Position numbers and translations under genes: made by a program. The notes beneath the pieces were generated by a model. The model was given only the letters and a program-made list of their open reading frames with translations. It was not told the DNA's origin and made no database searches. Shown in pieces: positions 1 to 64,000 of a DNA stretch of 64,000 nucleotides. This DNA comes from Lunularia cruciata (lineage: Eukaryota; Streptophyta; Marchantiopsida; Lunulariales; Lunulariaceae), in the NCBI GenBank assembly GCA_948567375.1, contig OX419755.1:3043001-3107000 (forward strand). The letters are read 5' to 3'. Within the stretch, counting starts at the first letter, position 1; each line of letters begins with the position of its first letter.

Positions 1-686
1 ACAAAGAGAATGAGCCCGTGATCCCACTCTAGCTGCATCTAATAATACAGCAGGTCCCATCCAAGAATGGACCTGATGTGTACTCACCACCACTCTAGTG
101 CAGAATCACCCATCAAAAGAACATTCTCCAAAAGGTAAGCTAGAGAAACAAACTGATGATCATGCAAATGTCGTAGTATTTGTAACATCTCCCAAAACAC
201 ACCAGAATGAGGATCCTGAAGACCCAATCCTCTACCAGCACGTGTATGTCCCTGACATGGCCATCCAAAAATCACCAAGTGAATAGGCCCATGTCTCTCT
301 AGGTCATGCATCCCTAGTAAGGAAATGTCTCCTGGTAGGGCCTTTTGGTAACCTCTGACTGCTGACATCAGTAATAAACCCTGATACCAATAGGCCAAGT
401 GTGCCACATGATATAGAGAGACTTGCCTAATAGTCTCATCTCTCTCTACATACAAGTACCTCTGTACTTGTATACCTGCCTGTAACACCGCAGCTAGTCC
501 GGTGCTGATCCTACCAAACAGCTCCAATAGACATATCCCCTCTACTGGATACTGCCAAGCAATGAGTGTGGTATCCAGAGGTGTCAAAGCAATCCCCTCT
601 GGAGGCTCATCCTCACACTCATCTCCTAATGGTACAAAGGCTCCACTCCAAGCCTGCTGCACCAACTGATTTGCATGCTGCTGCAA
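1..686 (-). pseudogene. Cytosine-5 DNA methyltransferase domain of D1 (partial)
   Basis: This encodes an AdoMet-dependent enzyme that would methylate cytosine C5 in DNA. The open frame 686-84 shows motif I (LLELFGRISTGLAAV, AdoMet binding) near residue 53, an acidic YVERDE segment, motif IV with the catalytic cysteine (GWPCQGHTRAG) near residue 146, and motif VI (LLENV) near residue 188. A one-base frameshift at about 85-105 follows. The other frame then continues with a motif VIII-like LLDAARVGSRAH before the window edge. The motif order is the canonical, non-permuted one. It lies directly downstream of the retropepsin of the same retroelement and upstream of where RT should be. The second Gly of motif I is Arg here but Gly in D2. 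Target specificity cannot be read. I am confident of the family, but not that it was ever active. Confidence 0.87.
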
Positions 687-1540
687 TGCCTCCTCTTAAC
701 TCCACAATGGAACATCCAAGGTGGATGGAACAATCCCACTTGTACTCCAAAGCCGAGTGATCTCCGTTGGTACTGGAGTATCCTCTGCATGGGCGTTCCC
801 CTCCACAAGTTTAGGGTCAAGTCACCAAGCCAAGTAACTGCACCACTGAAAGCTAAAAGTGATGTTGCCATGGTCCCGGACTGTAGTGAGCCAAGACTGC
901 CACTACTGAAGCGTACTGGTAGGCAACATACCCATCCCTCACCAGACTGCCAACCAGGTCTATAAGAGGCTATCTCCTCCTAATAGTCAATGCTGAAACC
1001 CATGGGATATAACACTGCTCCCCCAACTAGCACATCATATGACTCAACTATCATCGCTATAGCCTGAGCTCTCACCACCAAGCTATCATTCAGATGACCA
1101 GGCTGAACCTAGACAACAAGCTCTCCACGTGTGATGTACTGTATCGAACAACCACCTAGAGATGTCTGGATCTGAAATGGACACCTCTCCACATCGGTCT
1201 TCCGTAACTCCAAGCCGACCACTGCCGCCTTCTCCAACATAAGGGGCTGCGCACCAGAGTCTAACAAGACTCTTTGTGGTGTATAGACCTTCCTTGAAGG
1301 TCCCACCAAACGGAAAATCCCCCTCTGGTTATCCAATGGGACAATACCAGGTGTGAACCGTGCTCTTTCAAAGGCCGGTCTAGTTGGCAACTCCTCCAGT
1401 CGAGCCACTGCTGCTTGCCATAAACCACTGGTTGTTGAACGGATCCCATGCTCCTCAACCAAGTCAGCTCCACTACCAACCACCTCTGCTCTAGTAGTAG
1501 GAATTGCACCATCCCTACTCTCACACAACGTGGCAGCCAA
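687..1540 (-). pseudogene. Retropepsin (aspartic protease) region and linker of D1
   Basis: The frame 1540-1109 contains a retropepsin-like active-site segment, LLDSGAQPLML, with the D-S-G triad expected of gypsy proteases. The following stretch (about 1108-960, broken by a stop where Trp is expected) has a hydrophobic segment, SYDVLVGGAVLYPMGF, that fits the second half of the protease fold. Such an enzyme would cleave the Gag-Pol polyprotein. From about 960 to 687 the frame shifts, and I recognise nothing until the MTase begins. The equivalent region of D2 (57747-58327) is collinear and also damaged, so the assignment rests on two copies. Confidence 0.72.
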
Positions 1541-2362
1541 CTAGAATACTGGGGTTGGGTCAACTCCCAATGTAAACATATCACTGGCCAAAAACAAAGG
1601 ACGCCGCATAATCAGGTGAGCCGCCTCCAACATCATGCTAGACTCAGTCTGTGTAGTAGCAAGGGGCTGACTAGCAGGTAGTCCATCATGAACTCCATTA
1701 CCACCTACCACACTTGCACTGGGACGTCTAGGAACCATGGATGTTGTTTGCAATGCCTCAGATAGCATGAAAGACTGCGGAAGTCTAACTTGTCTCCCAA
1801 CCTCTCCTCTTTGTGGGTCCAACTCCACTGATGCTCCTCTAGGCTCTAGAGCACGTACTGCACTCCTAGTCATTGCTGCAGATGCATCCACCTGTGCTAC
1901 TCCGCACATGAAGTCCAAAGCATCTCTATCACAAGCATATGAGGTGGAAGCCTCAGCACCCGAATCTGATCTCCTCTAAGCAATAGCCATACTAGCCAAT
2001 CTCTGCTCCAACTGCTCAATCCGAGTAGCCATAGTTGTGTTAGAAGTAAGGGCAGGTACCGCACCCCTACGAGGTGTAGATCCTCTACCACCACCTCTAC
2101 CACCTCGTCCTCCATGAACTGGAGCTCCTCTACTACCAACCATAGCAGCCCTACCACTCCGTAACTCCGGGTGTAGGTCAAAACACCGGTCACTAGTGTG
2201 ACCAAATTTTGTGGTAGTGCTCACACTGCCTCTGTGCTGGTTGTGATGCAGCAAAGGTATCAAGTCCGCTGCCCTGAGTTTTTGTTTTGTTTGTTTTGTT
2301 CTAGTTTTGTTGAGCTCTCCTATGGTGAGGTCCACCACAAGTCCAACAAGCAACACCACCAC
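1541..2362 (-). pseudogene. Gag C-terminal/linker region of D1
   Basis: Two adjacent open stretches (2362-1976 and 1918-1541) are separated by a stop codon that is CAG in D2. They encode a Gly/Arg-rich segment (GGRGGRGGGRGS), a short Leu-heptad stretch (RIEQLEQRLASM) and a low-complexity linker leading to the protease. The zinc knuckle that begins this section (CWTCGGPHHRR) lacks its last Cys: a short A/C-rich insertion in D1 replaces it, whereas D2 keeps the final Cys. The role is inferred as nucleic-acid binding and spacer, from position between Gag and protease. Confidence 0.6.
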
Positions 2363-3563
2363 TCACTGGCTGCTGCTGACCCAAAAATGAAGGTAAGGAT
2401 CTAACTCCACTAGGCCCTCCACTCGCTCCATAGGATCTAGGCTGTCCACCCTGTCCTCAAAAACCAACTGGGCGTGGTGCACTCTACTGCACTCTAGAAG
2501 AAGTCACAACCGTGGATGAGGTCTCCCTACCAAATCTAGATGTCACCACCCTCTCCTCTACCATGTTGAGCTCAATACGCTCAGCCAAACCAAAGACCAC
2601 TGCCAAAGTAGGCCAAGTAGCCTGTAACAACGTAGCATCATAAACTCTACGTTGTTACTCCTTGTCTAGTATCCCATACCAAAACTGGACTGCCTTGGCC
2701 TCAGTAACTCCCTAAGTGAAACTGATCTGCCGCCTCATACGAGTGTATGCCTCGCGTAGGCTCTCTCTAGCCTTCCACTGGAACTCCTGCAAGCTCCTCA
2801 GCTTGTCAATCCGCACTCCCTAGTAGTTCTAACTCAAACATAGGAAGAACTCTATCATGGGGTTAAACCCCGGTACCACACCACCTCTTGCAGTGGTACC
2901 TACACTCGTAGTAGCACTATCTCCAGCTAGTGCACCTCCACTAGCTCCACCCACACTACTTGAGCTAGAACTCATAGGTACAGCCGATCTACTCCTGGCC
3001 ACCAAGCCTGAAGTGATAGAGATATAGTTTGGAGACCAACACTGTCTCCATAACTCGATCTCCTCCAAATGAGCTCTCCTGAACTCATGGTAGTCATCCA
3101 TTGGCGGACCCTCCTGATGCTGAAACAACCCTTTCCATGCCATGAAGGGTATGAACAAAGTCGGGTTCCGCATCTACTGCAGATCATACCAACTATCAAA
3201 CTCCTGGATGAAGTCATCCAACTCAATGGTACCCACTATACCAGAGTAACATCTAGGGCCTTTGGAGGCCCCATAAATCTTGTCTATGTCTCACAACAAC
3301 GGTGCGGACACACCAAGTGCACTCTCAATTGAATCAGCTCCTATGTCGAACTCCAACTCAGAGTCAATCTCCTCCATCACTAGGACCTGATATACAGACT
3401 GATACCGAGCACCACTCCAAGTAAACCCACTACGTACTACAAGGCTAACTCCTCTGGAATCTCCAAAGAACTCCGTCGTGACAAAGTAACCACAACAGCA
3501 AACCCCAACCACCAACTGCAACCGCAAGTGCCCCACCACGTGCAAACACCAACTAAGCACCAC
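2363..3563 (-). pseudogene. Gag (capsid-like) region of D1
   Basis: Several short frames together give a retrotransposon Gag-like protein. One segment (WKGLFQHQEGPPMDDYHEF) is followed by a Ser/Gly/Ala-rich spacer and then an EAYTRMRRQISFT...AVQFWYGIL segment, typical of gypsy Gag capsids in spacing and composition. It ends just before the zinc knuckle. Stops at about 2820, 2715 and 2655 are sense codons in D2 (59716-60117 and flanks). Gag would form the cytoplasmic particle that packages the element RNA. No intact start was fixed; the ATG at 3563 is a candidate. Confidence 0.6.
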
Positions 3564-4721
3564 CCACTAATGTAACTCTAACTGCGATAACTACACTAGG
3601 GGAAAGGGCAACCTGTAACCTGCCATCATAACACGCACTCTCACGATCTGCATGTCATCACTTCCTACCTCACCGGAGAGAAACAAAGGTAGTCTGACTG
3701 GTCATCACTCCAACCTCACCACCGAGAGCACACTAGAACACCAACGCTCAAAAGTCAAGGCACCTCACACAAACGTGGTGCACAAACAGGAAGTAGAGAA
3801 TAGAGGGGATCCAATCACAAGAAATCTAAACAAAAACCCTCCATCTCATAACACAACACGGGATTGACTTTGCCACCATTTGGCATTTGACATAAGAGAA
3901 GTTTGTATCTAAGTCCTAAGCTACCAGGATCACCAAGAATGGGATCAAACTGCCTCTCCTAGCCAAAGCTACATGTGTATAGATAGCAGTGGCACAATCA
4001 CTATGACAACATGTGAGGGTGGACCAGTTGGCTAGGGTACCAATCTAAGAACAAGAGATCTAAGGGTCAAACCCTGTTGCGCACAATCTAGCAGGAAAGG
4101 TAGATTTTGCCAACCAATGACCAAGATCTACTCTAAACTAGTTGGCCTTATGCCAGCAAGTTAGCTTGCTTGCCCTTCTAGGCCTTTGTAGCCTCTCATA
4201 GCCCACACTCCTATACCTTGAAGCCTCTAAACTTCTTCAAATCTACAAAAGTCCTCCAAACTAGCAAAACTCCTCCAAATCTGGCCAAAATTTGACGTAA
4301 ATCCCAACCAAAATCTGACATAAACCCTAAAGTTGGTCGTCCACCAAATCCCCTGCTAATTTTCCACTCGAGCCAAATTGACAACACGGGTTTTCTCCAA
4401 ATCACAAATTCATGAGAAGAGCTTCCCAACTCCACTTTCAATTTGACTTTTTGAGCCCAACTCGTATCAAATTGGTCATGCCTTCACCACCTGAGCTCAA
4501 AATCACAACCACTGCTCAAAATTTGCTCCTTCTTTGCTCAAAATTTGGCTAGCGCTTCTACACACCGGCCGTCTAACTGCCAAATTTGCATCAATTGAAC
4601 AAGCTTCTACACACTAGAGAAACACTGAACTTGAATCGAGCTACCAATGATCCACCGAGCTTGGAGATACCACCAACACTTAAAGTTCCTGCACTCGATT
4701 TCCCCTTGACTTCACTTCTCT
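3564..4721. other. D1 untranslated leader, no gene seen
   Basis: This stretch lies between the gag start and the partial LTR of D1. It has only short chance frames. Segments such as 3620-3780 are collinear with D2 (60440-60615), which supports its being element leader. I could not find a convincing primer-binding site next to the LTR edge at 4722. Confidence 0.5.
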
Positions 4722-5174
4722 GATGTAATCAGATTGCTTAACACTCTCAACTCAACTCAACTCAAATCAGTACTTGATCTATCACTCTATAAACTGCCAA
4801 CAATTGGGCACTAATTACAGTCAAGCCACACCCACTCAAGCATAGAGAATCCAAGTGACGCTTGCCGGCCTCTGTCCACCATAGCCAGGAACTCGAAGGC
4901 TCAACATCAGAGAAGTGAGCTCTCTAGAGCTCACTTCAAAACTATACCCCCTGGACTCAAGCTAGCTCTGAAACCCTAACGGTCCCGCTGACGGCACACT
5001 TGATGGTGCAAATGGTGCAAAGTGATGGTGGGCCTCACCGTGAAGTCAGTACCCCGAACACAAAATCTAACCGTCGAAAAGTAGTCGCTGAGAAACTACT
5101 GAAATAACTCTAACTACTATCACTGGAACTCCAGTGTCCGAGCATCTAGATGCGGCACTACAAATGGCGTGACA
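4722..5174 (-). repeat. Partial 5' LTR of D1
   Basis: The sequence from TGTAATCAGATT (4722) through ATGGCGTGACAT (to 5174) matches the D2 LTR at 49719-50175 along its whole length, with many substitutions. The part that should extend a further 90 bases to the LTR terminus is missing and replaced by element C1. There is no protein-coding frame. Confidence 0.75.
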
Positions 5175-5384
5175 TCTACTCACTAGAGTACTCCCTGGCA
5201 ATAACTAAATCTTGAAGGGCATACCTCAATACGGAGGGTAATCCCTTTGGCAGATCATTCGGAAACACATCTGCAAACTCATAAACTATCCAATCAACCA
5301 TTGCTTGATGAGGCTTTTGGCCCTCCTCTTATTGTTCTTGTGCAATTGGCTTGATCCACACCGCAAATACCAACTTATCTTCCT
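5175..5384 (-). pseudogene. RT N-terminal remnant of C1
   Basis: On the minus strand, around 5290-5210, a frame reads EFADVFPNDLPKGLPSV. This is the segment that precedes the polymerase fingers in gypsy RTs (the usual form is DVFP-DLP-GLPP). The rest of RT is absent because the copy ends at the D1 LTR. In life this would be the N-terminus of the reverse transcriptase; here it is a fragment. Confidence 0.7.
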
Positions 5385-5575
5385 CCAAAGCTTGCTCTAT
5401 GGCTGCTTTACTAACCAATTTCCCCTCCAAGGACTCATCTCTCTTCCAAGCTTGCTCTATGGTTGCCTTCTTGGCAAACTTCCCATCTTGGGACTCCACT
5501 CCCTTCAAGGTTTGCTCTATGGCTACCTTCTCAACAAACTTCCCATCTTGAGATTGACTATTCTTAGGTGTCTTA
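5385..5575 (-). repeat. 60-bp tandem repeat, about three units, in C1 linker
   Basis: The string TTGCTCTATGG recurs at about 5393, 5453 and 5513, each followed by related sequence ending near AACTTCCC. Units are 60 bp, so the repeat preserves the reading frame and would encode a 20-residue repeat between protease and RT. C2 (about 46500-46610) retains roughly two units of the same repeat. Confidence 0.8.
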
Positions 5576-5598
5576 CACAGAGGTGCGAGACAACCTAA

Positions 5599-5991
5599 TC
5601 AAAAATTCCTACCTTTGTGTTGTACTTGAATTTGGCATTGGGTCCAATCAAATTGAACCTTATGACGTTCAAGCCAAGGTAGACCTAGAATGATATCATA
5701 GTATAGAGGTGCCACTACAAACCTCATACACTCCAAATACTCCTTCCCAATCTTGAAAGTAACAAGATGTGAGGTGCGGAATGTAGAACCTTTTCTACCA
5801 TCCGCCATCATCAAACGACTTTCAATCACTGGCTTGATAGGAATACCCAACTCCTTTGCTACTTGCATAGACATGCAATTCTCCAAACTTCTAGAGTCAA
5901 CCAAAATCCTACAGCTCCAATCAAATATCATACCTTGCAAGTGAAGCAAACTTGCATAGCTCAAACCTTCAATCCCATTGGAACTAATCAA
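5599..5991 (-). CDS. Retropepsin of C1
   Basis: A 130-codon open stretch in the minus strand encodes an aspartic protease domain. The active-site region reads ILVDSRSLENCMS (residues about 30-42) where C2 has VDSGSLENCMS, so the D-S-G triad is damaged here. Further on, a FVVAPLYYDIILGLPWLE segment is the conserved hydrophobic Y-D-x-I-L-G-x-P-W-L block of gypsy retropepsins. It would process the polyprotein. It follows the zinc-knuckle region and precedes the 60-bp repeats. The ATG is probably internal to the polyprotein rather than a real start. Confidence 0.78.
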   Translation of the reverse strand: MISSNGIEGLSYASLLHLQGMIFDWSCRILVDSRSLENCMSMQVAKELGIPIKPVIESRLMMADGRKGSTFRTSHLVTFKIGKEYLECMRFVVAPLYYDIILGLPWLERHKVQFDWTQCQIQVQHKGRNF

Positions 5992-6369
5992 GCTCCCAAT
6001 AGGCAGCTTGAAATCTCCTATTGGGATTCTTTGTTTCCCTGATCATTCGGTTCCACAAACTCCATCTAGACAACTTGTTGAGGTTGCACATTCCTAAGTG
6101 GACATTGAGCAATGTAATGTCCAACTTGGTGACAATAAAAACAACCTCCATTTTGTTGCAATCTTTCTCTATCTGCTGCACCAAGTGGCCTCTATTGGAT
6201 AGCATCAATCTCTATTGGTGTTGGTTCTTCCACCCATGCGTTGTCGTCGGGAAAAGGCCAGATGAGAGTGATGAGGACTGGACAGCAGAGAGTTTTCAAA
6301 AAAAAAAAAGAATGTCAGATGAGCTTGGTAAGGAGTGGTAGTTGGAAATTTTGTGAAAGGAACAGAAAA

Positions 6370-6475
6370 AGGTTTTGCAAAGGACAGGAACAGGAAAAGG
6401 TTTTTTGCAAAGGACAAGAACAAAAAAAGGTTTTGCGAAGGACACGAACAGAACAAGGTTTTTTTCCTACAAAGG
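6370..6475. repeat. Short purine-rich tandem repeat in F (about 28 bp)
   Basis: AAAGGTTTTGCAAAGGACA-like units recur about four times with small variations at roughly 6367, 6397, 6424 and 6454. They look like slippage-generated repeats inside the purine-rich body of F. Confidence 0.6.
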
Positions 6476-6648
6476 AGGAATGAAGAAGGGAAAAGCAAGA
6501 AAACAAGGAAGTAGAGGGGTTTGGGGAGGGACAGGAACAGTTCGAAAGGGGTTTTTGGGAATTGGAGGTAAGGTAGGAAGGATCGAGGGGAAAAAAAGGA
6601 AGGGCAAGAGATAGACGGGGGATCGAAAGAGAGAACAGAGGGAGAGCG

Positions 6649-7012
6649 TGTTACAGCGGAGTTCAGGTTTTGAAGGAGGAAGCAGGAAAGGGAGAGAGGG
6701 ATCAAATAGGAACAAGGAAACGCAGGGGAGAGAAGGTCATTGACGGAGAGTGATCAAAGAGAGAATTGGGAATAGAAAAGAAAAAGAAAGAGAAGAAAGG
6801 GAAAAACAGAGTTCAGATTTGGAACAAGGGAATAGAGGAGAGAGTTTTGACGAATCGAAGGAGTGTTGTGACAGGACTGGGAAAAATAAAGAGTTCACAA
6901 ATCGCATGGAGGGTTTTGAGACTTTTTTTTTGCAGAGTTCAGGTTTCGAAGGAGGAAGCAGGAAAGAGATAGAAGGATCTAATAGGAACAAGGAAACGCA
7001 GGGGAAGGAAGG
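6649..7012. repeat. Dispersed direct duplication in F (offset 276 bp)
   Basis: A segment of about 75 bases beginning near GAGTTCAGGTTT (6659) recurs near 6935, with the same downstream order (GGAGGAAGCAGG, then AACAAGGAAACGCAGGGG) and a few substitutions. The offset is 276 bases. Confidence 0.75.
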
Positions 7013-7439
7013 AGGTGGAAGGGACTGGGTTGATTACGAAGGGGCTTTGCGTGTATTCTTGGCTCTCCATCTTCATGGTGAAGGATAATTGGACTGTGCA
7101 GAAGTTTCAGCTTCTGTATGTGGATGTACCGGTTGTGTTCAAATCCTCTCCCCGTCCATAGCAGATGCGGGTTCAGATGCTCTGCTGTGTTTGAACACAC
7201 GGAAGTCAAATTGCTCACCGTCTAGTTGACTTGTTCTCGACATATGTCGGCTAAGAAGGATTTTGCTACAACGAGATTGTGAAACAGGCCAGTTTGGGTC
7301 CCTGTGGTTGATGAATGTGGAGGAAGTAGACAGGAACTGGGTATCGTTGGGTCTTAGATTCTAGGGTCATGCAGGAAGATCCCACGTTTCTCTCCTGGGC
7401 CGAAAGGGAAGTTGGCAAGGTTGGTCAGGAGTTGAGTTT

Positions 7440-7850
7440 TCACAGTGAGAAGGACTGCCAGTTTTGGGAAATGAGGAGAAGAGCTTTTGGAAAGTGCAGG
7501 GGATTTCGAGAGAAATAGTAGGGAAGTGAGGGAGAAATATCAAAAGTGAAAAGAACTGCCAAATTTTGGGAAATGACGAAGAGAGTTTCGGGAAAGTGCA
7601 AGGGATCTCGAGAGAAACAGTAGGGAAGTGAGGGAGAAATATCGAAAGTGAAAAGATCTGCCAAATTTCGGGAAATGAGGAAGAGAGTTTTGGGAAAGTG
7701 CAGGGGATCTCGAGAGAAACAGTAGGGAAGTGAGGGAGAAATATCGAAAGTGAAAAGATCTGCCAAATTTCGGAAAATGAGGAGGAGAGTTTCGGGAAAA
7801 TGCAGAGGATTTCGAGAGAAGACAGTAGGGAAGTATTGAGAATTATAGAA
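7440..7850. repeat. 102-bp tandem repeat array in F (about four units)
   Basis: The string GGGAAGTGAGGGAGAAATATC recurs, with small changes, at 7521, 7623 and 7725, exactly 102 bases apart, with a partial and diverged unit on each side (7450 and about 7830). Because 102 is divisible by three, the minus strand gives a spurious 108-codon repeat frame. Degenerate relatives continue to about 8100. Confidence 0.85.
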
Positions 7851-10102
7851 AGGTAAGAAGGGGTGCCAGTTTTCCGGAAATCAAGAGAGGAGTTTCAGAG
7901 AGAGGAAGTTGCAAAAGATTTTGAGAAAAGAACAGTAGAGTTTCAGGAAGTTTGCAGAGGATTTTTGAGAGAAGTGGCAGAAATATTAGTGAGAGGAAAG
8001 ACTGAGGGTTTTCAGAAAATCCCAGAGAGTTTCAAGAGAGAAAGTTGCATAAAAGGTTGCAGAAATTTTCGAGAAGAAGGAGACAGAGGGTTTTGAATTT
8101 TGGCAGAGAGCAGTAAGTAGCGACGGGAGAAGAAGGATAGAAAGGAAACGGAATTGGAATGACAAGGGAATAAACAAAAGGGTCTAGAGAGTAGGGAGTG
8201 GAGGATCGTGGAGACAGGAAGGAGTGAGGTATCGTGGAGTCAGAAGAAAGGAGGAGAATTACAAAAAAATACAGAAAGAAGTGAAAGATTGTGGAGGCAA
8301 GAAAAGGCAAAGAATCAAGAGAAGGCATTTCGAGTTTGACAAAGTGCAGTAAGGTTCAAGTTGGGAGGAAGCACTGTGCATCGGTGATTTAGTCAGCGGA
8401 GGCCTTGTGAGTTAGTTTCTGGACATGTATGTTGAAGAGATGGATTTCTGCAGGCAAATTGGGAGCAGAGCAAAGGATGAGATGAAAGCAATAGGTTTCA
8501 AAATGGCTATCTATTGATGATGATGAGTTAGTTTGAGAACATGGTGCATACAAGTGCCGGATCTTCTTGTCTTTTGGCGCGGTGGGCAGTTCCTTGTAGA
8601 AGATTTGGAAGCGACTTTAGGTTTGACCCGCCAATCCAGGGAGTAAGAAAGATTAATTTGGTGATGGTGAGACCGGGAGGACTGATCGATGGACCTGCAA
8701 TAGCTTAAGTTGGATTATTTCTGGATCGAGTGAATTGTGGGACTGGAGGACCAGTGAGAGGAGTTTCTTAGTTTTTTTGTTGCAGTGTATTGTCATTTGC
8801 CGTTGTTGTAGTGCGTTCTCTTGTCTTACTGTCATCAAACCAGATTGAGTTCTTGGAGTGTTATTTGCGGTTTCATACAGTATATATCATGGGAAATGTG
8901 TTTGAGCAAATTTGATCAGTGCATTGGCTTGGATTTATTGGGAGCACTAGAATGAGGAGGAGCAGCAGGTGTGCTGCTGCGGCTTGAGTTTCTCCAATGG
9001 GACTGAAGCAAGAACTGAAGCGGATTTTATCGGAAAACCAATAGAAGCAAGCACAAACTCGCGAGCGAGAGCAGATCCTTGTGTTGTTGTACTTCCTGGG
9101 GCCTCGTCTTACTGAGGCCAGACCTGGAAAATGAGTGATCTTATCGTATGAAGGGGAGAGATGGGAGTGACGGTGATTGACTGCTGCTGCTTGGGACAGA
9201 TCATTCTCTCTGGAAGATCAGTCTGGGCCAGAACTTCAAAACCCACCAGACCCAAAACATATTAAAGCCGAGGATAATAGACCAACCAAGAGATCAAGAA
9301 TAATGAGCCGAGACTAATAATAGACGGTACAAGAAGGACAAAACACTCCAAAAGCCTAAGCGCAGGCAGCCAGGTGCCCAGCGCAATCTCGAGACCATAC
9401 GATCCCCACGACAGCGTATGGTACTAGTAAGCTTAGTGTAAGTCGAGGTCAAGACCAAGTTGTCACAACCAAGGAATCAAAGCGATCATCCAATTGCATG
9501 GCTTCTTCTACGTTTTGTGGTTCTCGCATGGTCACCTCCAATTTGGTTTGTGACTTCAATCCCCGCACAAATCGGTCTAGAACTTCTCCTTCTTGTATAT
9601 CTAGAATTTTCATGATGATGTTCTAAAATTGTGTGATGTAGCCTCTTACGGAGCCAATCTACTTCAACTCCACCAATTTATCTTGTGTGGCTTGAGTGGC
9701 ATTTATAGTTTGAAATCGACCAAGTATTGCATCCTTGAATTCTGTCCATGTCAAGATTTGTGCAACAATCTGTCGTTCAGCTCGCTCCACTCTGAATTGC
9801 CACCAAAGTTTTGCCACACCATCCAATTGGCTAGAAGCCAAGAGAAATTGTTTCCGTTCATCTTGAAGATTGGTGGCTTTGAAGTAACATTTGCAATCAA
9901 ACACAAAATTCTTCACTATGCCGGGAAGATTCTTGCCTTCAAACACCTTGGGTTTTGGAAATCAAATACAATCTTCTCCATCTCGGACTGGTGCTTTCTC
10001 TATATGTTCTCATTGTTGTTGGTCTTGTTCATCCAACAATCAAGTAAGGTGCTCAATTTGTTGTTGCATGCCAAGGATAACATCCGGTATTGTCGCCATA
10101 GC

Positions 10103-10416
10103 TACTACTCTATCCTACTACTCCTAATTTATCTAATTGATTAACACATAGATACAACATGTCCACCTTTCTCCATAAGTGACAATCGGAAGTATCAAGG
10201 GTTCCTCAGATATTGTGATCATATGTAGAAAATCCTGCCCAAAGCGTGAGATGATGAATTGTGTGAAGCGGTGCTTGGGTAATATCTAGACATGAAAATC
10301 CCAATGGTTTTGTAGAAGTAGATTCCTAGATACTTCCAAAATATTCTAGGCTAATTTGTCTTATGTGCTACTTTGTAAGCCCAACTAACTTCATCTCTAA
10401 ACTCCATATTGTTACA
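10103..10416 (-). other. C1 5' terminus and leader
   Basis: About 310 bases separate the element terminus (TGTAACAATATGG, minus strand, from 10416) from the gag ATG. The first 70 bases match C2 at 45967-46037. There is no coding frame. A short LTR may lie here, but no second LTR copy exists in the window to define it. Confidence 0.5.
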
Positions 10417-13373
10417 TCATAAGTGTGATTGCCCCACGCCTTCTCCACTATGAAAGGTCTAAAGTACTTAGGTAAAAACTTCTTTTGCACTCTCTTGAAT
10501 AGAATCAAACAACATTACCCAATCACCTTCTTTGGAAGGCTCCACCTTCTTCTTGCCTTGCCTCTTGTTATAGCTCTCCTTTCGTTTCCTTTGGGCATGC
10601 TTCACTCAAACCATAGCAATTGCTCTTGCCTCTTCCAACTCCATGAGTTGTTCTTTCCTTGACTTCTCTGCATCACCTCCTTGTGCTTTCTTCAATCTCC
10701 TATGAATGCTTTGGAAGGTAGGAAGATCAGAGTGAATAGATAAGGTAGACTCAATACCATATACCAATTGAAATGGAATACCCGGTAGAAGTCTTCATGG
10801 TTGTCCTATACTCCCATAAAACTGCATGAATCCTCTTGTCCCAATGATGCTTAGCCCCTTCCATTTCTACATCTTTGGCCAACATCATGCACAAGGTCTG
10901 ATTGGTTCTCTCTGCCAAGCCATTGGAATTTGGCTTCTAGGATGTAGTTACTCTATGTGTGATAGAGAAATGTCGTAGCATGGCTGTAGTAATGCTTCTT
11001 GTAAACTCTCCTCCTCTATCAGAGACCAACTCCAAAGGGCATCCAAACCTAGTGATAATGTGTTCATAAAGAAATCTATCAACTTCATCTTCATTCTTGT
11101 CCCTCAATGGTCTAGCCTCAACGCACTCGGTAAGATAATCAATAACTACCACAATATACCAATTGTTCCTTGGGGTTCTATTGAGAAGACTTACAAAATC
11201 AATTCCCCATTTCTCAGAAGGTCCTAGCAATGGAATTGATCTAAGTGGTGGAGTAGATGTAGACTTTCTAGCAAAAGCTTGACAAACATGACAAGTTTTA
11301 CAATAATCAAGACAATCTTTGAAAATCCCTCTCCAATAGTAATCTTCATCTAGAATCTTGAAAGCAGTCACCTTTCCTGCAAAGTGTCCACCACACACTA
11401 AACCTTCATGAAACTCCTTTATAAGTAGGATAGACTCTTCCTTACCCACTACTCTTCAAAGTAGACCATCTACTCCTTGGTGAAAAATAATATCCTTCAC
11501 CATTGTGTAAGTTCAAGATCTTGCTGCAAGGGCCTTCCTCTCCCTAGCATGCATCCCTTCTGGATAGTTACCTCTTGTCACAAAATCCACAATCTCCTTG
11601 TACTCCATTGGAACCTCTTGAGTGACTGAGATTGTCATGAGCTCCTCATCCAAGAAGGAATCATTCATTGGCTCATGTCCATCATGATCATAGGCTCTAG
11701 ATAACAAATCAGCATTTGCATATTTGTTTCTTGGCATATCCTCAATGGTGTAGTCATACTCAGACAAGAGTATCATCCACCTTGCTAGTCTTCCTTAAAC
11801 ATTAGATTTGTTAGAGATGTACTTCAAAGCCTTGTGATTTGTGACAATGGTGGCTTTCCCTCCAATCAAGTAGTGTCTAAACTTCTTGAGACCAAAGATC
11901 ACTACAAACCCTTCTCTCTCCATTACAAAGTAGTTCTTTTCTACTGAAACCATCTGCCTATTAGCATAAGCTATTGGATGAACATGCTCATCTTGGTCTA
12001 ATTGACTAAGAGTGCATCCTATAGCTACATTAGAAGCATAAGTATAGAGGATGAAAGGCTTACTTCAATCAGGTTTAGCAAGAATTGGAACTATAACAAG
12101 GGATTGCTTGAGCTCCTCAAAAGCTTTGAGAGCTTCCTTCTCTTTGCAAATCACCATGTAATCTACACTCTTCTTCATGTAGATGGTCAATGCATAAGCC
12201 TTGTTGGAAAATGAGAAGATGAACCTCCTATAATATCCAACTATGCACAAGAATTGGCATAACTTTGTCAAGCTTGAAGGGAATGGAAGGTTTGAGATTT
12301 TCCTCATCTTCTTAGGATCAACTGCTATTCTATCCTTGGAGATGATGTGCCCCAAAAGTAGACCTTCTTCACATTCAAAAATGCACTTCTCTGGGTTGAG
12401 TGATGCATTTACGTCATCCAAGCATTGCAAGACCTTGATTAGGTACTCAAAGTGCTCCTCCTTGCTCCCATAGACACAAAAGTCATCAATGAAGTCTCTC
12501 ACAAATTTCCCAATGAAAGGTTCAAATACCTTGTTCATGAACCATTGGAATGTGGCTGGAGCATTGCAAAGCCCAAAAGGCATGACCTTGAAAGCATAAG
12601 TTCCCCAAGGTGTGGTGAATGTGGTGAGCTATTGATGCTCTGGTGCAATCTTGATTTGGTCCATCCACTATAACCATCTCCAAAATTGTACCTCTCATGA
12701 GCTACAACCTCCTCCAGATCTCATCAATGAATGACAATGGGTAGTAGTCCTTCTTGGTAACAGCATTGAGCTTCTTATAATCCATACATACCTGAAGCTT
12801 GCCATTCTTTTTCTTCACAATGACAACTAGAGACACCCATTCTGAATTCTCCACCAAAGATAAATTTGGCCTCCTTGAGCTTATCAATCCACTCTTTCAC
12901 AACCAAAGATATTGGTGGGCTAATGCAACATTGCTTTTGGCGGATTGGTCTTGCATGTGACTCCACCTCTATCTTGTGTTCCTCCAAGGTGACTTCCTTC
13001 AAATCCTCATAACTGAAAGCAAACACATGGATGAACTTGCAAAAAATCTCCTCAAATCTCACCTTCTCCTCCTTGGTAACATTTGGGCCATACTTGAGGG
13101 TAGCTAACCTTCTCTCTACCTCCTCAAGTGTCAATGGTGATTTATCTAGGTCCTTCAAAACCTCTAGCTTAGGTGCAAAATCCATAGCACACAAGGGATA
13201 TACATTTGAATCAAATTCAGATTCATCCTCCTCTATGGAAGTCTCCTCTTCTATGCTTGTGTCCACATCTTAAGCTCCTTTTTCAGAATCTGATTCCCAA
13301 TAATCAGAAAATGGTGTATCTAAATGTGAAGTGTTGGTGGTATTAGTCACATGAATTGTGACTCTATGGTTTG
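10417..13373 (-). pseudogene. A' pol remnant (RT, RNase H, integrase)
   Basis: Broken frames cover the second half of an A-type polyprotein. These are the pre-RT acidic segment and RT start (13266-12775), RT palm with FIDDFCVYG (12583-12065), the RNase H/tether region (11776-11513), and integrase with the HHCC zinc site and the D and DRGGEF segments of the DDE core (11449-10937). The C-terminal integrase tail is visible to about 10440. Integrase would insert element DNA and RT would copy the RNA. The frames correspond almost residue for residue to the intact gag-pol of A but carry stops and small indels. Confidence 0.88.
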
Positions 13374-14163
13374 TGTGACAACCCGCGAAATATCACTTTT
13401 GCGGTAATCGGGTAAGTAAAGTTCGTTCCCGCAGAGATACGAGTCAAAAATGTCCAAATACGAAGCAAAGTAACAATTTCAGTTCTTCTTGAGTTCTTCT
13501 TTAGTCTCTCAGGTAGAAACCACACCCAGAAGAGAGTAACAAACACTGACTCGTAGTCTTGTCACAAATTAACACTCCAAAATCACAACTCCATCAATTA
13601 TTTCCATACAGTCTTGATTTGTGATGATTCAGGCTCTCCCAAAAATGGCACTTCACTGCAAAACGACTTCGCCTCAGAATTGTGTTCTACCCCTCCACTG
13701 AAGGCACAACTTCCTCGATCGAAATTGCTTCACATCAACTTCGCACTGCACTCACAAATGCAGAATACTACCAACACTACAATTCCTCTCAGATCTGTCA
13801 AGGCATTGCTTTGATTGCACTTCACTCAGGATCAAATACACAAAATGAAGATCAAGGCTGTGGAATCCAACATCCAACAAGCCCTCTGACTTGCACTTCG
13901 AATTTCTCCAAATATTCACAAACACAATTACAAAGTTGATACTCGGAATCAAGCTTAAGCGACGAGCACTGCTTCACTTTGCTTTATCTATTCTCAGAAA
14001 TAATGAGCACTGAACAACAAGTTCCTACGAATGCCACTCTTAAATAGTGAAGCAATCGACAGTTCTAACAACTATACCGTTTCTACATCAACTGTTCTAA
14101 CCTGCAGATCCGAAATGACAATGCACCTCTTCATATCTGCCCCTTCAAATCTCAAATCGGTTA

Positions 14164-15912
14164 CTAATCCAATCCGATGTCTACTTCTTCCTCGGCTTTC
14201 AACCCTGAACCCGAAGTAATCTTACTTCCTACTATTCTGTCCTCGGGTTTCACAACTCTTACATCTTCTACCAGATCCAGCAATTCTCTTTCCTGATCTG
14301 AAATTGCACTAGCAGGTAATCTATCTAACTCTTCATCTTTCGACCCACTCTTCTCTACTGTCACTGAGGCCAACTCCAAAGACATTTGGATCCCAATGTT
14401 ATCTACGTCGGGTTTTGCTTTAACATACTGCCAAAGCTTTTCTAACTCTATTCTTACTAAGTCTAATCTAATCGCGATATTGTCTTCTACTTCTAAGATC
14501 TTCCTATCTACACGAGTTCTCAATTTAATCAACAAGGCATTCAGATCTGTATCTTTTGCTTGCCTTCGCCTTGTCTCCTGCACTAACAGCTTCAACTCGT
14601 GCAGACGCGTTTCTTCAATTCGAACGCTGGTCTCTGTACTTAGCATCGCGTTTACTCTGAGGACTATCTCCTGCAATGGCTCTAATCTTGTCTTCCTTTC
14701 TCATTCCCGATCTGCAAGCCATTCCTCTCTGTACATCGCCAACTCTTCTTCGAATTCGGCCTTCACCGCGTCCTTCTCTTTCTCCTTCTATGCAACCTTT
14801 TCTTCCTGATTACGAAGTAAGTCTCGTAATCTCTCTTCTTCTCCATATCTCGCAGCCAACTCTTGCTGCCAAAGTTGCTTCTTCTCCTCCATACTCTCCA
14901 TCACTCGATCGAGCTCTTGATCCTTTGATGCTACTCTTGCCATAGCATGGATGAGCTCTACTCTTGAATCAGCAAACTGCTGCTTCAAGATTTCAAATTC
15001 AGCTACTTGTCGCTCCCTTACGACATCACTCTTCCTCGCAAGATCCTCTTGATAGCTCAATTCTCTCCTCAGGTCTTTGATTACCTGACTTCTCTCCACT
15101 GCCTCCAATTGCAGTACTTCTCTCTCCTTCTCACCTCGGGTCATACTCTTCTTCAACTCTGAGTTTTCTTCTTCTAATCTTGATACCACCTGCAATACAG
15201 TCTTTACCTCTGGACAAGTCGACTGCATCTCCTTTTTCTTCTTCTCCAACTTCACCAACAGCGGGCATACTACCATCTGCAGGTAATCTACTCCATTAAT
15301 GATACCTTCGTCCCCTCTCGGAGTAGTCTCTCTTCTTTCTTCGTGTTCTTCCGATTCTCGCCTTCTTCTCTGGAGCCTTCGTATCGGAATTGATGCTTCA
15401 CTGCCCGAGCTTCCTTCTACTTCTTCTTTCACTCTACTCGGTCCCGCTTCCCCCTTCGCCTTACGTCTTGAGCAAATTCCTCGCTGTACTGTGATCTTCT
15501 TCTCCTTGAGCACCGGTACTTCGTCTTCCAGCGCTGCATTGTCTTCGGCTTTTACCTCGGCTTGAATTTCTTCTTTGTATTCTTCAGGCGTTAGTGCCGA
15601 GGTCATTTCTCCACCGACTTCACTATCACTGCTTGTATCTCCACTCTGCAGTGTCAGCTCAGGTTCCTCCTCACGTTCCGAGTCCTCCGTCTTGAGCTCG
15701 GCTTCACCTTCTGAGTCTTCATCTTCCGACTCAATCACCACCATTCCTCGCCTCGGGTTATTTTTCTGCATCTTCCGAGGTTTCTTGTTTTCTTTGGCGT
15801 CTACTTGCCGAGTTCTCTTCTTCGTCGGGGTACTTTCAACGACCTCCACGTTCTTCCCTGTGTTTGAGTAGTAATCGTCTGCGCTCCGGATTTGGAGAAT
15901 GTATTGCTGGTC
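14164..15912 (-). pseudogene. LTR-encoded coiled-coil protein of B, C-terminal part (left LTR)
   Basis: This is the distal portion of a large LTR-encoded protein. It contains a Glu/Lys-rich segment with Ser/Glu runs (SEDEDSEGEAE, about 15700), a basic RRLQRRRRESEEHEERR patch (about 15360), and then several hundred residues of Leu-heptad coiled coil (DYLQMVVCPLLVKLEKKK onward). It ends EEEVDIGLD at 14164. Two stops break it at about 14790 (Leu TTA/CTG-type codon in the other LTR) and 14700 (CGA to TGA). The N-terminal part continues on the far side of element A (23740-24568). Function is unknown; the charge pattern and coiled coil suggest a structural or nucleic-acid-associated role, which is inference only. 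Confidence 0.75.
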
Positions 15913-16604
15913 TGTGAGCCGGCCTGTCTCTCACTCAGGATGAACCTCTGATGGCTATTATGGTAGCGCACCATGGACTAAGAAGGCAAGGAACCCCAAC
16001 TCCATCATACTCCTCCAAGGCTAACACTCCAAGACTCAAGACATTGCTCACTAGAGAACTCAATGAGAGAGAGATAGTTGCAAATGAAAGGATGATGAGT
16101 ACCTCCTCACTCCTTGTTTATATACTTGTGAAATAGTTACGTACCAAAGTTACTAATTACCGTAGTAACTCAAGTTACTAGACTAAAAGTCAAGTAAAGT
16201 CAAAAAGTAGAAAGGAATATCCATTCACATGGGCATATTCCCCTAAGCATGTGGTCTTATCTTGACCCAACCACTAAAGCAAGGATTCCTTCACATGGGC
16301 TATCCTTGGACTAAAGAAGAATCCAAAACAAAAAGGCTTGCGGGCCCAAGAGTTCTCAACTCTTTCCCCAAAGCCAAACACCTAGGAATAATACCAAGTC
16401 AACACACTAAAATCCAAAATAGTGGTGCTCATCTTTTCTACTTCCTCTAAAGTAAGGTCCCATCTATCTTAGCTATGACTAACTTTAGCTAACCATGACT
16501 AATATAGAACCATCCTTTATCTCTATATAAATAATATCTCTTAAGTACTTGTAATACCAAGCTAAATATCACAATACCACACACATGCACAAATGGGTGT
16601 TACA
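15913..16604 (-). repeat. 3' LTR of A
   Basis: 692 bp, TGTGAGCC...GTGTTACA on the plus strand. On the minus strand a TATA box (TTATTTATATAGAG) lies at about 16517-16532, near the start of the LTR, so this is probably the U3 promoter region. It matches the 5' LTR almost perfectly. Confidence 0.95.
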
Positions 16605-16620
16605 TTTACCCCCGGACTAA
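16605..16620 (-). other. Polypurine tract of A
   Basis: On the minus strand TTAGTCCGGGGGTAAA directly abuts the 3' LTR. This is the position and purine-rich make-up expected of the primer for plus-strand DNA synthesis. It is short and contains pyrimidines upstream. Confidence 0.65.
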
Positions 16621-16652
16621 GTTTTCACTTTGTCCTCAAAGTGAAGGTCTCT

Positions 16653-19600
16653 CTACCTTCTATGGTACATCTTCAACTTATCATGGTTAATCCTATCAAA
16701 GTGTCTTCCTCCCAACTCCTTGAGATCATAAGTGTAATTTCCCCACACCTTCTCTACTATGAAAGGTCCAAAGTACTTAGGCAAAAACTTCTTTTGTACT
16801 CTCTTGAATCGAATGGAATCAAACAACATTACCCAATCACCTTCTTTGAAAGGCTCCACCTTCTTCTTGCCTTGCCTCTTGTCATAGCTCTCCTTTTGTT
16901 TCCTTTGGGCTTGCTCCACTCGAACCATAGCAACTGCTCTTGCCTCTTCCAACTCCATGAGTTGATCCTTCCTTGACTTCTCTGCATCACTTCCTTGTGC
17001 TTTCTTCAATCTCCTATGAATGCTTTGGAAGGTAGGAAGATCAAAGTGAATAGGTAAGGTAGACTCAATACCATACACCAATTGGAATGGAGAATATCCA
17101 GTGGAAGTCTTCATGGTTGTCCTATACTCCCACAAAACTGCATGAATCCTCTTGTCCCAATGATGTTTAGCCCCCTCCATTTCTGCATCTTTGGCCAACA
17201 TCATGCACAAGGTCTGATTGGGTCTCTCTGCCAAGCCATTGGAATTTGGCTTATAGGATGTAGTTACTCTATGTGTGATAGAGAAATGTCGTAGCATGGC
17301 TGTAGTAATGCTTCCTGTAAACTCTCCTCCTCTATCAGAAACCAACTCCAAAGGGCATCCAAACCTAGTGATAATGCGTTCATAAAGAAATCTACCCACT
17401 TCATCTTCATTCTTGTCCCTCAATGGTCTAGCCTCAACCCACTTGGTAAGGTAATCAGTAACTACCACAATGTACCGATTGTTCCTTGGGGTTCTATTGA
17501 GAGGTCCTACAAAATCAATTCCCCACTTCTCAAAGGGTCCTAGCAATGGAATTGATCTAAGTGGTGGAGTGGATGTAGACTTTCTAGCAAAAGCTTGACA
17601 AACATGACAAGTTTTGCAATAATCAAGACAATCCTTGAAAATCCCTCTCCAATGGTAACCTGCATCTAGAATCTTGAAAGCAGTCACCTTTCCTGCAAAG
17701 TGTCCTCCACATACTAAACCTTCATGAAACTCCTTTATGAGTAGGATAGACTCTTCCTTACCCACTGCTCTTCGAAGTAGACCATCTGCTCCTTGGTGAA
17801 AAAGAATATCATCCACCATTGTGTAAGGTCTAGATCTTGCTGCAAGGGCCTTCCTCTCCCTAGCATGCATCCCTTCTGGATAGTTACCTCTTGTCACAAA
17901 ATCCACAATCTCCTTGTACTCCATTGGAACCTCTTGAGTGACTGAGATTGTCATGAGCTCCTCATCCGGGAAGGAATCATCTACTGGCTCATCTCCATCA
18001 TGATCATAGGCTCTAGATAACAAATCAGCATTTGCATGTTTCTTTCCTGGCCTATCCTCAATTGTGTAGTCATACTCAGACAAGAGAATCATCCACCTTG
18101 CTAGTCTCCCTTCAACATTAGGCTTGTTGAAGATGTACTTCAAAGCCTTGTGATCCGTGACAATTGTGGCTTTCCCTCCAATCAAGTAGTGTCTAAACTT
18201 CTTGAGACCAAAGATCACTGCCAACCCTTCTCTCTCTGTGACAGAGTAGTTCTTCTCTGCTGAAACCATCTGCCTACTAGCATAAGCTATTGGATGATCA
18301 TGCCCATCTTGGTCTAATTGACTAAGAGTGCATCCTATAGCTACATTAGAAGCATCAGTGTAGAGGATGAAAGGCTTACTCCAATCAGGTTTAGCAAGAA
18401 TTGGAGCTACAACAAGGGATTGCTTGAGCTCCTCAAAAGCTTTGAGAGCCTCCTTGTCTTCCAAAATCACCATGTAATCTACACCCTTCTTCATGTAGAT
18501 GGTCAATGCATAAGCCTTGTTGGAAAATGAGAAGATGAACCTCCTATAGTACCCAACCATTCCCAAGAATTGGCGTAACTTTGTCAAGCTTGAAGGGAAT
18601 GGAAGGTCTGAGATTTTCCTCACCTTCTCAGGATCAACTGCTATTCCATCCTTGGAGATGATGTGCCCCAAAAGTAGACCTTCTTCACATCCAAAAATGC
18701 ACTTCTCTGGGTTGAGTGATGCATTTGCCTCATCCAAGCGTTGCAAGACTTTGATTAGGTGCTCAAAGTGCTCCTCCTTGCTCCCATAGACACAAAAGTC
18801 ATCAATGAAATCTCTCACAAATTTCCCAATGAAAGGTTCAAATACCTTGTTCATGAACCGTTGGAATGTGGCTGGAGCATTGCAAAGCCCAAAAGGCATG
18901 ACCTTGAAAGCGTAAGTTCCCCAAGGTGTGGTGAATGTGGTGAGTTGTTGATGCTCTGGTGCAATCTTGATTTGGTTATATCCACTATAACCATCTCCAA
19001 AACTGTACCTCTCATGACCTGCAACCTCCTCCAAGATCTCATCAATGAATGGCAATGGGTAGTAGTCCTTCTTGGTAACAGCATTGAGCTTCTTGTAATC
19101 CACACATACCCGAAGCTTGCCATTCTTTTTCTTCACAATGACAATTGGAGACACCCATTCTGAATTCTCCACCTCAAAGATAAATCCAGCCTCCTTGAGC
19201 TTATCAATCTCCTCCTTCACAACCAAAGATATTGGTGGGCTAATGCGACGTTGCTTTTGGCGGATTGGTCTTGCATGTGACTCCACCTCTATCTTGTGCT
19301 CCTCCAAGGTGACTTCCTTCAAATCCTTGTAACTAAAAGCAAACACATGGATGAACTTGCGGAAAATCTCCTCAAATCTCACCTTCTCCTCCTTGGTAAC
19401 ATTTGGGCCATACTTGAGGGTAGATAACCTTCTCTCTACCTCCTCAAGTGTCAATGGTGATTTATCTGGGTCCTTCAAAACCTCTGGCTTAGGTGCAAAA
19501 TCCATAGCACACAAGGGATACACATCTGAATCAGATTCAGATTCATCCTCCTCCGTGGAAGTCTCCTCTTCCATGCTTGTGTCCACACCTGAAGCTCCTT

Positions 19601-21479
19601 CTTCAGAATCTGATTCCCAATAATTAGAAGATGGGGTATCTGAATGTGAAGTGTTGGTGGTGTTAGTCACAGGAACAGTGACTCTATGGTTTGATGGCCC
19701 AATCCTCAAGTACCCTTTGTGCCATCGATCAGTTGTGCGTGCTGCTCTCAACCATGGCCTCCCAAGAAGTAAGTCATAGCTTGAATCCTTCAAGACTTGG
19801 AAAGTCATGAGATTTTGAACTCCCATAACTGAAACTACCACCTTATCCATCACTCCTACTGGTCGAACTTGTTGCTTGTTTGCCATGCTCACCACAAATG
19901 TTGAAGCTCTTGAGGGTATCATACCCAACTTCTTCATCAACCTTTCTGACATGGCATTCACTGCTGATCCTCCATCAACCAATGCATCCTTGATGTTGTG
20001 ACCATTCACTCTCACATCAATCTTGGAGGCATATTCACAAGCTTCCCATGGTGCTGGCTTGGCATCCACCACCCCCATTGATATTGGAACTTTTGCCTTC
20101 TTCTTCTTCTTGCTCCTTGTAGAACTCAAACCACCTCTAAGCTCCTTTCTCAAGGTAGGGTTCAAAGCAATTAATTGGCCCACTGTGATGTTAGCCTTGT
20201 GACTACCAACATCCTCCAACACATTGTAGTTCCATTGTTGCTTGGAGATCAAGAAGTCCTCCATCCCCAACTTCTTCCTTGGAGTCTTTGTTGTTGATGG
20301 TGTTGAGGTGCGAGTGCTCCTAGTAGACATAGGAGTATCCTTGCTTGAAGTAAATCCTTGAGAAGAGTGAACATCCTCTGCAAAACGAGCTCTCTTCTTC
20401 TCTTGTGCCAAAAGCTCCAAATTAGGACCCTTGGAGTTTGAGCACTCTCCCTTCTCATACTTGCTCTCAACCACATCTATGGATGCTATCCCCTTACCTT
20501 TGTTGGGATTAGGAGCCACTTGGGTTTCACTACCTCCCTCTTTCCCTCTATTGGCTCCCTCATAACCCCTTCCTCCATGGTAAGTGGAATTTGGGCAATT
20601 CCTTTGGATATGGCCTCTTCCCCCACAACCAAAACAATTTCTATCATTGAAATTGTTGGCTGGTTGGCCTCCTCTATATGGATGGTTTCCATAACTCCTA
20701 GGCCCTCTCCCTACATTCTGATCCACCTCTCTCTTCTCCCATAATTGCACCACATTGATCTTGAGATCCGCAAGTTGTTTTGTGATGGTTTGGAGTGGAT
20801 CTTTTGGTGGAGGTGCAAGAACTGGAGCAACTACTACTTGTGGTGCAACCCTTGTCACCAAAGTATCAGAAGTTCCACCATACTTGTAGCCTTGAGGAGG
20901 ATGCACAACCTCCTTCACCACCAAATCACTTTCATCCCCTTCCAAACTCTCCTCCATACGAATTGCGATCTTGATAGCTTCAACCTTGGAAGAAGGTTTC
21001 TCATATCTCACCTTGCTTCTAATTTGTGGTCTCAATCCTCCCACAAAATTCTTGGTGAGCATGGCCCCTATGCCAATCATTGTAGTCTCCACATCATCCC
21101 CACCCTTCCTCAACACTATGCGAAATCTGGACTCCAATTTTTCCACTCTTTCCACATAGACCCTCACTTTCTCTCCATCTCCTTGCTTGAGAAATGTAAC
21201 CTCACTCATCAATCTCTCATAACTCTCATCAGGAAGAAAGTTCTCAATGAGTGCTGAAGTCAAAGTCTCCCAAGACTCCTCTTCCCCCTCTCTCCTCTCT
21301 CTCTTTTGGTATTCTGACTCATACCATGTAAGTGCTGCATCCTCAAAGAAATCTGGTAATAATGAGGCCCACTCATTCTTCCTCCTCTCATTGTTTCCTA
21401 TGCAAGCTCTCTTGAAGTCTCTCACAAAGGCCTCCACATCTTCTCCATCCTTGCCAAAGAAAACCGGAAGTTTCCCCAT
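16653..21479 (-). CDS. Gag-Pol polyprotein of A (intact, 1608 codons)
   Basis: A single unbroken frame holds all replication enzymes. In approximate residue order they are: Gag capsid region (1-270), zinc knuckle CFGCGGRGHIQRNC (about 281-294), retropepsin with VDGGSAVNAM (about 498; D-G-G rather than D-T/S-G) and DLLLGRPWLR, RT with FIDDFCVYG (about 890), RNase H (LYTDAS, TEREGL, VTDHKAL; about 1040-1100), then integrase with the HHCC site (about 1245-1290), DFVGPL, SDRGGEF and LAERPN of the DDE core. A short basic tail ends HHRR-like without a chromodomain. The start is the ATG following GTTAAG; the same start is kept in A'' and A'''. Gag and Pol are in one frame with no frameshift site. 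Lack of any stop over 4.8 kb, among decayed relatives, indicates recent insertion. Confidence 0.97.
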   Translation of the reverse strand: MGKLPVFFGKDGEDVEAFVRDFKRACIGNNERRKNEWASLLPDFFEDAALTWYESEYQKRERREGEEESWETLTSALIENFLPDESYERLMSEVTFLKQGDGEKVRVYVERVEKLESRFRIVLRKGGDDVETTMIGIGAMLTKNFVGGLRPQIRSKVRYEKPSSKVEAIKIAIRMEESLEGDESDLVVKEVVHPPQGYKYGGTSDTLVTRVAPQVVVAPVLAPPPKDPLQTITKQLADLKINVVQLWEKREVDQNVGRGPRSYGNHPYRGGQPANNFNDRNCFGCGGRGHIQRNCPNSTYHGGRGYEGANRGKEGGSETQVAPNPNKGKGIASIDVVESKYEKGECSNSKGPNLELLAQEKKRARFAEDVHSSQGFTSSKDTPMSTRSTRTSTPSTTKTPRKKLGMEDFLISKQQWNYNVLEDVGSHKANITVGQLIALNPTLRKELRGGLSSTRSKKKKKAKVPISMGVVDAKPAPWEACEYASKIDVRVNGHNIKDALVDGGSAVNAMSERLMKKLGMIPSRASTFVVSMANKQQVRPVGVMDKVVVSVMGVQNLMTFQVLKDSSYDLLLGRPWLRAARTTDRWHKGYLRIGPSNHRVTVPVTNTTNTSHSDTPSSNYWESDSEEGASGVDTSMEEETSTEEDESESDSDVYPLCAMDFAPKPEVLKDPDKSPLTLEEVERRLSTLKYGPNVTKEEKVRFEEIFRKFIHVFAFSYKDLKEVTLEEHKIEVESHARPIRQKQRRISPPISLVVKEEIDKLKEAGFIFEVENSEWVSPIVIVKKKNGKLRVCVDYKKLNAVTKKDYYPLPFIDEILEEVAGHERYSFGDGYSGYNQIKIAPEHQQLTTFTTPWGTYAFKVMPFGLCNAPATFQRFMNKVFEPFIGKFVRDFIDDFCVYGSKEEHFEHLIKVLQRLDEANASLNPEKCIFGCEEGLLLGHIISKDGIAVDPEKVRKISDLPFPSSLTKLRQFLGMVGYYRRFIFSFSNKAYALTIYMKKGVDYMVILEDKEALKAFEELKQSLVVAPILAKPDWSKPFILYTDASNVAIGCTLSQLDQDGHDHPIAYASRQMVSAEKNYSVTEREGLAVIFGLKKFRHYLIGGKATIVTDHKALKYIFNKPNVEGRLARWMILLSEYDYTIEDRPGKKHANADLLSRAYDHDGDEPVDDSFPDEELMTISVTQEVPMEYKEIVDFVTRGNYPEGMHARERKALAARSRPYTMVDDILFHQGADGLLRRAVGKEESILLIKEFHEGLVCGGHFAGKVTAFKILDAGYHWRGIFKDCLDYCKTCHVCQAFARKSTSTPPLRSIPLLGPFEKWGIDFVGPLNRTPRNNRYIVVVTDYLTKWVEARPLRDKNEDEVGRFLYERIITRFGCPLELVSDRGGEFTGSITTAMLRHFSITHRVTTSYKPNSNGLAERPNQTLCMMLAKDAEMEGAKHHWDKRIHAVLWEYRTTMKTSTGYSPFQLVYGIESTLPIHFDLPTFQSIHRRLKKAQGSDAEKSRKDQLMELEEARAVAMVRVEQAQRKQKESYDKRQGKKKVEPFKEGDWVMLFDSIRFKRVQKKFLPKYFGPFIVEKVWGNYTYDLKELGGRHFDRINHDKLKMYHRR

Positions 21480-21714
21480 CTTAACCCCTCACTATCTTTC
21501 TTTTCTCTTAATTTTTTTTTTCTCTTTTTTTTTCTCTCACTCTATTACTAATAGAGTATATACATGACTAACACCATCTGAGAATAATCCACTCTAGGGA
21601 ACACAAAAGGTTCAGGTTGCTCCAAGATTTCTATAGCAACATCAAATCCTAGAGTGCATATTAATCTAACTCTCATGGATAGTTTATCCATAAGTTGAAA
21701 GATTATCTCCATCA
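21480..21714 (-). promoter_or_regulatory. Purine-rich intercistronic leader with hairpin before gag
   Basis: Between the zinc-knuckle ORF and gag-pol lie about 235 bases. On the minus strand the last 60 are almost pure A/G. Just upstream of them, 21539-21557 is a perfect inverted repeat with 9-base arms around one base (ACTCTATTA/TAATAGAGT). The purine tract is retained in A'' (43444-43500) and A''' (63788-63850); the hairpin is near-intact in A'' and decayed in A'''. A role in starting gag translation or in splicing is inference. Confidence 0.45.
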
Positions 21715-22212
21715 CTAATCTTGAGAACTAGCTGATGAAGGTGGTAGTATTTCTGTAGCTGTACTAAGACTCTCTCCAAGATCCTTCACCAAAGTTTCCA
21801 AAAGTGCTTTTACTCCACTACACTCATGTCCTTTTGGAAGTCCTTCAACTCCACAAACCTCACACAACTCCTTGGTCTTAGATCTTCTCCCTCCCAATCT
21901 TGGTGAAGAAGGTCCAACATGCAAACCCAAGTCAAGTAAGCCTCTCCTTTCCCTCAATCTCTTGCTCTCAAAGGTTAATGGACATGAACTTGCCTTATGT
22001 CCCTTCTCTCCACATAGAAAGCACTTAGACTCACTCTTTCCTCCAAGTGGTGTAGGTTTTTGGATCCTCTCAACACTCTCTTCAAATTCTATTGTAAACT
22101 CTCTTTTCCTCAAATCCACCCCTACAATCACCTCAAACCCTTGGGGAACCTTGCATAATCTCAATTTCCACTCTTGATGACCCTCCATGTTCCCAAAGAT
22201 GAATCTAAACAC
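21715..22212 (-). CDS. A-family extra ORF upstream of gag with zinc knuckle
   Basis: A 165-codon ORF sits between the 5' LTR and gag-pol, where most gypsy elements have only leader. Near residue 63 it has a CCHC knuckle (CFLCGEKGHKASSC), typical of nucleocapsid. About 40 residues later comes a second Cys/His cluster (CEVCGVEGLPKGHEC) that fits C-x2-C-x8-H-x-C. The N-terminal half (KLRLCKVPQGF...VGVDLRKREF) is unrecognised. Copies occur at the same place in A'' (43682-44130) and A''' (63211-63615), with the knuckle residues kept in A and A'''. A likely role is RNA binding or packaging accessory, by inference from the knuckle. The first ATG is used; GNMEGHQEW offers a second start. Confidence 0.8.
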   Translation of the reverse strand: MFRFIFGNMEGHQEWKLRLCKVPQGFEVIVGVDLRKREFTIEFEESVERIQKPTPLGGKSESKCFLCGEKGHKASSCPLTFESKRLRERRGLLDLGLHVGPSSPRLGGRRSKTKELCEVCGVEGLPKGHECSGVKALLETLVKDLGESLSTATEILPPSSASSQD

Positions 22213-22836
22213 TCAAACATGCTTTTTGTTGATCTCAAACTTCTCATGCATGAGATCTCCACTCTGCAGAATTGACCCTTCCTCACAATGTCACTCAAAT
22301 CTCCCAACGAATATGTCACAGTCCTCTGAAATTTTCCACACTTGATCACAACTCTAGGGCGTCCCTCCCTGCAAAATTTTAGATCTTTTCATCGAGCCAT
22401 TTGGCCTAGACACCTTTCTATTCAGCACCCATATTTCAGATTTGGTCTGAAAACCACCCCCCTCACTTCAAAAACTCATAACGCACTGCGCAAAAATGAT
22501 CTCTCTCTAATTTTTGTGGCACCAGGTAGGATACAATGCACTGAATTTTCTTGGAAATTTTCAGGACAATTCACTAAAAATTGAAGAAATGGCAGACTCT
22601 GTACAATTTTCCAGAGAGCATGCAGTTGCGGGAGCACTTTACCCTATCAACTTTCAAAAATTCTAGCCCAGTGCGCATAGAAGCTCTCTCAATAATTTCA
22701 AGTGTGCTAACTGAAAGATAACCCAAGCTATCATGTGTAGAAATCTCAAGTCCAGATCTCAAACTTGAGATTTTGCCCAAAATCACCTTAATCCCCAAAA
22801 TCTGCAATCCACCTCACACAATCTCTCCAATTCCTC
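22213..22836 (-). other. A 5' leader between the two small ORFs
   Basis: About 620 bases of A/T-rich leader without a domain. It is collinear with A'' (44131-44800) and A''' (62520-63130). Short open frames exist, but their lengths differ among copies, so I do not call a gene. Confidence 0.5.
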
Positions 22837-23070
22837 TCATGTGTACAAGATGTACAAAATCACCTCAAAGACATCATAATGAACTACAGGGTATACAAAT
22901 GGATCTTGGTTCTCTAACATAAGTTCAGCCCTCTCCTCTCCTAATGTTCTCTCCAAGTGAGCTCTCATAGCCTCCTTCTGCCTAATGTAGAATTGGACGC
23001 GGAACATTATCTTGCCTTCTAGAGAGGTCCCGGCAACGGAACCAAAAATGTGAGCCGGCCTGTCTCTCAC
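22837..23070 (-). CDS. Small leader ORF spanning LTR end and primer site of A
   Basis: This 77-codon frame starts 22 bases inside the LTR, crosses the primer-binding site and ends in the leader. It encodes a charged, partly hydrophobic peptide (FRVQFYIRQKEAMRAHLERTL...). The same frame is open and of identical length in A'' (44803-45036), and it persists with one stop in A''' (about 62260-62490). Whether it is translated is unknown. Crossing the primer site means some conservation could come from replication constraints, but only over the first 20 or so codons. Confidence 0.4.
   Translation of the reverse strand: MRDRPAHIFGSVAGTSLEGKIMFRVQFYIRQKEAMRAHLERTLGEERAELMLENQDPFVYPVVHYDVFEVILYILYT
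23027..23044 (-). other. Primer-binding site of A
   Basis: On the minus strand TGGTTCCGTTGCCGGGAC starts a few bases after the 5' LTR end. It resembles the TGGCGCCGTTGCCGGG-type sites usually attributed to tRNA-Asp in plant gypsy elements such as Athila. The tRNA identity is inference. Confidence 0.65.
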
Positions 23071-23739
23071 TCAGGATGAACCTCTGATGGCTATTATGGT
23101 AGCGCACCATGGACTAAGAAGGCAAGGAACCCCAACTCCATCATACTCCTCCAAGGCTAACACTCCAAGACTCAAGACATTGCTCACTAGAGAACTCAAT
23201 GAGAGAGAGATAGTTGCAAATGAAAGGATGATGAGTACCTCCTCACTCCTTGTTTATATACTTGTGAAATAGTTACGTACCAAAGTTACTAATTACCGTA
23301 GTAACTCAAGTTACTAGACTAAAAGTCAAGTAAAGTCAAAAAGTAGAAAGGAATATCCATTCACATGGGCATATTCCCCTAAGCATGTGGTCTTATCTTG
23401 ACCCAACCACAAAGCAAGGATTCCTTCACATGGGCTATCCTTGGACTAAAGAAGAATCCAAAACAAAAAGGCTTGCGGGCCCAAGAGTTCTCAACTCTTT
23501 CCCCAAAGCCAAACACCTAGGAATAATACCAAGTCAACACACTAAAATCCAAAATAGTGGTGCTCATCTTTTCTACTTCCTCTAAAGTAAGGTCCCATCT
23601 ATCTTAGCTATGACTAACTTTAGCTAACCATGACTAATATAGAACCATCCTTTATCTCTATATAAATAATATCTCTTAAGTACTTGTAATACCAAGCTAA
23701 ATATCACAATACCACACACATGCACAAATGGGTGTTACA
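23049..23739 (-). repeat. 5' LTR of A
   Basis: 691 bp, near-identical to 15913-16604. The minus-strand TATA box lies at about 23652-23667. Followed on its right by the GGTC target duplication and the remainder of the B LTR. Confidence 0.95.
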
Positions 23740-24622
23740 GGTCCTCCGCATCGACTTCCTTTCGCACATCCGGATGGCAGTGCAACACCATCCGATTCCG
23801 CTCTGCCAAGTTCAGCAAATTGAGCCCGAGATAGAAATGCGCTGCAAACGGCACAATATAATGTGGAGGGGACTTATCCCACAAATTCCACACCATCTGC
23901 CTCGTTCTCCCGTGAAAACACCTCGCCCAATTAATTGGTTCTCCTGCAAACAATTTGTGAAAGAACACCGCTTGGCGTTTCATCACATAGGTAGTTCTCT
24001 CCGGCTTCAGGAGGGCCATTAGTGCACTCACAATTCCCCTCCTCACTGGGTCCTTATAACTCTCAACTTTATACCCATTCTTCGTCCTCTTCGACGAGAA
24101 GGCATCTCTCACCTCCTGAGTTTCTTGGGCTATCTCCCCTTTCCCCAAGAACGTGGCCCCCTACTCCAAGCTTGCCTCCTTCCCGAGTACAAGTCTCCAA
24201 TCCAACTCTGTCCAGCGAGCCGGATTTCCTCTCTTCCCTTCTTCCTTGGGACCATCAAGACATTTACTCTCGATGATTTCTGTCATGAATCCTGGAAAAC
24301 TTATGTTCCAATTCCATGCCAGAAAGGTGATCCGAAGTCGGCTCAAGACTTTGATCCTCGCTACTACATCTAATCTCCGAATTGCATGATTTCTCACTGC
24401 AAATTCGGAGTTCTTCTTCCCTCCTCCCATCTCTTCTGCTTTCTTTTGGTCTCTCGATTTCTCTCTCTCGACTTCTCCCTTACGCACTAACCCGAGGCCA
24501 ACGCTATGTCCCTTTCCCCGGTCACCTGCAAGACGACTCCTCAACGGCGAAGAAAAATTGCTCGACATTTTGTCGTTGCAGTTTCGATTTTTATAAAGTT
24601 GCACTTCTTCGTCTTCCGTCAC
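23740..24622 (-). pseudogene. LTR-encoded protein of B, N-terminal part (left LTR)
   Basis: This is the upstream part of the LTR frame. The likely start is the Met of KMSSNFSSPLR (about 24568), because the equivalent frame in the other LTR begins at MLSNF. It runs through a basic/acidic region, then AIRRLDVVARIKVLSRLR and FLAWNWNISF, to a TAG at 24161 present in both LTRs. After this stop the same frame continues (FLGKGEIAQETQE to HPDVRKEVDAE) to the A insertion point. The segment VRRGIVSALMALLKPERTTYV...PINWARCFHGRTRQ resembles, only loosely, plant transposon-associated domains. Function is unknown. Confidence 0.7.
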
Positions 24623-24981
24623 TTCGAGTTTCTACCGAGAAATCACACCTCCTGCATGCACCCGTTACTGTTGCCTCACCTTCACGCGTATGAGCCACCA
24701 ATTTTAAAACCGCCCCTTCTTGAATTTCTCGCCCCGACGAAAGGTTGTTAGACTGTCTTTGCCTCGGGTTGAGCTCCCCCCCGATCCGAAGACAATTTAC
24801 TTCGTATCGTTTGCTGACACGGCATTTCAGAGTACTTGGCCTTATGACCCGAGGTCACTTTACTTCGGGTTTCACCCCGAAGACAGTTTTCGTCGTCTTC
24901 TTCGGCCAACCAGGCGCAATCCGACTTCTCTATACACTTCTTCTGCTTTATTTTGAAAAAAAAAAAATTGTGGGCACCACA

Positions 24982-24998
24982 TACCCCCTCCCTCAAAT
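24982..24998 (-). other. Polypurine tract of B
   Basis: On the minus strand ATTTGAGGGAGGGGGTA lies immediately before the 3' LTR start (TGTGGTGCCC). It is a good plus-strand primer site, 0-12 bases after the gag-pol stop. Confidence 0.85.
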
Positions 24999-27900
24999 GT
25001 GAGCGTCCCCGCGAACATAGACCTCGGGTGTCTTAGAAACTTCCGAGTCTATGGTCCAATATCTCCGAACTCTCCACCCGTTTACTCGAGTGGCAAAAGG
25101 ATTACCTTCCAAATTGACGAGTTGCAGGGATCCATTTTCGTAAAGATGACGAACTCGATAGGGACCCATCCATCGCAAATGCAACTTGCCTTGAAAAAAT
25201 ATTTGGCGATTATCATATAACAAAACCAAATCCCCTTCTCGTACAGTCACAGGCTTGATTCTCTGATCGTGCCTGACTTTCCGCTGTGCTTGTACTTCTT
25301 TCGTGGTTTGCATTGCATCGTCTCTTTTCTCTTGTAACCACATCAGTTGTTGAATCCGAAGATCCTGACTTTCCTCTTCCGACATTCGTTCTTCGCACAG
25401 GACTCAATAAGTCGGAACTTCAAATTCAACTGGCAGTATGGGGTGCAAGCCATATGTCAAGAAGTATGGAGTTTGTTTGGTTGTAATCTTCTCTGTTGTC
25501 CGATAGGCCCATAACGCGGCTGGTAATTTTGTATCCCAGTCATAGGCATAATTGACAGTCACCTTACTCAAAATTTTACAAAGTAACCCATTCACTTTTT
25601 CCGTTAAGCCATTCGCTTTTGGGTTATAAGGAGTCGTCTTCCGATGTTTAATCTGAAAATACTTTGTTAACTCCTCCATTACAGAGTTCAAAAAATATGT
25701 TCCTCGGTCACTGACCAATTCCAAAGGACACCCATATCGGGAGATGATGTTTCGAAAGAAAAATTCCGCCACAGTTTCAGCATCATCTCTGCGAGTTGCT
25801 TCCGCTTCAACCATCTTGGTAGCGTAATCAGTGCAAACCAAAATATATCGCTTCCTTGTGACTCGAGTTACTGGTTGAATGGGACCCACAAAATCAATAC
25901 CCCATTTCTCAAAGGGGGCCAAAGGCAAAATTGGTTTCAAAGGCCATTGAGAAGTGGCCGTTGGCTTCCCCGTTCTCTGACACGCATCACAGCTTCGAAT
26001 ATGAGCATGTACATCTTTGTACATTGTAGGCCACCAATACCCTGCCGAAAGAATTTTCTTTACAGTATTCTTCAGAGCATAGTGTCCTCCCGATGCCTCG
26101 GAGTGTAAAGATTCAATTACCCCTCCTACTTCGTATGACTCCAAGCATCGCCGAAGTACTTCATCTTCGCCCATCTTAAATAAAATGCTGTGTTTAAGCT
26201 GGTACGGCCCCATTTTCCGAAGAAAGACTGCCCGCTGTTCCGGATCCATCCCCTTAGGACAATGGAGAGTATTCAGATAATTATATTCATCTGCATACCT
26301 CATACTTCTCATTGCTGATAAGTGATACAACTCTTCGTCAGGGAACCGATTGTCAATTTCCCACTCCTGGTCTTGAGTGTCTAACCTGGACAGGAAGTCC
26401 GCATTTGAATGCAAAGCTCCCTTCCTTACTTGTACAGTATACGTGAACTCTTGTAATAACAAGATCCATCTTGCAATTTGTCCTGATAAATCTGCCTTCT
26501 TGACCAGATGTTGCAATGCATAATGGTCAACATAGAAGACAAACTCATACCCCAACAAATAATGCCGAAATTTCTTGCAGGCATACACCATTCCGAGTGC
26601 TTCTCTTTCCGTTGTTGAATAATTCTTTTCAGAAACTGAAAGTTGTTGGCTGGCGTAATACACCGGGTAATCTTTCTTCTTCTCGTCCTTTTGACTTAAG
26701 ACAACCCCGATGGCCATGGACGAAGTATCCACATACACATGAAAAGGGACGTCCCAATTCGGGGCCCTCATGACTGGTGCTTCAACCAGTTTCTACTTCA
26801 ACACCAGGAAGGCTTCTTCTTGATGTGCTTCCCACAGATAGTCTTCGGATTTCTTCAGAAGCTTTGTAAGTGGTGCAGCAAGCACTGCATAGTTTGACAC
26901 AAAGCGTTTGTAATATCCGACATGTCCCAAGAAGGCTCTCAGCTCCCGGATGTTCTTCGGGGATTCCAAAGCTACGATTATTTTAACCTTCTCAACATCG
27001 ACTTCAATACCTCGGCTTGACACTCGATGCCCCAGAAGAATTCTCTCCTTCATTGCGAAGAAGCATTTCTCCGAGTGTAATGACAAGCCGGCAAAACGAC
27101 ACCTTTCAAACGTTTGGCGAAGGTAATCTCTATGTACATCCCGTCGTCCAAACACACAAAAGTCATCAATAAAAACTTCGACAAATTTGCGCAGGAAATC
27201 TTTAAAGATCGAATTCATCATCCGATGGAAAGTAGCGGGAGCATTACACAACCCAAAGGGCATTTGATTGTAAGCGAAAGTGCCCCAATCGGTCGTGAAT
27301 GTAGTTTTATCCTTGTCTTCTTCCCGAATGGATACTTGATTGTACCCTGAAAATCCATCGAGAAAACTATAACAATGATGCCCAGCCACCTGGTCTAAGA
27401 TTGTATCGGTAAAAGGCAAGGGATGATGATCTTTCCTTGTGACTGCGTTCAATTTTCGAAAGTCTTGGCACACTCGGATCTTCCTTGTTTTCTTCTTCGG
27501 GACAATGACAATGGGGGAGACCCATTCACTGCTTAAGACAGGGAAGATGATTCCGGCCCCTAAGTACTTATCGATTTCATCTTTTACCAAGAGCGAGTAC
27601 TTCGGGTTCAAGCGGTATTGTTGCTGCCGAACCGGAACTGCACCTTCAATTAAATCAATCCGGTGTTCTCCAAATTCTCGTGGAATACCCGGCATTTGAT
27701 CAATCGACCAGGCGAATACATCTTGGAATTCTATAAGCAGGGCAGTGTATCCTGCCAACTCCTCCGAAGTAACTGTCTTCGAGATTTTTAAAATTTTTCC
27801 TTCAGTGAGTAACACCTCTTGACAGTCATCGGAGTTGATGACTCCTTCAACGTGGCTTACTCGGCTTATCCCGAGGCGAGCGGCAATCAAACCCCCTCCC

Positions 27901-30900
27901 TCCAAGTCAAGTTCACCTGAGGCGAGGTCATATGGATCTTCGTTGTCAGCCTCTACCTCGTAGCATTCCAAGTAATTAACTTGGACTTCTTCTTCGGATT
28001 CGTCTGAAGACGAAGACAATGAATCTTTGGACTCATCCTCTTCTTCTGACGAACTTGTTTCCCCGAGATGGGGAACCTTCGTCCAACTCACAGTCACCAG
28101 CTTCTGATCCTTGGACGAAATGTCCTTGAATCTTAACTTCTGCTGATGCCAATCCACTACAACTTGGGCACTATACAACCAGGGTCTGCCAATCAACAGA
28201 GGGTAACCAGTTTTTGTCACTGGCCACAACACGATGTAATTCAACTTGAAGGGTACCCCTCCAATGATCGTGGTAATGTTCGACAACATGCCCAAGGGCC
28301 GTCTCCTGGTTTGGTCTGCAAACTTCAAAACTCGGGGTGTTGGTTCAAACGTATGATACCCGAGTCGATTTGCAGTATCTTCAGTCATGACATTCACACC
28401 GGACCCAGAGTCAATGGGTATCGATGTGATCATGCAACTTGCAATCTCCGCGTCTACCTCGGGAGATCCCAAATCTTCTTGTTCAATACGATAGATAGCA
28501 GGCAGGTCCTTCTTTGACATCAACCTCACCTTCTTGAGGGCCGAGTTAAGCTGTCTCTTGTACAGCTTGTTATCTTCCCACAATTGCTTAAATGTAACAT
28601 TGGCATTTGTGGTGGCCAAGTCGGCTATAATATCATATTGGGGAACTCCTCCTAATTTGACCGTCTTCGTCTTCGGCTTTGAGTCCGAGGACTCTCCATG
28701 CTCCCTCTTGACGTCGGGACGCTTCAAAATGGTGACGGGCTTGCTGATGGCCTTAACCCGAGCTTCCTCGGGTTGGCCTACCTCGGCTTGAATCAGACCC
28801 TTTACTTCGGATTGGATGTCCGCCGGAAAAATTGGAGACTTTGTCTTCGTCTCTTCTTCCAAACTTAGTTCCCGAGTCCTGAGTAATGCCTCCGTTAATT
28901 CTTTCTGCAAGGCTTTAGCTTTAGCTTTTGCAAGGATCTTTTCCTCCTTGGCCGAAAGAATTGCTTTTGGGCGCTGTCTCTTCGCCTTTCGGGAAGACGA
29001 TGAGGTTGTACTCAGTTCTTCCGGATCACGCTTCTTCTTGGTGGAGTGTGTCTCAACTTTCAAAATTTCAAGGTCTGGCCATTCTCCTTCTGAGGCCGGA
29101 CTCCCTTCGTGAGGTCTTTCTTCCTCAAGAGTTATACAATTCACATTCGTATCCTCCTTTGGCTGAAGTGCTGCACGCTCAGCGGGGGTCTGTACATATT
29201 TTACAAGAGGCTTTGGGTTCGGCGGGTGAGGGCATTGGTTGCCCGTATGCCCCGATCCTTTACAATTTCCACACAGGGGAACGTACCCAATTTGCCTTCT
29301 TGGCTCGGGACAATTTGGAGACCAATGTCCCATCGAGCCACAATTATAACAAGCTCCGGGCGCAACATTCTGAAGGCGATTTTGGTTGCTCATCGGTGGC
29401 ATTCGTGCAGGAGCATTGGGGTTATACTCCCTGGGTCCCAACCTCGGACCTTGATATGATGTGCTCGGTTGAGGCTGTACCTCCTTAGTTTGATACACCG
29501 CCTCTTCGTCATCGTCTTGGTCCCATCCCGGAACCCAATCAATTTGCTGCACCAGGAATGCATTACGAGTATTGCATTCTGTGTTGGCGTGGCCGGATTT
29601 TCCACAGGTGGTGCACCACACATTAGATCGTCCAAATGCGGGGGCCTTTCTTCGGTCCTTAGCCCCAATCATCTGGATCTTGAAATCTGAAAAATCCTTG
29701 ATGAGGGCATCCAGCTTCGTATCCGCCTTATGTACACTCTTGGCTGGCAACGTCACTGGTTTGACTTGTCTTGGCTTTGATTCTTCTTCGGATTCCAAAG
29801 AAGAGCTTGAAGACGTAGAGGATTTGTCTGAAGAAGGGGAGGTACTGCGCGAAGCTCTCCTTCTGGGCTTCTTGCCCTTCTTCTCCCGATTTCTCCGGTT
29901 ACCGGCAGAGTGAGAGTGTGCCGCTTCATAACGAGCGACATGTTTGAGTACTTTATCGAGGGAAGTTACGTTCCTCTCCCTGGCAAAGATTCGTATCTCT
30001 GGTGACAGGCCCCCGAGGAACCAGGTAATGGCTTGGGCATCGGAGTATCCCACCACCCCCGATTGCTTGGGAACTCGGTTCAGTAATGCCATGAACCGCT
30101 CAGAGTAGTCTCTCAACTTCTCCTTCTTGCCTAGGTCCAAATCGTTTAGTGCCGCAAAGACACTCGTATCATAGTCAACCTCCCGGAATCGTTCCAGGAA
30201 GTTGTTTCTGAAGTCTGCCCAGTCCGATGGTACAAACCCCTTCTGAGTCACATGCGTGTACCAGCTCTGAGCTTTCTTGCGAAGCAGACTTGGAAAAATT
30301 CTTAGTCGATCCGCCGAGTCATGCTCCTTGTTAGCAAAGGAGATGACTTCGAATTCTTCGATGAATTCATCGGGGTCTTTGTCTTGTTCCGTCCCCTTAT
30401 ACTTCTGATAGGCGTGTCGGGTGACAGGAAGCAAAGTCATCGTTTGATGCATTGGGATCGGCTGAAGGAATGTAGAACTTGACGGAACGGAAGAATTGGC
30501 TGGAATTGACGCCGTGTTGTCAGCCCAGGGATTCCAATTCGTCAAATTCAACACAGGGTCTTCTTCGACAATTTCTACTCTGAGAGGGTCAACTTCAACC
30601 TGAGTGGAAGGTTTAGGATCAACACCTTCAATAAGTTCTTCCAAATTCCTTCGGGACAACCGAGGAATCGTTCGTAGAAGATGTTGACACTCGTCTTCAG
30701 TAAGTGTGCGTGCTGTCTTTTCTCAAACAAAGGTCTTCAAGGAAACAACTTCCTTTACAGCTCTAGGGGAAGTTGGGGTACTGGGCCGCAATGCATATGT
30801 TTGCCCACTCGATTCTTTCTTCTTCTTGGAAGAAGAGGGAGATGTGAAGTAGCCTTGCCAACCGCCTTCGCGTTTCTTGTGATCAAGTTCTCGCAGGGCT

Positions 30901-31046
30901 TCTTGCACTTCGTGAAGGAGTTGAAACTCCAACGCCTCTCGCTCAGTTTCGTCAACGATGGATGGGACGTTCAGACGTTCGTCTTCTTCACGCTGAAGTG
31001 CTCGTCTTTGGGCTCTCTCTTCCCGTTGTTCTTTCAATCCAGACAT
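24993..31046 (-). pseudogene. Gag-Pol polyprotein of B with three in-frame stops
   Basis: One frame of about 2017 codons starts at the ATG at 31046, 65 bases from the primer site. Stops lie at about 30724 (TGA), 26793 (TAG) and 25404 (TGA). Each is explainable by a single C-to-T change from CGA or CAG. In order it has: a charged N-terminus; Gag core (QSWYTHVTQKGF, about residue 270); three CCHC knuckles (CTTCGKSGHANTEC, CYNCGSMGHWSPNC, CGNCKGSGHTGNQC; about 480-600); retropepsin with IDSGSGVNVM (about 880); RT with FIDDFCVFG (about 1295); RNase H (YVDTSS, TEREAL, YVDHYAL); integrase with HHCC, DFVGPI, SDRGTYF and LTEKVN. The tail is basic, with no chromodomain. Gag and Pol share a frame. Three knuckles is more than the usual one or two. 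Confidence 0.93.
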
Positions 31047-31110
31047 TCATATTGCCTTGATACCCAGTGTTGAATTTGGCTTCGTATTCTTCCACTCCCA
31101 AGATTTGTAT

Positions 31111-31127
31111 CCCCGGCAGCGGTGCCA
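31111..31127 (-). other. Primer-binding site of B
   Basis: On the minus strand TGGCACCGCTGCCGGGG lies seven bases after the 5' LTR end. Like that of A it fits the tRNA-Asp-type TGGCGCCGTTGCCGGGG pattern with two differences. Confidence 0.7.
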
Positions 31128-31134
31128 AAAATCA

Positions 31135-34100
31135 TGTGACAACCCGGCAAATATCACTTTTGCGGTAATCGGGTAAGTAAAGTTTGTTCCCACAGAGATA
31201 CGAGTCAGAAATGTCCAAATACGAAGCAAAGTAACAATTTCAGTTCTTCTTGAGTTCTTCTTTAGTCTCTCAGGTAGAAACCACACCCAGAAGAGAGTAA
31301 CAAACACTGACTCGCAGTCTTGTCACAAATTAACACTCCAAAATCACAACTCCATCAATTATTTCCAAACAATCTTGATTTGTGATGATTCAGGCTCTCC
31401 CAAAAACGGCACTTCACTGCAAAACGACTTCGCCTCAGAATTGTGTTCTACCCCTCCACTGAAGGCACAACTTCCTTGATCGAAATTGCTTCACATCAAC
31501 TTCGCACTGCACTCACAAATGCAGAATACTACCAACACTACAATTCCTCTCAGATCTGTCAAGGCATTGCTTCAATTGCACTTCACTCAGGATCAAACAC
31601 ACAAAATGAAGATCAAGGCTGTGGAATCCAACATCCAGCAAGCCCTCTGACTTGCACTTCAAATTTCTCCAAACATTCACAAACACAATTACAAAGTTGA
31701 TACTTGGAATCAAGCTTAAGCGACGAGCACTGCTTCACTTCGCTTTATCTATTCTCAGAAATAATGAGCACTGAACAACAAGTTCCTGCGAATGCCACTC
31801 TTAAATAGTGAAGCAATCGACAGTTTTAACAACTATACCGTTTCTACATCAATTGTTCTAACCTGCAGATCCGAAATGACAATGCACCTCTTCATATCTG
31901 CCCCTTCAAATCTCAAATCGGTTACTAATCCGATCCAATGTCTACTTCTTCCTCGGCTTTCAACCCTGAACCCGAAGTAATCTTACTTCCTACTATTCTG
32001 TCCTTGGGTTTCACAACTCTTACATCTTCTACCAGATCCAACAATTCTCTTTCTTGATCTGAAATTGCACTAGCAGGTAATCTATCTAACTCTTCATCTT
32101 TCGACCCACTCTTCTCTACTGTCGTTGAGGCCAACTCCAAAGACATTTGGATCCCGATGTTATCTACGTCGGGTTTTGCTTTAACATCCTGCCAAAGCTT
32201 TTCTAACTCTATTCTTACTAAGTCTAATCTAATCGCGATATTGTCTTCTACTTCTAAGATCTTCCTATCTACACGAGTTCTCAATTTAATCAACAAGGCA
32301 TTCAGATCTGTATCTTTCGCTTGCCTTCGCCTCGTCTCCTGCACTAACAGCTTCAACTTGTGCAGACGCGTTTCTTCAATTCGAACGCTGGTCTCTGTTC
32401 TTAGCATCGCGTTTACTCTGAGGACTATCTCCTGCAATGGCTCTAATCTTGTCTTCCTTTCTCGTTCCCGATCTGCAAGCCATTCCTCTCTGTACATCGC
32501 CAACTCTTCTTTGAATTCGGCCTTCACCGCATCCTTCTCTTTCTCCTTCAGTGCAACCTTTTCTTCCTGATTACGAAGTAAGTCTCGTAATCTCTCTTCT
32601 TCTCCATATCTCGCAGCCAACTCTTGCTGCCAGAGTTGCTTCTTCTCCTCCATACTCTCCATCACTCGATCGAGCTCTTGATCCTTCGATGCTACTCTCG
32701 CCATAGCATGGATGAGCTCTACTCTTGAATCAGCAAACTGCTGCTTCAAGATTTCAAATTCAGCTACTTGTCGCTCCCTTACGACATCACTCTTCCTTGC
32801 AAGATCCTCTTGATAGCTCAATTCTCTCCTCAGGTCTTTGATTACCTGACTTCTCTCCACTGCCTCCAATTGCATTACTTCTCTCTCCTTCTCACCTCGG
32901 GTCATACTCTTCTTCAACTCCGAGTTTTCTTCTTCTAATCTTGATACCACCTGCAATACAGTCTTTACCTTTGGACAAGTTGACTGCATCTCCTTTTTCT
33001 TCTTCTCCAACTTCACCAACAGCGGGCATACTACCATCTGCAGGTAATCTACTCCATTAATGATACCTTTGTCCCCTCTCGGAGTAGTCTCTCTTCTTTC
33101 TTCGTGTTCTCCCGATTCTCGCCTTCTTCTCTGGAGCCTTCGTATCGGAATTGATGCTTCACTGCCCGAGCTTCCTTCTACTTCTTCTTTCACTCTACTC
33201 GGTACCGCTTCCCCCTTCGCCTTACGTCTCGAGCGAATTCCTCACTGTACTGTGATCTTCTTCTCCTTGAGCACCGGTACTTTGTCTTCCAGCGCTGCAT
33301 TGTCTTCGGCTTTTACCTCGGCTTGAATTTCTTCTTCGTATTCTTCAGGCATTGGTGCCGAGGTCATTTCTCCACCGACTTCACTATCACTGCTTGTATC
33401 TCCACTCTGCAGTGTCAGCTCAGGTTCCTCCTCACGTTCCGAGTCCTCCGTCTTGAGCTCGGCTTCGCCTTCTGAGTCTTCATCTTCCGACTCAATCACC
33501 ACCATTCCTCGCCTCGGGTTATTATTCTGCATCTTCCGAGGTTTCTTGTTTTCTTCGGCGTCTGCTTGCGGAGTTCTCTTCTTCGTCGGGGTACTTTCAA
33601 CGACCTCCACGTTCTTCCCTGTCTTCGAGTAGTAATCGTCTGCGCTCCGGATTTGGAGAATGTATTGCTGCTCCTCCGTGTCGACTTCCTTTCGCACATC
33701 CGGATGGAAGTGCGACACCATCCGATTCCACTCCGCCGAGTTTAGCAAATTGAGCCCGAGATAGAAATGCGCTGCAAACGGCACAATATAATGTGGAGGG
33801 GACTTATCCCACAGATTCCACACCATCTGCCTTGTTCTCCCGTGAAAACACCTCGCCCAATTAATTGGTTCTCCTGCAAACAATTTGTGAAAGAACACCG
33901 CTTGGTGTTTCATCACATAGGTAGTTCTCTCCGGCTTCAGGAGGGCCATTAGTGCACTCACAATTCCCCTCCTCACTGGGTCCTTATAACTCTCAACTTT
34001 ATACCCATTCTTCGTCCTCTTCGACGAGAAGGCATCTCTCACCTCCTGAGTTTCTTGGGCTATCTCCCCTTTCCCCAAGAACGTGGCCCCCTACTCCAAG

Positions 34101-34912
34101 CCTACCTCCTTCCCGAGTACGAGTCTCCAATCCTACTCTGTCCAGCGAGCCGGATTTCCTCTCTTCCCTTCTTCCTTGGGACCATTGAGACATTTACTCT
34201 CGATGATTTCTGTCATGAATCCTGGAAAACTTATGTTCCAATTCCATGCCAGAAAGGTGATCCGAAGTCGGCTCAAGACTTCGATCCTCGCTACTACATC
34301 TAATTTCCGAATTGCATGATTTCTCACTGCAAATTCAAAGTTCTTCTTCCCTCCTCCCATCTCTTCTGCTTTCTTTCGGTCTCTCGATTTCTCTCTCTCG
34401 ACTTCTCCCTTACGCACTAACCCAAGGCCAACGCTATGTCCCTTTCCCTGATCACCTGCAAGACGACTCCTCAACGGCGAAGGAAAATTGCTCAACATTT
34501 TGTCGTTGCAGTTTCAATTTTTATAGAGTTGCACTTCTTCGTCTTCCGTCACTTTGAGTTTCTACCGAGAAATCACACCTCCTGCATGCACCCGTTACTA
34601 TCGCCTCACCTTCACGCGTATGAGCCGCCAATTTTGAAACCGCCCCTTCTTGAATTTCTCGCCCCGACGAAAGGTTGTTAGACTGTCTTTGCCTCGGGTT
34701 GAGCTCCCCCCCGATCCGAAGACAATTTACTTCGTATCGTTTGCTGACATAGCATTTCAGACTACTTTGCCTTATGACCCGAGGTCACTTTACTTCAGGT
34801 TTCACCCTGAAGACAATTTTCGTTGTCTTCTTCGGCCAACCAAGCGCAATCCGACTTCTCTATACACTTCTTCTGCTTTATTTTGAAAAAAACAAAAAAT
34901 GTGGGCACCACA
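31135..34912 (-). repeat. 5' LTR of B (3778 bp, uninterrupted)
   Basis: It starts TGTGACAACCC and ends GGGCACCACA on the plus strand, is flanked by GTTTG outside, and has the primer site inside. It matches the other LTR throughout, with scattered substitutions. On the minus strand the order is about 410 bp promoter-like region, a reading frame of about 2.57 kb, then about 790 bp without coding signal (31135-31924). Confidence 0.93.
31925..34498 (-). pseudogene. LTR-encoded protein of B (right LTR, nearly complete)
   Basis: In one frame from the ATG at 34498 to the stop at 31925 there are about 858 codons, broken by stops at about 34133 (TGG to TGA or TAG type), 34109 (TAG, shared with the other LTR) and 33242 (CGA to TGA; the other LTR keeps CGA). 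It holds an N-terminal domain with conserved aromatics (AWNWNISFPGF), a middle region (WARCFHGRTRQMVWNLW), an acidic Ser/Glu stretch, a basic Arg patch and a long coiled coil (residues about 500-820) ending EEEVDIGSD. It lies upstream of gag in the 5' LTR and is duplicated in the 3' LTR. I do not recognise the family securely. The shared TAG may mean two proteins or readthrough. Confidence 0.75.
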
Positions 34913-36518
34913 GTTTGATGGCCCAATCCTCAAGTACCCTTTGTGCCATCAATCAGTTGTGCATGCTTGTCTCAACCATGGCCTCCCAAGAAGTAAGTCA
35001 TAGCTTGAATCCTTCAAAACTTGAAAAGTCTTGAGATTTTGAACTCTCATAACTGAAACTACCACTTTATCCATCACCCCTACTGGTCAAACTTGTTTCT
35101 TGTTTGCCATGCTCGCCACAAATGTAAAAGGTCTTGAGGGTATCATACACTACTTCTTCATCAACCTTTTTGATATGGCATTTAGTGCTAAGCCTCCATC
35201 AACCAATGTATCACTGATCTTGTGACCATTTACTCTCACATCAATCTTGGAGGCATATTCACAAGCCTCCCATGGTGCTAGTTTGGCATCCACCACCCCC
35301 ATTGATACTCGAACTTGCCTTCTTCCTCTTGCTCCTTGTACAACTCAAGCCACCTCTAAGCTCCTTTCTCAAAGTAGGATTCAAAGCAATCAATTTGCCC
35401 ACTGTGATGTTAGCCTTGTGACTACCAACATCCTCTAAGACATTATAGTTCCATTATTGTTTTGAGATCAAGAAGTCCTCCATCCCCAACTTCTTCCTTG
35501 GAGTCTTTGTTGTTGATGATGTTGAAGTGCTTGTGAAAGTGCTCCTAGTAGGCATAGGATTATCTTGGTGAGGAGTAAATCCTTGAGAAGAGTGCACATC
35601 CTCTGCAAAACAAGCTCTCTTCTTCTCTTGTGCCAAAAGCTCCAAATTAAGACTCTTGGAGTTTGAGCACTCTCCTTTCTCATACTTGCTCTCAATCACA
35701 TCTTTAGATGTTATCCCCTTACCTTTGTTTGGATTAGGAGCCACTTGGGTTTCACTAACTCCTTCTTTCCTTCTATTGGCTCCTTCATGACCCCTTCCTC
35801 CATGGTAAGTGGAATTTGCACAATTCCTTTGAATATGACCTCTTCTTCCACAATCAAAACAATTTCTCTGATTAAAATTGTTAGTTAGTTGGCTTCCTCT
35901 ATATGGATAACTTCCATAACTCCTAGGCCCTCTCCCAACATTCTGATCCACCTCTCTCTTCACCCATAGTTGCACCACAATGATCTTGAGATCTGCAAGT
36001 TGTTCTGTGATGGTTTGAAGTGGATCCTTTGGTGGAGATGCAAGAATTGGAGCAACTACTACTTGTGATGTAACCCTTGCCACTAAAGTATTAGAAGTTC
36101 CACCATACTTGTAACCTTGAGGAGGATGCACAACCTCTTTCACTACCAAATCACTCTCATCTCCTTCCAAACTCTCCTCCATATGAATTGCAATCTTGAT
36201 AGCTTCAATCTTAGAAGAAGGTTCTTCATATCTCACCTTGCTTCTAATTTGTGGTCTCAATCCTCCCACAAAATTCTCGGTGAGCATGGCCTCTATGCCA
36301 ATCATAGTAATCTCCACATCATCCCCACCCTTCCTTGACACTATGTGAAATCTGGACTCTAACTTCTCCACTCTATCCACATAGACTCTCACTTTGTCTC
36401 CATCTCCTTGTTTGAGAAAGGTAACCTCACTCATCAATCTCTCATAATTATCATCCGGAATAAAGTTCTCAATGAGTGTTGAAGTCAAACTCTCCCAAGA
36501 CTCTTCTTCCCCCTCTCT
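34913..36518 (-). pseudogene. A' gag and protease remnant
   Basis: It continues A' beyond element B. The main open stretch (36488-35454, 344 codons) covers Gag with YERLMSEVTFLKQGDG and the zinc knuckle CFDCGRRGHIQRNC. The retropepsin lies at about 35290-34930, broken by stops and frameshifts. It is collinear with A 19690-21297. It stops at 36518, inside the Gag N-terminal region, where E1 begins. Here Gag would package RNA, but the copy is dead. Confidence 0.88.
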
Positions 36519-37258
36519 TGTAATACCAAGAGTTAGCTATATGATCTAGATGTGAAATTTGGTCTGGTAACATCTAGAATGATGTTATACATGATGGTCA
36601 AAATAGATTAGATAGAAGTATCACCAAAAGAGTACTTATACAAATAGGGCAGAAACTAAAATAGACTTGAGAACCTTAGAACCAATAGCTAGACATATGA
36701 TTTAAAGGTGAGAATTGGTTTGGTAACATCTCGAAGGATGTTACACATCATGGACTAAATAGATCAGAAAGAGGTATCACCAAAAGGGGGACTTCTACTA
36801 ATAGAGTAGGAACCAAAATATGCCTAAAATCTTTGAAGGCAATTTTGGAGGCCTAAACGGATGAATTAGGCCTCAAAAATGTGCAGGCCCCCCCCCCTTA
36901 CAGAGGAAAGGCTGGCCTTCCCTCCCCCCTGATTTGTCTTATCGAGAGCTTTCCAATGGTACCTTACTCACGTGATTTTGAGATTCTATAGGAAGATTCC
37001 CTAAAAGATTCCCTCTAGTCAAAGCTTGTTTGACCAACCAGATAGGACCTAGACTAGACATGTCACCCATCCAAGTAAGTAATCCAAGGGTGGAGCTTGC
37101 TAACATGTGACCTATATGTGTCCCTAATCCTATGGTGGAGCTTCCTTGGAAGAGATACTCTTTGCCTATATAATAAAGAGAAGGTGCTCCTTTGGGGCAT
37201 CAAATGTTTGAGTGTGCAATCTGTGTTTTCTCTCTTCTCTTGTCCTCGGAGTATTACA
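36519..37258 (+). repeat. 5' LTR of E1
   Basis: 740 bp, TGTAATACCAAG...GGAGTATTACA. A TATA box (TATATAATA) sits at 37167-37175, and the U5-like end is followed by the primer site. A solo copy of the same LTR in opposite orientation lies at 54122-56781. Confidence 0.9.
37167..37175 (+). promoter_or_regulatory. TATA box in E1 LTR
   Basis: TATATAATA lies about 90 bases before the LTR end. Its position and sequence suit the element promoter, with transcription starting about 30 bases downstream. Confidence 0.6.
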
Positions 37259-37259
37259 A

Positions 37260-37271
37260 TGGTATCAGAGC
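37260..37271 (+). other. Primer-binding site of E1 (tRNA-iMet type)
   Basis: TGGTATCAGAGC starts two bases after the LTR. It is the classical complement to the 3' end of plant initiator methionine tRNA. Confidence 0.92.
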
Positions 37272-37390
37272 GAGTGTTTTAGTCCAAGAGAGTGGATCAC
37301 CCCTTTTGGAATAGCACGAATTATTGAAACTAAGTAATTTGAGGTAGAGAACATAGAGTAATTGCTAAACTTAAGGACTTTAGAAGAGCG

Positions 37391-38934
37391 GATGGGATGG
37401 ATGCACCGGGAGGACAATTTCCCACACCTAGCTTTCCATTCTCAAACCCATTCCACATCAAGGTTATGTACATCCAGTGTGAGCAGATGAGGGTATTGCT
37501 AGTTTATCACTTTGGTGCAGAATTCATGGATAGAGTGATGAACTCACCAAACCCAATGATTCTACCTGTGGTGATATATGACAGAGAGTAGGATTTGACA
37601 ATCTACATTCTATTATGATAATATGGATATGAATGTCCCAAATCCTCTCCCTTTCAACACTCAAGTAGAAATCCATTATGTAGTGAGACCAAAAGTGATG
37701 TTTAGAGATTTTGTGGTTAGGAATTTGGGTGAGGAGTATTATCAACAAGTGATAGCTTCTGAGGTCCCAATGGTAGTTCCAATAGTTTGTGCGCCTTCCA
37801 AAGTGATTATATTGACTTTGTATTGAAGTAGACATTAGCAATTGGGTGTTGCAGGAACCATGGATCCACAATTACAAGAGTTGGTTCAAGGAATGCAAGG
37901 GATGTTGAATGAATTTCGAGAGATTAAGATGACCATGGAGACCTTACAAATTCAAGTGCAAATCCTCAGGAACAATCAAGCCATGCAAGAAGAAGAGTCG
38001 TCTCAAAACCCAGTACCTGCAACTGAATTACTTGGAGAGGCACCCGTGCCTACGAACCCTATCAACGATGAACCACATTGCTATTCCGGATGAAGAAGAC
38101 CTGCAACATCAAGCCTTACAAGGGGCATTGTATGATAGGAGTAGTAGAAAATTGGATCTCAAGAATGAATCAATATTTCTGATTGTTCTCAACAGAGATC
38201 ACAGAGCATGTTGCAGGCGTGTTTGCATGTGGGTACTTGACCGATAAAAATCTCACATGGTATGATGCTTGGGAACGATCTATGTTGGCAGAGAGAAGGG
38301 AGGTCACATGGACAGCAATGCAAGAAGGACTGTTGAAGAATTTCCAATTGGTGGATTCTATGCAGATGGCTCGAACCCGACTATGGGGATTGAGACAAAA
38401 GAATAATGTACAAGAGTATGTCAGGCATTCTGGATCTACAAGTCGCAATTACCGACATGAGTCCAGCAGAGGCTCTTGACAATTTCAAACGAGGGTTGAA
38501 AGAGCGGATTCACCAAGAAGTCATGGTGCAAAATCCTTGCACAATATTTGAAGCCATTGCTTGTGCGCAGAGAATAGTAGGAGCATTAGGTAGAGGTGAA
38601 GGAGTAGTTCCACCTCAACATTATCGGGCAGAAATGCCACACATGGGTGGACCAATACCGATAGAATTGGGCAACCTTTGATTCCAAGATTGAGGAGCAC
38701 GACCGCTTCAAGAGGAGCGAGGACGGGTAGAAGAACAAAGAGATGGAGTCCCACGAGGAGAAGGGACTCGAGGAGATCAACGCTGTTGTTACAATGTGGC
38801 CATATTGGGCACATATCTACCAATTGTCACACTCGTTTCCCTAGAGGCCCTCGGCCTTTGTACAGGTGATCTCTGAACAACATGGAGAGACACATTGAAG
38901 AGGAGGAGGTGGAAATCACTTTGGAAAACAAAAA
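37391..38934 (+). pseudogene. Gag region of E1
   Basis: The probable start is ATGGATGCACCG at 37397. Several frames follow. A short N-terminal stretch is followed by a heptad-like segment (LQELVQGMQGMLNEFREIKMTMETL, 37860-37970). The capsid core then comes (WERSMLAERREVTWTAMQEGLLKNF and ALDNFKRGLKERIHQEV, 38270-38560) and a zinc knuckle at about 38790-38830. The knuckle needs a one-base frame change to read C-x2-C-G-H-I-G-H-x4-C. Gag would form the particle; this copy cannot make it whole. Confidence 0.7.
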
Positions 38935-39480
38935 TTGCTAGTAAATGTACCTCGTGGCCTTACTGGCTCAATAAGGAAGCAGAGAAGCGAGGGAAGGAAG
39001 AAGAATAATGTGCAAAGATCCCAAAAGGCAACCTCACAATTGATTATCGTGAATGGAATCCTAGAAGGTAATCAAGTGAGAGTATTAATAGATCTGGGAG
39101 CAACAGAGAATTTCTTGTCTCACTCTATTGCAGTAAGATTGGGAATGGATTTAGAGAGAGATGGGAGTGAAGAAGTAGAGTTGCCTAATGGGCAACAGAG
39201 AGAATTGAATCATTACCTAGACGGGTAACCCTCTCTGTAGGAGAATATCAGGAAGCAATTGAGTGGCAAGTGATACAGTTAGCTCGTTATGATGCAATTT
39301 TAGGCATGCCATGGATGGAGCAGTACAACCCTATGGTGGATTGGAGGAAGAAAGTAGTGAGAACCCACCAATAGTCAATCATTGGGGTTAAAGAAAAATC
39401 ACACAAGCAGAAACTACCTCTATATGTCATAAGGACGGCAACTGTCTGTAAGACCGATAGATGTTTTATGGGTCTAATAA
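38935..39480 (+). pseudogene. Retropepsin of E1
   Basis: The frame 38935-39228 includes VLIDLGATENFLSHSIA, where the usual D-S-G-A has become D-L-G-A, so the catalytic triad is altered. After a frameshift, YDAILGMPWM follows at about 39290-39320. E2 (45709-45966) is a second copy of this part. Confidence 0.75.
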
Positions 39481-40698
39481 GAGAAGTCTAGAGTGCACAA
39501 CTTGATGTACAAATTCCTGAGAAATTGAAGGATGTGGTGGATGAGTTTCAAGATGTCTTTCTTGATGATCTACCCTCCGGATTACCACCAAAAAGGCGAG
39601 TATATCACAAAATTGAGACACTCACGGGGAAGACACCTCCTTGTAAGGCCCCATATCGCCTATCACCTCATGAGTTGGAGGAGTGTAAGACTCAAATTGA
39701 GGAGATGCTGCAGAAAGGGTTCATCCAACCTAGCGTATCACCATATGGGGCCCCTGTCTTGTTTGTGAAGAAGAAGGATGGTACAATGCACATGTGCATT
39801 GACTATTAGGGTCTCAATCAGCAAATTGTGAAGAACAAATACCCCTTACCTCGCATGGATGACCTGTTTTATCAACTCCATGGAGTGAGATACCTCACCA
39901 AACTGGAATTGCAGAGCGGTTACAATCAAATCCAAATTGTAGAGGAGGATGTGTACAAAACTGCCTTTCAAACCAGGTATGGCCACTTTGAGTACCTTGT
40001 GATGCCTTTTGGCCTCACCAATGCACCTGCCACTTTCATGAGTCTAATAAATGACATATTTTGTCCATACTTGGATAATTCTGTTATTGTCTTCTTGGAT
40101 GATATCTTAGTATATAGTAGCATGATGACAGAACACAAACAACATCTATGAGAGGTCCTCCGGAGTCTAAGACAGAATCAATTGTACGCCAAAATCTCAA
40201 AGTGCGAGTTTGGCAAGTCTGAAGTAGACTACTTGGGGCATAGAGTAAGTGCAAAGGGCATTCAAGTATTGACAGATAAAATAGAGGTCATTCAAAAATG
40301 GAGTGCCCCAGAAGATCAGACTCAACTTAAGAGCTTCTTGGGGTTGACGGGATTCCATCGTAGATTTGTCAAGGACTTCTCTAAGGTAGCATACCTTTAA
40401 CGGCACTACTTGGCAAGGGGAAGAAATGGATATGAGGAACTGCACAAGAGTTGGCCTTTCAAGAATTGAAGACCGCCTTGCTACATGCACCAATCTTGAA
40501 GTGGTATGACCCAAAACGTCCAATCAAGTTGGCTACAGATGCATCAGGCGTAGCAATGGGAGCAGTCCTACAACAAGAGTGGCATGACGGATGGCATCCA
40601 ATTGCAAATTTCTCTCAAAATTTGTTACCGGCAGAATGCAACTACCACACCACAGAACTAGAAGAGCTGGCCATCGTTCTAGCAACCAAGTATTGGAA
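39481..40698 (+). pseudogene. RT and RNase H of E1 (3' truncated)
   Basis: Frames 39525-39809, 39828-40151, 40182-40400 and 40451-40698 follow one another with stops. They show the [15 protein letters not shown] entry, [19 protein letters not shown], the catalytic FLDDILVYS (about 40090-40116), FLGLTGFHRRFV and the RNase H start ATDASGVAMGAVL with TTELEELAIV. The next expected RNase H block is replaced by A'' sequence after ATKYW. The enzyme would copy element RNA to DNA; integrase is missing. Confidence 0.88.
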
Positions 40699-43443
40699 GC
40701 ATTGCAAGACGTTGATTAGGTGCTCAAAGTGCTCCTCCTTACTCCCACAGACACAAAATTCATCAATGATGTCTCTCACAAAATTTCCCAATGAAAGGTT
40801 TAAATACCTTGTTCATGAATCGTTGGAATGTGGCAGGAGCATTGCAAAGCCTAAAGGCATGACCTTGAAAGCATAAGTTCCCCAAGGTATGATGAATGTG
40901 GTGAGTTGTTGATGCTTTGGTGCAATCTTGATTTGGTTATATCCACTACAACCATCTCCAAAATTGTACCTCTCATGACATGCAACCTCCTCCAAGATAT
41001 CATCAATGAATGGCAATGGTTAGTAGTCCTTCTTGGTAACAGCATTGAGCTTCTTGTAATCCACACATATCCAAAGCTTGCCATTCTTTTTCTTCACAAC
41101 GACAACTAGAGACACCCATTCTGAATTCTCCACCTCAAAGATAAATCTGGCCTCCTTGAACTTATCAATCTCCTCCTTCACAACCAAAGATATAGGTGGG
41201 CTAATGCAACATCACTTTTGGTGGATTGGTCTTGCATGTCATTCCACCTCTATCTTGTGCTCCTCCAAGGGTACTTCCTTCAAATCTATGTAACTGAAAG
41301 CAAACACATGGATGAAGTTGCAAAAAATCTCCTCAAAACTCACCTTCTCCTCCTTGGTAACATGTGGGCCATACTTGAGGGTAGCTAACCTTCTCTCTAC
41401 CTCCTCAAGTGTCCATGGTGATTTATTTGGGTCCTTCAAAACCTCTAGCTTAGGTGCAAATTCCATAATACACGAGGGATACACATCTGAATCTGATTCA
41501 GATTCATCCTCCTCCGTGGAAGTCTCCTCTTCCATGCTTATGTCCACACCTGAAGCTCTTTCTTCAGAATCTGATTCCTAATAATTAGAAGATGGTGTAT
41601 CTGAATGTGAAGTATTAGTGGTGTTTGTCATAGGAACTCGGACTCTATGGTTTGATGGCCCAATCCTCAAGTACCCTTTGTGTCATCAATCAGTTATGTG
41701 TGTTGCTCTCAACCATGACCTTCCAAGAAGTAAGTCATAGCTTGAATCCTTCAAGACTTGGAAAGTCATGAGATTTTGAACTCCCATAATTGAAACTATC
41801 ACTTTATCCATCACCCTTGCTGGTCTAACTTGTTGCTTGTTTGCTATGCTCACCACAAATGTTGCAGTCATAGTATTGTGATGGTATCATACCCAACTTC
41901 TTCATCAACCATTTTGACATGAGATTCACTACTAATCCTCCATCAACCAATGCGTCCTCGATGTTGTGACCCTTTACTCTCACATCAATCTTGGAGGCAT
42001 ATTCACAAGCCTCCCATGGTGTTGGTTTGGCATCCACCGCTTCCATTGATACTAGAACTTTTGCCTTCTTCTTCCTCTTGCTCCTTGTACAACTCAAACC
42101 ACCTCTAAGCTCCTTTCTCAAAGTAGGATTCACAGTAATCAATTGGTCCACTGTGATGTTAGCCTTGTGACTACCCACATCCTCCAAGACATTGTAGTTC
42201 CATTGTTGTTTTGAGATCAAGAAGTCCTCTATCCCTAACTTCTTCCTTGGAGTCTTTGTTATTGATGGTGTTGAAGTGCTTGTGCAAGTGCTCCTAGTAG
42301 GCATAGGAGTATTTTGGCTAGGAGTAAATCCTTGAGAATAGTGCACATCCTCTACAAAATGAGCTCTCTTCTTCTCTAGTGCCAAAAGCTTGAAATTAAG
42401 ACTCTTGGAGTTTGAGCACTCTCCCTTCTCATACTTGCTCTCAACCACATCTATAGATGTTATACCCTTACCTTTGTTTGGATTAGGAGCCACTTGGGTT
42501 TCACTACCTCCTTCTTTCCCTCTATTGGCTCCTTCATAACCCCTCCCTCCATGGTAAGTAGAATTTGGGCAATTCCTTTGGATGTGACTTCTTCCTCCAC
42601 AACCAAAACAATTTCTCTCATTAAAATTGTTGGTTGGTTGGCCTCCTCTATATGGATAACTTCCATAACTCCTAGTCCCTCTCCCCACATTCTGATCCAC
42701 CTCTCTCTTCTCCCATAGTTGCACCACATTGATCTTGAGATCCGCAAGTTGTTCTGTGATGGTTTGAAGTGGATCCTTTGGTGAAGGTGCAAGAATTGGA
42801 GAAACTACTACTTGGTGTGACCCTTGCCACCAATGTATCAAAAGCTCCACCATACTTGTAACCTTGAGGAGGATGCACAACTTCCTTCACCACCAAATCA
42901 CTCTCATCTCCTTCCAAACTCTCCTCCATACAAATTGCAACCTTGATAGCTTCAACCTTGGAAGAAGGTTTCTCATATTTCACCTTGCTTCTAATTTTTG
43001 GTCTCAGTCTCCCCACAAAATTATTGGTGAGCATGGCCGCTATGCCAATCATAGTAGTCTCCATATCATCTCCATCCTTCCTCAACACTATGCAAAATCT
43101 GGACTCTAACTTCTCTACTCTTTCTACATAGACTCTCACCTTCTCTCCATCTCCTTGTTTGAGAAAGTTAACCTCACTCATCAATCTCTCATAACTCTCA
43201 TCTGGAAGAAATTTCTCAATGAGTATTGAAATCAAGACTCTTCTTCCCTATCTCTCCTCTCCCTCTATTTTGGTATTCTGACTCATACCATGTAAGTGTT
43301 GCATCCTCAAAGAAATCTGGTAATAATGAGGCCCACTCATTCTTCCTCCTCTCATTTTTTCTTACGCAAGCTCTCTTGAAGTCTCTCACAAAGGCCTCCA
43401 CATCTTCTCCATCCTTGCCAAAGAAAACCGGAAGTTTCTCCAT
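40699..43443 (-). pseudogene. Gag-protease-RT remnant of A''
   Basis: Gag starts MEKLPVFFGKDGEDVEAF at 43443, the same start as A. After a gap, frames 43235-42672 and 42880-41825 cover the capsid region, the zinc knuckle (CFGCGGRSHIQRNC) and the N-terminal protease. Frames 41871-41686, 41547-41239 and 41016-40813 cover the protease end, pre-RT region and RT start. Frameshifts, stops and small deletions separate them. The sequence ends before the FIDD motif. Confidence 0.88.
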
Positions 43444-43681
43444 CTTAACCCCTCACTATCTTTCTTTTCTCTCAACTTTTTTCTTTTTCTCTTTTCTTTT
43501 CTCTCACTCTATAACTAATAGAGTATAAACATGAATAACATCATCTGAGAATAATTCACTCTAGGGAACACAAAAGGTTCAGGTTGCTCCACGATTTCTA
43601 TAGTAATATCAAATCCTAGAGTGCATATTAATCAAACTCTCATGGATAGTTTATCCATAAGTTGAAAGATTATCTCCATCA

Positions 43682-44130
43682 CTAATTTTGAGAACTAGCT
43701 AGTGAAGGAAGTAGTATTTCTGTAGTTGTACTAAGACTCTCTCCAATATCCATAACCAAAGTCTCCAAAAGTGCTTTTACTCCACTACACTCATGTCCTT
43801 TTGGAAGTCCTTCCATTCCACAAACCTCACACAACTCCTTTGTCTTAGATCTTCTCCCTTCCCATCTTGGTGAAGAAGGTCCAACATGCAAACCCAAGTC
43901 AAGTAAGCCTCTCCTTTCTCTCAATCTCTTGCTCTCAAAAGTCAATGGACATGAACTTGCCTTATGCCCTTCTCTCTACATAAAAAGTACTTAGACTCAC
44001 TCTTTCCTCCAAGTGGTGTAGGTTTTTGGACCCTCTCAACACTCTCTTCAAATTCTATTCTAAACTCTCTTCTCCTCAAATCCACCCTTGTAATCACCTC
44101 AATCCCTTGGGGAACCTTGCATAGCCTCAA
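43682..44130 (-). pseudogene. Zinc-knuckle ORF of A'' (broken)
   Basis: Homologous to the 165-codon ORF of A at the same position relative to gag. It is split into two frames at about 43942 by a small deletion inside the knuckle (CREKGIRQVHVH instead of the CCHC box), so the first zinc site is lost. The second cluster (CEVCGMEGLPKGHEC) is intact. Confidence 0.8.
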
Positions 44131-44802
44131 TTTCTACTCTTGGTGACCCTCTACGTTCCCGAGATAAGTTTAGACACTCATACATGCTTTTTGTTGCTCT
44201 CACACTCCTCATGCATGAAATCTAAACTCTGTAGAATTGACCCTTCCTCACAATGTCAGTCAAAGCTTGCAATTGGTATGTTACAGTCCTTTGAAATTTC
44301 TCACACTTCATTACAACTCCACAATGTCCCTCTCTGAAAAGTTTTAGATCTTTTCCTTGAGCCATTTGGCCTAGGTATCTTTCTATTCATCACACATATT
44401 TCAGATTTGTTCTGGAAACCACCCCCCTTCACTTTAAAAACTTTTAACTCTCTACTCAAGAATAATATTTATCTAATTTTTGAGTCAACAGGTAAAAGAC
44501 AATGCACTGAATTTTCTTGGAAAGTTTCATTACAATCCACTAAAAATTGAAGAAATGGCAGATTGTGTATACTTTTCCAGAGAGCATGTAGTTGCGGGAG
44601 CAATTTAGCCTATCAACTTTCAAAAATTCTAGCCCAATGTGCATAGTAGCTCTCATAATAATGTCAAATGTGTTAATTGAAAGATAACCCAAGCTATCAT
44701 GTGTAGAAGTTTAAAGTCCAGATCCCAAACTTGAGATTTTGCCCAAAATCACCTTAATCCCCAAAATCTGTAATCCACCTCACACAATCTCTCCAAATCC
44801 TC

Positions 44803-45036
44803 TCAAGTGTACAAGATGAATAAAATCACCTCAACGACATCATAATGAACTATAGGGTATAAAAATGGGTTCAAATTCTCTAATATAAGTTCAGCACTCT
44901 CCTCCCCTAAAGTTCTCTCCAAGTGAGCTCTCATAGCTTCCTTCTGTCTAATATAGAATTGTACGCGGAATATTATCTTGCCTTCTAGAGAGGTCTCAAC
45001 TATGGAACCAAAAATTTGAGCCGGCCTGTCTCTCAC
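44803..45036 (-). CDS. Small leader ORF of A''
   Basis: 77 codons, the same length as in A (22837-23070), differing at a number of residues but with no stop. It begins inside the LTR and crosses the primer site. Translation is unproven. Confidence 0.35.
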   Translation of the reverse strand: MRDRPAQIFGSIVETSLEGKIIFRVQFYIRQKEAMRAHLERTLGEESAELILENLNPFLYPIVHYDVVEVILFILYT

Positions 45037-45708
45037 TCAAGATGAACCTTTGATGGTTATTATGATAGCGCACCATTGACTAAGAAAGCAAGGAACCCCA
45101 ACTCCATCATACCCTTCCAAGGTTAACACTCCAAAACTCAAGACATTGTTCACTAGAGAACTCAATGAAAGAAAGATAGTTTCATATGAAAGGATGAAGA
45201 GAACTTTCTCACCCCTTGTTTATACACTTGTGAAAAAGTTACATACCAAAGTTGCTTATTACTGGAGTAACTCAAGTTCTTAGGCTTAAAGTCAAGTAAA
45301 GTCAAAAAGTATAAAAGAATATCCATCCACATGGGCATATTCCACTTAGCATGTGATCTTATCTTGGCCCAACCACTAAGTCAAGGATTCCTTCACATGG
45401 GCTATCCTTGGACTATAGAAGAATCCAAAACAAAAAGGTTTGCAGGCCTAAGAATTCTTAATTCTTTCCTCAAAGCCAAACACCTAGGAATAATACCAAG
45501 TCAACACACTAGAATCCAAAATAGTGGTGCTCATCTTTTTCATTTTCTCTAAAATAAGGTCCCCTCTATCTTAGCTATGACTAGCTTTAGCTAATCATGA
45601 CTAATGTAGAACCATCTTTTATCTCTATATAAATAATATCTCTCAAGTACTTGTAATACCAAACTAAATATCACAATACCACACTCATGCACATAAATGG
45701 GTGTAACA
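45015..45708 (-). repeat. 5' LTR of A''
   Basis: 694 bp, collinear with the A LTR. The outer end has decayed to TTTGAGCC at 45015 and ends GTGTAACA at 45708. The minus-strand TATA region at about 45620 is conserved. Confidence 0.88.
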
Positions 45709-45966
45709 GTACCTCATGACCTTATTGGCTCAATAGAGAAGAGTGAAAGTGGTGATGGAACTAGAGAAGGATGAGAATGACAAAGTAGAGTTAACCAATG
45801 GTATGATAGAGAGGGTTGAATCATTACCTAGAAAGATAGCACCCTTTATAGGAGAGTATCAAGAAGCAATTGAGTGATGAGTGATATGATTAGCTCATTA
45901 TGATATGATCTTAAGTACATTATGGATAGAGAATGACAACCTCATGGTTGATTGGAGAAAGAAGGT
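45709..45966 (+). pseudogene. E2: protease fragment of a second E-family copy
   Basis: The segment matches E1 from 38945 through about 39355 (protease), with an internal deletion of the catalytic region and several stops. It is bounded by the A'' LTR on the left and the C2 terminus on the right. Too short and damaged to act. Confidence 0.75.
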
Positions 45967-46065
45967 TGTAACAATATGGAGTTTTGGGATGAATGTAGTG
46001 GGCTTACGAAGTAGCACATAAGACAAATTAGCCTAGTAGGAGATTCCGAGCCGCCTATTGGGAGC

Positions 46066-46458
46066 TTGATTAGTTCCAATGGGGTTGAAGGCTTGACCTA
46101 TGCAAGTTTGCTTCACTTGCAAAGTACAATATCTAATCGGGGTTGTAGGATTTTGGTTGATTCTGGAAGTTTAGAGAATTGTATGTCTATGCAAGTAGCA
46201 AAGGAATTGGGTATTCCTATCAAGCCAATGATTGGAAGTAGTTTAATGATGGTGGATGGTAGAAACGGTTTTGCATTCCGCACCTTGCATCCTATTACCT
46301 TCAAGATTGGGAAAGAGTATTTGGAGTGTATGAGTTTTGTAGTCGCACCTCTACACTATGATATCATTTTGGGTCTACCTTGGCTTGAACATCATAAGGT
46401 TCAATTCAATTGGACCCAATGCCAAATTCAAGTACAACACCAAGATAGGAATTTCTGA
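46066..46458 (+). CDS. Retropepsin of C2
   Basis: A 130-codon open stretch nearly residue-for-residue with C1 5991-5599. The active-site segment reads ILVDSGSLENCMS, with the D-S-G triad intact, followed by MVDGRNG and VVAPLHYDIILGLPWLE. It would have cleaved the polyprotein. Because gag is deleted upstream, the domain is stranded and can only be a relic. Confidence 0.8.
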   Translation: MISSNGVEGLTYASLLHLQSTISNRGCRILVDSGSLENCMSMQVAKELGIPIKPMIGSSLMMVDGRNGFAFRTLHPITFKIGKEYLECMSFVVAPLHYDIILGLPWLEHHKVQFNWTQCQIQVQHQDRNF

Positions 46459-47320
46459 TTAGGTTGTTTGGCACCTCTGAGTAAGACACCTAAGAATAGT
46501 CAGTCCCAAGATAGGAATTTTGTCAAGAAGGTAGCCATAGAGCAAACCTTGAAGGGAATAGAGTCCTAAGATGGGAAGTTTGCCAAGAAGGCAACCATGG
46601 AGCTATTTGTTCCAAAGAAGGATGGAAGACTTCATTTTTGTATTGATTATTGTGGGCTCAATAAGCAAACTGTGAAGAATACATATCACTTGCCTCGGAT
46701 TGACAACTTGCTTATCAACTAAGTGGAGCATGCTCCTTTTCCAAGTTGGATCTTTGAAGTGGCTATTGGAAAATTCCTATTGATAGAGAGGACGTGCAAA
46801 AGACCGCCTTTTGTACAAGGTATGGGAATTTTGAGTAGAGAGTTCTACCTTTTGGACTCACAAATGCTCCAGCAGTCTTCATGGATTAGATGCATTGGGT
46901 TTTGGATGGACTATTGGATTGATCCGTGGTGGTGTTCTTGGATGATATCTTAATTTATAGTAAGACAAAGGCATAACACATGATCATATGCAAGAAGTCC
47001 TAAGATGACTATGATAATGGAAATTTTACTACAAGAAGTCAAAGTGTGCCTTTTGGTAGAAGGAGGTTACCTTCTTGGGTCATAAGATCTCATCACAGGG
47101 GATCAAGATGGAAGAAGAGAAAATCAAGGCCATTATTGATTGGCCTACCCCAAAGGATGCTATAGAAGTACGGGCATTCAATGGATTGGCCAGTTTTTAC
47201 TGACGGTTCATCCATTATTATGCTCATGTGGCTGCACCATTGATTGACCTCTTGGGAAAGAACTCGAGCTTCCAGTGGACCACCAAGCATGAAGAAGCAT
47301 TCCAAAAAGTTTAGGGTTGA
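46459..47320 (+). pseudogene. RT remnant of C2
   Basis: It contains fragments of two 60-bp repeats (46500-46610) and then [16 protein letters not shown] sequence (46615-46650). The region corresponding to the catalytic motif reads VVFLDDILIYSKT in one frame at about 46928-46965. The tether and RNase H entry (FNGLASFY, KNSSFQWT) lie at 47170-47290. Almost every block is in a different frame. Confidence 0.75.
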
Positions 47321-47779
47321 AATCTGAAGTTCAGATTGGAGGAGACTTGGAATACAGGCTGAAATAAGCTTGATGGCAAAGCAAGAAGGCTCTAAAGGTC
47401 TTTTTTGACAAAAAGCACAGAGAGTTGTTGCCGTATTCTTTTGATTGGATCCTCTTTGTGCTTGCATGCTTGTTTATATGCCTATTTGGTTTGAATTGGT
47501 GCACATGCATTGCACTTAGTTTGTTTCCTTTATTGAGTGTTGTGTATTTCTCCTTGATAATGCTCGAAATGATGACCAGTAGACCAAGAGTGTGTATTAT
47601 GATGGCAGGTTAGGTTGCCTATCACCACTCTTCTTGATAGTAAGTATATTATTTATGAGAGAAAAGGGTTCCGGTGGTTGGGTAATACATGTGTTCAGTC
47701 AAGTAGTTACAGATTTACCTCTAGCTTTTGATCTGTAGTCTCCACAACTAGGCACCTAGTGTGTTTCTAAAGAGAGAGA
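47321..47779. other. No gene recognised
   Basis: A/T-rich, with short chance frames and no repeat or domain I could name. It may be the eroded upstream part of the LTR remnant that follows. Confidence 0.4.
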
Positions 47780-48920
47780 AAGGAAAAGAACAAAGATGGC
47801 AATAGTGGACATTTGTTAGGAGCAAAATTAGTAGGAGAAGCAAAGTCCAAGGAGGAGGACTTGGAGAAATTAGAAGAGCTCAATTTGTAGAGTAAAGTGT
47901 CAAGCAAGGAAAGTGAGGTCGAGCTCAAAGTATAGTAATCAATGGAAGAGGATGTTGAAGAAGATTGGGAGTTTCATGCAAAAATTTAGCACATAGAAGG
48001 AGGTGATGATTAGTATCTAAAACTACTTGAGGAAGATATTCCCAAGGAGCAAGAGGAGGAGCCAATATTGGTACTTTTAAGGAGAACAAGAATAAAGAGA
48101 AGTCTGCAATGTGTAAGACTGAGTCTAGTTAAGGAAGAGAAAGAAAGCTTGGAGGAGGTTATATTAAAGGTATGAAGATCAAGAATTTGGGGTAAGGCAT
48201 TGATGGAAGAAGTAGTCAAAGCCAAGGACCAAGAAGTTGATGATATGGAAGAGTTCAAAGGAGTAGATTATCTAGCAAAGCTTATTTGTCCTTTACTATT
48301 GTAATTAAAGAAGGAGAAGGAAGAAGTGAAGAAAGATCATCCAAAGGTGAATAACAACTTGCAAGCAGTGAAGTATTTGAGAAATGAAGTCCTACAAATG
48401 AAGGAAATTTTAACCTAAGAGGAAGAAGAAGCCATAGTATTTTTGGTTGATGTAGTAGTTCAATGGTAGAGTTCAAAGGATCTACATGAGATTTTTAGTA
48501 AGCATGGTAGTATTATGGAGCATCAAGGAGAAGAATTGAGGGAGTAAAAAATGGCATTCAAAAGACCAAAGGCAGAGTTCAATGACACATGATTCAAAGT
48601 AGTGCACTCCAAGGCTATCATAGTTGTATTGGAGCAAGAGTTGGATAGCTTATGATTGGTTGCAACAAAGAAGGATCAAGCTTGGCAACAAGAACTTACT
48701 AGTAGAAGTCATGAAGAAGAAAGGTTGCAGGATCTAGTGAAACGTTTAGAAGCTCAAATTGCACACTATGTGTAGGAGACAAAGACATTAAAAGTGGAGT
48801 TTGAAGAAGAGTTCAAGATATATCAGAATGAATTGGAAATAGAAGGAACTTTGGAGGAATTAGTTCTTGAGAAGACATCAGAATAAGTAGGAGAGATTAC
48901 TAGGAGGTTAAAGGTGATGT
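47780..48920 (+). pseudogene. Diverged relative of the B LTR coiled-coil protein
   Basis: With about a dozen stops, the plus-strand frame still aligns in order with the B LTR protein. It has an acidic segment, an Arg/Lys patch, GVDYLAKLICPLLL followed by KKEKEEVKKDHPKV (B: GVDYLQMVVCPLLV, EKKKKEMQSTCPEV), and later QAWQQELTSRSHEEERLQDL (B: QLWQQELAARYGEEERLRDL). Nucleotide similarity is low, so this is a different family or a very old copy. Function is unknown. Confidence 0.7.
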
Positions 48921-48927
48921 TGTGATA

Positions 48928-49628
48928 CCCACATTTTTTAACAAGTTTTAAAAAAGAAGTGTATTGTTGAAGCCAAATTGCAGCTTAATAATCAAGAAAA
49001 GAGGAGAATCATATGTTCAGCATAGACCCAAAGGAGTTGACTTTGGGTCAGAGAAAGAAGTACTTGGACCGCACTTATGGAAGGGTAGACTTGAAGTAAG
49101 GCAACTTCATATTGGGAGGCTCAACTTGATCCAAAGAAGTTGTAACAACTTTTCTTTAGGTCACGCCAATCAAGAATGTATAATCAAGGAAATGGTTGAG
49201 TTGTGAGAAGGATAATTTACAAGTGACAAGAAATAAACACATAGAATTTATGAGGGTCAATTGCAAATCAATTGAAGAATGAAAGCATCTCAAAGCACTA
49301 TAAAAGTAACACTTCATTGAGGGAAATCTGAAATTTCAAGAAGATATCTTGTTCCTCTTAGTAGTTGTCCTAAAGGAATGCAAGTCACAAAGCCGGATGA
49401 GAGTGTCATTTTGTAAAGGCCTGAGGGAGTTAGAATCATATGTCCCAGGAGAGGGAATAGCGTTCCAATGACCTAGAGTCCATGAGCACATGATGGCAAA
49501 GAAGAGTGGGTGGAAGAGCTCTTCACTTGTAGTGAGGAGTCTAGCAATTTGGAGGTTAGATATAGGGGTACGGATTGAAGTCTTGAGTAGACTTTAGATT
49601 ACATTTTTGGTATAAAATTGGAACTTTG
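48928..49628 (+). repeat. 5' part of a diverged B-like LTR
   Basis: It starts TGTGATACCCACATTTTTT, close to the B-type LTR terminus at 54282 (TGTGGTACTCACATTTTTC), and stays collinear with that copy for about 150 bases. At 49540-49628 the plus frame reads LAIWRLDIGVRIEVLSRL-ITFLV-NWN, matching the N-terminal domain of the B LTR protein. It is cut at 49628 by D-LTR sequence. Confidence 0.65.
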
Positions 49629-49718
49629 TTGTGCATATATACATTGCTACACAAAATAGATTGATGTCAACATCATACACTATAGAAGCACAACTCACAC
49701 ATAAACTCTAAAGGGCCA
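49629..49718 (-). repeat. Extra D-LTR end fragment
   Basis: These 90 bases repeat, with several changes, the last 90 bases of the D2 LTR (50171-50264), including the terminal GCCACA. They abut the opposite end of that LTR directly. Confidence 0.7.
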
Positions 49719-50264
49719 CAATAATCAGATTGTTTACAACTCAAATCAATTGAACTCCGATCAGTACTTGATCTGATCTTCAACAACTTGCCAACAATAG
49801 TGCACTAATTACAGTCAAGCCACACCCATTCTAGCTAAGAGACTCTTGGTAAAGCTTGCCGGCTTTTTGTCCACTCTAGCCAAGAACTCAAAGGCTCAAC
49901 ATCAAAGAAGTGAGCCCTTTGGAGCTGCACTTCCAGGGTATACTCTTGATTTTGACCTAGGTCTTATCTCAACGGTCCCACTGATGGCACACCCGATGGT
50001 GTGGATAGTGCAAGTGATGTTGGGCCCCGCCATGAAGTCAGTAACCTAAACACAAAATTTGACCGTCGGAAATAGTTTATGAGTAACTGCCAAAATGCCT
50101 CTAACTACTATCAACTGGAACTCCAATGTCCAAGCAATCTAGATGCAACACTACAAATGGCGTGACATTTGTCATGCATATATACATCACTACACAACAT
50201 ACATCATTGTCAACATACATACACTATAGAAGCACAACTCACACTTAAACTCTAAAGTGCCACA
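49719..50264 (-). repeat. 3' LTR of D2
   Basis: About 546 bp. The end next to the polypurine tract is TGTGGCAC on the minus strand; the far end matches TGTAATCAGATT of D1 but has decayed to ATAATCAGATT. It matches D1 4722-5174. Confidence 0.75.
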
Positions 50265-50280
50265 ATTGCCCCCCTAGTTG
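50265..50280 (-). other. Polypurine tract of D2
   Basis: On the minus strand CAACTAGGGGGGCAAT abuts the LTR start TGTGGCAC. This is the expected place for the plus-strand primer, which places the 3' end of the element here. Confidence 0.6.
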
Positions 50281-50402
50281 GTGGTTAGGTCCTTCTAACT
50301 CTAGATAGCCATCTACTCAAAGTATATGGTATACCCTATGGAGCCCCATCATTAGTTGCTTGTCTGCAATCTATACCATATAAAGAATAAACTAGCTATA
50401 GG

Positions 50403-50700
50403 TCAAATACATCTAGGACATAACCATTATCCTTGAGGAACCACTGTGAGGAGAGGAGTCATACATGCCATATGCCATCCTCTCAAACAACTATCACACA
50501 CTAACATAGTAGTAGCTCCACCAAAAGAGCCACATAACATACACCTCAAGCCTGCACGTACAAGTGCCAAGCTTGGGTCCATAGTACCATCAATATTTGG
50601 GAGGTGGCATGGCGCACAATTGTGCACATGATCCTTCTAACACAAGGACTCCAGATAGTAAAACCTCACGCACTCTCAAGGTAGTGTGGCCTGTTGAAAC
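50403..50700 (-). pseudogene. PHD finger at the C-terminus of D2 integrase
   Basis: The minus frame from about 50627 reads NCAPCHLPN, then CMLCGS, LVCDSC, GWHMAC and, past one stop, WLCPRC. This gives a complete C4-H-C3 set with PHD spacing (C-x2-C, C-x2-C, H-x2-C, C-x2-C) and the PHD hallmark Trp two residues before the last Cys pair. PHD fingers commonly bind histone H3 tails, so here it could steer the integration complex to chromatin, the role a chromodomain plays in chromoviruses (inference). It lies after the integrase core and before the polypurine tract. A frameshift at about 50640 and the TAA before WLCPRC break this copy. A bare zinc knuckle is excluded by the eight ligands and their spacing. 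Confidence 0.85.
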
Positions 50701-51710
50701 ATCACGTGTTGTCGGTGTTGTCTGCTATAGATATACATAGTCACCTAGATGAAATCAACTGATCAAAGGCTTATAACCTCCTCCTTGAAGAGTAGCATAA
50801 CATAAGGTATCCCTATGCTGAGCAATTGCCAAGTTCTCAGAGGCCATCGGCATCACTCTCCAAAAGATCTCTGCCCGTTGAGGACCTACGCTCACCCATA
50901 CATCAGGATCATCCAAGTCCAAGACTACAGTAGCATCTTGATGAATGGCTACAAATAAATCTAGATCTTGTCCATAGAGTAGAAAGTAAGGAGAGAAGGA
51001 TGCTAAGGAGGCTTGCCGGCTGAACTGATAGCCCATGGCCGACCAAGGTAATTGGAAATCCCAATCTCCCAAGTGGCCTCTCTGCAAACCATACTTTCAC
51101 AATCCTCCCTTCACCGTCTGAACCACTCTCTTTGCTAAGCTATCTGCCTTAGGGTGATCTCGAGATGTATTACAATGATCAATCAAAGCCTTGTCACACA
51201 AGACCTGAAATTCCCCTTAGAACTCTATACCCAGATCAGTCAAAACCTCAGTTGGTACACCAAAATGACTAAGAACTCAATCCAAGAACAAGTAAGTTGT
51301 CCCTTCACTAGACTTGTCTGGAAGTGCCACCAACTCAATCCACTTGGAGAAGTGCTCCACCATCACCAAAGCATACCAATGATGTCTCACAATCAACAGT
51401 AAAGGTCCTGCAAATCCAAACTTCAGTGCTAACCCAATCCTATGATAGGTAATGGGTGTAACTGTGGTGTAAGAGCATTGATGCTCTCACTTGGTCACAA
51501 ACCACACATTTGGCAACAAATTGTTGTACCTTGGTCTGCATATTGTACCACCAATAGTGATTGTGGAGTAAGCTATATGTATGCTTTACTCCAAAATGTC
51601 CTAGCTCCTCATGAGCATGACAGACCAATTGTAGTCTCCGAGATGGAAATGGTACTACTCTCACTCTACCATCCTCCCATACACGCAAAAGGTGTATGCC
51701 CTCCAATCTG
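50701..51710 (-). pseudogene. Integrase of D2
   Basis: The zinc-binding domain is at 51706-51440, with H-x4-H (HAHEELGHFG) and C-x2-C (CVVCDQ). The core follows from about 51430: ALVMVEHFSKW, DLGIEF for the second Asp block, and DSLAKRVVQTVK, where the catalytic Glu has become Lys. The C-terminal part 51087-50755 has PWSAMGYQFSRQASLASFSPYFLLYG. Integrase would join element DNA to the genome. The lost Glu and several stops rule out activity here. Confidence 0.85.
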
Positions 51711-53470
51711 AACCATCTAGCTCATTGAAGAACACAATCTCTCTCCTTGGTCCCAACTATGCCACCCAAAGCACCAGTGCAAAGATAGTCCATCACTAAG
51801 ATGTCACCATGAATGTCTTGCTAAACTATACCAATATCTTCACTCTTTGGATCTATGACCTCAATAGCTCCTCCTATATGCGCTGAGAGAAATACCACCA
51901 AAGCCTAAAAAAATATACACAAAAAGGCCAATGCATGCCACCTAGGCACCATCTCCTCGTCTATCTCACCATGCCAACGTGCTCCGGTCTGATCCTGCTG
52001 GTTGGAACATGGGTTTCTACTCAACCCATCTGCATCACGATTCACCACTCTAGCTTTGTGAACAACTATGAAATCATAATCCTATAATATCAGAGCCCAT
52101 TGTGCAAGCTTCCCTGAAAGCTTGTTGGACTCCATCACCACTTCAATGGCTGATGATCAATGATAAGAGTGAAGGGATTACCAAATAGGTAACATCAGAA
52201 ATGTGCCACTACCCAAACTGCTACCAAGCACTCTCCCTCATATGAATTATACTTTGCCTCCGCTGAATTGTTGGAGCAAATAGCATAGGCAACCACAAAA
52301 TCCTTCCCCTCATCATCATGTTGGATGAGCACTGCTCCAAGCCCCAACATACTCCAATCAATATGAACTTGAAATGGTCGTCCTTTGATTGGTCTCCTTA
52401 AAATAGGAGAAGATGTCAAGCTCTCCTTGAGCACTACAAATGCTCTCTCTTGCTCATGTTCCCAACACCGCTCTTGTGTAAGCTTGGTCAGCTTCATCAA
52501 GGCCTTGGCAATGGTACTAAATCCTCTCACATAACGGCAATAGAAGTGCACCAACCCAAGGAATGCTTGCACTCTACTCACCTTTGTAGGCCAAGGAATA
52601 TGTGCAATAGCCTCCACCTTGGTCTATTGAACACCAAGTCCTCTGGGGTAAATAGTGTGACCCAAATACTCAACCTGCTCATGGAAGAACCTACACTTTT
52701 CAGGATGTAATTTGAGTCCATGAGATGTCAACCTCTCAAACACCTCCAACAATTATCTCTCATGCTCCTCCATAGTAGTGCTATAGACTAAAATGTCATT
52801 AATAGAGCATAGAGTAAAATCCAATCCAACTAAGATCCTATCCATGACCCTCTAGAATTCAGCAGGAGCATTCTTTAACCCAAATGGTAAGAACTTCCAT
52901 TGATATAACACATCCTTGTCGTGAGGATCAATAGCCCAAAATGATATCTTGGACTTATCCTCCTCCTTGATTGGCAATTAATGATATCCCGCTCAAAGAT
53001 CCAAAGCACTGAAGACGTTTGCATGCCCAATCGCACCAAAAATCTCCTCTAGTATAGGCATGACATACTAATCAGCCGTAGTCTATTGGTTGATAGGATG
53101 GTAATCTCCACACATCCGCCTATCTGTGTAATTGCCATGCATATCCTTCTTGGCTAGCATCACTGTAGTTGATGCAGACTCTCCATGTGAGATCTCCACC
53201 AAACCAGCCTCAAAAAGGTCTCTACTTGAGCTCTAAATCAATGTCCTCTCCATGTCATTATAGCAATAAGGATGTTAGAGAACTGGTGTATCGCTAGTCA
53301 GCTGAATCTGTATGCTAGGTCCCTTCAAAGCACCAAAAGCCTTCATATTGAAGGCAAAATAACTCATGTAGCTCCTCAAGAACCTCCAAACTCTCCATCT
53401 TTCCTCTCTTGTAAGCTTGGGTCCAAGATCTGGCTCCCAAGTATCCTCCATAACTGTCAAAGGAGTGGAA
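51711..53470 (-). pseudogene. RT and RNase H of D2
   Basis: The open pieces 53460-53275 (pre-RT), 52617-52195 (tether/RNase H) and others between them give a gypsy RT in order. Blocks seen are LPFGLKNAPAEF, INDILVYSTTMEEHE (first catalytic Asp changed to Asn), LHPEKCRFF, VEYLGHTIYPRGL, VQAFLGLVHFYCRYVRGFS and an RNase H start, QVHIDWSMLGLGAVLIQHD. About ten stops interrupt it. Similar blocks place D in the gypsy superfamily, nearer to E than to A and B. Confidence 0.86.
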
Positions 53471-53810
53471 GATGTATTGACTGGCTGCTATACTAGGCCC
53501 TTTGGAGCAGTATTGTCATGCTCCTGACCACTAGAGGTCCTAACTTATGTGTGAAAAACTCACTTCACTCTAGCTGCAAGCTCCACATGTCCTCTAGCTG
53601 CATCCCAAGTGGACCAAGGGTGTAATCCAAGTAGCTCACGCTCACCTAGATGGACTCCAAGTAGACCACTCTCCCTAGTAGCTATTGGCTTTGTCCCAAG
53701 AATACCATATCCACTCGGTCCATCGCTCCCAACATTTGCCTGAATTATCTCGATAGGCACAGGGATCACAAGTGTCCGAGTGGTGATGCCTATCAAGCGC
53801 ATCCTATGCT
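53471..53810 (-). pseudogene. Linker between MTase and RT of D2
   Basis: An 80-codon frame (53802-53560) and its flanks join the MTase to RT. The sequence (ITTRTLVIPVPIEIIQANVG) has no family I recognise. It follows the MTase C-terminal helix after one stop, so the MTase was probably part of the same polyprotein. Confidence 0.45.
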
Positions 53811-54121
53811 ACTCCGCCAAACCAAGGCTCACAATCCAGGTCAAACAGTTCAGGTACATAGCCAAACCTAACACCTTATGCTTAGATGCCTCTGATATTG
53901 CTGGAATAGCGGTAATATTAGTGCAAAAACTCATTGCCCGCTCTCTTGGATCGGCATTGGGCTCCACTAACTACTATAATTGTGAGTCCCAAACAAGTCT
54001 AGGTCCTCCCTCTTGAAAAGCATGAGAGCCTAGGAAACTCATAAGTGTGGGAAAAGTGGCTCTAGGCTATCCAACTAGGTTCACCACTGCCATAAGTGAC
54101 CTATCAGCCACTACCACCGTC
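53811..54121 (-). pseudogene. MTase of D2, C-terminal part (motifs IX-X)
   Basis: Directly beyond the E insertion the frame resumes TVVVADRSLMAVVN, then SFLGSHAF, LVWDSQL, EPNADPRERAMSF (motif IX-like, with the R-E-R pattern) and HKVLGLAMYLNCLTW (motif X-like). It ends at a stop at about 53811. These blocks complete the cytosine-5 methyltransferase fold that starts at 57480. Stops at about 54020 and 53990 add to the break caused by the E LTR. Confidence 0.78.
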
Positions 54122-54281
54122 TGTAATACTCCGAGGACAAGAGAAGAGAGAAAACACGGATTGCACACTCAAACATTTGATGCCCCAAAGGAGCACCTTC
54201 TCTTTATTATATAGGCAAAGAGGATCTCCTCCAAGGAAGCTACACCATAGGATTAGGCACACAGATAGGTGACATGTCAAT

Positions 54282-56196
54282 TGTGGTACTCACATTTTTC
54301 ATTTTGGACGAGTTTTGAAGAAGAAGTGCCTTGTTGAAACCAAATTGAAACCAAATGGAGAAGAAATGAGTGCAAACTTGTGTTTTGATAAAGCTTGAGG
54401 AAGTAGACTTTGTGTTAGAGGAAGAAGAACTTGGACTGGATCAAACCCAAAGAAGTTTACTTTGTTTCAGAGGGGAAAAAAAACTCAGATCAAACGTTGA
54501 AGGAGAGCAAACCCAAAGGAGAAATAGAAATTGCAGGTCAGGATTCTTGCGGGGGCTATATCTCAATGCACACAAGTCCAAATCAAGCGTGTTATATTTC
54601 ATTAGAAGCGCCTCGTTTAGGGCTTTCCATTGCCACCAAAATCGCAAAGTTTGGAGGTCTGTACAAGAAGTTACAAGCATTTGAAGTTTCTAGAGTAGAT
54701 GTACTTCGGGTCAAAGTATCTTCGGGTCAATGTGACTTCCGACTTCGTACTTCGGACTTCGGGTTTACATGACTTCGGGTCTAAAGACTTTGCCTCAAGA
54801 CTAAGATGACCGACTAAATCTGAGGATGTCGGACCTCGGAGTGCAGTGAAGGTGACTTTTGGAGTTTTGCCAAAGGGATCAGAGGAAGTTAGAGTAGGGA
54901 AAGAAGATAGTTAGGATACCCATGACTTCAATTTCAGTTTTGATTGAAGATGGAACATGAATTAAAGGAGAAGTAGTAGTTGTGAATAAAACCAAAGTGT
55001 AGGATTAGATAGTAAGTGTCTTTGGGTCAGTAACATGAGTGATTAGTGGAAAGTGGGTTACAAATTGAAGGTGTAGATAGTGTATTCATTTTTTCAATTA
55101 CAATTCTTGACGATGACACAGTAGAACTAGTAAAGGAATTGATAGTAGTTAGACCCAAAGTAAGAGAGATAGGAGTGCAAGTGTCTTTAGATTTGACATT
55201 TGACACCTTAGAGAAGAGTGGGTCGAGAGATAGAGATTTAGAATGCTTAATTATGATAGTAATTGCAGATCAGGAAGGAGAAGTGTTAGAATTAGTGGAG
55301 GAATTGGGAGTTGTGAAACTTGAGGACAGAATATTAGGAAGTAAAGTTACTTCGGGTTTGGGTTTGAATAAAGAAGAAGAAGTAGACATCGGATCGGAGT
55401 AGAAACCGATTTGAGATTTGAATAGACAGATATGAAGGGTTGCATTGTCATTTCAGATCTGCAAGTTTTTAGAGTCATTAGGAAGAGGTGTATTAGGAAG
55501 ATTACTATCGATTTATTCATTACCTAAGAGTGGCATTTGCAGTCAAATGTTGTTCAATGCTCATAATTTCTGAGAATAGATAAAGCAAAGTGATGTGAAG
55601 TAGTGCTCGTCGCTTGAGCTTGATTTCGAGTATCAACCTTGTGTCTATGTTTGTGAGTGTTTGAAGAAATTTGAAGTGCAAGTCAGAGTGCTTGTTGGAT
55701 GTTGGATTCCACAGCCTTGATCTTCATTCTGTGTGTTTGATCTTGAGTGAAGTGCAATCGAAGCAATGCCTTGACAGATCTGAGAGGAGTTGTAGTGTTG
55801 GTAGTATTCTGCATTTGTGAGTGTAGTGCAAAGTTGATGTGAAGCAATTTTGATTGAGGAAGTTGTGCCTTCAGTGGAGGGGTGGAACACAATTCTGAGG
55901 CAAAATTGTTTTGCAGTGAAGTGCCGTTTTTGGGAGAGCCTGAATCATCACAATCAAGATTGTTTGGAAAGATTTGATGGAGTTGTGATTAGGGAGTGTT
56001 AATTCGTGACAAGGTTGCGAATTAGTGCTTGTTACTCTCTTCTAGGTGTGGTTTCTACCTGAGAGACTAAAGACACAACCAAGAACTACCTTGTTACTAT
56101 TTGACTTCGTATTTGACCAATTCTGACTCGTATCTCTACGGGAAAGAACTTTACTTACCAGATTACCGCAAAAGTGATATTTGCCGGGTTGTCACA
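54282..56196 (+). mobile_element. B-type LTR remnant inside the E solo LTR
   Basis: It starts TGTGGTACTCACA and ends CGGGTTGTCACA, the reverse complement of the B LTR ends. At 1915 bp it is about half the B LTR length because of internal deletion. Flanks TCAAT/TCAGC look like a decayed 5-bp duplication; the undisturbed E LTR has TTAGC. The right part (55560-56196) matches B 13374-13990 closely. Confidence 0.85.
55046..55402 (+). pseudogene. C-terminal piece of the LTR-encoded protein in the B-type remnant
   Basis: 118 codons aligning with the last 120 residues of the B LTR frame: TLEKSGSRDRDLE (B: TVEKSGSKDEELD), then ELVEELGVVKLEDRILGSKVTSG and the terminal EEEVDIGSE. The frame is open although the copy is otherwise shortened. 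The N-terminal coiled-coil part is deleted. Confidence 0.75.
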
Positions 56197-56781
56197 TCAG
56201 CAAGCTCCACCCTTGGATTACTTACTCGGATGGGTGACATGTCTGGTCTAGGTCCTATCTGGTTGGTCAAACAAGTTTTGACCGGAGGGAATCTTTTAGG
56301 GAATCTTCTTGTAGGAATCTTAGAATCACATGAGTAAGGTACCGTTGGAAAGCTCTCGACAAGACAAAGCAAGGGGGAGGAAAGGCTAGCCTTTCCTCTA
56401 TTGGGGGGAGGATTTTGTACATTTTTTAGGCCTAATTCATCTGTTTAGGCCTCCGAAATTGCCTTCAAAGATTTCCGGTATATTTCAATTCCTACTCTAT
56501 AAGTAGAAGTCCCCTTTTGGTGATAGCTCTTTCTGATCTTTTTAGTCCATCATGTGTAACATCCTTCTAGATGTTACCAAACCAATTCTCACCTTTATAT
56601 CATATGTCTAGCTATTGGTTCTAAGGTTCTCAAGTCTATTTTGGTTTCTGCCCTATTAGTAGAAGTACTCTTTTGGTGATACTTCTATCTAATCTATTTT
56701 GACCATCATGTATAACATCATTCTAGATGTTACCAAACCAAATTTCACATCTAGATCATATGGCTAGCTCTTGGTATTACA

Positions 56782-57530
56782 CCGTTTGAGACTAACGCCC
56801 CACATCCAAGATGTCATCAACAAGGATGTGGTCTAGTTGCTGAATCCCATCATATGCACGTTGTAGCCTCTCTTGGTAAGAGTTTTGTCCACCAAAGACA
56901 AAGACAATGAGCCCGTGATCCTTTGGCTGCATCTAACAATACAGCAGGTCCCATTCAAGAATGTGTGTGAATCACCCATCAAAGGAACATTCTCCAAAAG
57001 GTAAGTTGGAGAAATAGATTGATGAACTTGGAGATGTCGTAGTATCCGTAACATCTCCCAAAACACACTAGAATGAGGATCCTAAAGACCCAAACCTTGA
57101 CCAGCACATGGCCATCTAGAAAACACCAAGTGAATAGGCCCATGTCTCTCTAGATCATGCGCCCCCAGTAAGGAAATGTCTATTGGTAGGGCCTTCTGGT
57201 AACCTTTGACTATTGATATCAATAATAACTCCGAATACCAATAGGCCAAGTGTGCCACATGATGTAGAGAGACTCGCCTAGCAGTCTCATCTCTCTCCAC
57301 ATACAAGTACCTTTGTACTCTTATACCCGCCTATATGACCGCAGCCAGTCCGGTGCTCATCCCACCAAACAACTCCAATAGACATACTCCCTTTATTGGA
57401 TACTGCCAAGCAATGAGTGTGGTATCTAGAGGTGTCAAGGTAGTCGACTCTGGAAGCTCATCCTTACACTCATCTCCTAGTGGTACAAAGGCTCCACTCC
57501 AAGCCTATTGCACCAACCGATCTACATGTT
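56782..57530 (-). pseudogene. MTase of D2, N-terminal part (motifs I-VIII)
   Basis: Minus strand from about 57530. Motif I reads CLLELFGGMSTGLAAV with the canonical double Gly. It is followed by YMYVERDETARRV, DLERHGPIHLV, and motif IV reduced to RWPCAGQGLGL because 15 bases present in D1 are deleted, removing the residues after the catalytic Cys. YLLENVPLMGDS (motif VI) and, in another frame, LLDAAKGSRAH and WWTKLLP (motif VIII region) follow. The domain then reads YDGIQQLDHILVDDILDVGR up to the E LTR. The enzyme would methylate cytosines in DNA; this copy is certainly dead. Confidence 0.85.
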
Positions 57531-57639
57531 GTTGCAATGCCTCCTCAGAACTCCACAATGGAACATCCAAGGTGGATGGAAAAATCCTACTCATACTCTA
57601 AATCCAAGTGATCTCCTCTAGTACTGGAGTCCACTTCAA

Positions 57640-58330
57640 TAACTTATCAAGCCAAGTAACTACACCATTGAAAGCTAAAACTGATGTTGCCATGGTCCCA
57701 AACTGTAGTGAGCCAAGACTGCCACTATTGAAGCGTACTGGTAGGCAACATACTCATCCCTCACCAGACTGCCAACCTGGTCTATAGGAGGCTATCTCCT
57801 CCCAATAGTCAATATTGAAACCCATGGGATATAACACTACTCTCCCAACTAGCACATTGTATGACTCAACTATTGTCGCAACAGCTTGAGCTCTCACCAC
57901 CAAGCTATCAGTCGGATGACCAAGCTGAACCTGGACAACAAGCTCCACATGTGTGATATAATGTACCAAACCACCACTTAGAGATGTCTGGATCTGAAAT
58001 GGACACCTCTCCACATTGGTCTTATGTAACTCCAAACCGACTACTATAGCCTTCTCCAACATAAGGGCTACGCACCAGAGTCTAACAAGACTCTTGTGGT
58101 GTATAAACCTTCCCTGAAGGTCCCACCAAGCGGAAAATCCCCCTTTGGTTATTCAATAGGACAACACCAGGTGTGAACCATGCTCTCTCAAAGGCTGGTC
58201 TAGTTGGCAACTCCTCCAATCTAGCCCTTGTTGCTTGCCATAAACCACCGGTCGCTAAACAAATCCCATGCTCCTCAACCAAGTTAGCTCCACTACCAAC
58301 CACCTCTGCTCTAGTAGTAGAAACCACATC
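57640..58330 (-). pseudogene. Retropepsin region of D2
   Basis: It is collinear with D1 687-1540. Frame 58327-58082 gives the upstream part and 58062-57754 the part from LMLEKAIVVGLELHKT. The active-site LDSGA lies at the frame break (about 58075). SYNVLVGRVVLYPMGF appears at about 57850. Confidence 0.7.
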
Positions 58331-59150
58331 ATCCCTACTCTAATAAAGCATGGTAGCCAATTGGAACACTGGTGCTAGATCAACTTCCAATATAAACATG
58401 TCACTGGCTGAAAACAAAGGGCAACGCATAATCAATTGAGCCGCCCCCAACCTCATGCTATACTCAATTTGTGTCGTAGCAGGTGGTTGACTAGTAAGTA
58501 GTCCATCATGCACTCCATCACCACCAACCACACCTGCACTGGGGCATCTAGGAGCCATGGATGTTGTCTACAATGCCTCTGATAGCATGAAAGACTAGGG
58601 AAGTTTGACCTATGTCCCAACCCCTCCTCTCTGTGGGTCCAACTCCATTGATGCTTCTCCAGGCTTTGGAGCACGTACTGCACTCTTTGTCACTACTGTA
58701 GATGCATCCACCTGAGTTGCTCTGCACATGAAGTCCAAAGCATCTCTATCACTAACATATGAGGTGGAAGCCTCAACACCCAAATCTGATCTCCTCTGAG
58801 CAATGGCCATACTAGCCAATCTCTGCTCCAACTGCTCAATCCGAGTAGCCATAGTTGTATCAGAAGTAAGGGCAGGTATTGCACCTCTACTAAGTGTAGA
58901 TCCTCTACCACCACCTCTACCACCGCATCCTCCATGAACTGGAGCTCCTCTACTACCTACCATAGCAGCCTTACCACTTTGTAACTCTGGGTGTAAGTCA
59001 AAGCATCGGTCACTACTGTGACCAAATTTGTGACAATGCTCACACTACCTCTATGCTGGTTGTGATGCACCAAATGTATTTGGTCCACTGCCTTGAGTAC
59101 ACTCTCTCCTATGGTGAGGTCCACCACAAGTCTAACACGCAACACTACCA
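58331..59150 (-). pseudogene. Gag C-terminal/linker and zinc knuckle of D2
   Basis: It is collinear with D1 1541-2362. The zinc knuckle at 59095-59140 reads C-stop-T-C-G-G-P-H-H-R-R-E-C, with all ligands present but a TGG-to-TAG stop inside. The Gly/Arg-rich stretch and RIEQLEQRLASMA coiled segment follow (58963-58610), then the linker to the protease. Confidence 0.65.
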
Positions 59151-60615
59151 CTCACTGGTTGCTGTTGACCCAAAAATGAAGGTAAGGGTCTAACTACAGT
59201 AGGCCTTCCACTCGCTTCATAGGATCTGGGTTGTCCATCTTGTCCTCAAAAACCAATTGTGTGTGGTGCACTATGCTGCACTCTAGAAGAAGTCACAATT
59301 GTGGATGAGGTCTCCTTACTAAATCCAGATGTCACCACCCTCTCCTCCACCATGTTGAGCTCAATACGGTCAGCCAAACCAAAGACCACTGCCAAAGTAG
59401 GTGAAGTAGCATGTAACAATGTAGCATCATAAACTCTACATTGCAACTCCTTGTCCAATATTCCATTCCAAAACTAGACTGCTTGGGCCTCAATAACTCC
59501 TTGAGTGAAACTGATCAACCACCTCATGCAAGTGTATGCCTTGCATAAGCTCTCTCCAACCTTCCACTAGAACTCATGCAAGCTCCTCAGCTTGTCAGTC
59601 CATACTCCTTGGTAGTTCTACCTCAAACACTAGAAGAGCTCCACCATGGGGTTAAACTCCAATACCACACCACCTCCTACAATAGTACCTCCACTTGTGG
59701 TAACATTATCTCCATCTAGTGCACCTCCACTAGCTCCACCAACACTACTTGAGCTAGAACTCGTGGGTACAGCCAATCTACTCTTGGCAACTGAGCATGA
59801 AGTGATAAAGATATAGTTTGGAGATCAATACTGTCTCCATAACTCAATCTCCTCCAAATGAGCTCTCCTGAACTCATGGTAGTCATCCATTGGCGGACCC
59901 TCCAAGTGTTGAAACAACCCCTTCCATGCCATGAAGGGCATAAACAAAGGTGGGTTCTGCATCTGCTACAAATCACACCAACTATCAAACTCTTCGATGA
60001 AGTCATCCAACTCAATGGTACCCACTGTACCAAAGTAACACCTAGGGCCTTTGGAGGCCTCATAAATCTTATCCATGTCCTACAACAACGGTGCAGACAT
60101 GCCAAGTACACCCTCAACTAAATCAACTCCTATGTCAAACTCAAACTCAGAGTCAATCTCCTCCCTCACTAAGACCTAAGATATAGGTTGATATTGAGCA
60201 CCACTCCCAAGTAAACTCACTACATACTGCAGGGCTAACTCCTTTGGAATCCCCAAAGAACTCCATTATGACAAAGTAACTGCAATTGCAACCACAAACT
60301 GGAACCACCAAATGCAACCACAAACTACAACCGCAAGTACCCCACCAAGTGCCAACACCAACCAAGCATCACAAGTGCCAAAACTAACAAAACACTATCC
60401 ACTAATGTGACTCTATCTAAGACAAATACACTAGAGGCAAGGATGACTTATAACCTGCCATCACAACACGCATTCTCATAGTCTGTAGGTCATCACTTCC
60501 TATCTCATTGGAGAGAAACAAAGATAGTCTGACTGGTCATCACTCTAACCTCACTACCGAGAGCACACTAGAGCACCAACGCTCAAAATTCAAGGTTCCT
60601 CACACAAACATGGTG
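59151..60615 (-). pseudogene. Gag region of D2
   Basis: Frames corresponding to D1 gag: the 60117-59716 area (WHGRGCFNTWRVRQWMTTMSS in a shifted frame) and 59458-59246 (ELQCRVYDATLLHATSPTLAVVFGLADRIELNMVEERV). Shifts and stops are frequent. The region and its leader end at 60615, where similarity to D1 stops. Confidence 0.6.
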
Positions 60616-61590
60616 TTGTAGGGAAAGTAATCTACGTGAACCATTGGTGCATTTGGTAGGAGAGTTTTGTTGACTTTAAGTTACAGTGACTTTGGCATTT
60701 TGTTATGTTATTGTATCTTGGGAATTATCTTTCATGCCATTGTAAAGTTGGAAGTTATTGTGTGTTGCCATAAGCCTGAGGAAGTTTCAAGGGTTGAGTA
60801 AACTCAGAAGTCCTTTTATGTTTCAAGAGCTCATAGGGTTTGAAAAATTGTGCATGAGCTCAAGAGTTTCTTTGTGCGCCACCAACTCAAGGCTTAAATT
60901 TATGTTACACGAGCTCAGAATTTTGTTCATGTTATTGCATTTAGGGAGTATTTCAGTTCAGTGCCATCTGAGCAAATAAGTCGTGAGAGTGTTCATTTAG
61001 TAATTTTGAGCAAAAGGCTCTAGAAAGTTTATTTGGGACACTTTGAGCAAAAGAGTTATTTTGGGATTTTCCATGTTGAGTAGTGACAAAGTGGCCTAAG
61101 AAGGTTTTTCAAGTGGATAGAGGCTGAAGAAAAATGCCTTGAAAGGGTTTGGTGTTGACAAGACTAGAGGAGGAGGGACATATGTTTGTAGAGGCTTGCT
61201 GATTGGGGAGGAACTTTGGAGGCTTTAGGGCAGGAAGTTTCGGGAGGCAGCAATGGGAAGGAAGGGGAGGAAATTCAAAGGAGAAAGGCTGGAGATAGGG
61301 GTTTGGCAGAGGGATCTTTCAAGAGAAAAGGCTAATAACGAGGCAGAGAAGGAAAAGGAGGAATTCAAGAGAACAACACTTGAAGGAAGAGAAGGAAAGC
61401 CAAGAGATTTTTGTGCTTGATAAAGAATTGGACAAAGAAGGAAAAGGAGTAATTCAAGAAATAGTACTAGAAGGAAGAGAAGGAAAATTGGGAGATTTTG
61501 TGCTTGAAATAGAACTAGACAGAGAAGGAAGAGAGAGGGAAGGAGTTTTGAGAGATATTGTGTTGGAAAGAGCCCTACACAGAACAGAAC
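60616..61590. other. Unassigned, purine-rich toward the right
   Basis: No domain or LTR pair is visible. From about 61200 the plus strand is purine-rich, and two copies of an 87-88-base unit (CTTGAAGGAAGAGAAGGAAA at 61379, CTAGAAGGAAGAGAAGGAAA at 61467) give a spurious 71-codon Glu-rich frame. The texture resembles element F, but I found no matching stretch. Confidence 0.45.
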
Positions 61591-62282
61591 TATAACACCC
61601 ATTTGTGCATGGGTGTGGTATTGTGATATTTAGCTTGGTATTACAAGTACTTGAGAGATATTATTTATATAGAGATAAAGGATGGTTCTACATTAGTCAT
61701 GATTAGCTAAAGTTAGTCATAGCTAAGATAGAGGAGACCTTACTTGAGAGGAATGAAAAAGATGAACACTACTATTTTGGATTCTAGTGTGTTGACTTGG
61801 TATTATTCTTATTATTATTGGTGTTTGGCTTTGAGGAAAAAGTTGAGAACTCTTAGGCCCGCAAGCCTTTTTGCTTTGGATTCTTCTATAGTCCAAGGAT
61901 AGCCCATGTGAAGGAATCCTTGACTTAGTGGTTGGGTCAAGATAAGATCACATGCTAGTAGAATATGCCCATGTGAATAGATATTCCTTTATACTTTTTG
62001 ACTTTACTTGACTTTAGTCTAGTAACTTGAGCTACTATGGTAATTAGTAACTTTGGTACGTATTTATTTTGAAAATATATAAACAAGGGGTGAGGAGGTA
62101 CTCATCATCCTTTCATCTTATCTCTCTCTCATTGAGTTCTCGAGTGAGCAATGTCTTGAGTCTTGGAGTGTTAACCTTAGGGGAGTATGATGGAGTTGGG
62201 GTTCTTTGCCTTCTTAGTCCATGGTGCACTACCATAATAGCCATCAAAGGTTCATCTTGAGTGAGGGACAGGCCGGCTCACA
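61591..62282 (+). repeat. 5' LTR of A'''
   Basis: 692 bp, reverse complement of the A LTR, ending GGCCGGCTCACA. A TATA box (ATTATTTATATAGAG) lies at about 61660-61675. Confidence 0.92.
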
Positions 62283-62286
62283 TTTT

Positions 62287-62304
62287 TGGTTCCGTTGCCA
62301 GGAC
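62287..62304 (+). other. Primer-binding site of A'''
   Basis: TGGTTCCGTTGCCAGGAC, one change from the A site, five bases after the LTR. Confidence 0.65.
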
Positions 62305-63210
62305 CTCTCTAGAAGGCAAGATTATGTTCCGCGTTCAATTCTACATTAGGCAAAAGGAGGCTATGAGAGCTCACTTGGCGAGAACATTAAGAGAGGAGAG
62401 GGCTGAACTTATTTTAGAGAACTAGGATCCATTTGTATACACTGTAGTTCATAACGATGTCTTTGAGGTGATTTTGTACATCTTGTACACATGAGAGGAT
62501 TTGGAGAGATTGTGTGAGATGGATTGCAAATTTTGGGGATTAAGGTGATTTTGGGCAAAATCTCAAGTTTGAGATCTGAACTTTAAATTTATACACATGA
62601 TAGCTTGGGTTGTCCTTCAGTTAGCAAACTTGGAATTATTGTGAGAACTATTATGCGCATTGGGCTAGAATTTTTTAAAGTTGATAGGGTAAATTGCTCC
62701 CGCAACTACATGCTCTCTGGAAAATTGTACAGAGTCTATCATTTCTTCAATTTTTGGTAAATTGTCTTGAAATCTTTCTAGAAAATTCAATGCATTTTAT
62801 CCTATTTGCTGCCAAAAAAATTAGAGAGAGATCATTCTTGCGCATGGAGTTATGAGTTTCTGAAGTGAAGGGGGTGGTTTTAAGACCAAATCTGAAATAT
62901 GTGTATTGAATAGAAAGGTGTCTAGGCCAAATGGCTTAATAAAAATATTGGAAATTTTTTAGAGAGGGACACCCTAAAGATGTGATCAAGTGTGCAAAAT
63001 TTTAGATGACTGTGACATACTGGTTGGGAGATTTGAGTGACATTGTGAGGAAAGGTCAATTCTGCAGAGTGGAGATCTCATGCATGAGGAGTTTAAGAGC
63101 AACAAAAAGCATTTTTGAGTGTTTAGATTCATCTTAGGAACATGAAGTGTCATCAAGAGTGGAAATTAAGACTATGCAAGGTTCTCCAAGTGTTTGAGGT
63201 GATTTAAGGG

Positions 63211-63615
63211 GTGGATTTGAGGAAAAGAGAGTTTACAATAGAATTTGAAGAGAGTGTTGAGAGGATCCAAAAACCTACGCCACTTGGAGGAAAGAGTGAG
63301 TCTAAGTGCTTTCTATGTGGAGACAAGGGACATAAGGCAAGTTCATGTCCATTGACCTTTGAGAGCAAGAGATTGAGGGAAAGGAGAGGCTTACTTGACT
63401 TGGGTTTGCATGTTGGCCTTTCTTCACCAAGATTGGGAGGGAGAAGATCTAAGACCAAGGAGTTGTGTGAGGTTTGTGGAGTTGAAAGACTTCCAAAAGG
63501 ACATGAGTATAGTGGAGTAAAATCACTTTTAGAGACTTTGGTGAAGGATCTTGGAGAGAGTCTTAGTACAACTACAGAAATACTACTACCTTCATCAGCT
63601 TGTTCTCAAGATTAG
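63211..63615 (+). CDS. Zinc-knuckle ORF of A'''
   Basis: 134 codons; the upstream 30 codons present in A are cut off by a stop just before the Met used here. Knuckle CFLCGDKGHKASSC and second cluster CEVCGVERLPKGHEY are present, although the last ligand of the second cluster is Tyr instead of Cys. The C-terminus (SLSTTTEILLPSS) matches A. It lies about 235 bases before gag. The proposed role is RNA binding, from the knuckle only. Confidence 0.75.
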   Translation: MDLRKREFTIEFEESVERIQKPTPLGGKSESKCFLCGDKGHKASSCPLTFESKRLRERRGLLDLGLHVGLSSPRLGGRRSKTKELCEVCGVERLPKGHEYSGVKSLLETLVKDLGESLSTTTEILLPSSACSQD

Positions 63616-63850
63616 TGATGGAGATAATCTTTCAACTTATGGATAAACTATCCATGAGAGTTCGATTAATATGCGCTTTAGGATTTGATGTTGTTATAGA
63701 AATCTTGGGGTAACCTGAACCTTTTGTGTTCTCTAGGGTGGATTATTCTCAAATGGTGTTAGTCATCTACATACTCTATTAGTTATAACATGAGAGAAAG
63801 AAAAGAGAAAAAAGAAATTGAGAGAAAAGAAAGATAATGAGGGGTTAAGA

Positions 63851-64000
63851 TGGAGAAACTTCCAGTTTTCTTTGGCAAGGATGGAGAAGATGTGGAAGCC
63901 TTTGTGAGAGACTTCAAGAGAGCTTGCATAGGAAACAATGAGAGGAGGAATAATGAGTGGGCCTCATTATTACCAGATATCTTTGAGGATGCAACACTTA
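63851..64000 (+). CDS. Gag N-terminus of A''' (cut by window)
   Basis: The frame starts MEKLPVFFGKDGEDVEAF after the conserved purine tract and GTTAAG, and stays open to the window end (50 codons), matching A residues 1-50 almost exactly. It is the start of the Gag-Pol polyprotein; whether the rest is intact cannot be seen. Confidence 0.85.

Follow-up and report, generated by a model that had tools for sequence, protein, structure and literature searches.

A DNMT3-type cytosine methyltransferase within a gypsy-type retroelement of Lunularia cruciata

Two element copies in the window and the domains they carry

The window analysed here is a stretch of 64,000 nucleotides of Lunularia cruciata DNA (C1:3043001-3107000), part of a genome whose 74 contigs total 565.8 Mb. 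It holds two decayed gypsy-type element copies, D1 and D2, both on the minus strand, both broken and both carrying a cytosine-5 methyltransferase (MTase) domain. D1 starts at window position 5174 and continues beyond the window edge as far as C1:3038343 (∼9.8 kb), with a TAGA duplication at both flanks. It opens with the 5′ terminal repeat A1 (4726..5174), bounded by the 4-bp target duplication TAGA, which recurs at the opposite end of the copy, beyond the window. The blastn map then places an untranslated leader (3533..4725), gag (2066..3494), a stretch from the end of gag to the protease (866..2066; a retropepsin DSGA motif lies inside ORF 1109-1540) and a linker upstream of the MTase (605..864). 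The N-terminal part of the MTase (1..605), of DNMT3 type and located by PF00145, the blastn map and the places of motifs I-VI, ends at the window edge. An earlier note on this DNA had placed a C5-MTase between retropepsin and reverse transcriptase (RT), and the Pfam profile confirms it for D1: the minus-strand ORF 84-695 passes the C5-MTase cut-off and contains the start of the domain, the rest lying beyond the edge.

D2 extends from 60615 to 49627 and carries the same MTase domain, split by an insertion. The blastn map gives, in coding direction, the remaining leader (60294..60615), beyond which, at the 5′ end (60615), no match to A1 was found, then gag (58887..60280), the end of gag to the protease (57688..58885) and the N-terminal part of the MTase with motifs I-VIII (56780..57454). 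The domain runs on to motifs IX-X (53800..54123), as had been claimed, both parts being placed by their motifs as well. An in-frame TAG (53488..53490) is followed by CAGCCA, a UAG-CAR-YYA readthrough motif. Beyond it lie RT (52490..53484), RNase H with the N-terminal part of integrase (51566..52490; also by Pfam), the integrase core with a C-terminal PHD-finger stretch (50403..51560; also by the domains of a homologous ORF) and the repeats B1 (50170..50248), A2 (49722..50167) and B2 (49627..49704). The 2.66-kb insertion that splits the MTase (54124..56779 by the blastn map) is later and foreign to the element, and looks like a solo LTR with another repeat inside. Its ends, TGTAATAC...GTATTACA, are 92-96% similar to window 36519-37258, and its middle is 85% similar to window 13374-14357 and 31134-32118.

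The gene order of the element is gag, protease, MTase, UAG, RT, RNase H, integrase and PHD finger. In a copy with long frames (L032/L033) the first frame, of 1428 aa, comprises gag with zinc knuckles, retropepsin and MTase, and an in-frame TAG is followed by RT, RNase H, DDE integrase and the PHD finger, with an additional stop in the integrase zinc-binding domain; for other copies, one second frame of 1037 aa is among the 31 of 150 rows listed, 19 of which are stop-free in the matched part. Pfam reports MTase, RT (RVT_1, 8.4e-32), RNase H (RT_RNaseH, 1.5e-36), integrase (rve, 3e-13) and PHD above cut-off in L032/L033, and gag (PF03732) below it at E 0.056; the protease is known there from its DSGA motif and position only, Pfam detecting a protease in relatives such as P0131. 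Judged by the pol domain order RT, RNase H, DDE integrase, the element is of Ty3/gypsy type. No recombinase family was found in the three element ORFs scanned, which have the rve integrase instead. The PHD finger ends the integrase (PF00628, E 6.5e-11; L033 ORF 2029-3216), and its best PDB matches (CHD4, KMT2D/C, PHF12, DPF3 and KDM5B) are so mixed a group that no one histone target can be named. Chromoviruses are gypsy elements with a chromodomain as chromatin-reading module at the integrase C-terminus; the present element has no chromodomain at that end but a PHD finger in its place, which might influence the choice of chromatin at integration.

The MTase has its motifs in canonical order (AdoMet motif I, catalytic PC, ENV, then VIII, IX and X), and among solved structures it is closest to DNMT3, by profile and by fold. 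The profile also matches DNMT2, an RNA enzyme of the same fold, at 1.1e-7, while no DNMT1- or CMT-named chain occurs among the 58 listed structure matches. The catalytic Cys is present in 43/43 loci (42 copies, since L087 and L010 are the same copy), 39 of them with GWPCQG exact, and in 82 of the 85 relatives that have letters at that position (from the 120 listed of 235 protein relatives, the query left out). The domain is almost certainly a DNMT3-type cytosine-5 DNA methyltransferase and a selected part of the element.

Copies, relatives and precedents

The MTase-carrying element is more widespread than is visible from the window alone. A first genome pass listed 10,665 candidates, a figure that is not a copy number, and each of the 150 candidates scored is a match, with identities to the MTase query of 87-100%, the query itself included. 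The earlier note took the same place of the domain in D1 and D2 to mean that it belongs to the element, and this is upheld by its presence in 10/10 loci picked by RT similarity. The MTase frame lacks stops and gaps in 9/30 loci picked by MTase, 0/3 picked by DNMT3A and 4/10 picked by RT. Conservation in other D copies, which the note had proposed as a check, is likewise seen: catalytic motifs are kept and MTase dN/dS is 0.35-0.43 (0.349 for nine unbroken copies, 0.383 for 13 unbroken loci, 0.434 for ten RT-chosen loci and 0.425 for D1 versus the nine unbroken copies). Elsewhere in the element dN/dS is 0.512 (RT part), 0.567 (gag-protease part) and 0.953 (linker after the MTase). Post-insertion decay is mixed into all of these within-family ratios, as it is into the variant counts (nonsynonymous, synonymous and stop variants number 16, 15 and 2 where at least four copies share them, and 79, 43 and 9 among singletons). 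These data point to only moderate constraint within the family. Set against the distant relative L073, the MTase retains 53% of its residues, with synonymous sites saturated (pS 0.746).

The MTase/RT boundary has a TAG in 26/30 loci, in 24 of them as TAGCARYYA; in the others D1 reads CAA, two have a gap and L028, where the alignment is poor, has TCA. L073 has TAG CAA TCA there, so that the UAG-CAR-YYA context, a described readthrough consensus (PMC3542737), is kept in two very different members. RNA 3′ of the stop folds no better than shuffled sequence (z 0.63). We infer that the MTase would be made with Gag at a high level and Pol at a low level. Such Gag-side expression is not universal, since relatives P0142 and P0149 encode MTase and RT in a single, stop-free frame and the predicted Marchantia protein P0145 continues from MTase into RT.

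Protein relatives of the MTase numbered 235, of which 120 were listed. Named matches among those listed come from bryophytes, namely Calypogeia fissa, Sphagnum troendelagicum, S. tenellum, Marchantia polymorpha and Riccia sorocarpa; the alga Closterium gave a weak, partial match, and no match listed bears the name K. nitens. The 37 relatives sampled form one clade (100/100), with host DNMT3, host DRMs and DNMT3A outside; it adjoins the DNMT3/DRM rows (86/79), in a sample with one animal DNMT3 (partial) and one host DNMT3. The host genome has an intron-containing DNMT3 at C7:31989816, with canonical motif order, and two DRMs (C6:13140243 and C1:48270087), with rearranged order. These genes are of the same enzyme class as the element MTase, and the host DNMT3 shares its motif order, but they differ from it in the intron of DNMT3, the rearrangement of the DRMs and their separation from the clade.

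L073 (CADCWO010000201.1) has the same gene order as the D family, at identities of 53% (MTase), 63% (RT-RNase H), 70% (integrase-PHD) and 34% (gag-protease), and a similar G-rich tract; its ends repeat 48 bp, as from a circle or a collapsed repeat. It is binned in a Synechococcales (cyanobacterial) MAG, and relative P0022 is labelled Obscuribacterales; both labels probably reflect contamination in public MAGs. A viral or bacterial origin of the domain was considered and rejected: 11/11 IMG/VR loci and 6/7 genome loci match it only partly, at 27-53% identity, and are read as ordinary C5-MTases (four are included in both trees), the seventh genome locus being L073, a relative of the whole element.

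The MTase of the window's lineage sits between protease and RT. P0151, P0153 and P0155 carry it between RNase H and integrase instead; in P0116 RNase H precedes it, and in P0108, P0154 and P0156 integrase follows it. These seven rows form one group in one tree (support 100), and in the tree of the 37 relatives six of them fall in a group of eight (100/99), together with two further rows. PHD fingers accompany both layouts. The two positions imply that the domain moved within the lineage or was captured twice. Marchantia Mp_7g09570 (P0111), named a PHD-type protein, was considered as a domesticated PHD gene, but with a protease end, MTase pieces, integrase and PHD it reads as a broken element copy.

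Elements of this kind are already known. The earlier note had mentioned retrotransposon-encoded cytosine methyltransferases from a few eukaryotes, and rightly so: de Mendoza et al. (2018) described KnitGypsy-Dnmt3, gypsy elements with DNMT3 in Klebsormidium nitens, and DNMTs in dinoflagellate retrotransposons (PMC5890265). Compared by its published description, KnitGypsy-Dnmt3 resembles the present element in its gypsy-type domains, a DNMT3 without motif rearrangement, purifying selection and absence of introns; its authors give its repeat layout as the same as in DIRS (Figure 4 legend), that of the present element being A-coding-B-A-B. By contrast, its DNMT lies in the Pol polyprotein ORF, whereas here an in-frame UAG leaves the MTase together with Gag and protease. 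The Ka/Ks given for the K. nitens DNMT is under 0.2, against the higher ratios above. SymbioDIRS-Dnmt3 of dinoflagellates (PMC5890265) combines a DNMT3, for which CG methylation was reported, with A-coding-B-A-B repeats; it encodes a tyrosine recombinase, in contrast to the DDE integrase of the present element and its 4-bp target duplications. PHD, Marchantia and moss are absent from the main text of that paper. For streptophytes and dinoflagellates, a 2025 survey (PMC12344493) mentions 'LTR Copia and DIRS' elements with DNMT3. The available text of a land-plant transposon review (PMC9033089), a Marchantia review (PMC9516144) and a land-plant chromatin paper (PMC10952607) names no such element, and no description from bryophytes was found in the open literature searched. 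New with respect to the literature found are the conserved UAG-CAR-YYA stop, which keeps the MTase together with Gag, the PHD finger ending the integrase, the occurrence of the MTase in either of two places, and the presence of a DDE integrase and 4-bp duplications in spite of the A-coding-B-A-B repeats.

Possible roles of the methyltransferase

C-to-T changes in 26 copies affect 5.0% of CG, 4.0% of CHG and 0.8% of CHH sites, and integrated copies thus appear to be methylated, by whatever enzyme. Young D pairs have context biases of 5.0 (CG/CHH) and 4.2 (CHG/CHH), and eight other repeat pairs in the window show the same direction (1.6-16.7 and 1.4-6.5). There is no mutation footprint of self-methylation in the D pairs beyond these eight. 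The earlier note had suggested that such an element could hide from host silencing or mimic it; given the like bias in other window repeats, there is no sign of escape.

Plant transposons are silenced mainly through cytosine methylation, which makes an element that keeps a DNMT3-type enzyme over great divergence a natural test of a parasite's motive: by its putative activity, it may tag its own DNA with the host's silencing mark. Taken as a whole, the reading of the MTase as a long-standing, selected part of one gypsy-type lineage, packaged with Gag and methylating the element's own cDNA, seems to us slightly more probable than not; for cDNA methylation as the role of the enzyme we see roughly equal chances either way. 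The mechanism, inferred from anatomy and conservation, would begin with most ribosomes stopping at the UAG, giving Gag-protease-MTase in excess over Gag-Pol. The MTase would be packaged along with Gag and would methylate the element's double-stranded cDNA prior to integration, so that a new copy would bear the mark of silent host DNA from the moment it joins the chromosome.

The enzyme might instead act on its own integrated copies, limiting itself by seeding host-maintained silencing, with less transposition and less damage to the host. Slowed retrotransposition is listed as a possibility in PMC5890265, and the C-to-T bias at CG and CHG can be read as germ-line methylation of integrated copies; but a host that owns a DNMT3 and two DRMs may suffice alone to produce it, as the like bias in other window repeats indicates, and we regard this role as unlikely. 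Slightly less likely again is action in trans, whether the target is the host's DNA or chromatin or the enzyme competes with host DNMT3 as an anti-silencing factor. With the PHD finger at the integrase end the element may own a histone reader in addition to a DNA writer, but the stop codon separates the two, which would be linked only in the readthrough product; catalysis would be superfluous in a mere decoy, yet all 43 loci retain the catalytic Cys. Methylation of RNA, such as the element's genomic RNA in the particle, appears quite improbable: the enzyme would be packaged with that RNA and shares its fold with DNMT2, but its best sequence and fold matches are DNMT3 DNA enzymes. The host's intron-containing DNMT3 of canonical motif order is a conceivable source of a recent capture, which is however very improbable given that the 37 relatives form one clade apart from the host genes. 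Least probable of all is a chance neighbour or non-functional passenger; both window copies are broken, but the domain keeps its place in the copies examined as well as its motifs, under long-term constraint, and intact relatives with conserved catalytic motifs were found. The enzyme's role can be approached by experiment, thanks to unbroken frames in the genome and to relatives in the model plant Marchantia.

Terminal repeats and integration

The combination of terminal-repeat layout and DDE integrase raises the question of the integration route. Integrated copies have the order A (449) - leader - coding - G-rich tract - B (107) - GC - A - B. The 3′ end is B-A-B in 15/17 copies, L044/L045 stopping after the first B and the end of one copy not being found in the stretch examined, and the 5′ end is A then leader, without B, in the three copies read there (c6a, c10 and D1). 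The same complete LTR was not found at both ends, for which reason we call the element gypsy-type rather than a canonical LTR element. A 4-bp target duplication occurs in 10/10 copies with both ends seen. Split direct repeats A-coding-B-A-B are common to the element and the DIRS order, but the tyrosine recombinase is not; DIRS elements are not known to make a target duplication. The A-repeat pairs diverge by 0.082 in D1, 0.007 in c6a, 0.009 in c10 and 0.016 in c6b, values left as distances rather than years because methylated sites mutate fast.

The A/B joint is identical in seven of the eight copies read and has one extra A in the eighth, as expected from end joining of LTR tips. The junction CACGACA-GC-TGTCACG is found both in the element's own copy (repeat region L033:3384-4047) and in the distant relative (L073:7052). 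With the G-rich tract as polypurine tract and the leader after U5, the LTR of the reverse-transcription product would be B-GC-A; a two-LTR circle that is opened at one of its B-GC-A junctions, after CA and before TG, would then give exactly the observed order, whereas the linear product alone would not. The A-coding-B-A-B order, DDE integrase and 4-bp duplications together suggest integration from a circular intermediate. The A-body-B end of L044/L045 was considered as proof of one-LTR-circle integration and rejected, since recombination of B1 with B2 leaves the same structure. We offer only tentatively, as rather doubtful in its entirety, the reading of one ancient streptophyte DDE-integrase lineage that made a single DNMT3-type capture, may express the enzyme in proportion to Gag through UAG-CAR-YYA, may methylate its own cDNA and may integrate by a two-LTR circle opened at the above junction instead of by linear cDNA ends. 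If the circle reading is true, the methyl mark could protect or license the circular intermediate. No convincing tRNA primer site was seen by eye after A1. A small perfect hairpin, TCTGAT-TAC-ATCAGA (L032:3530-3570), holds the boundary between 5′ repeat and leader in its loop, and c6b carries an additional 134-bp B-A junction piece ∼0.65 kb downstream of A1 (L035:3981-4114).
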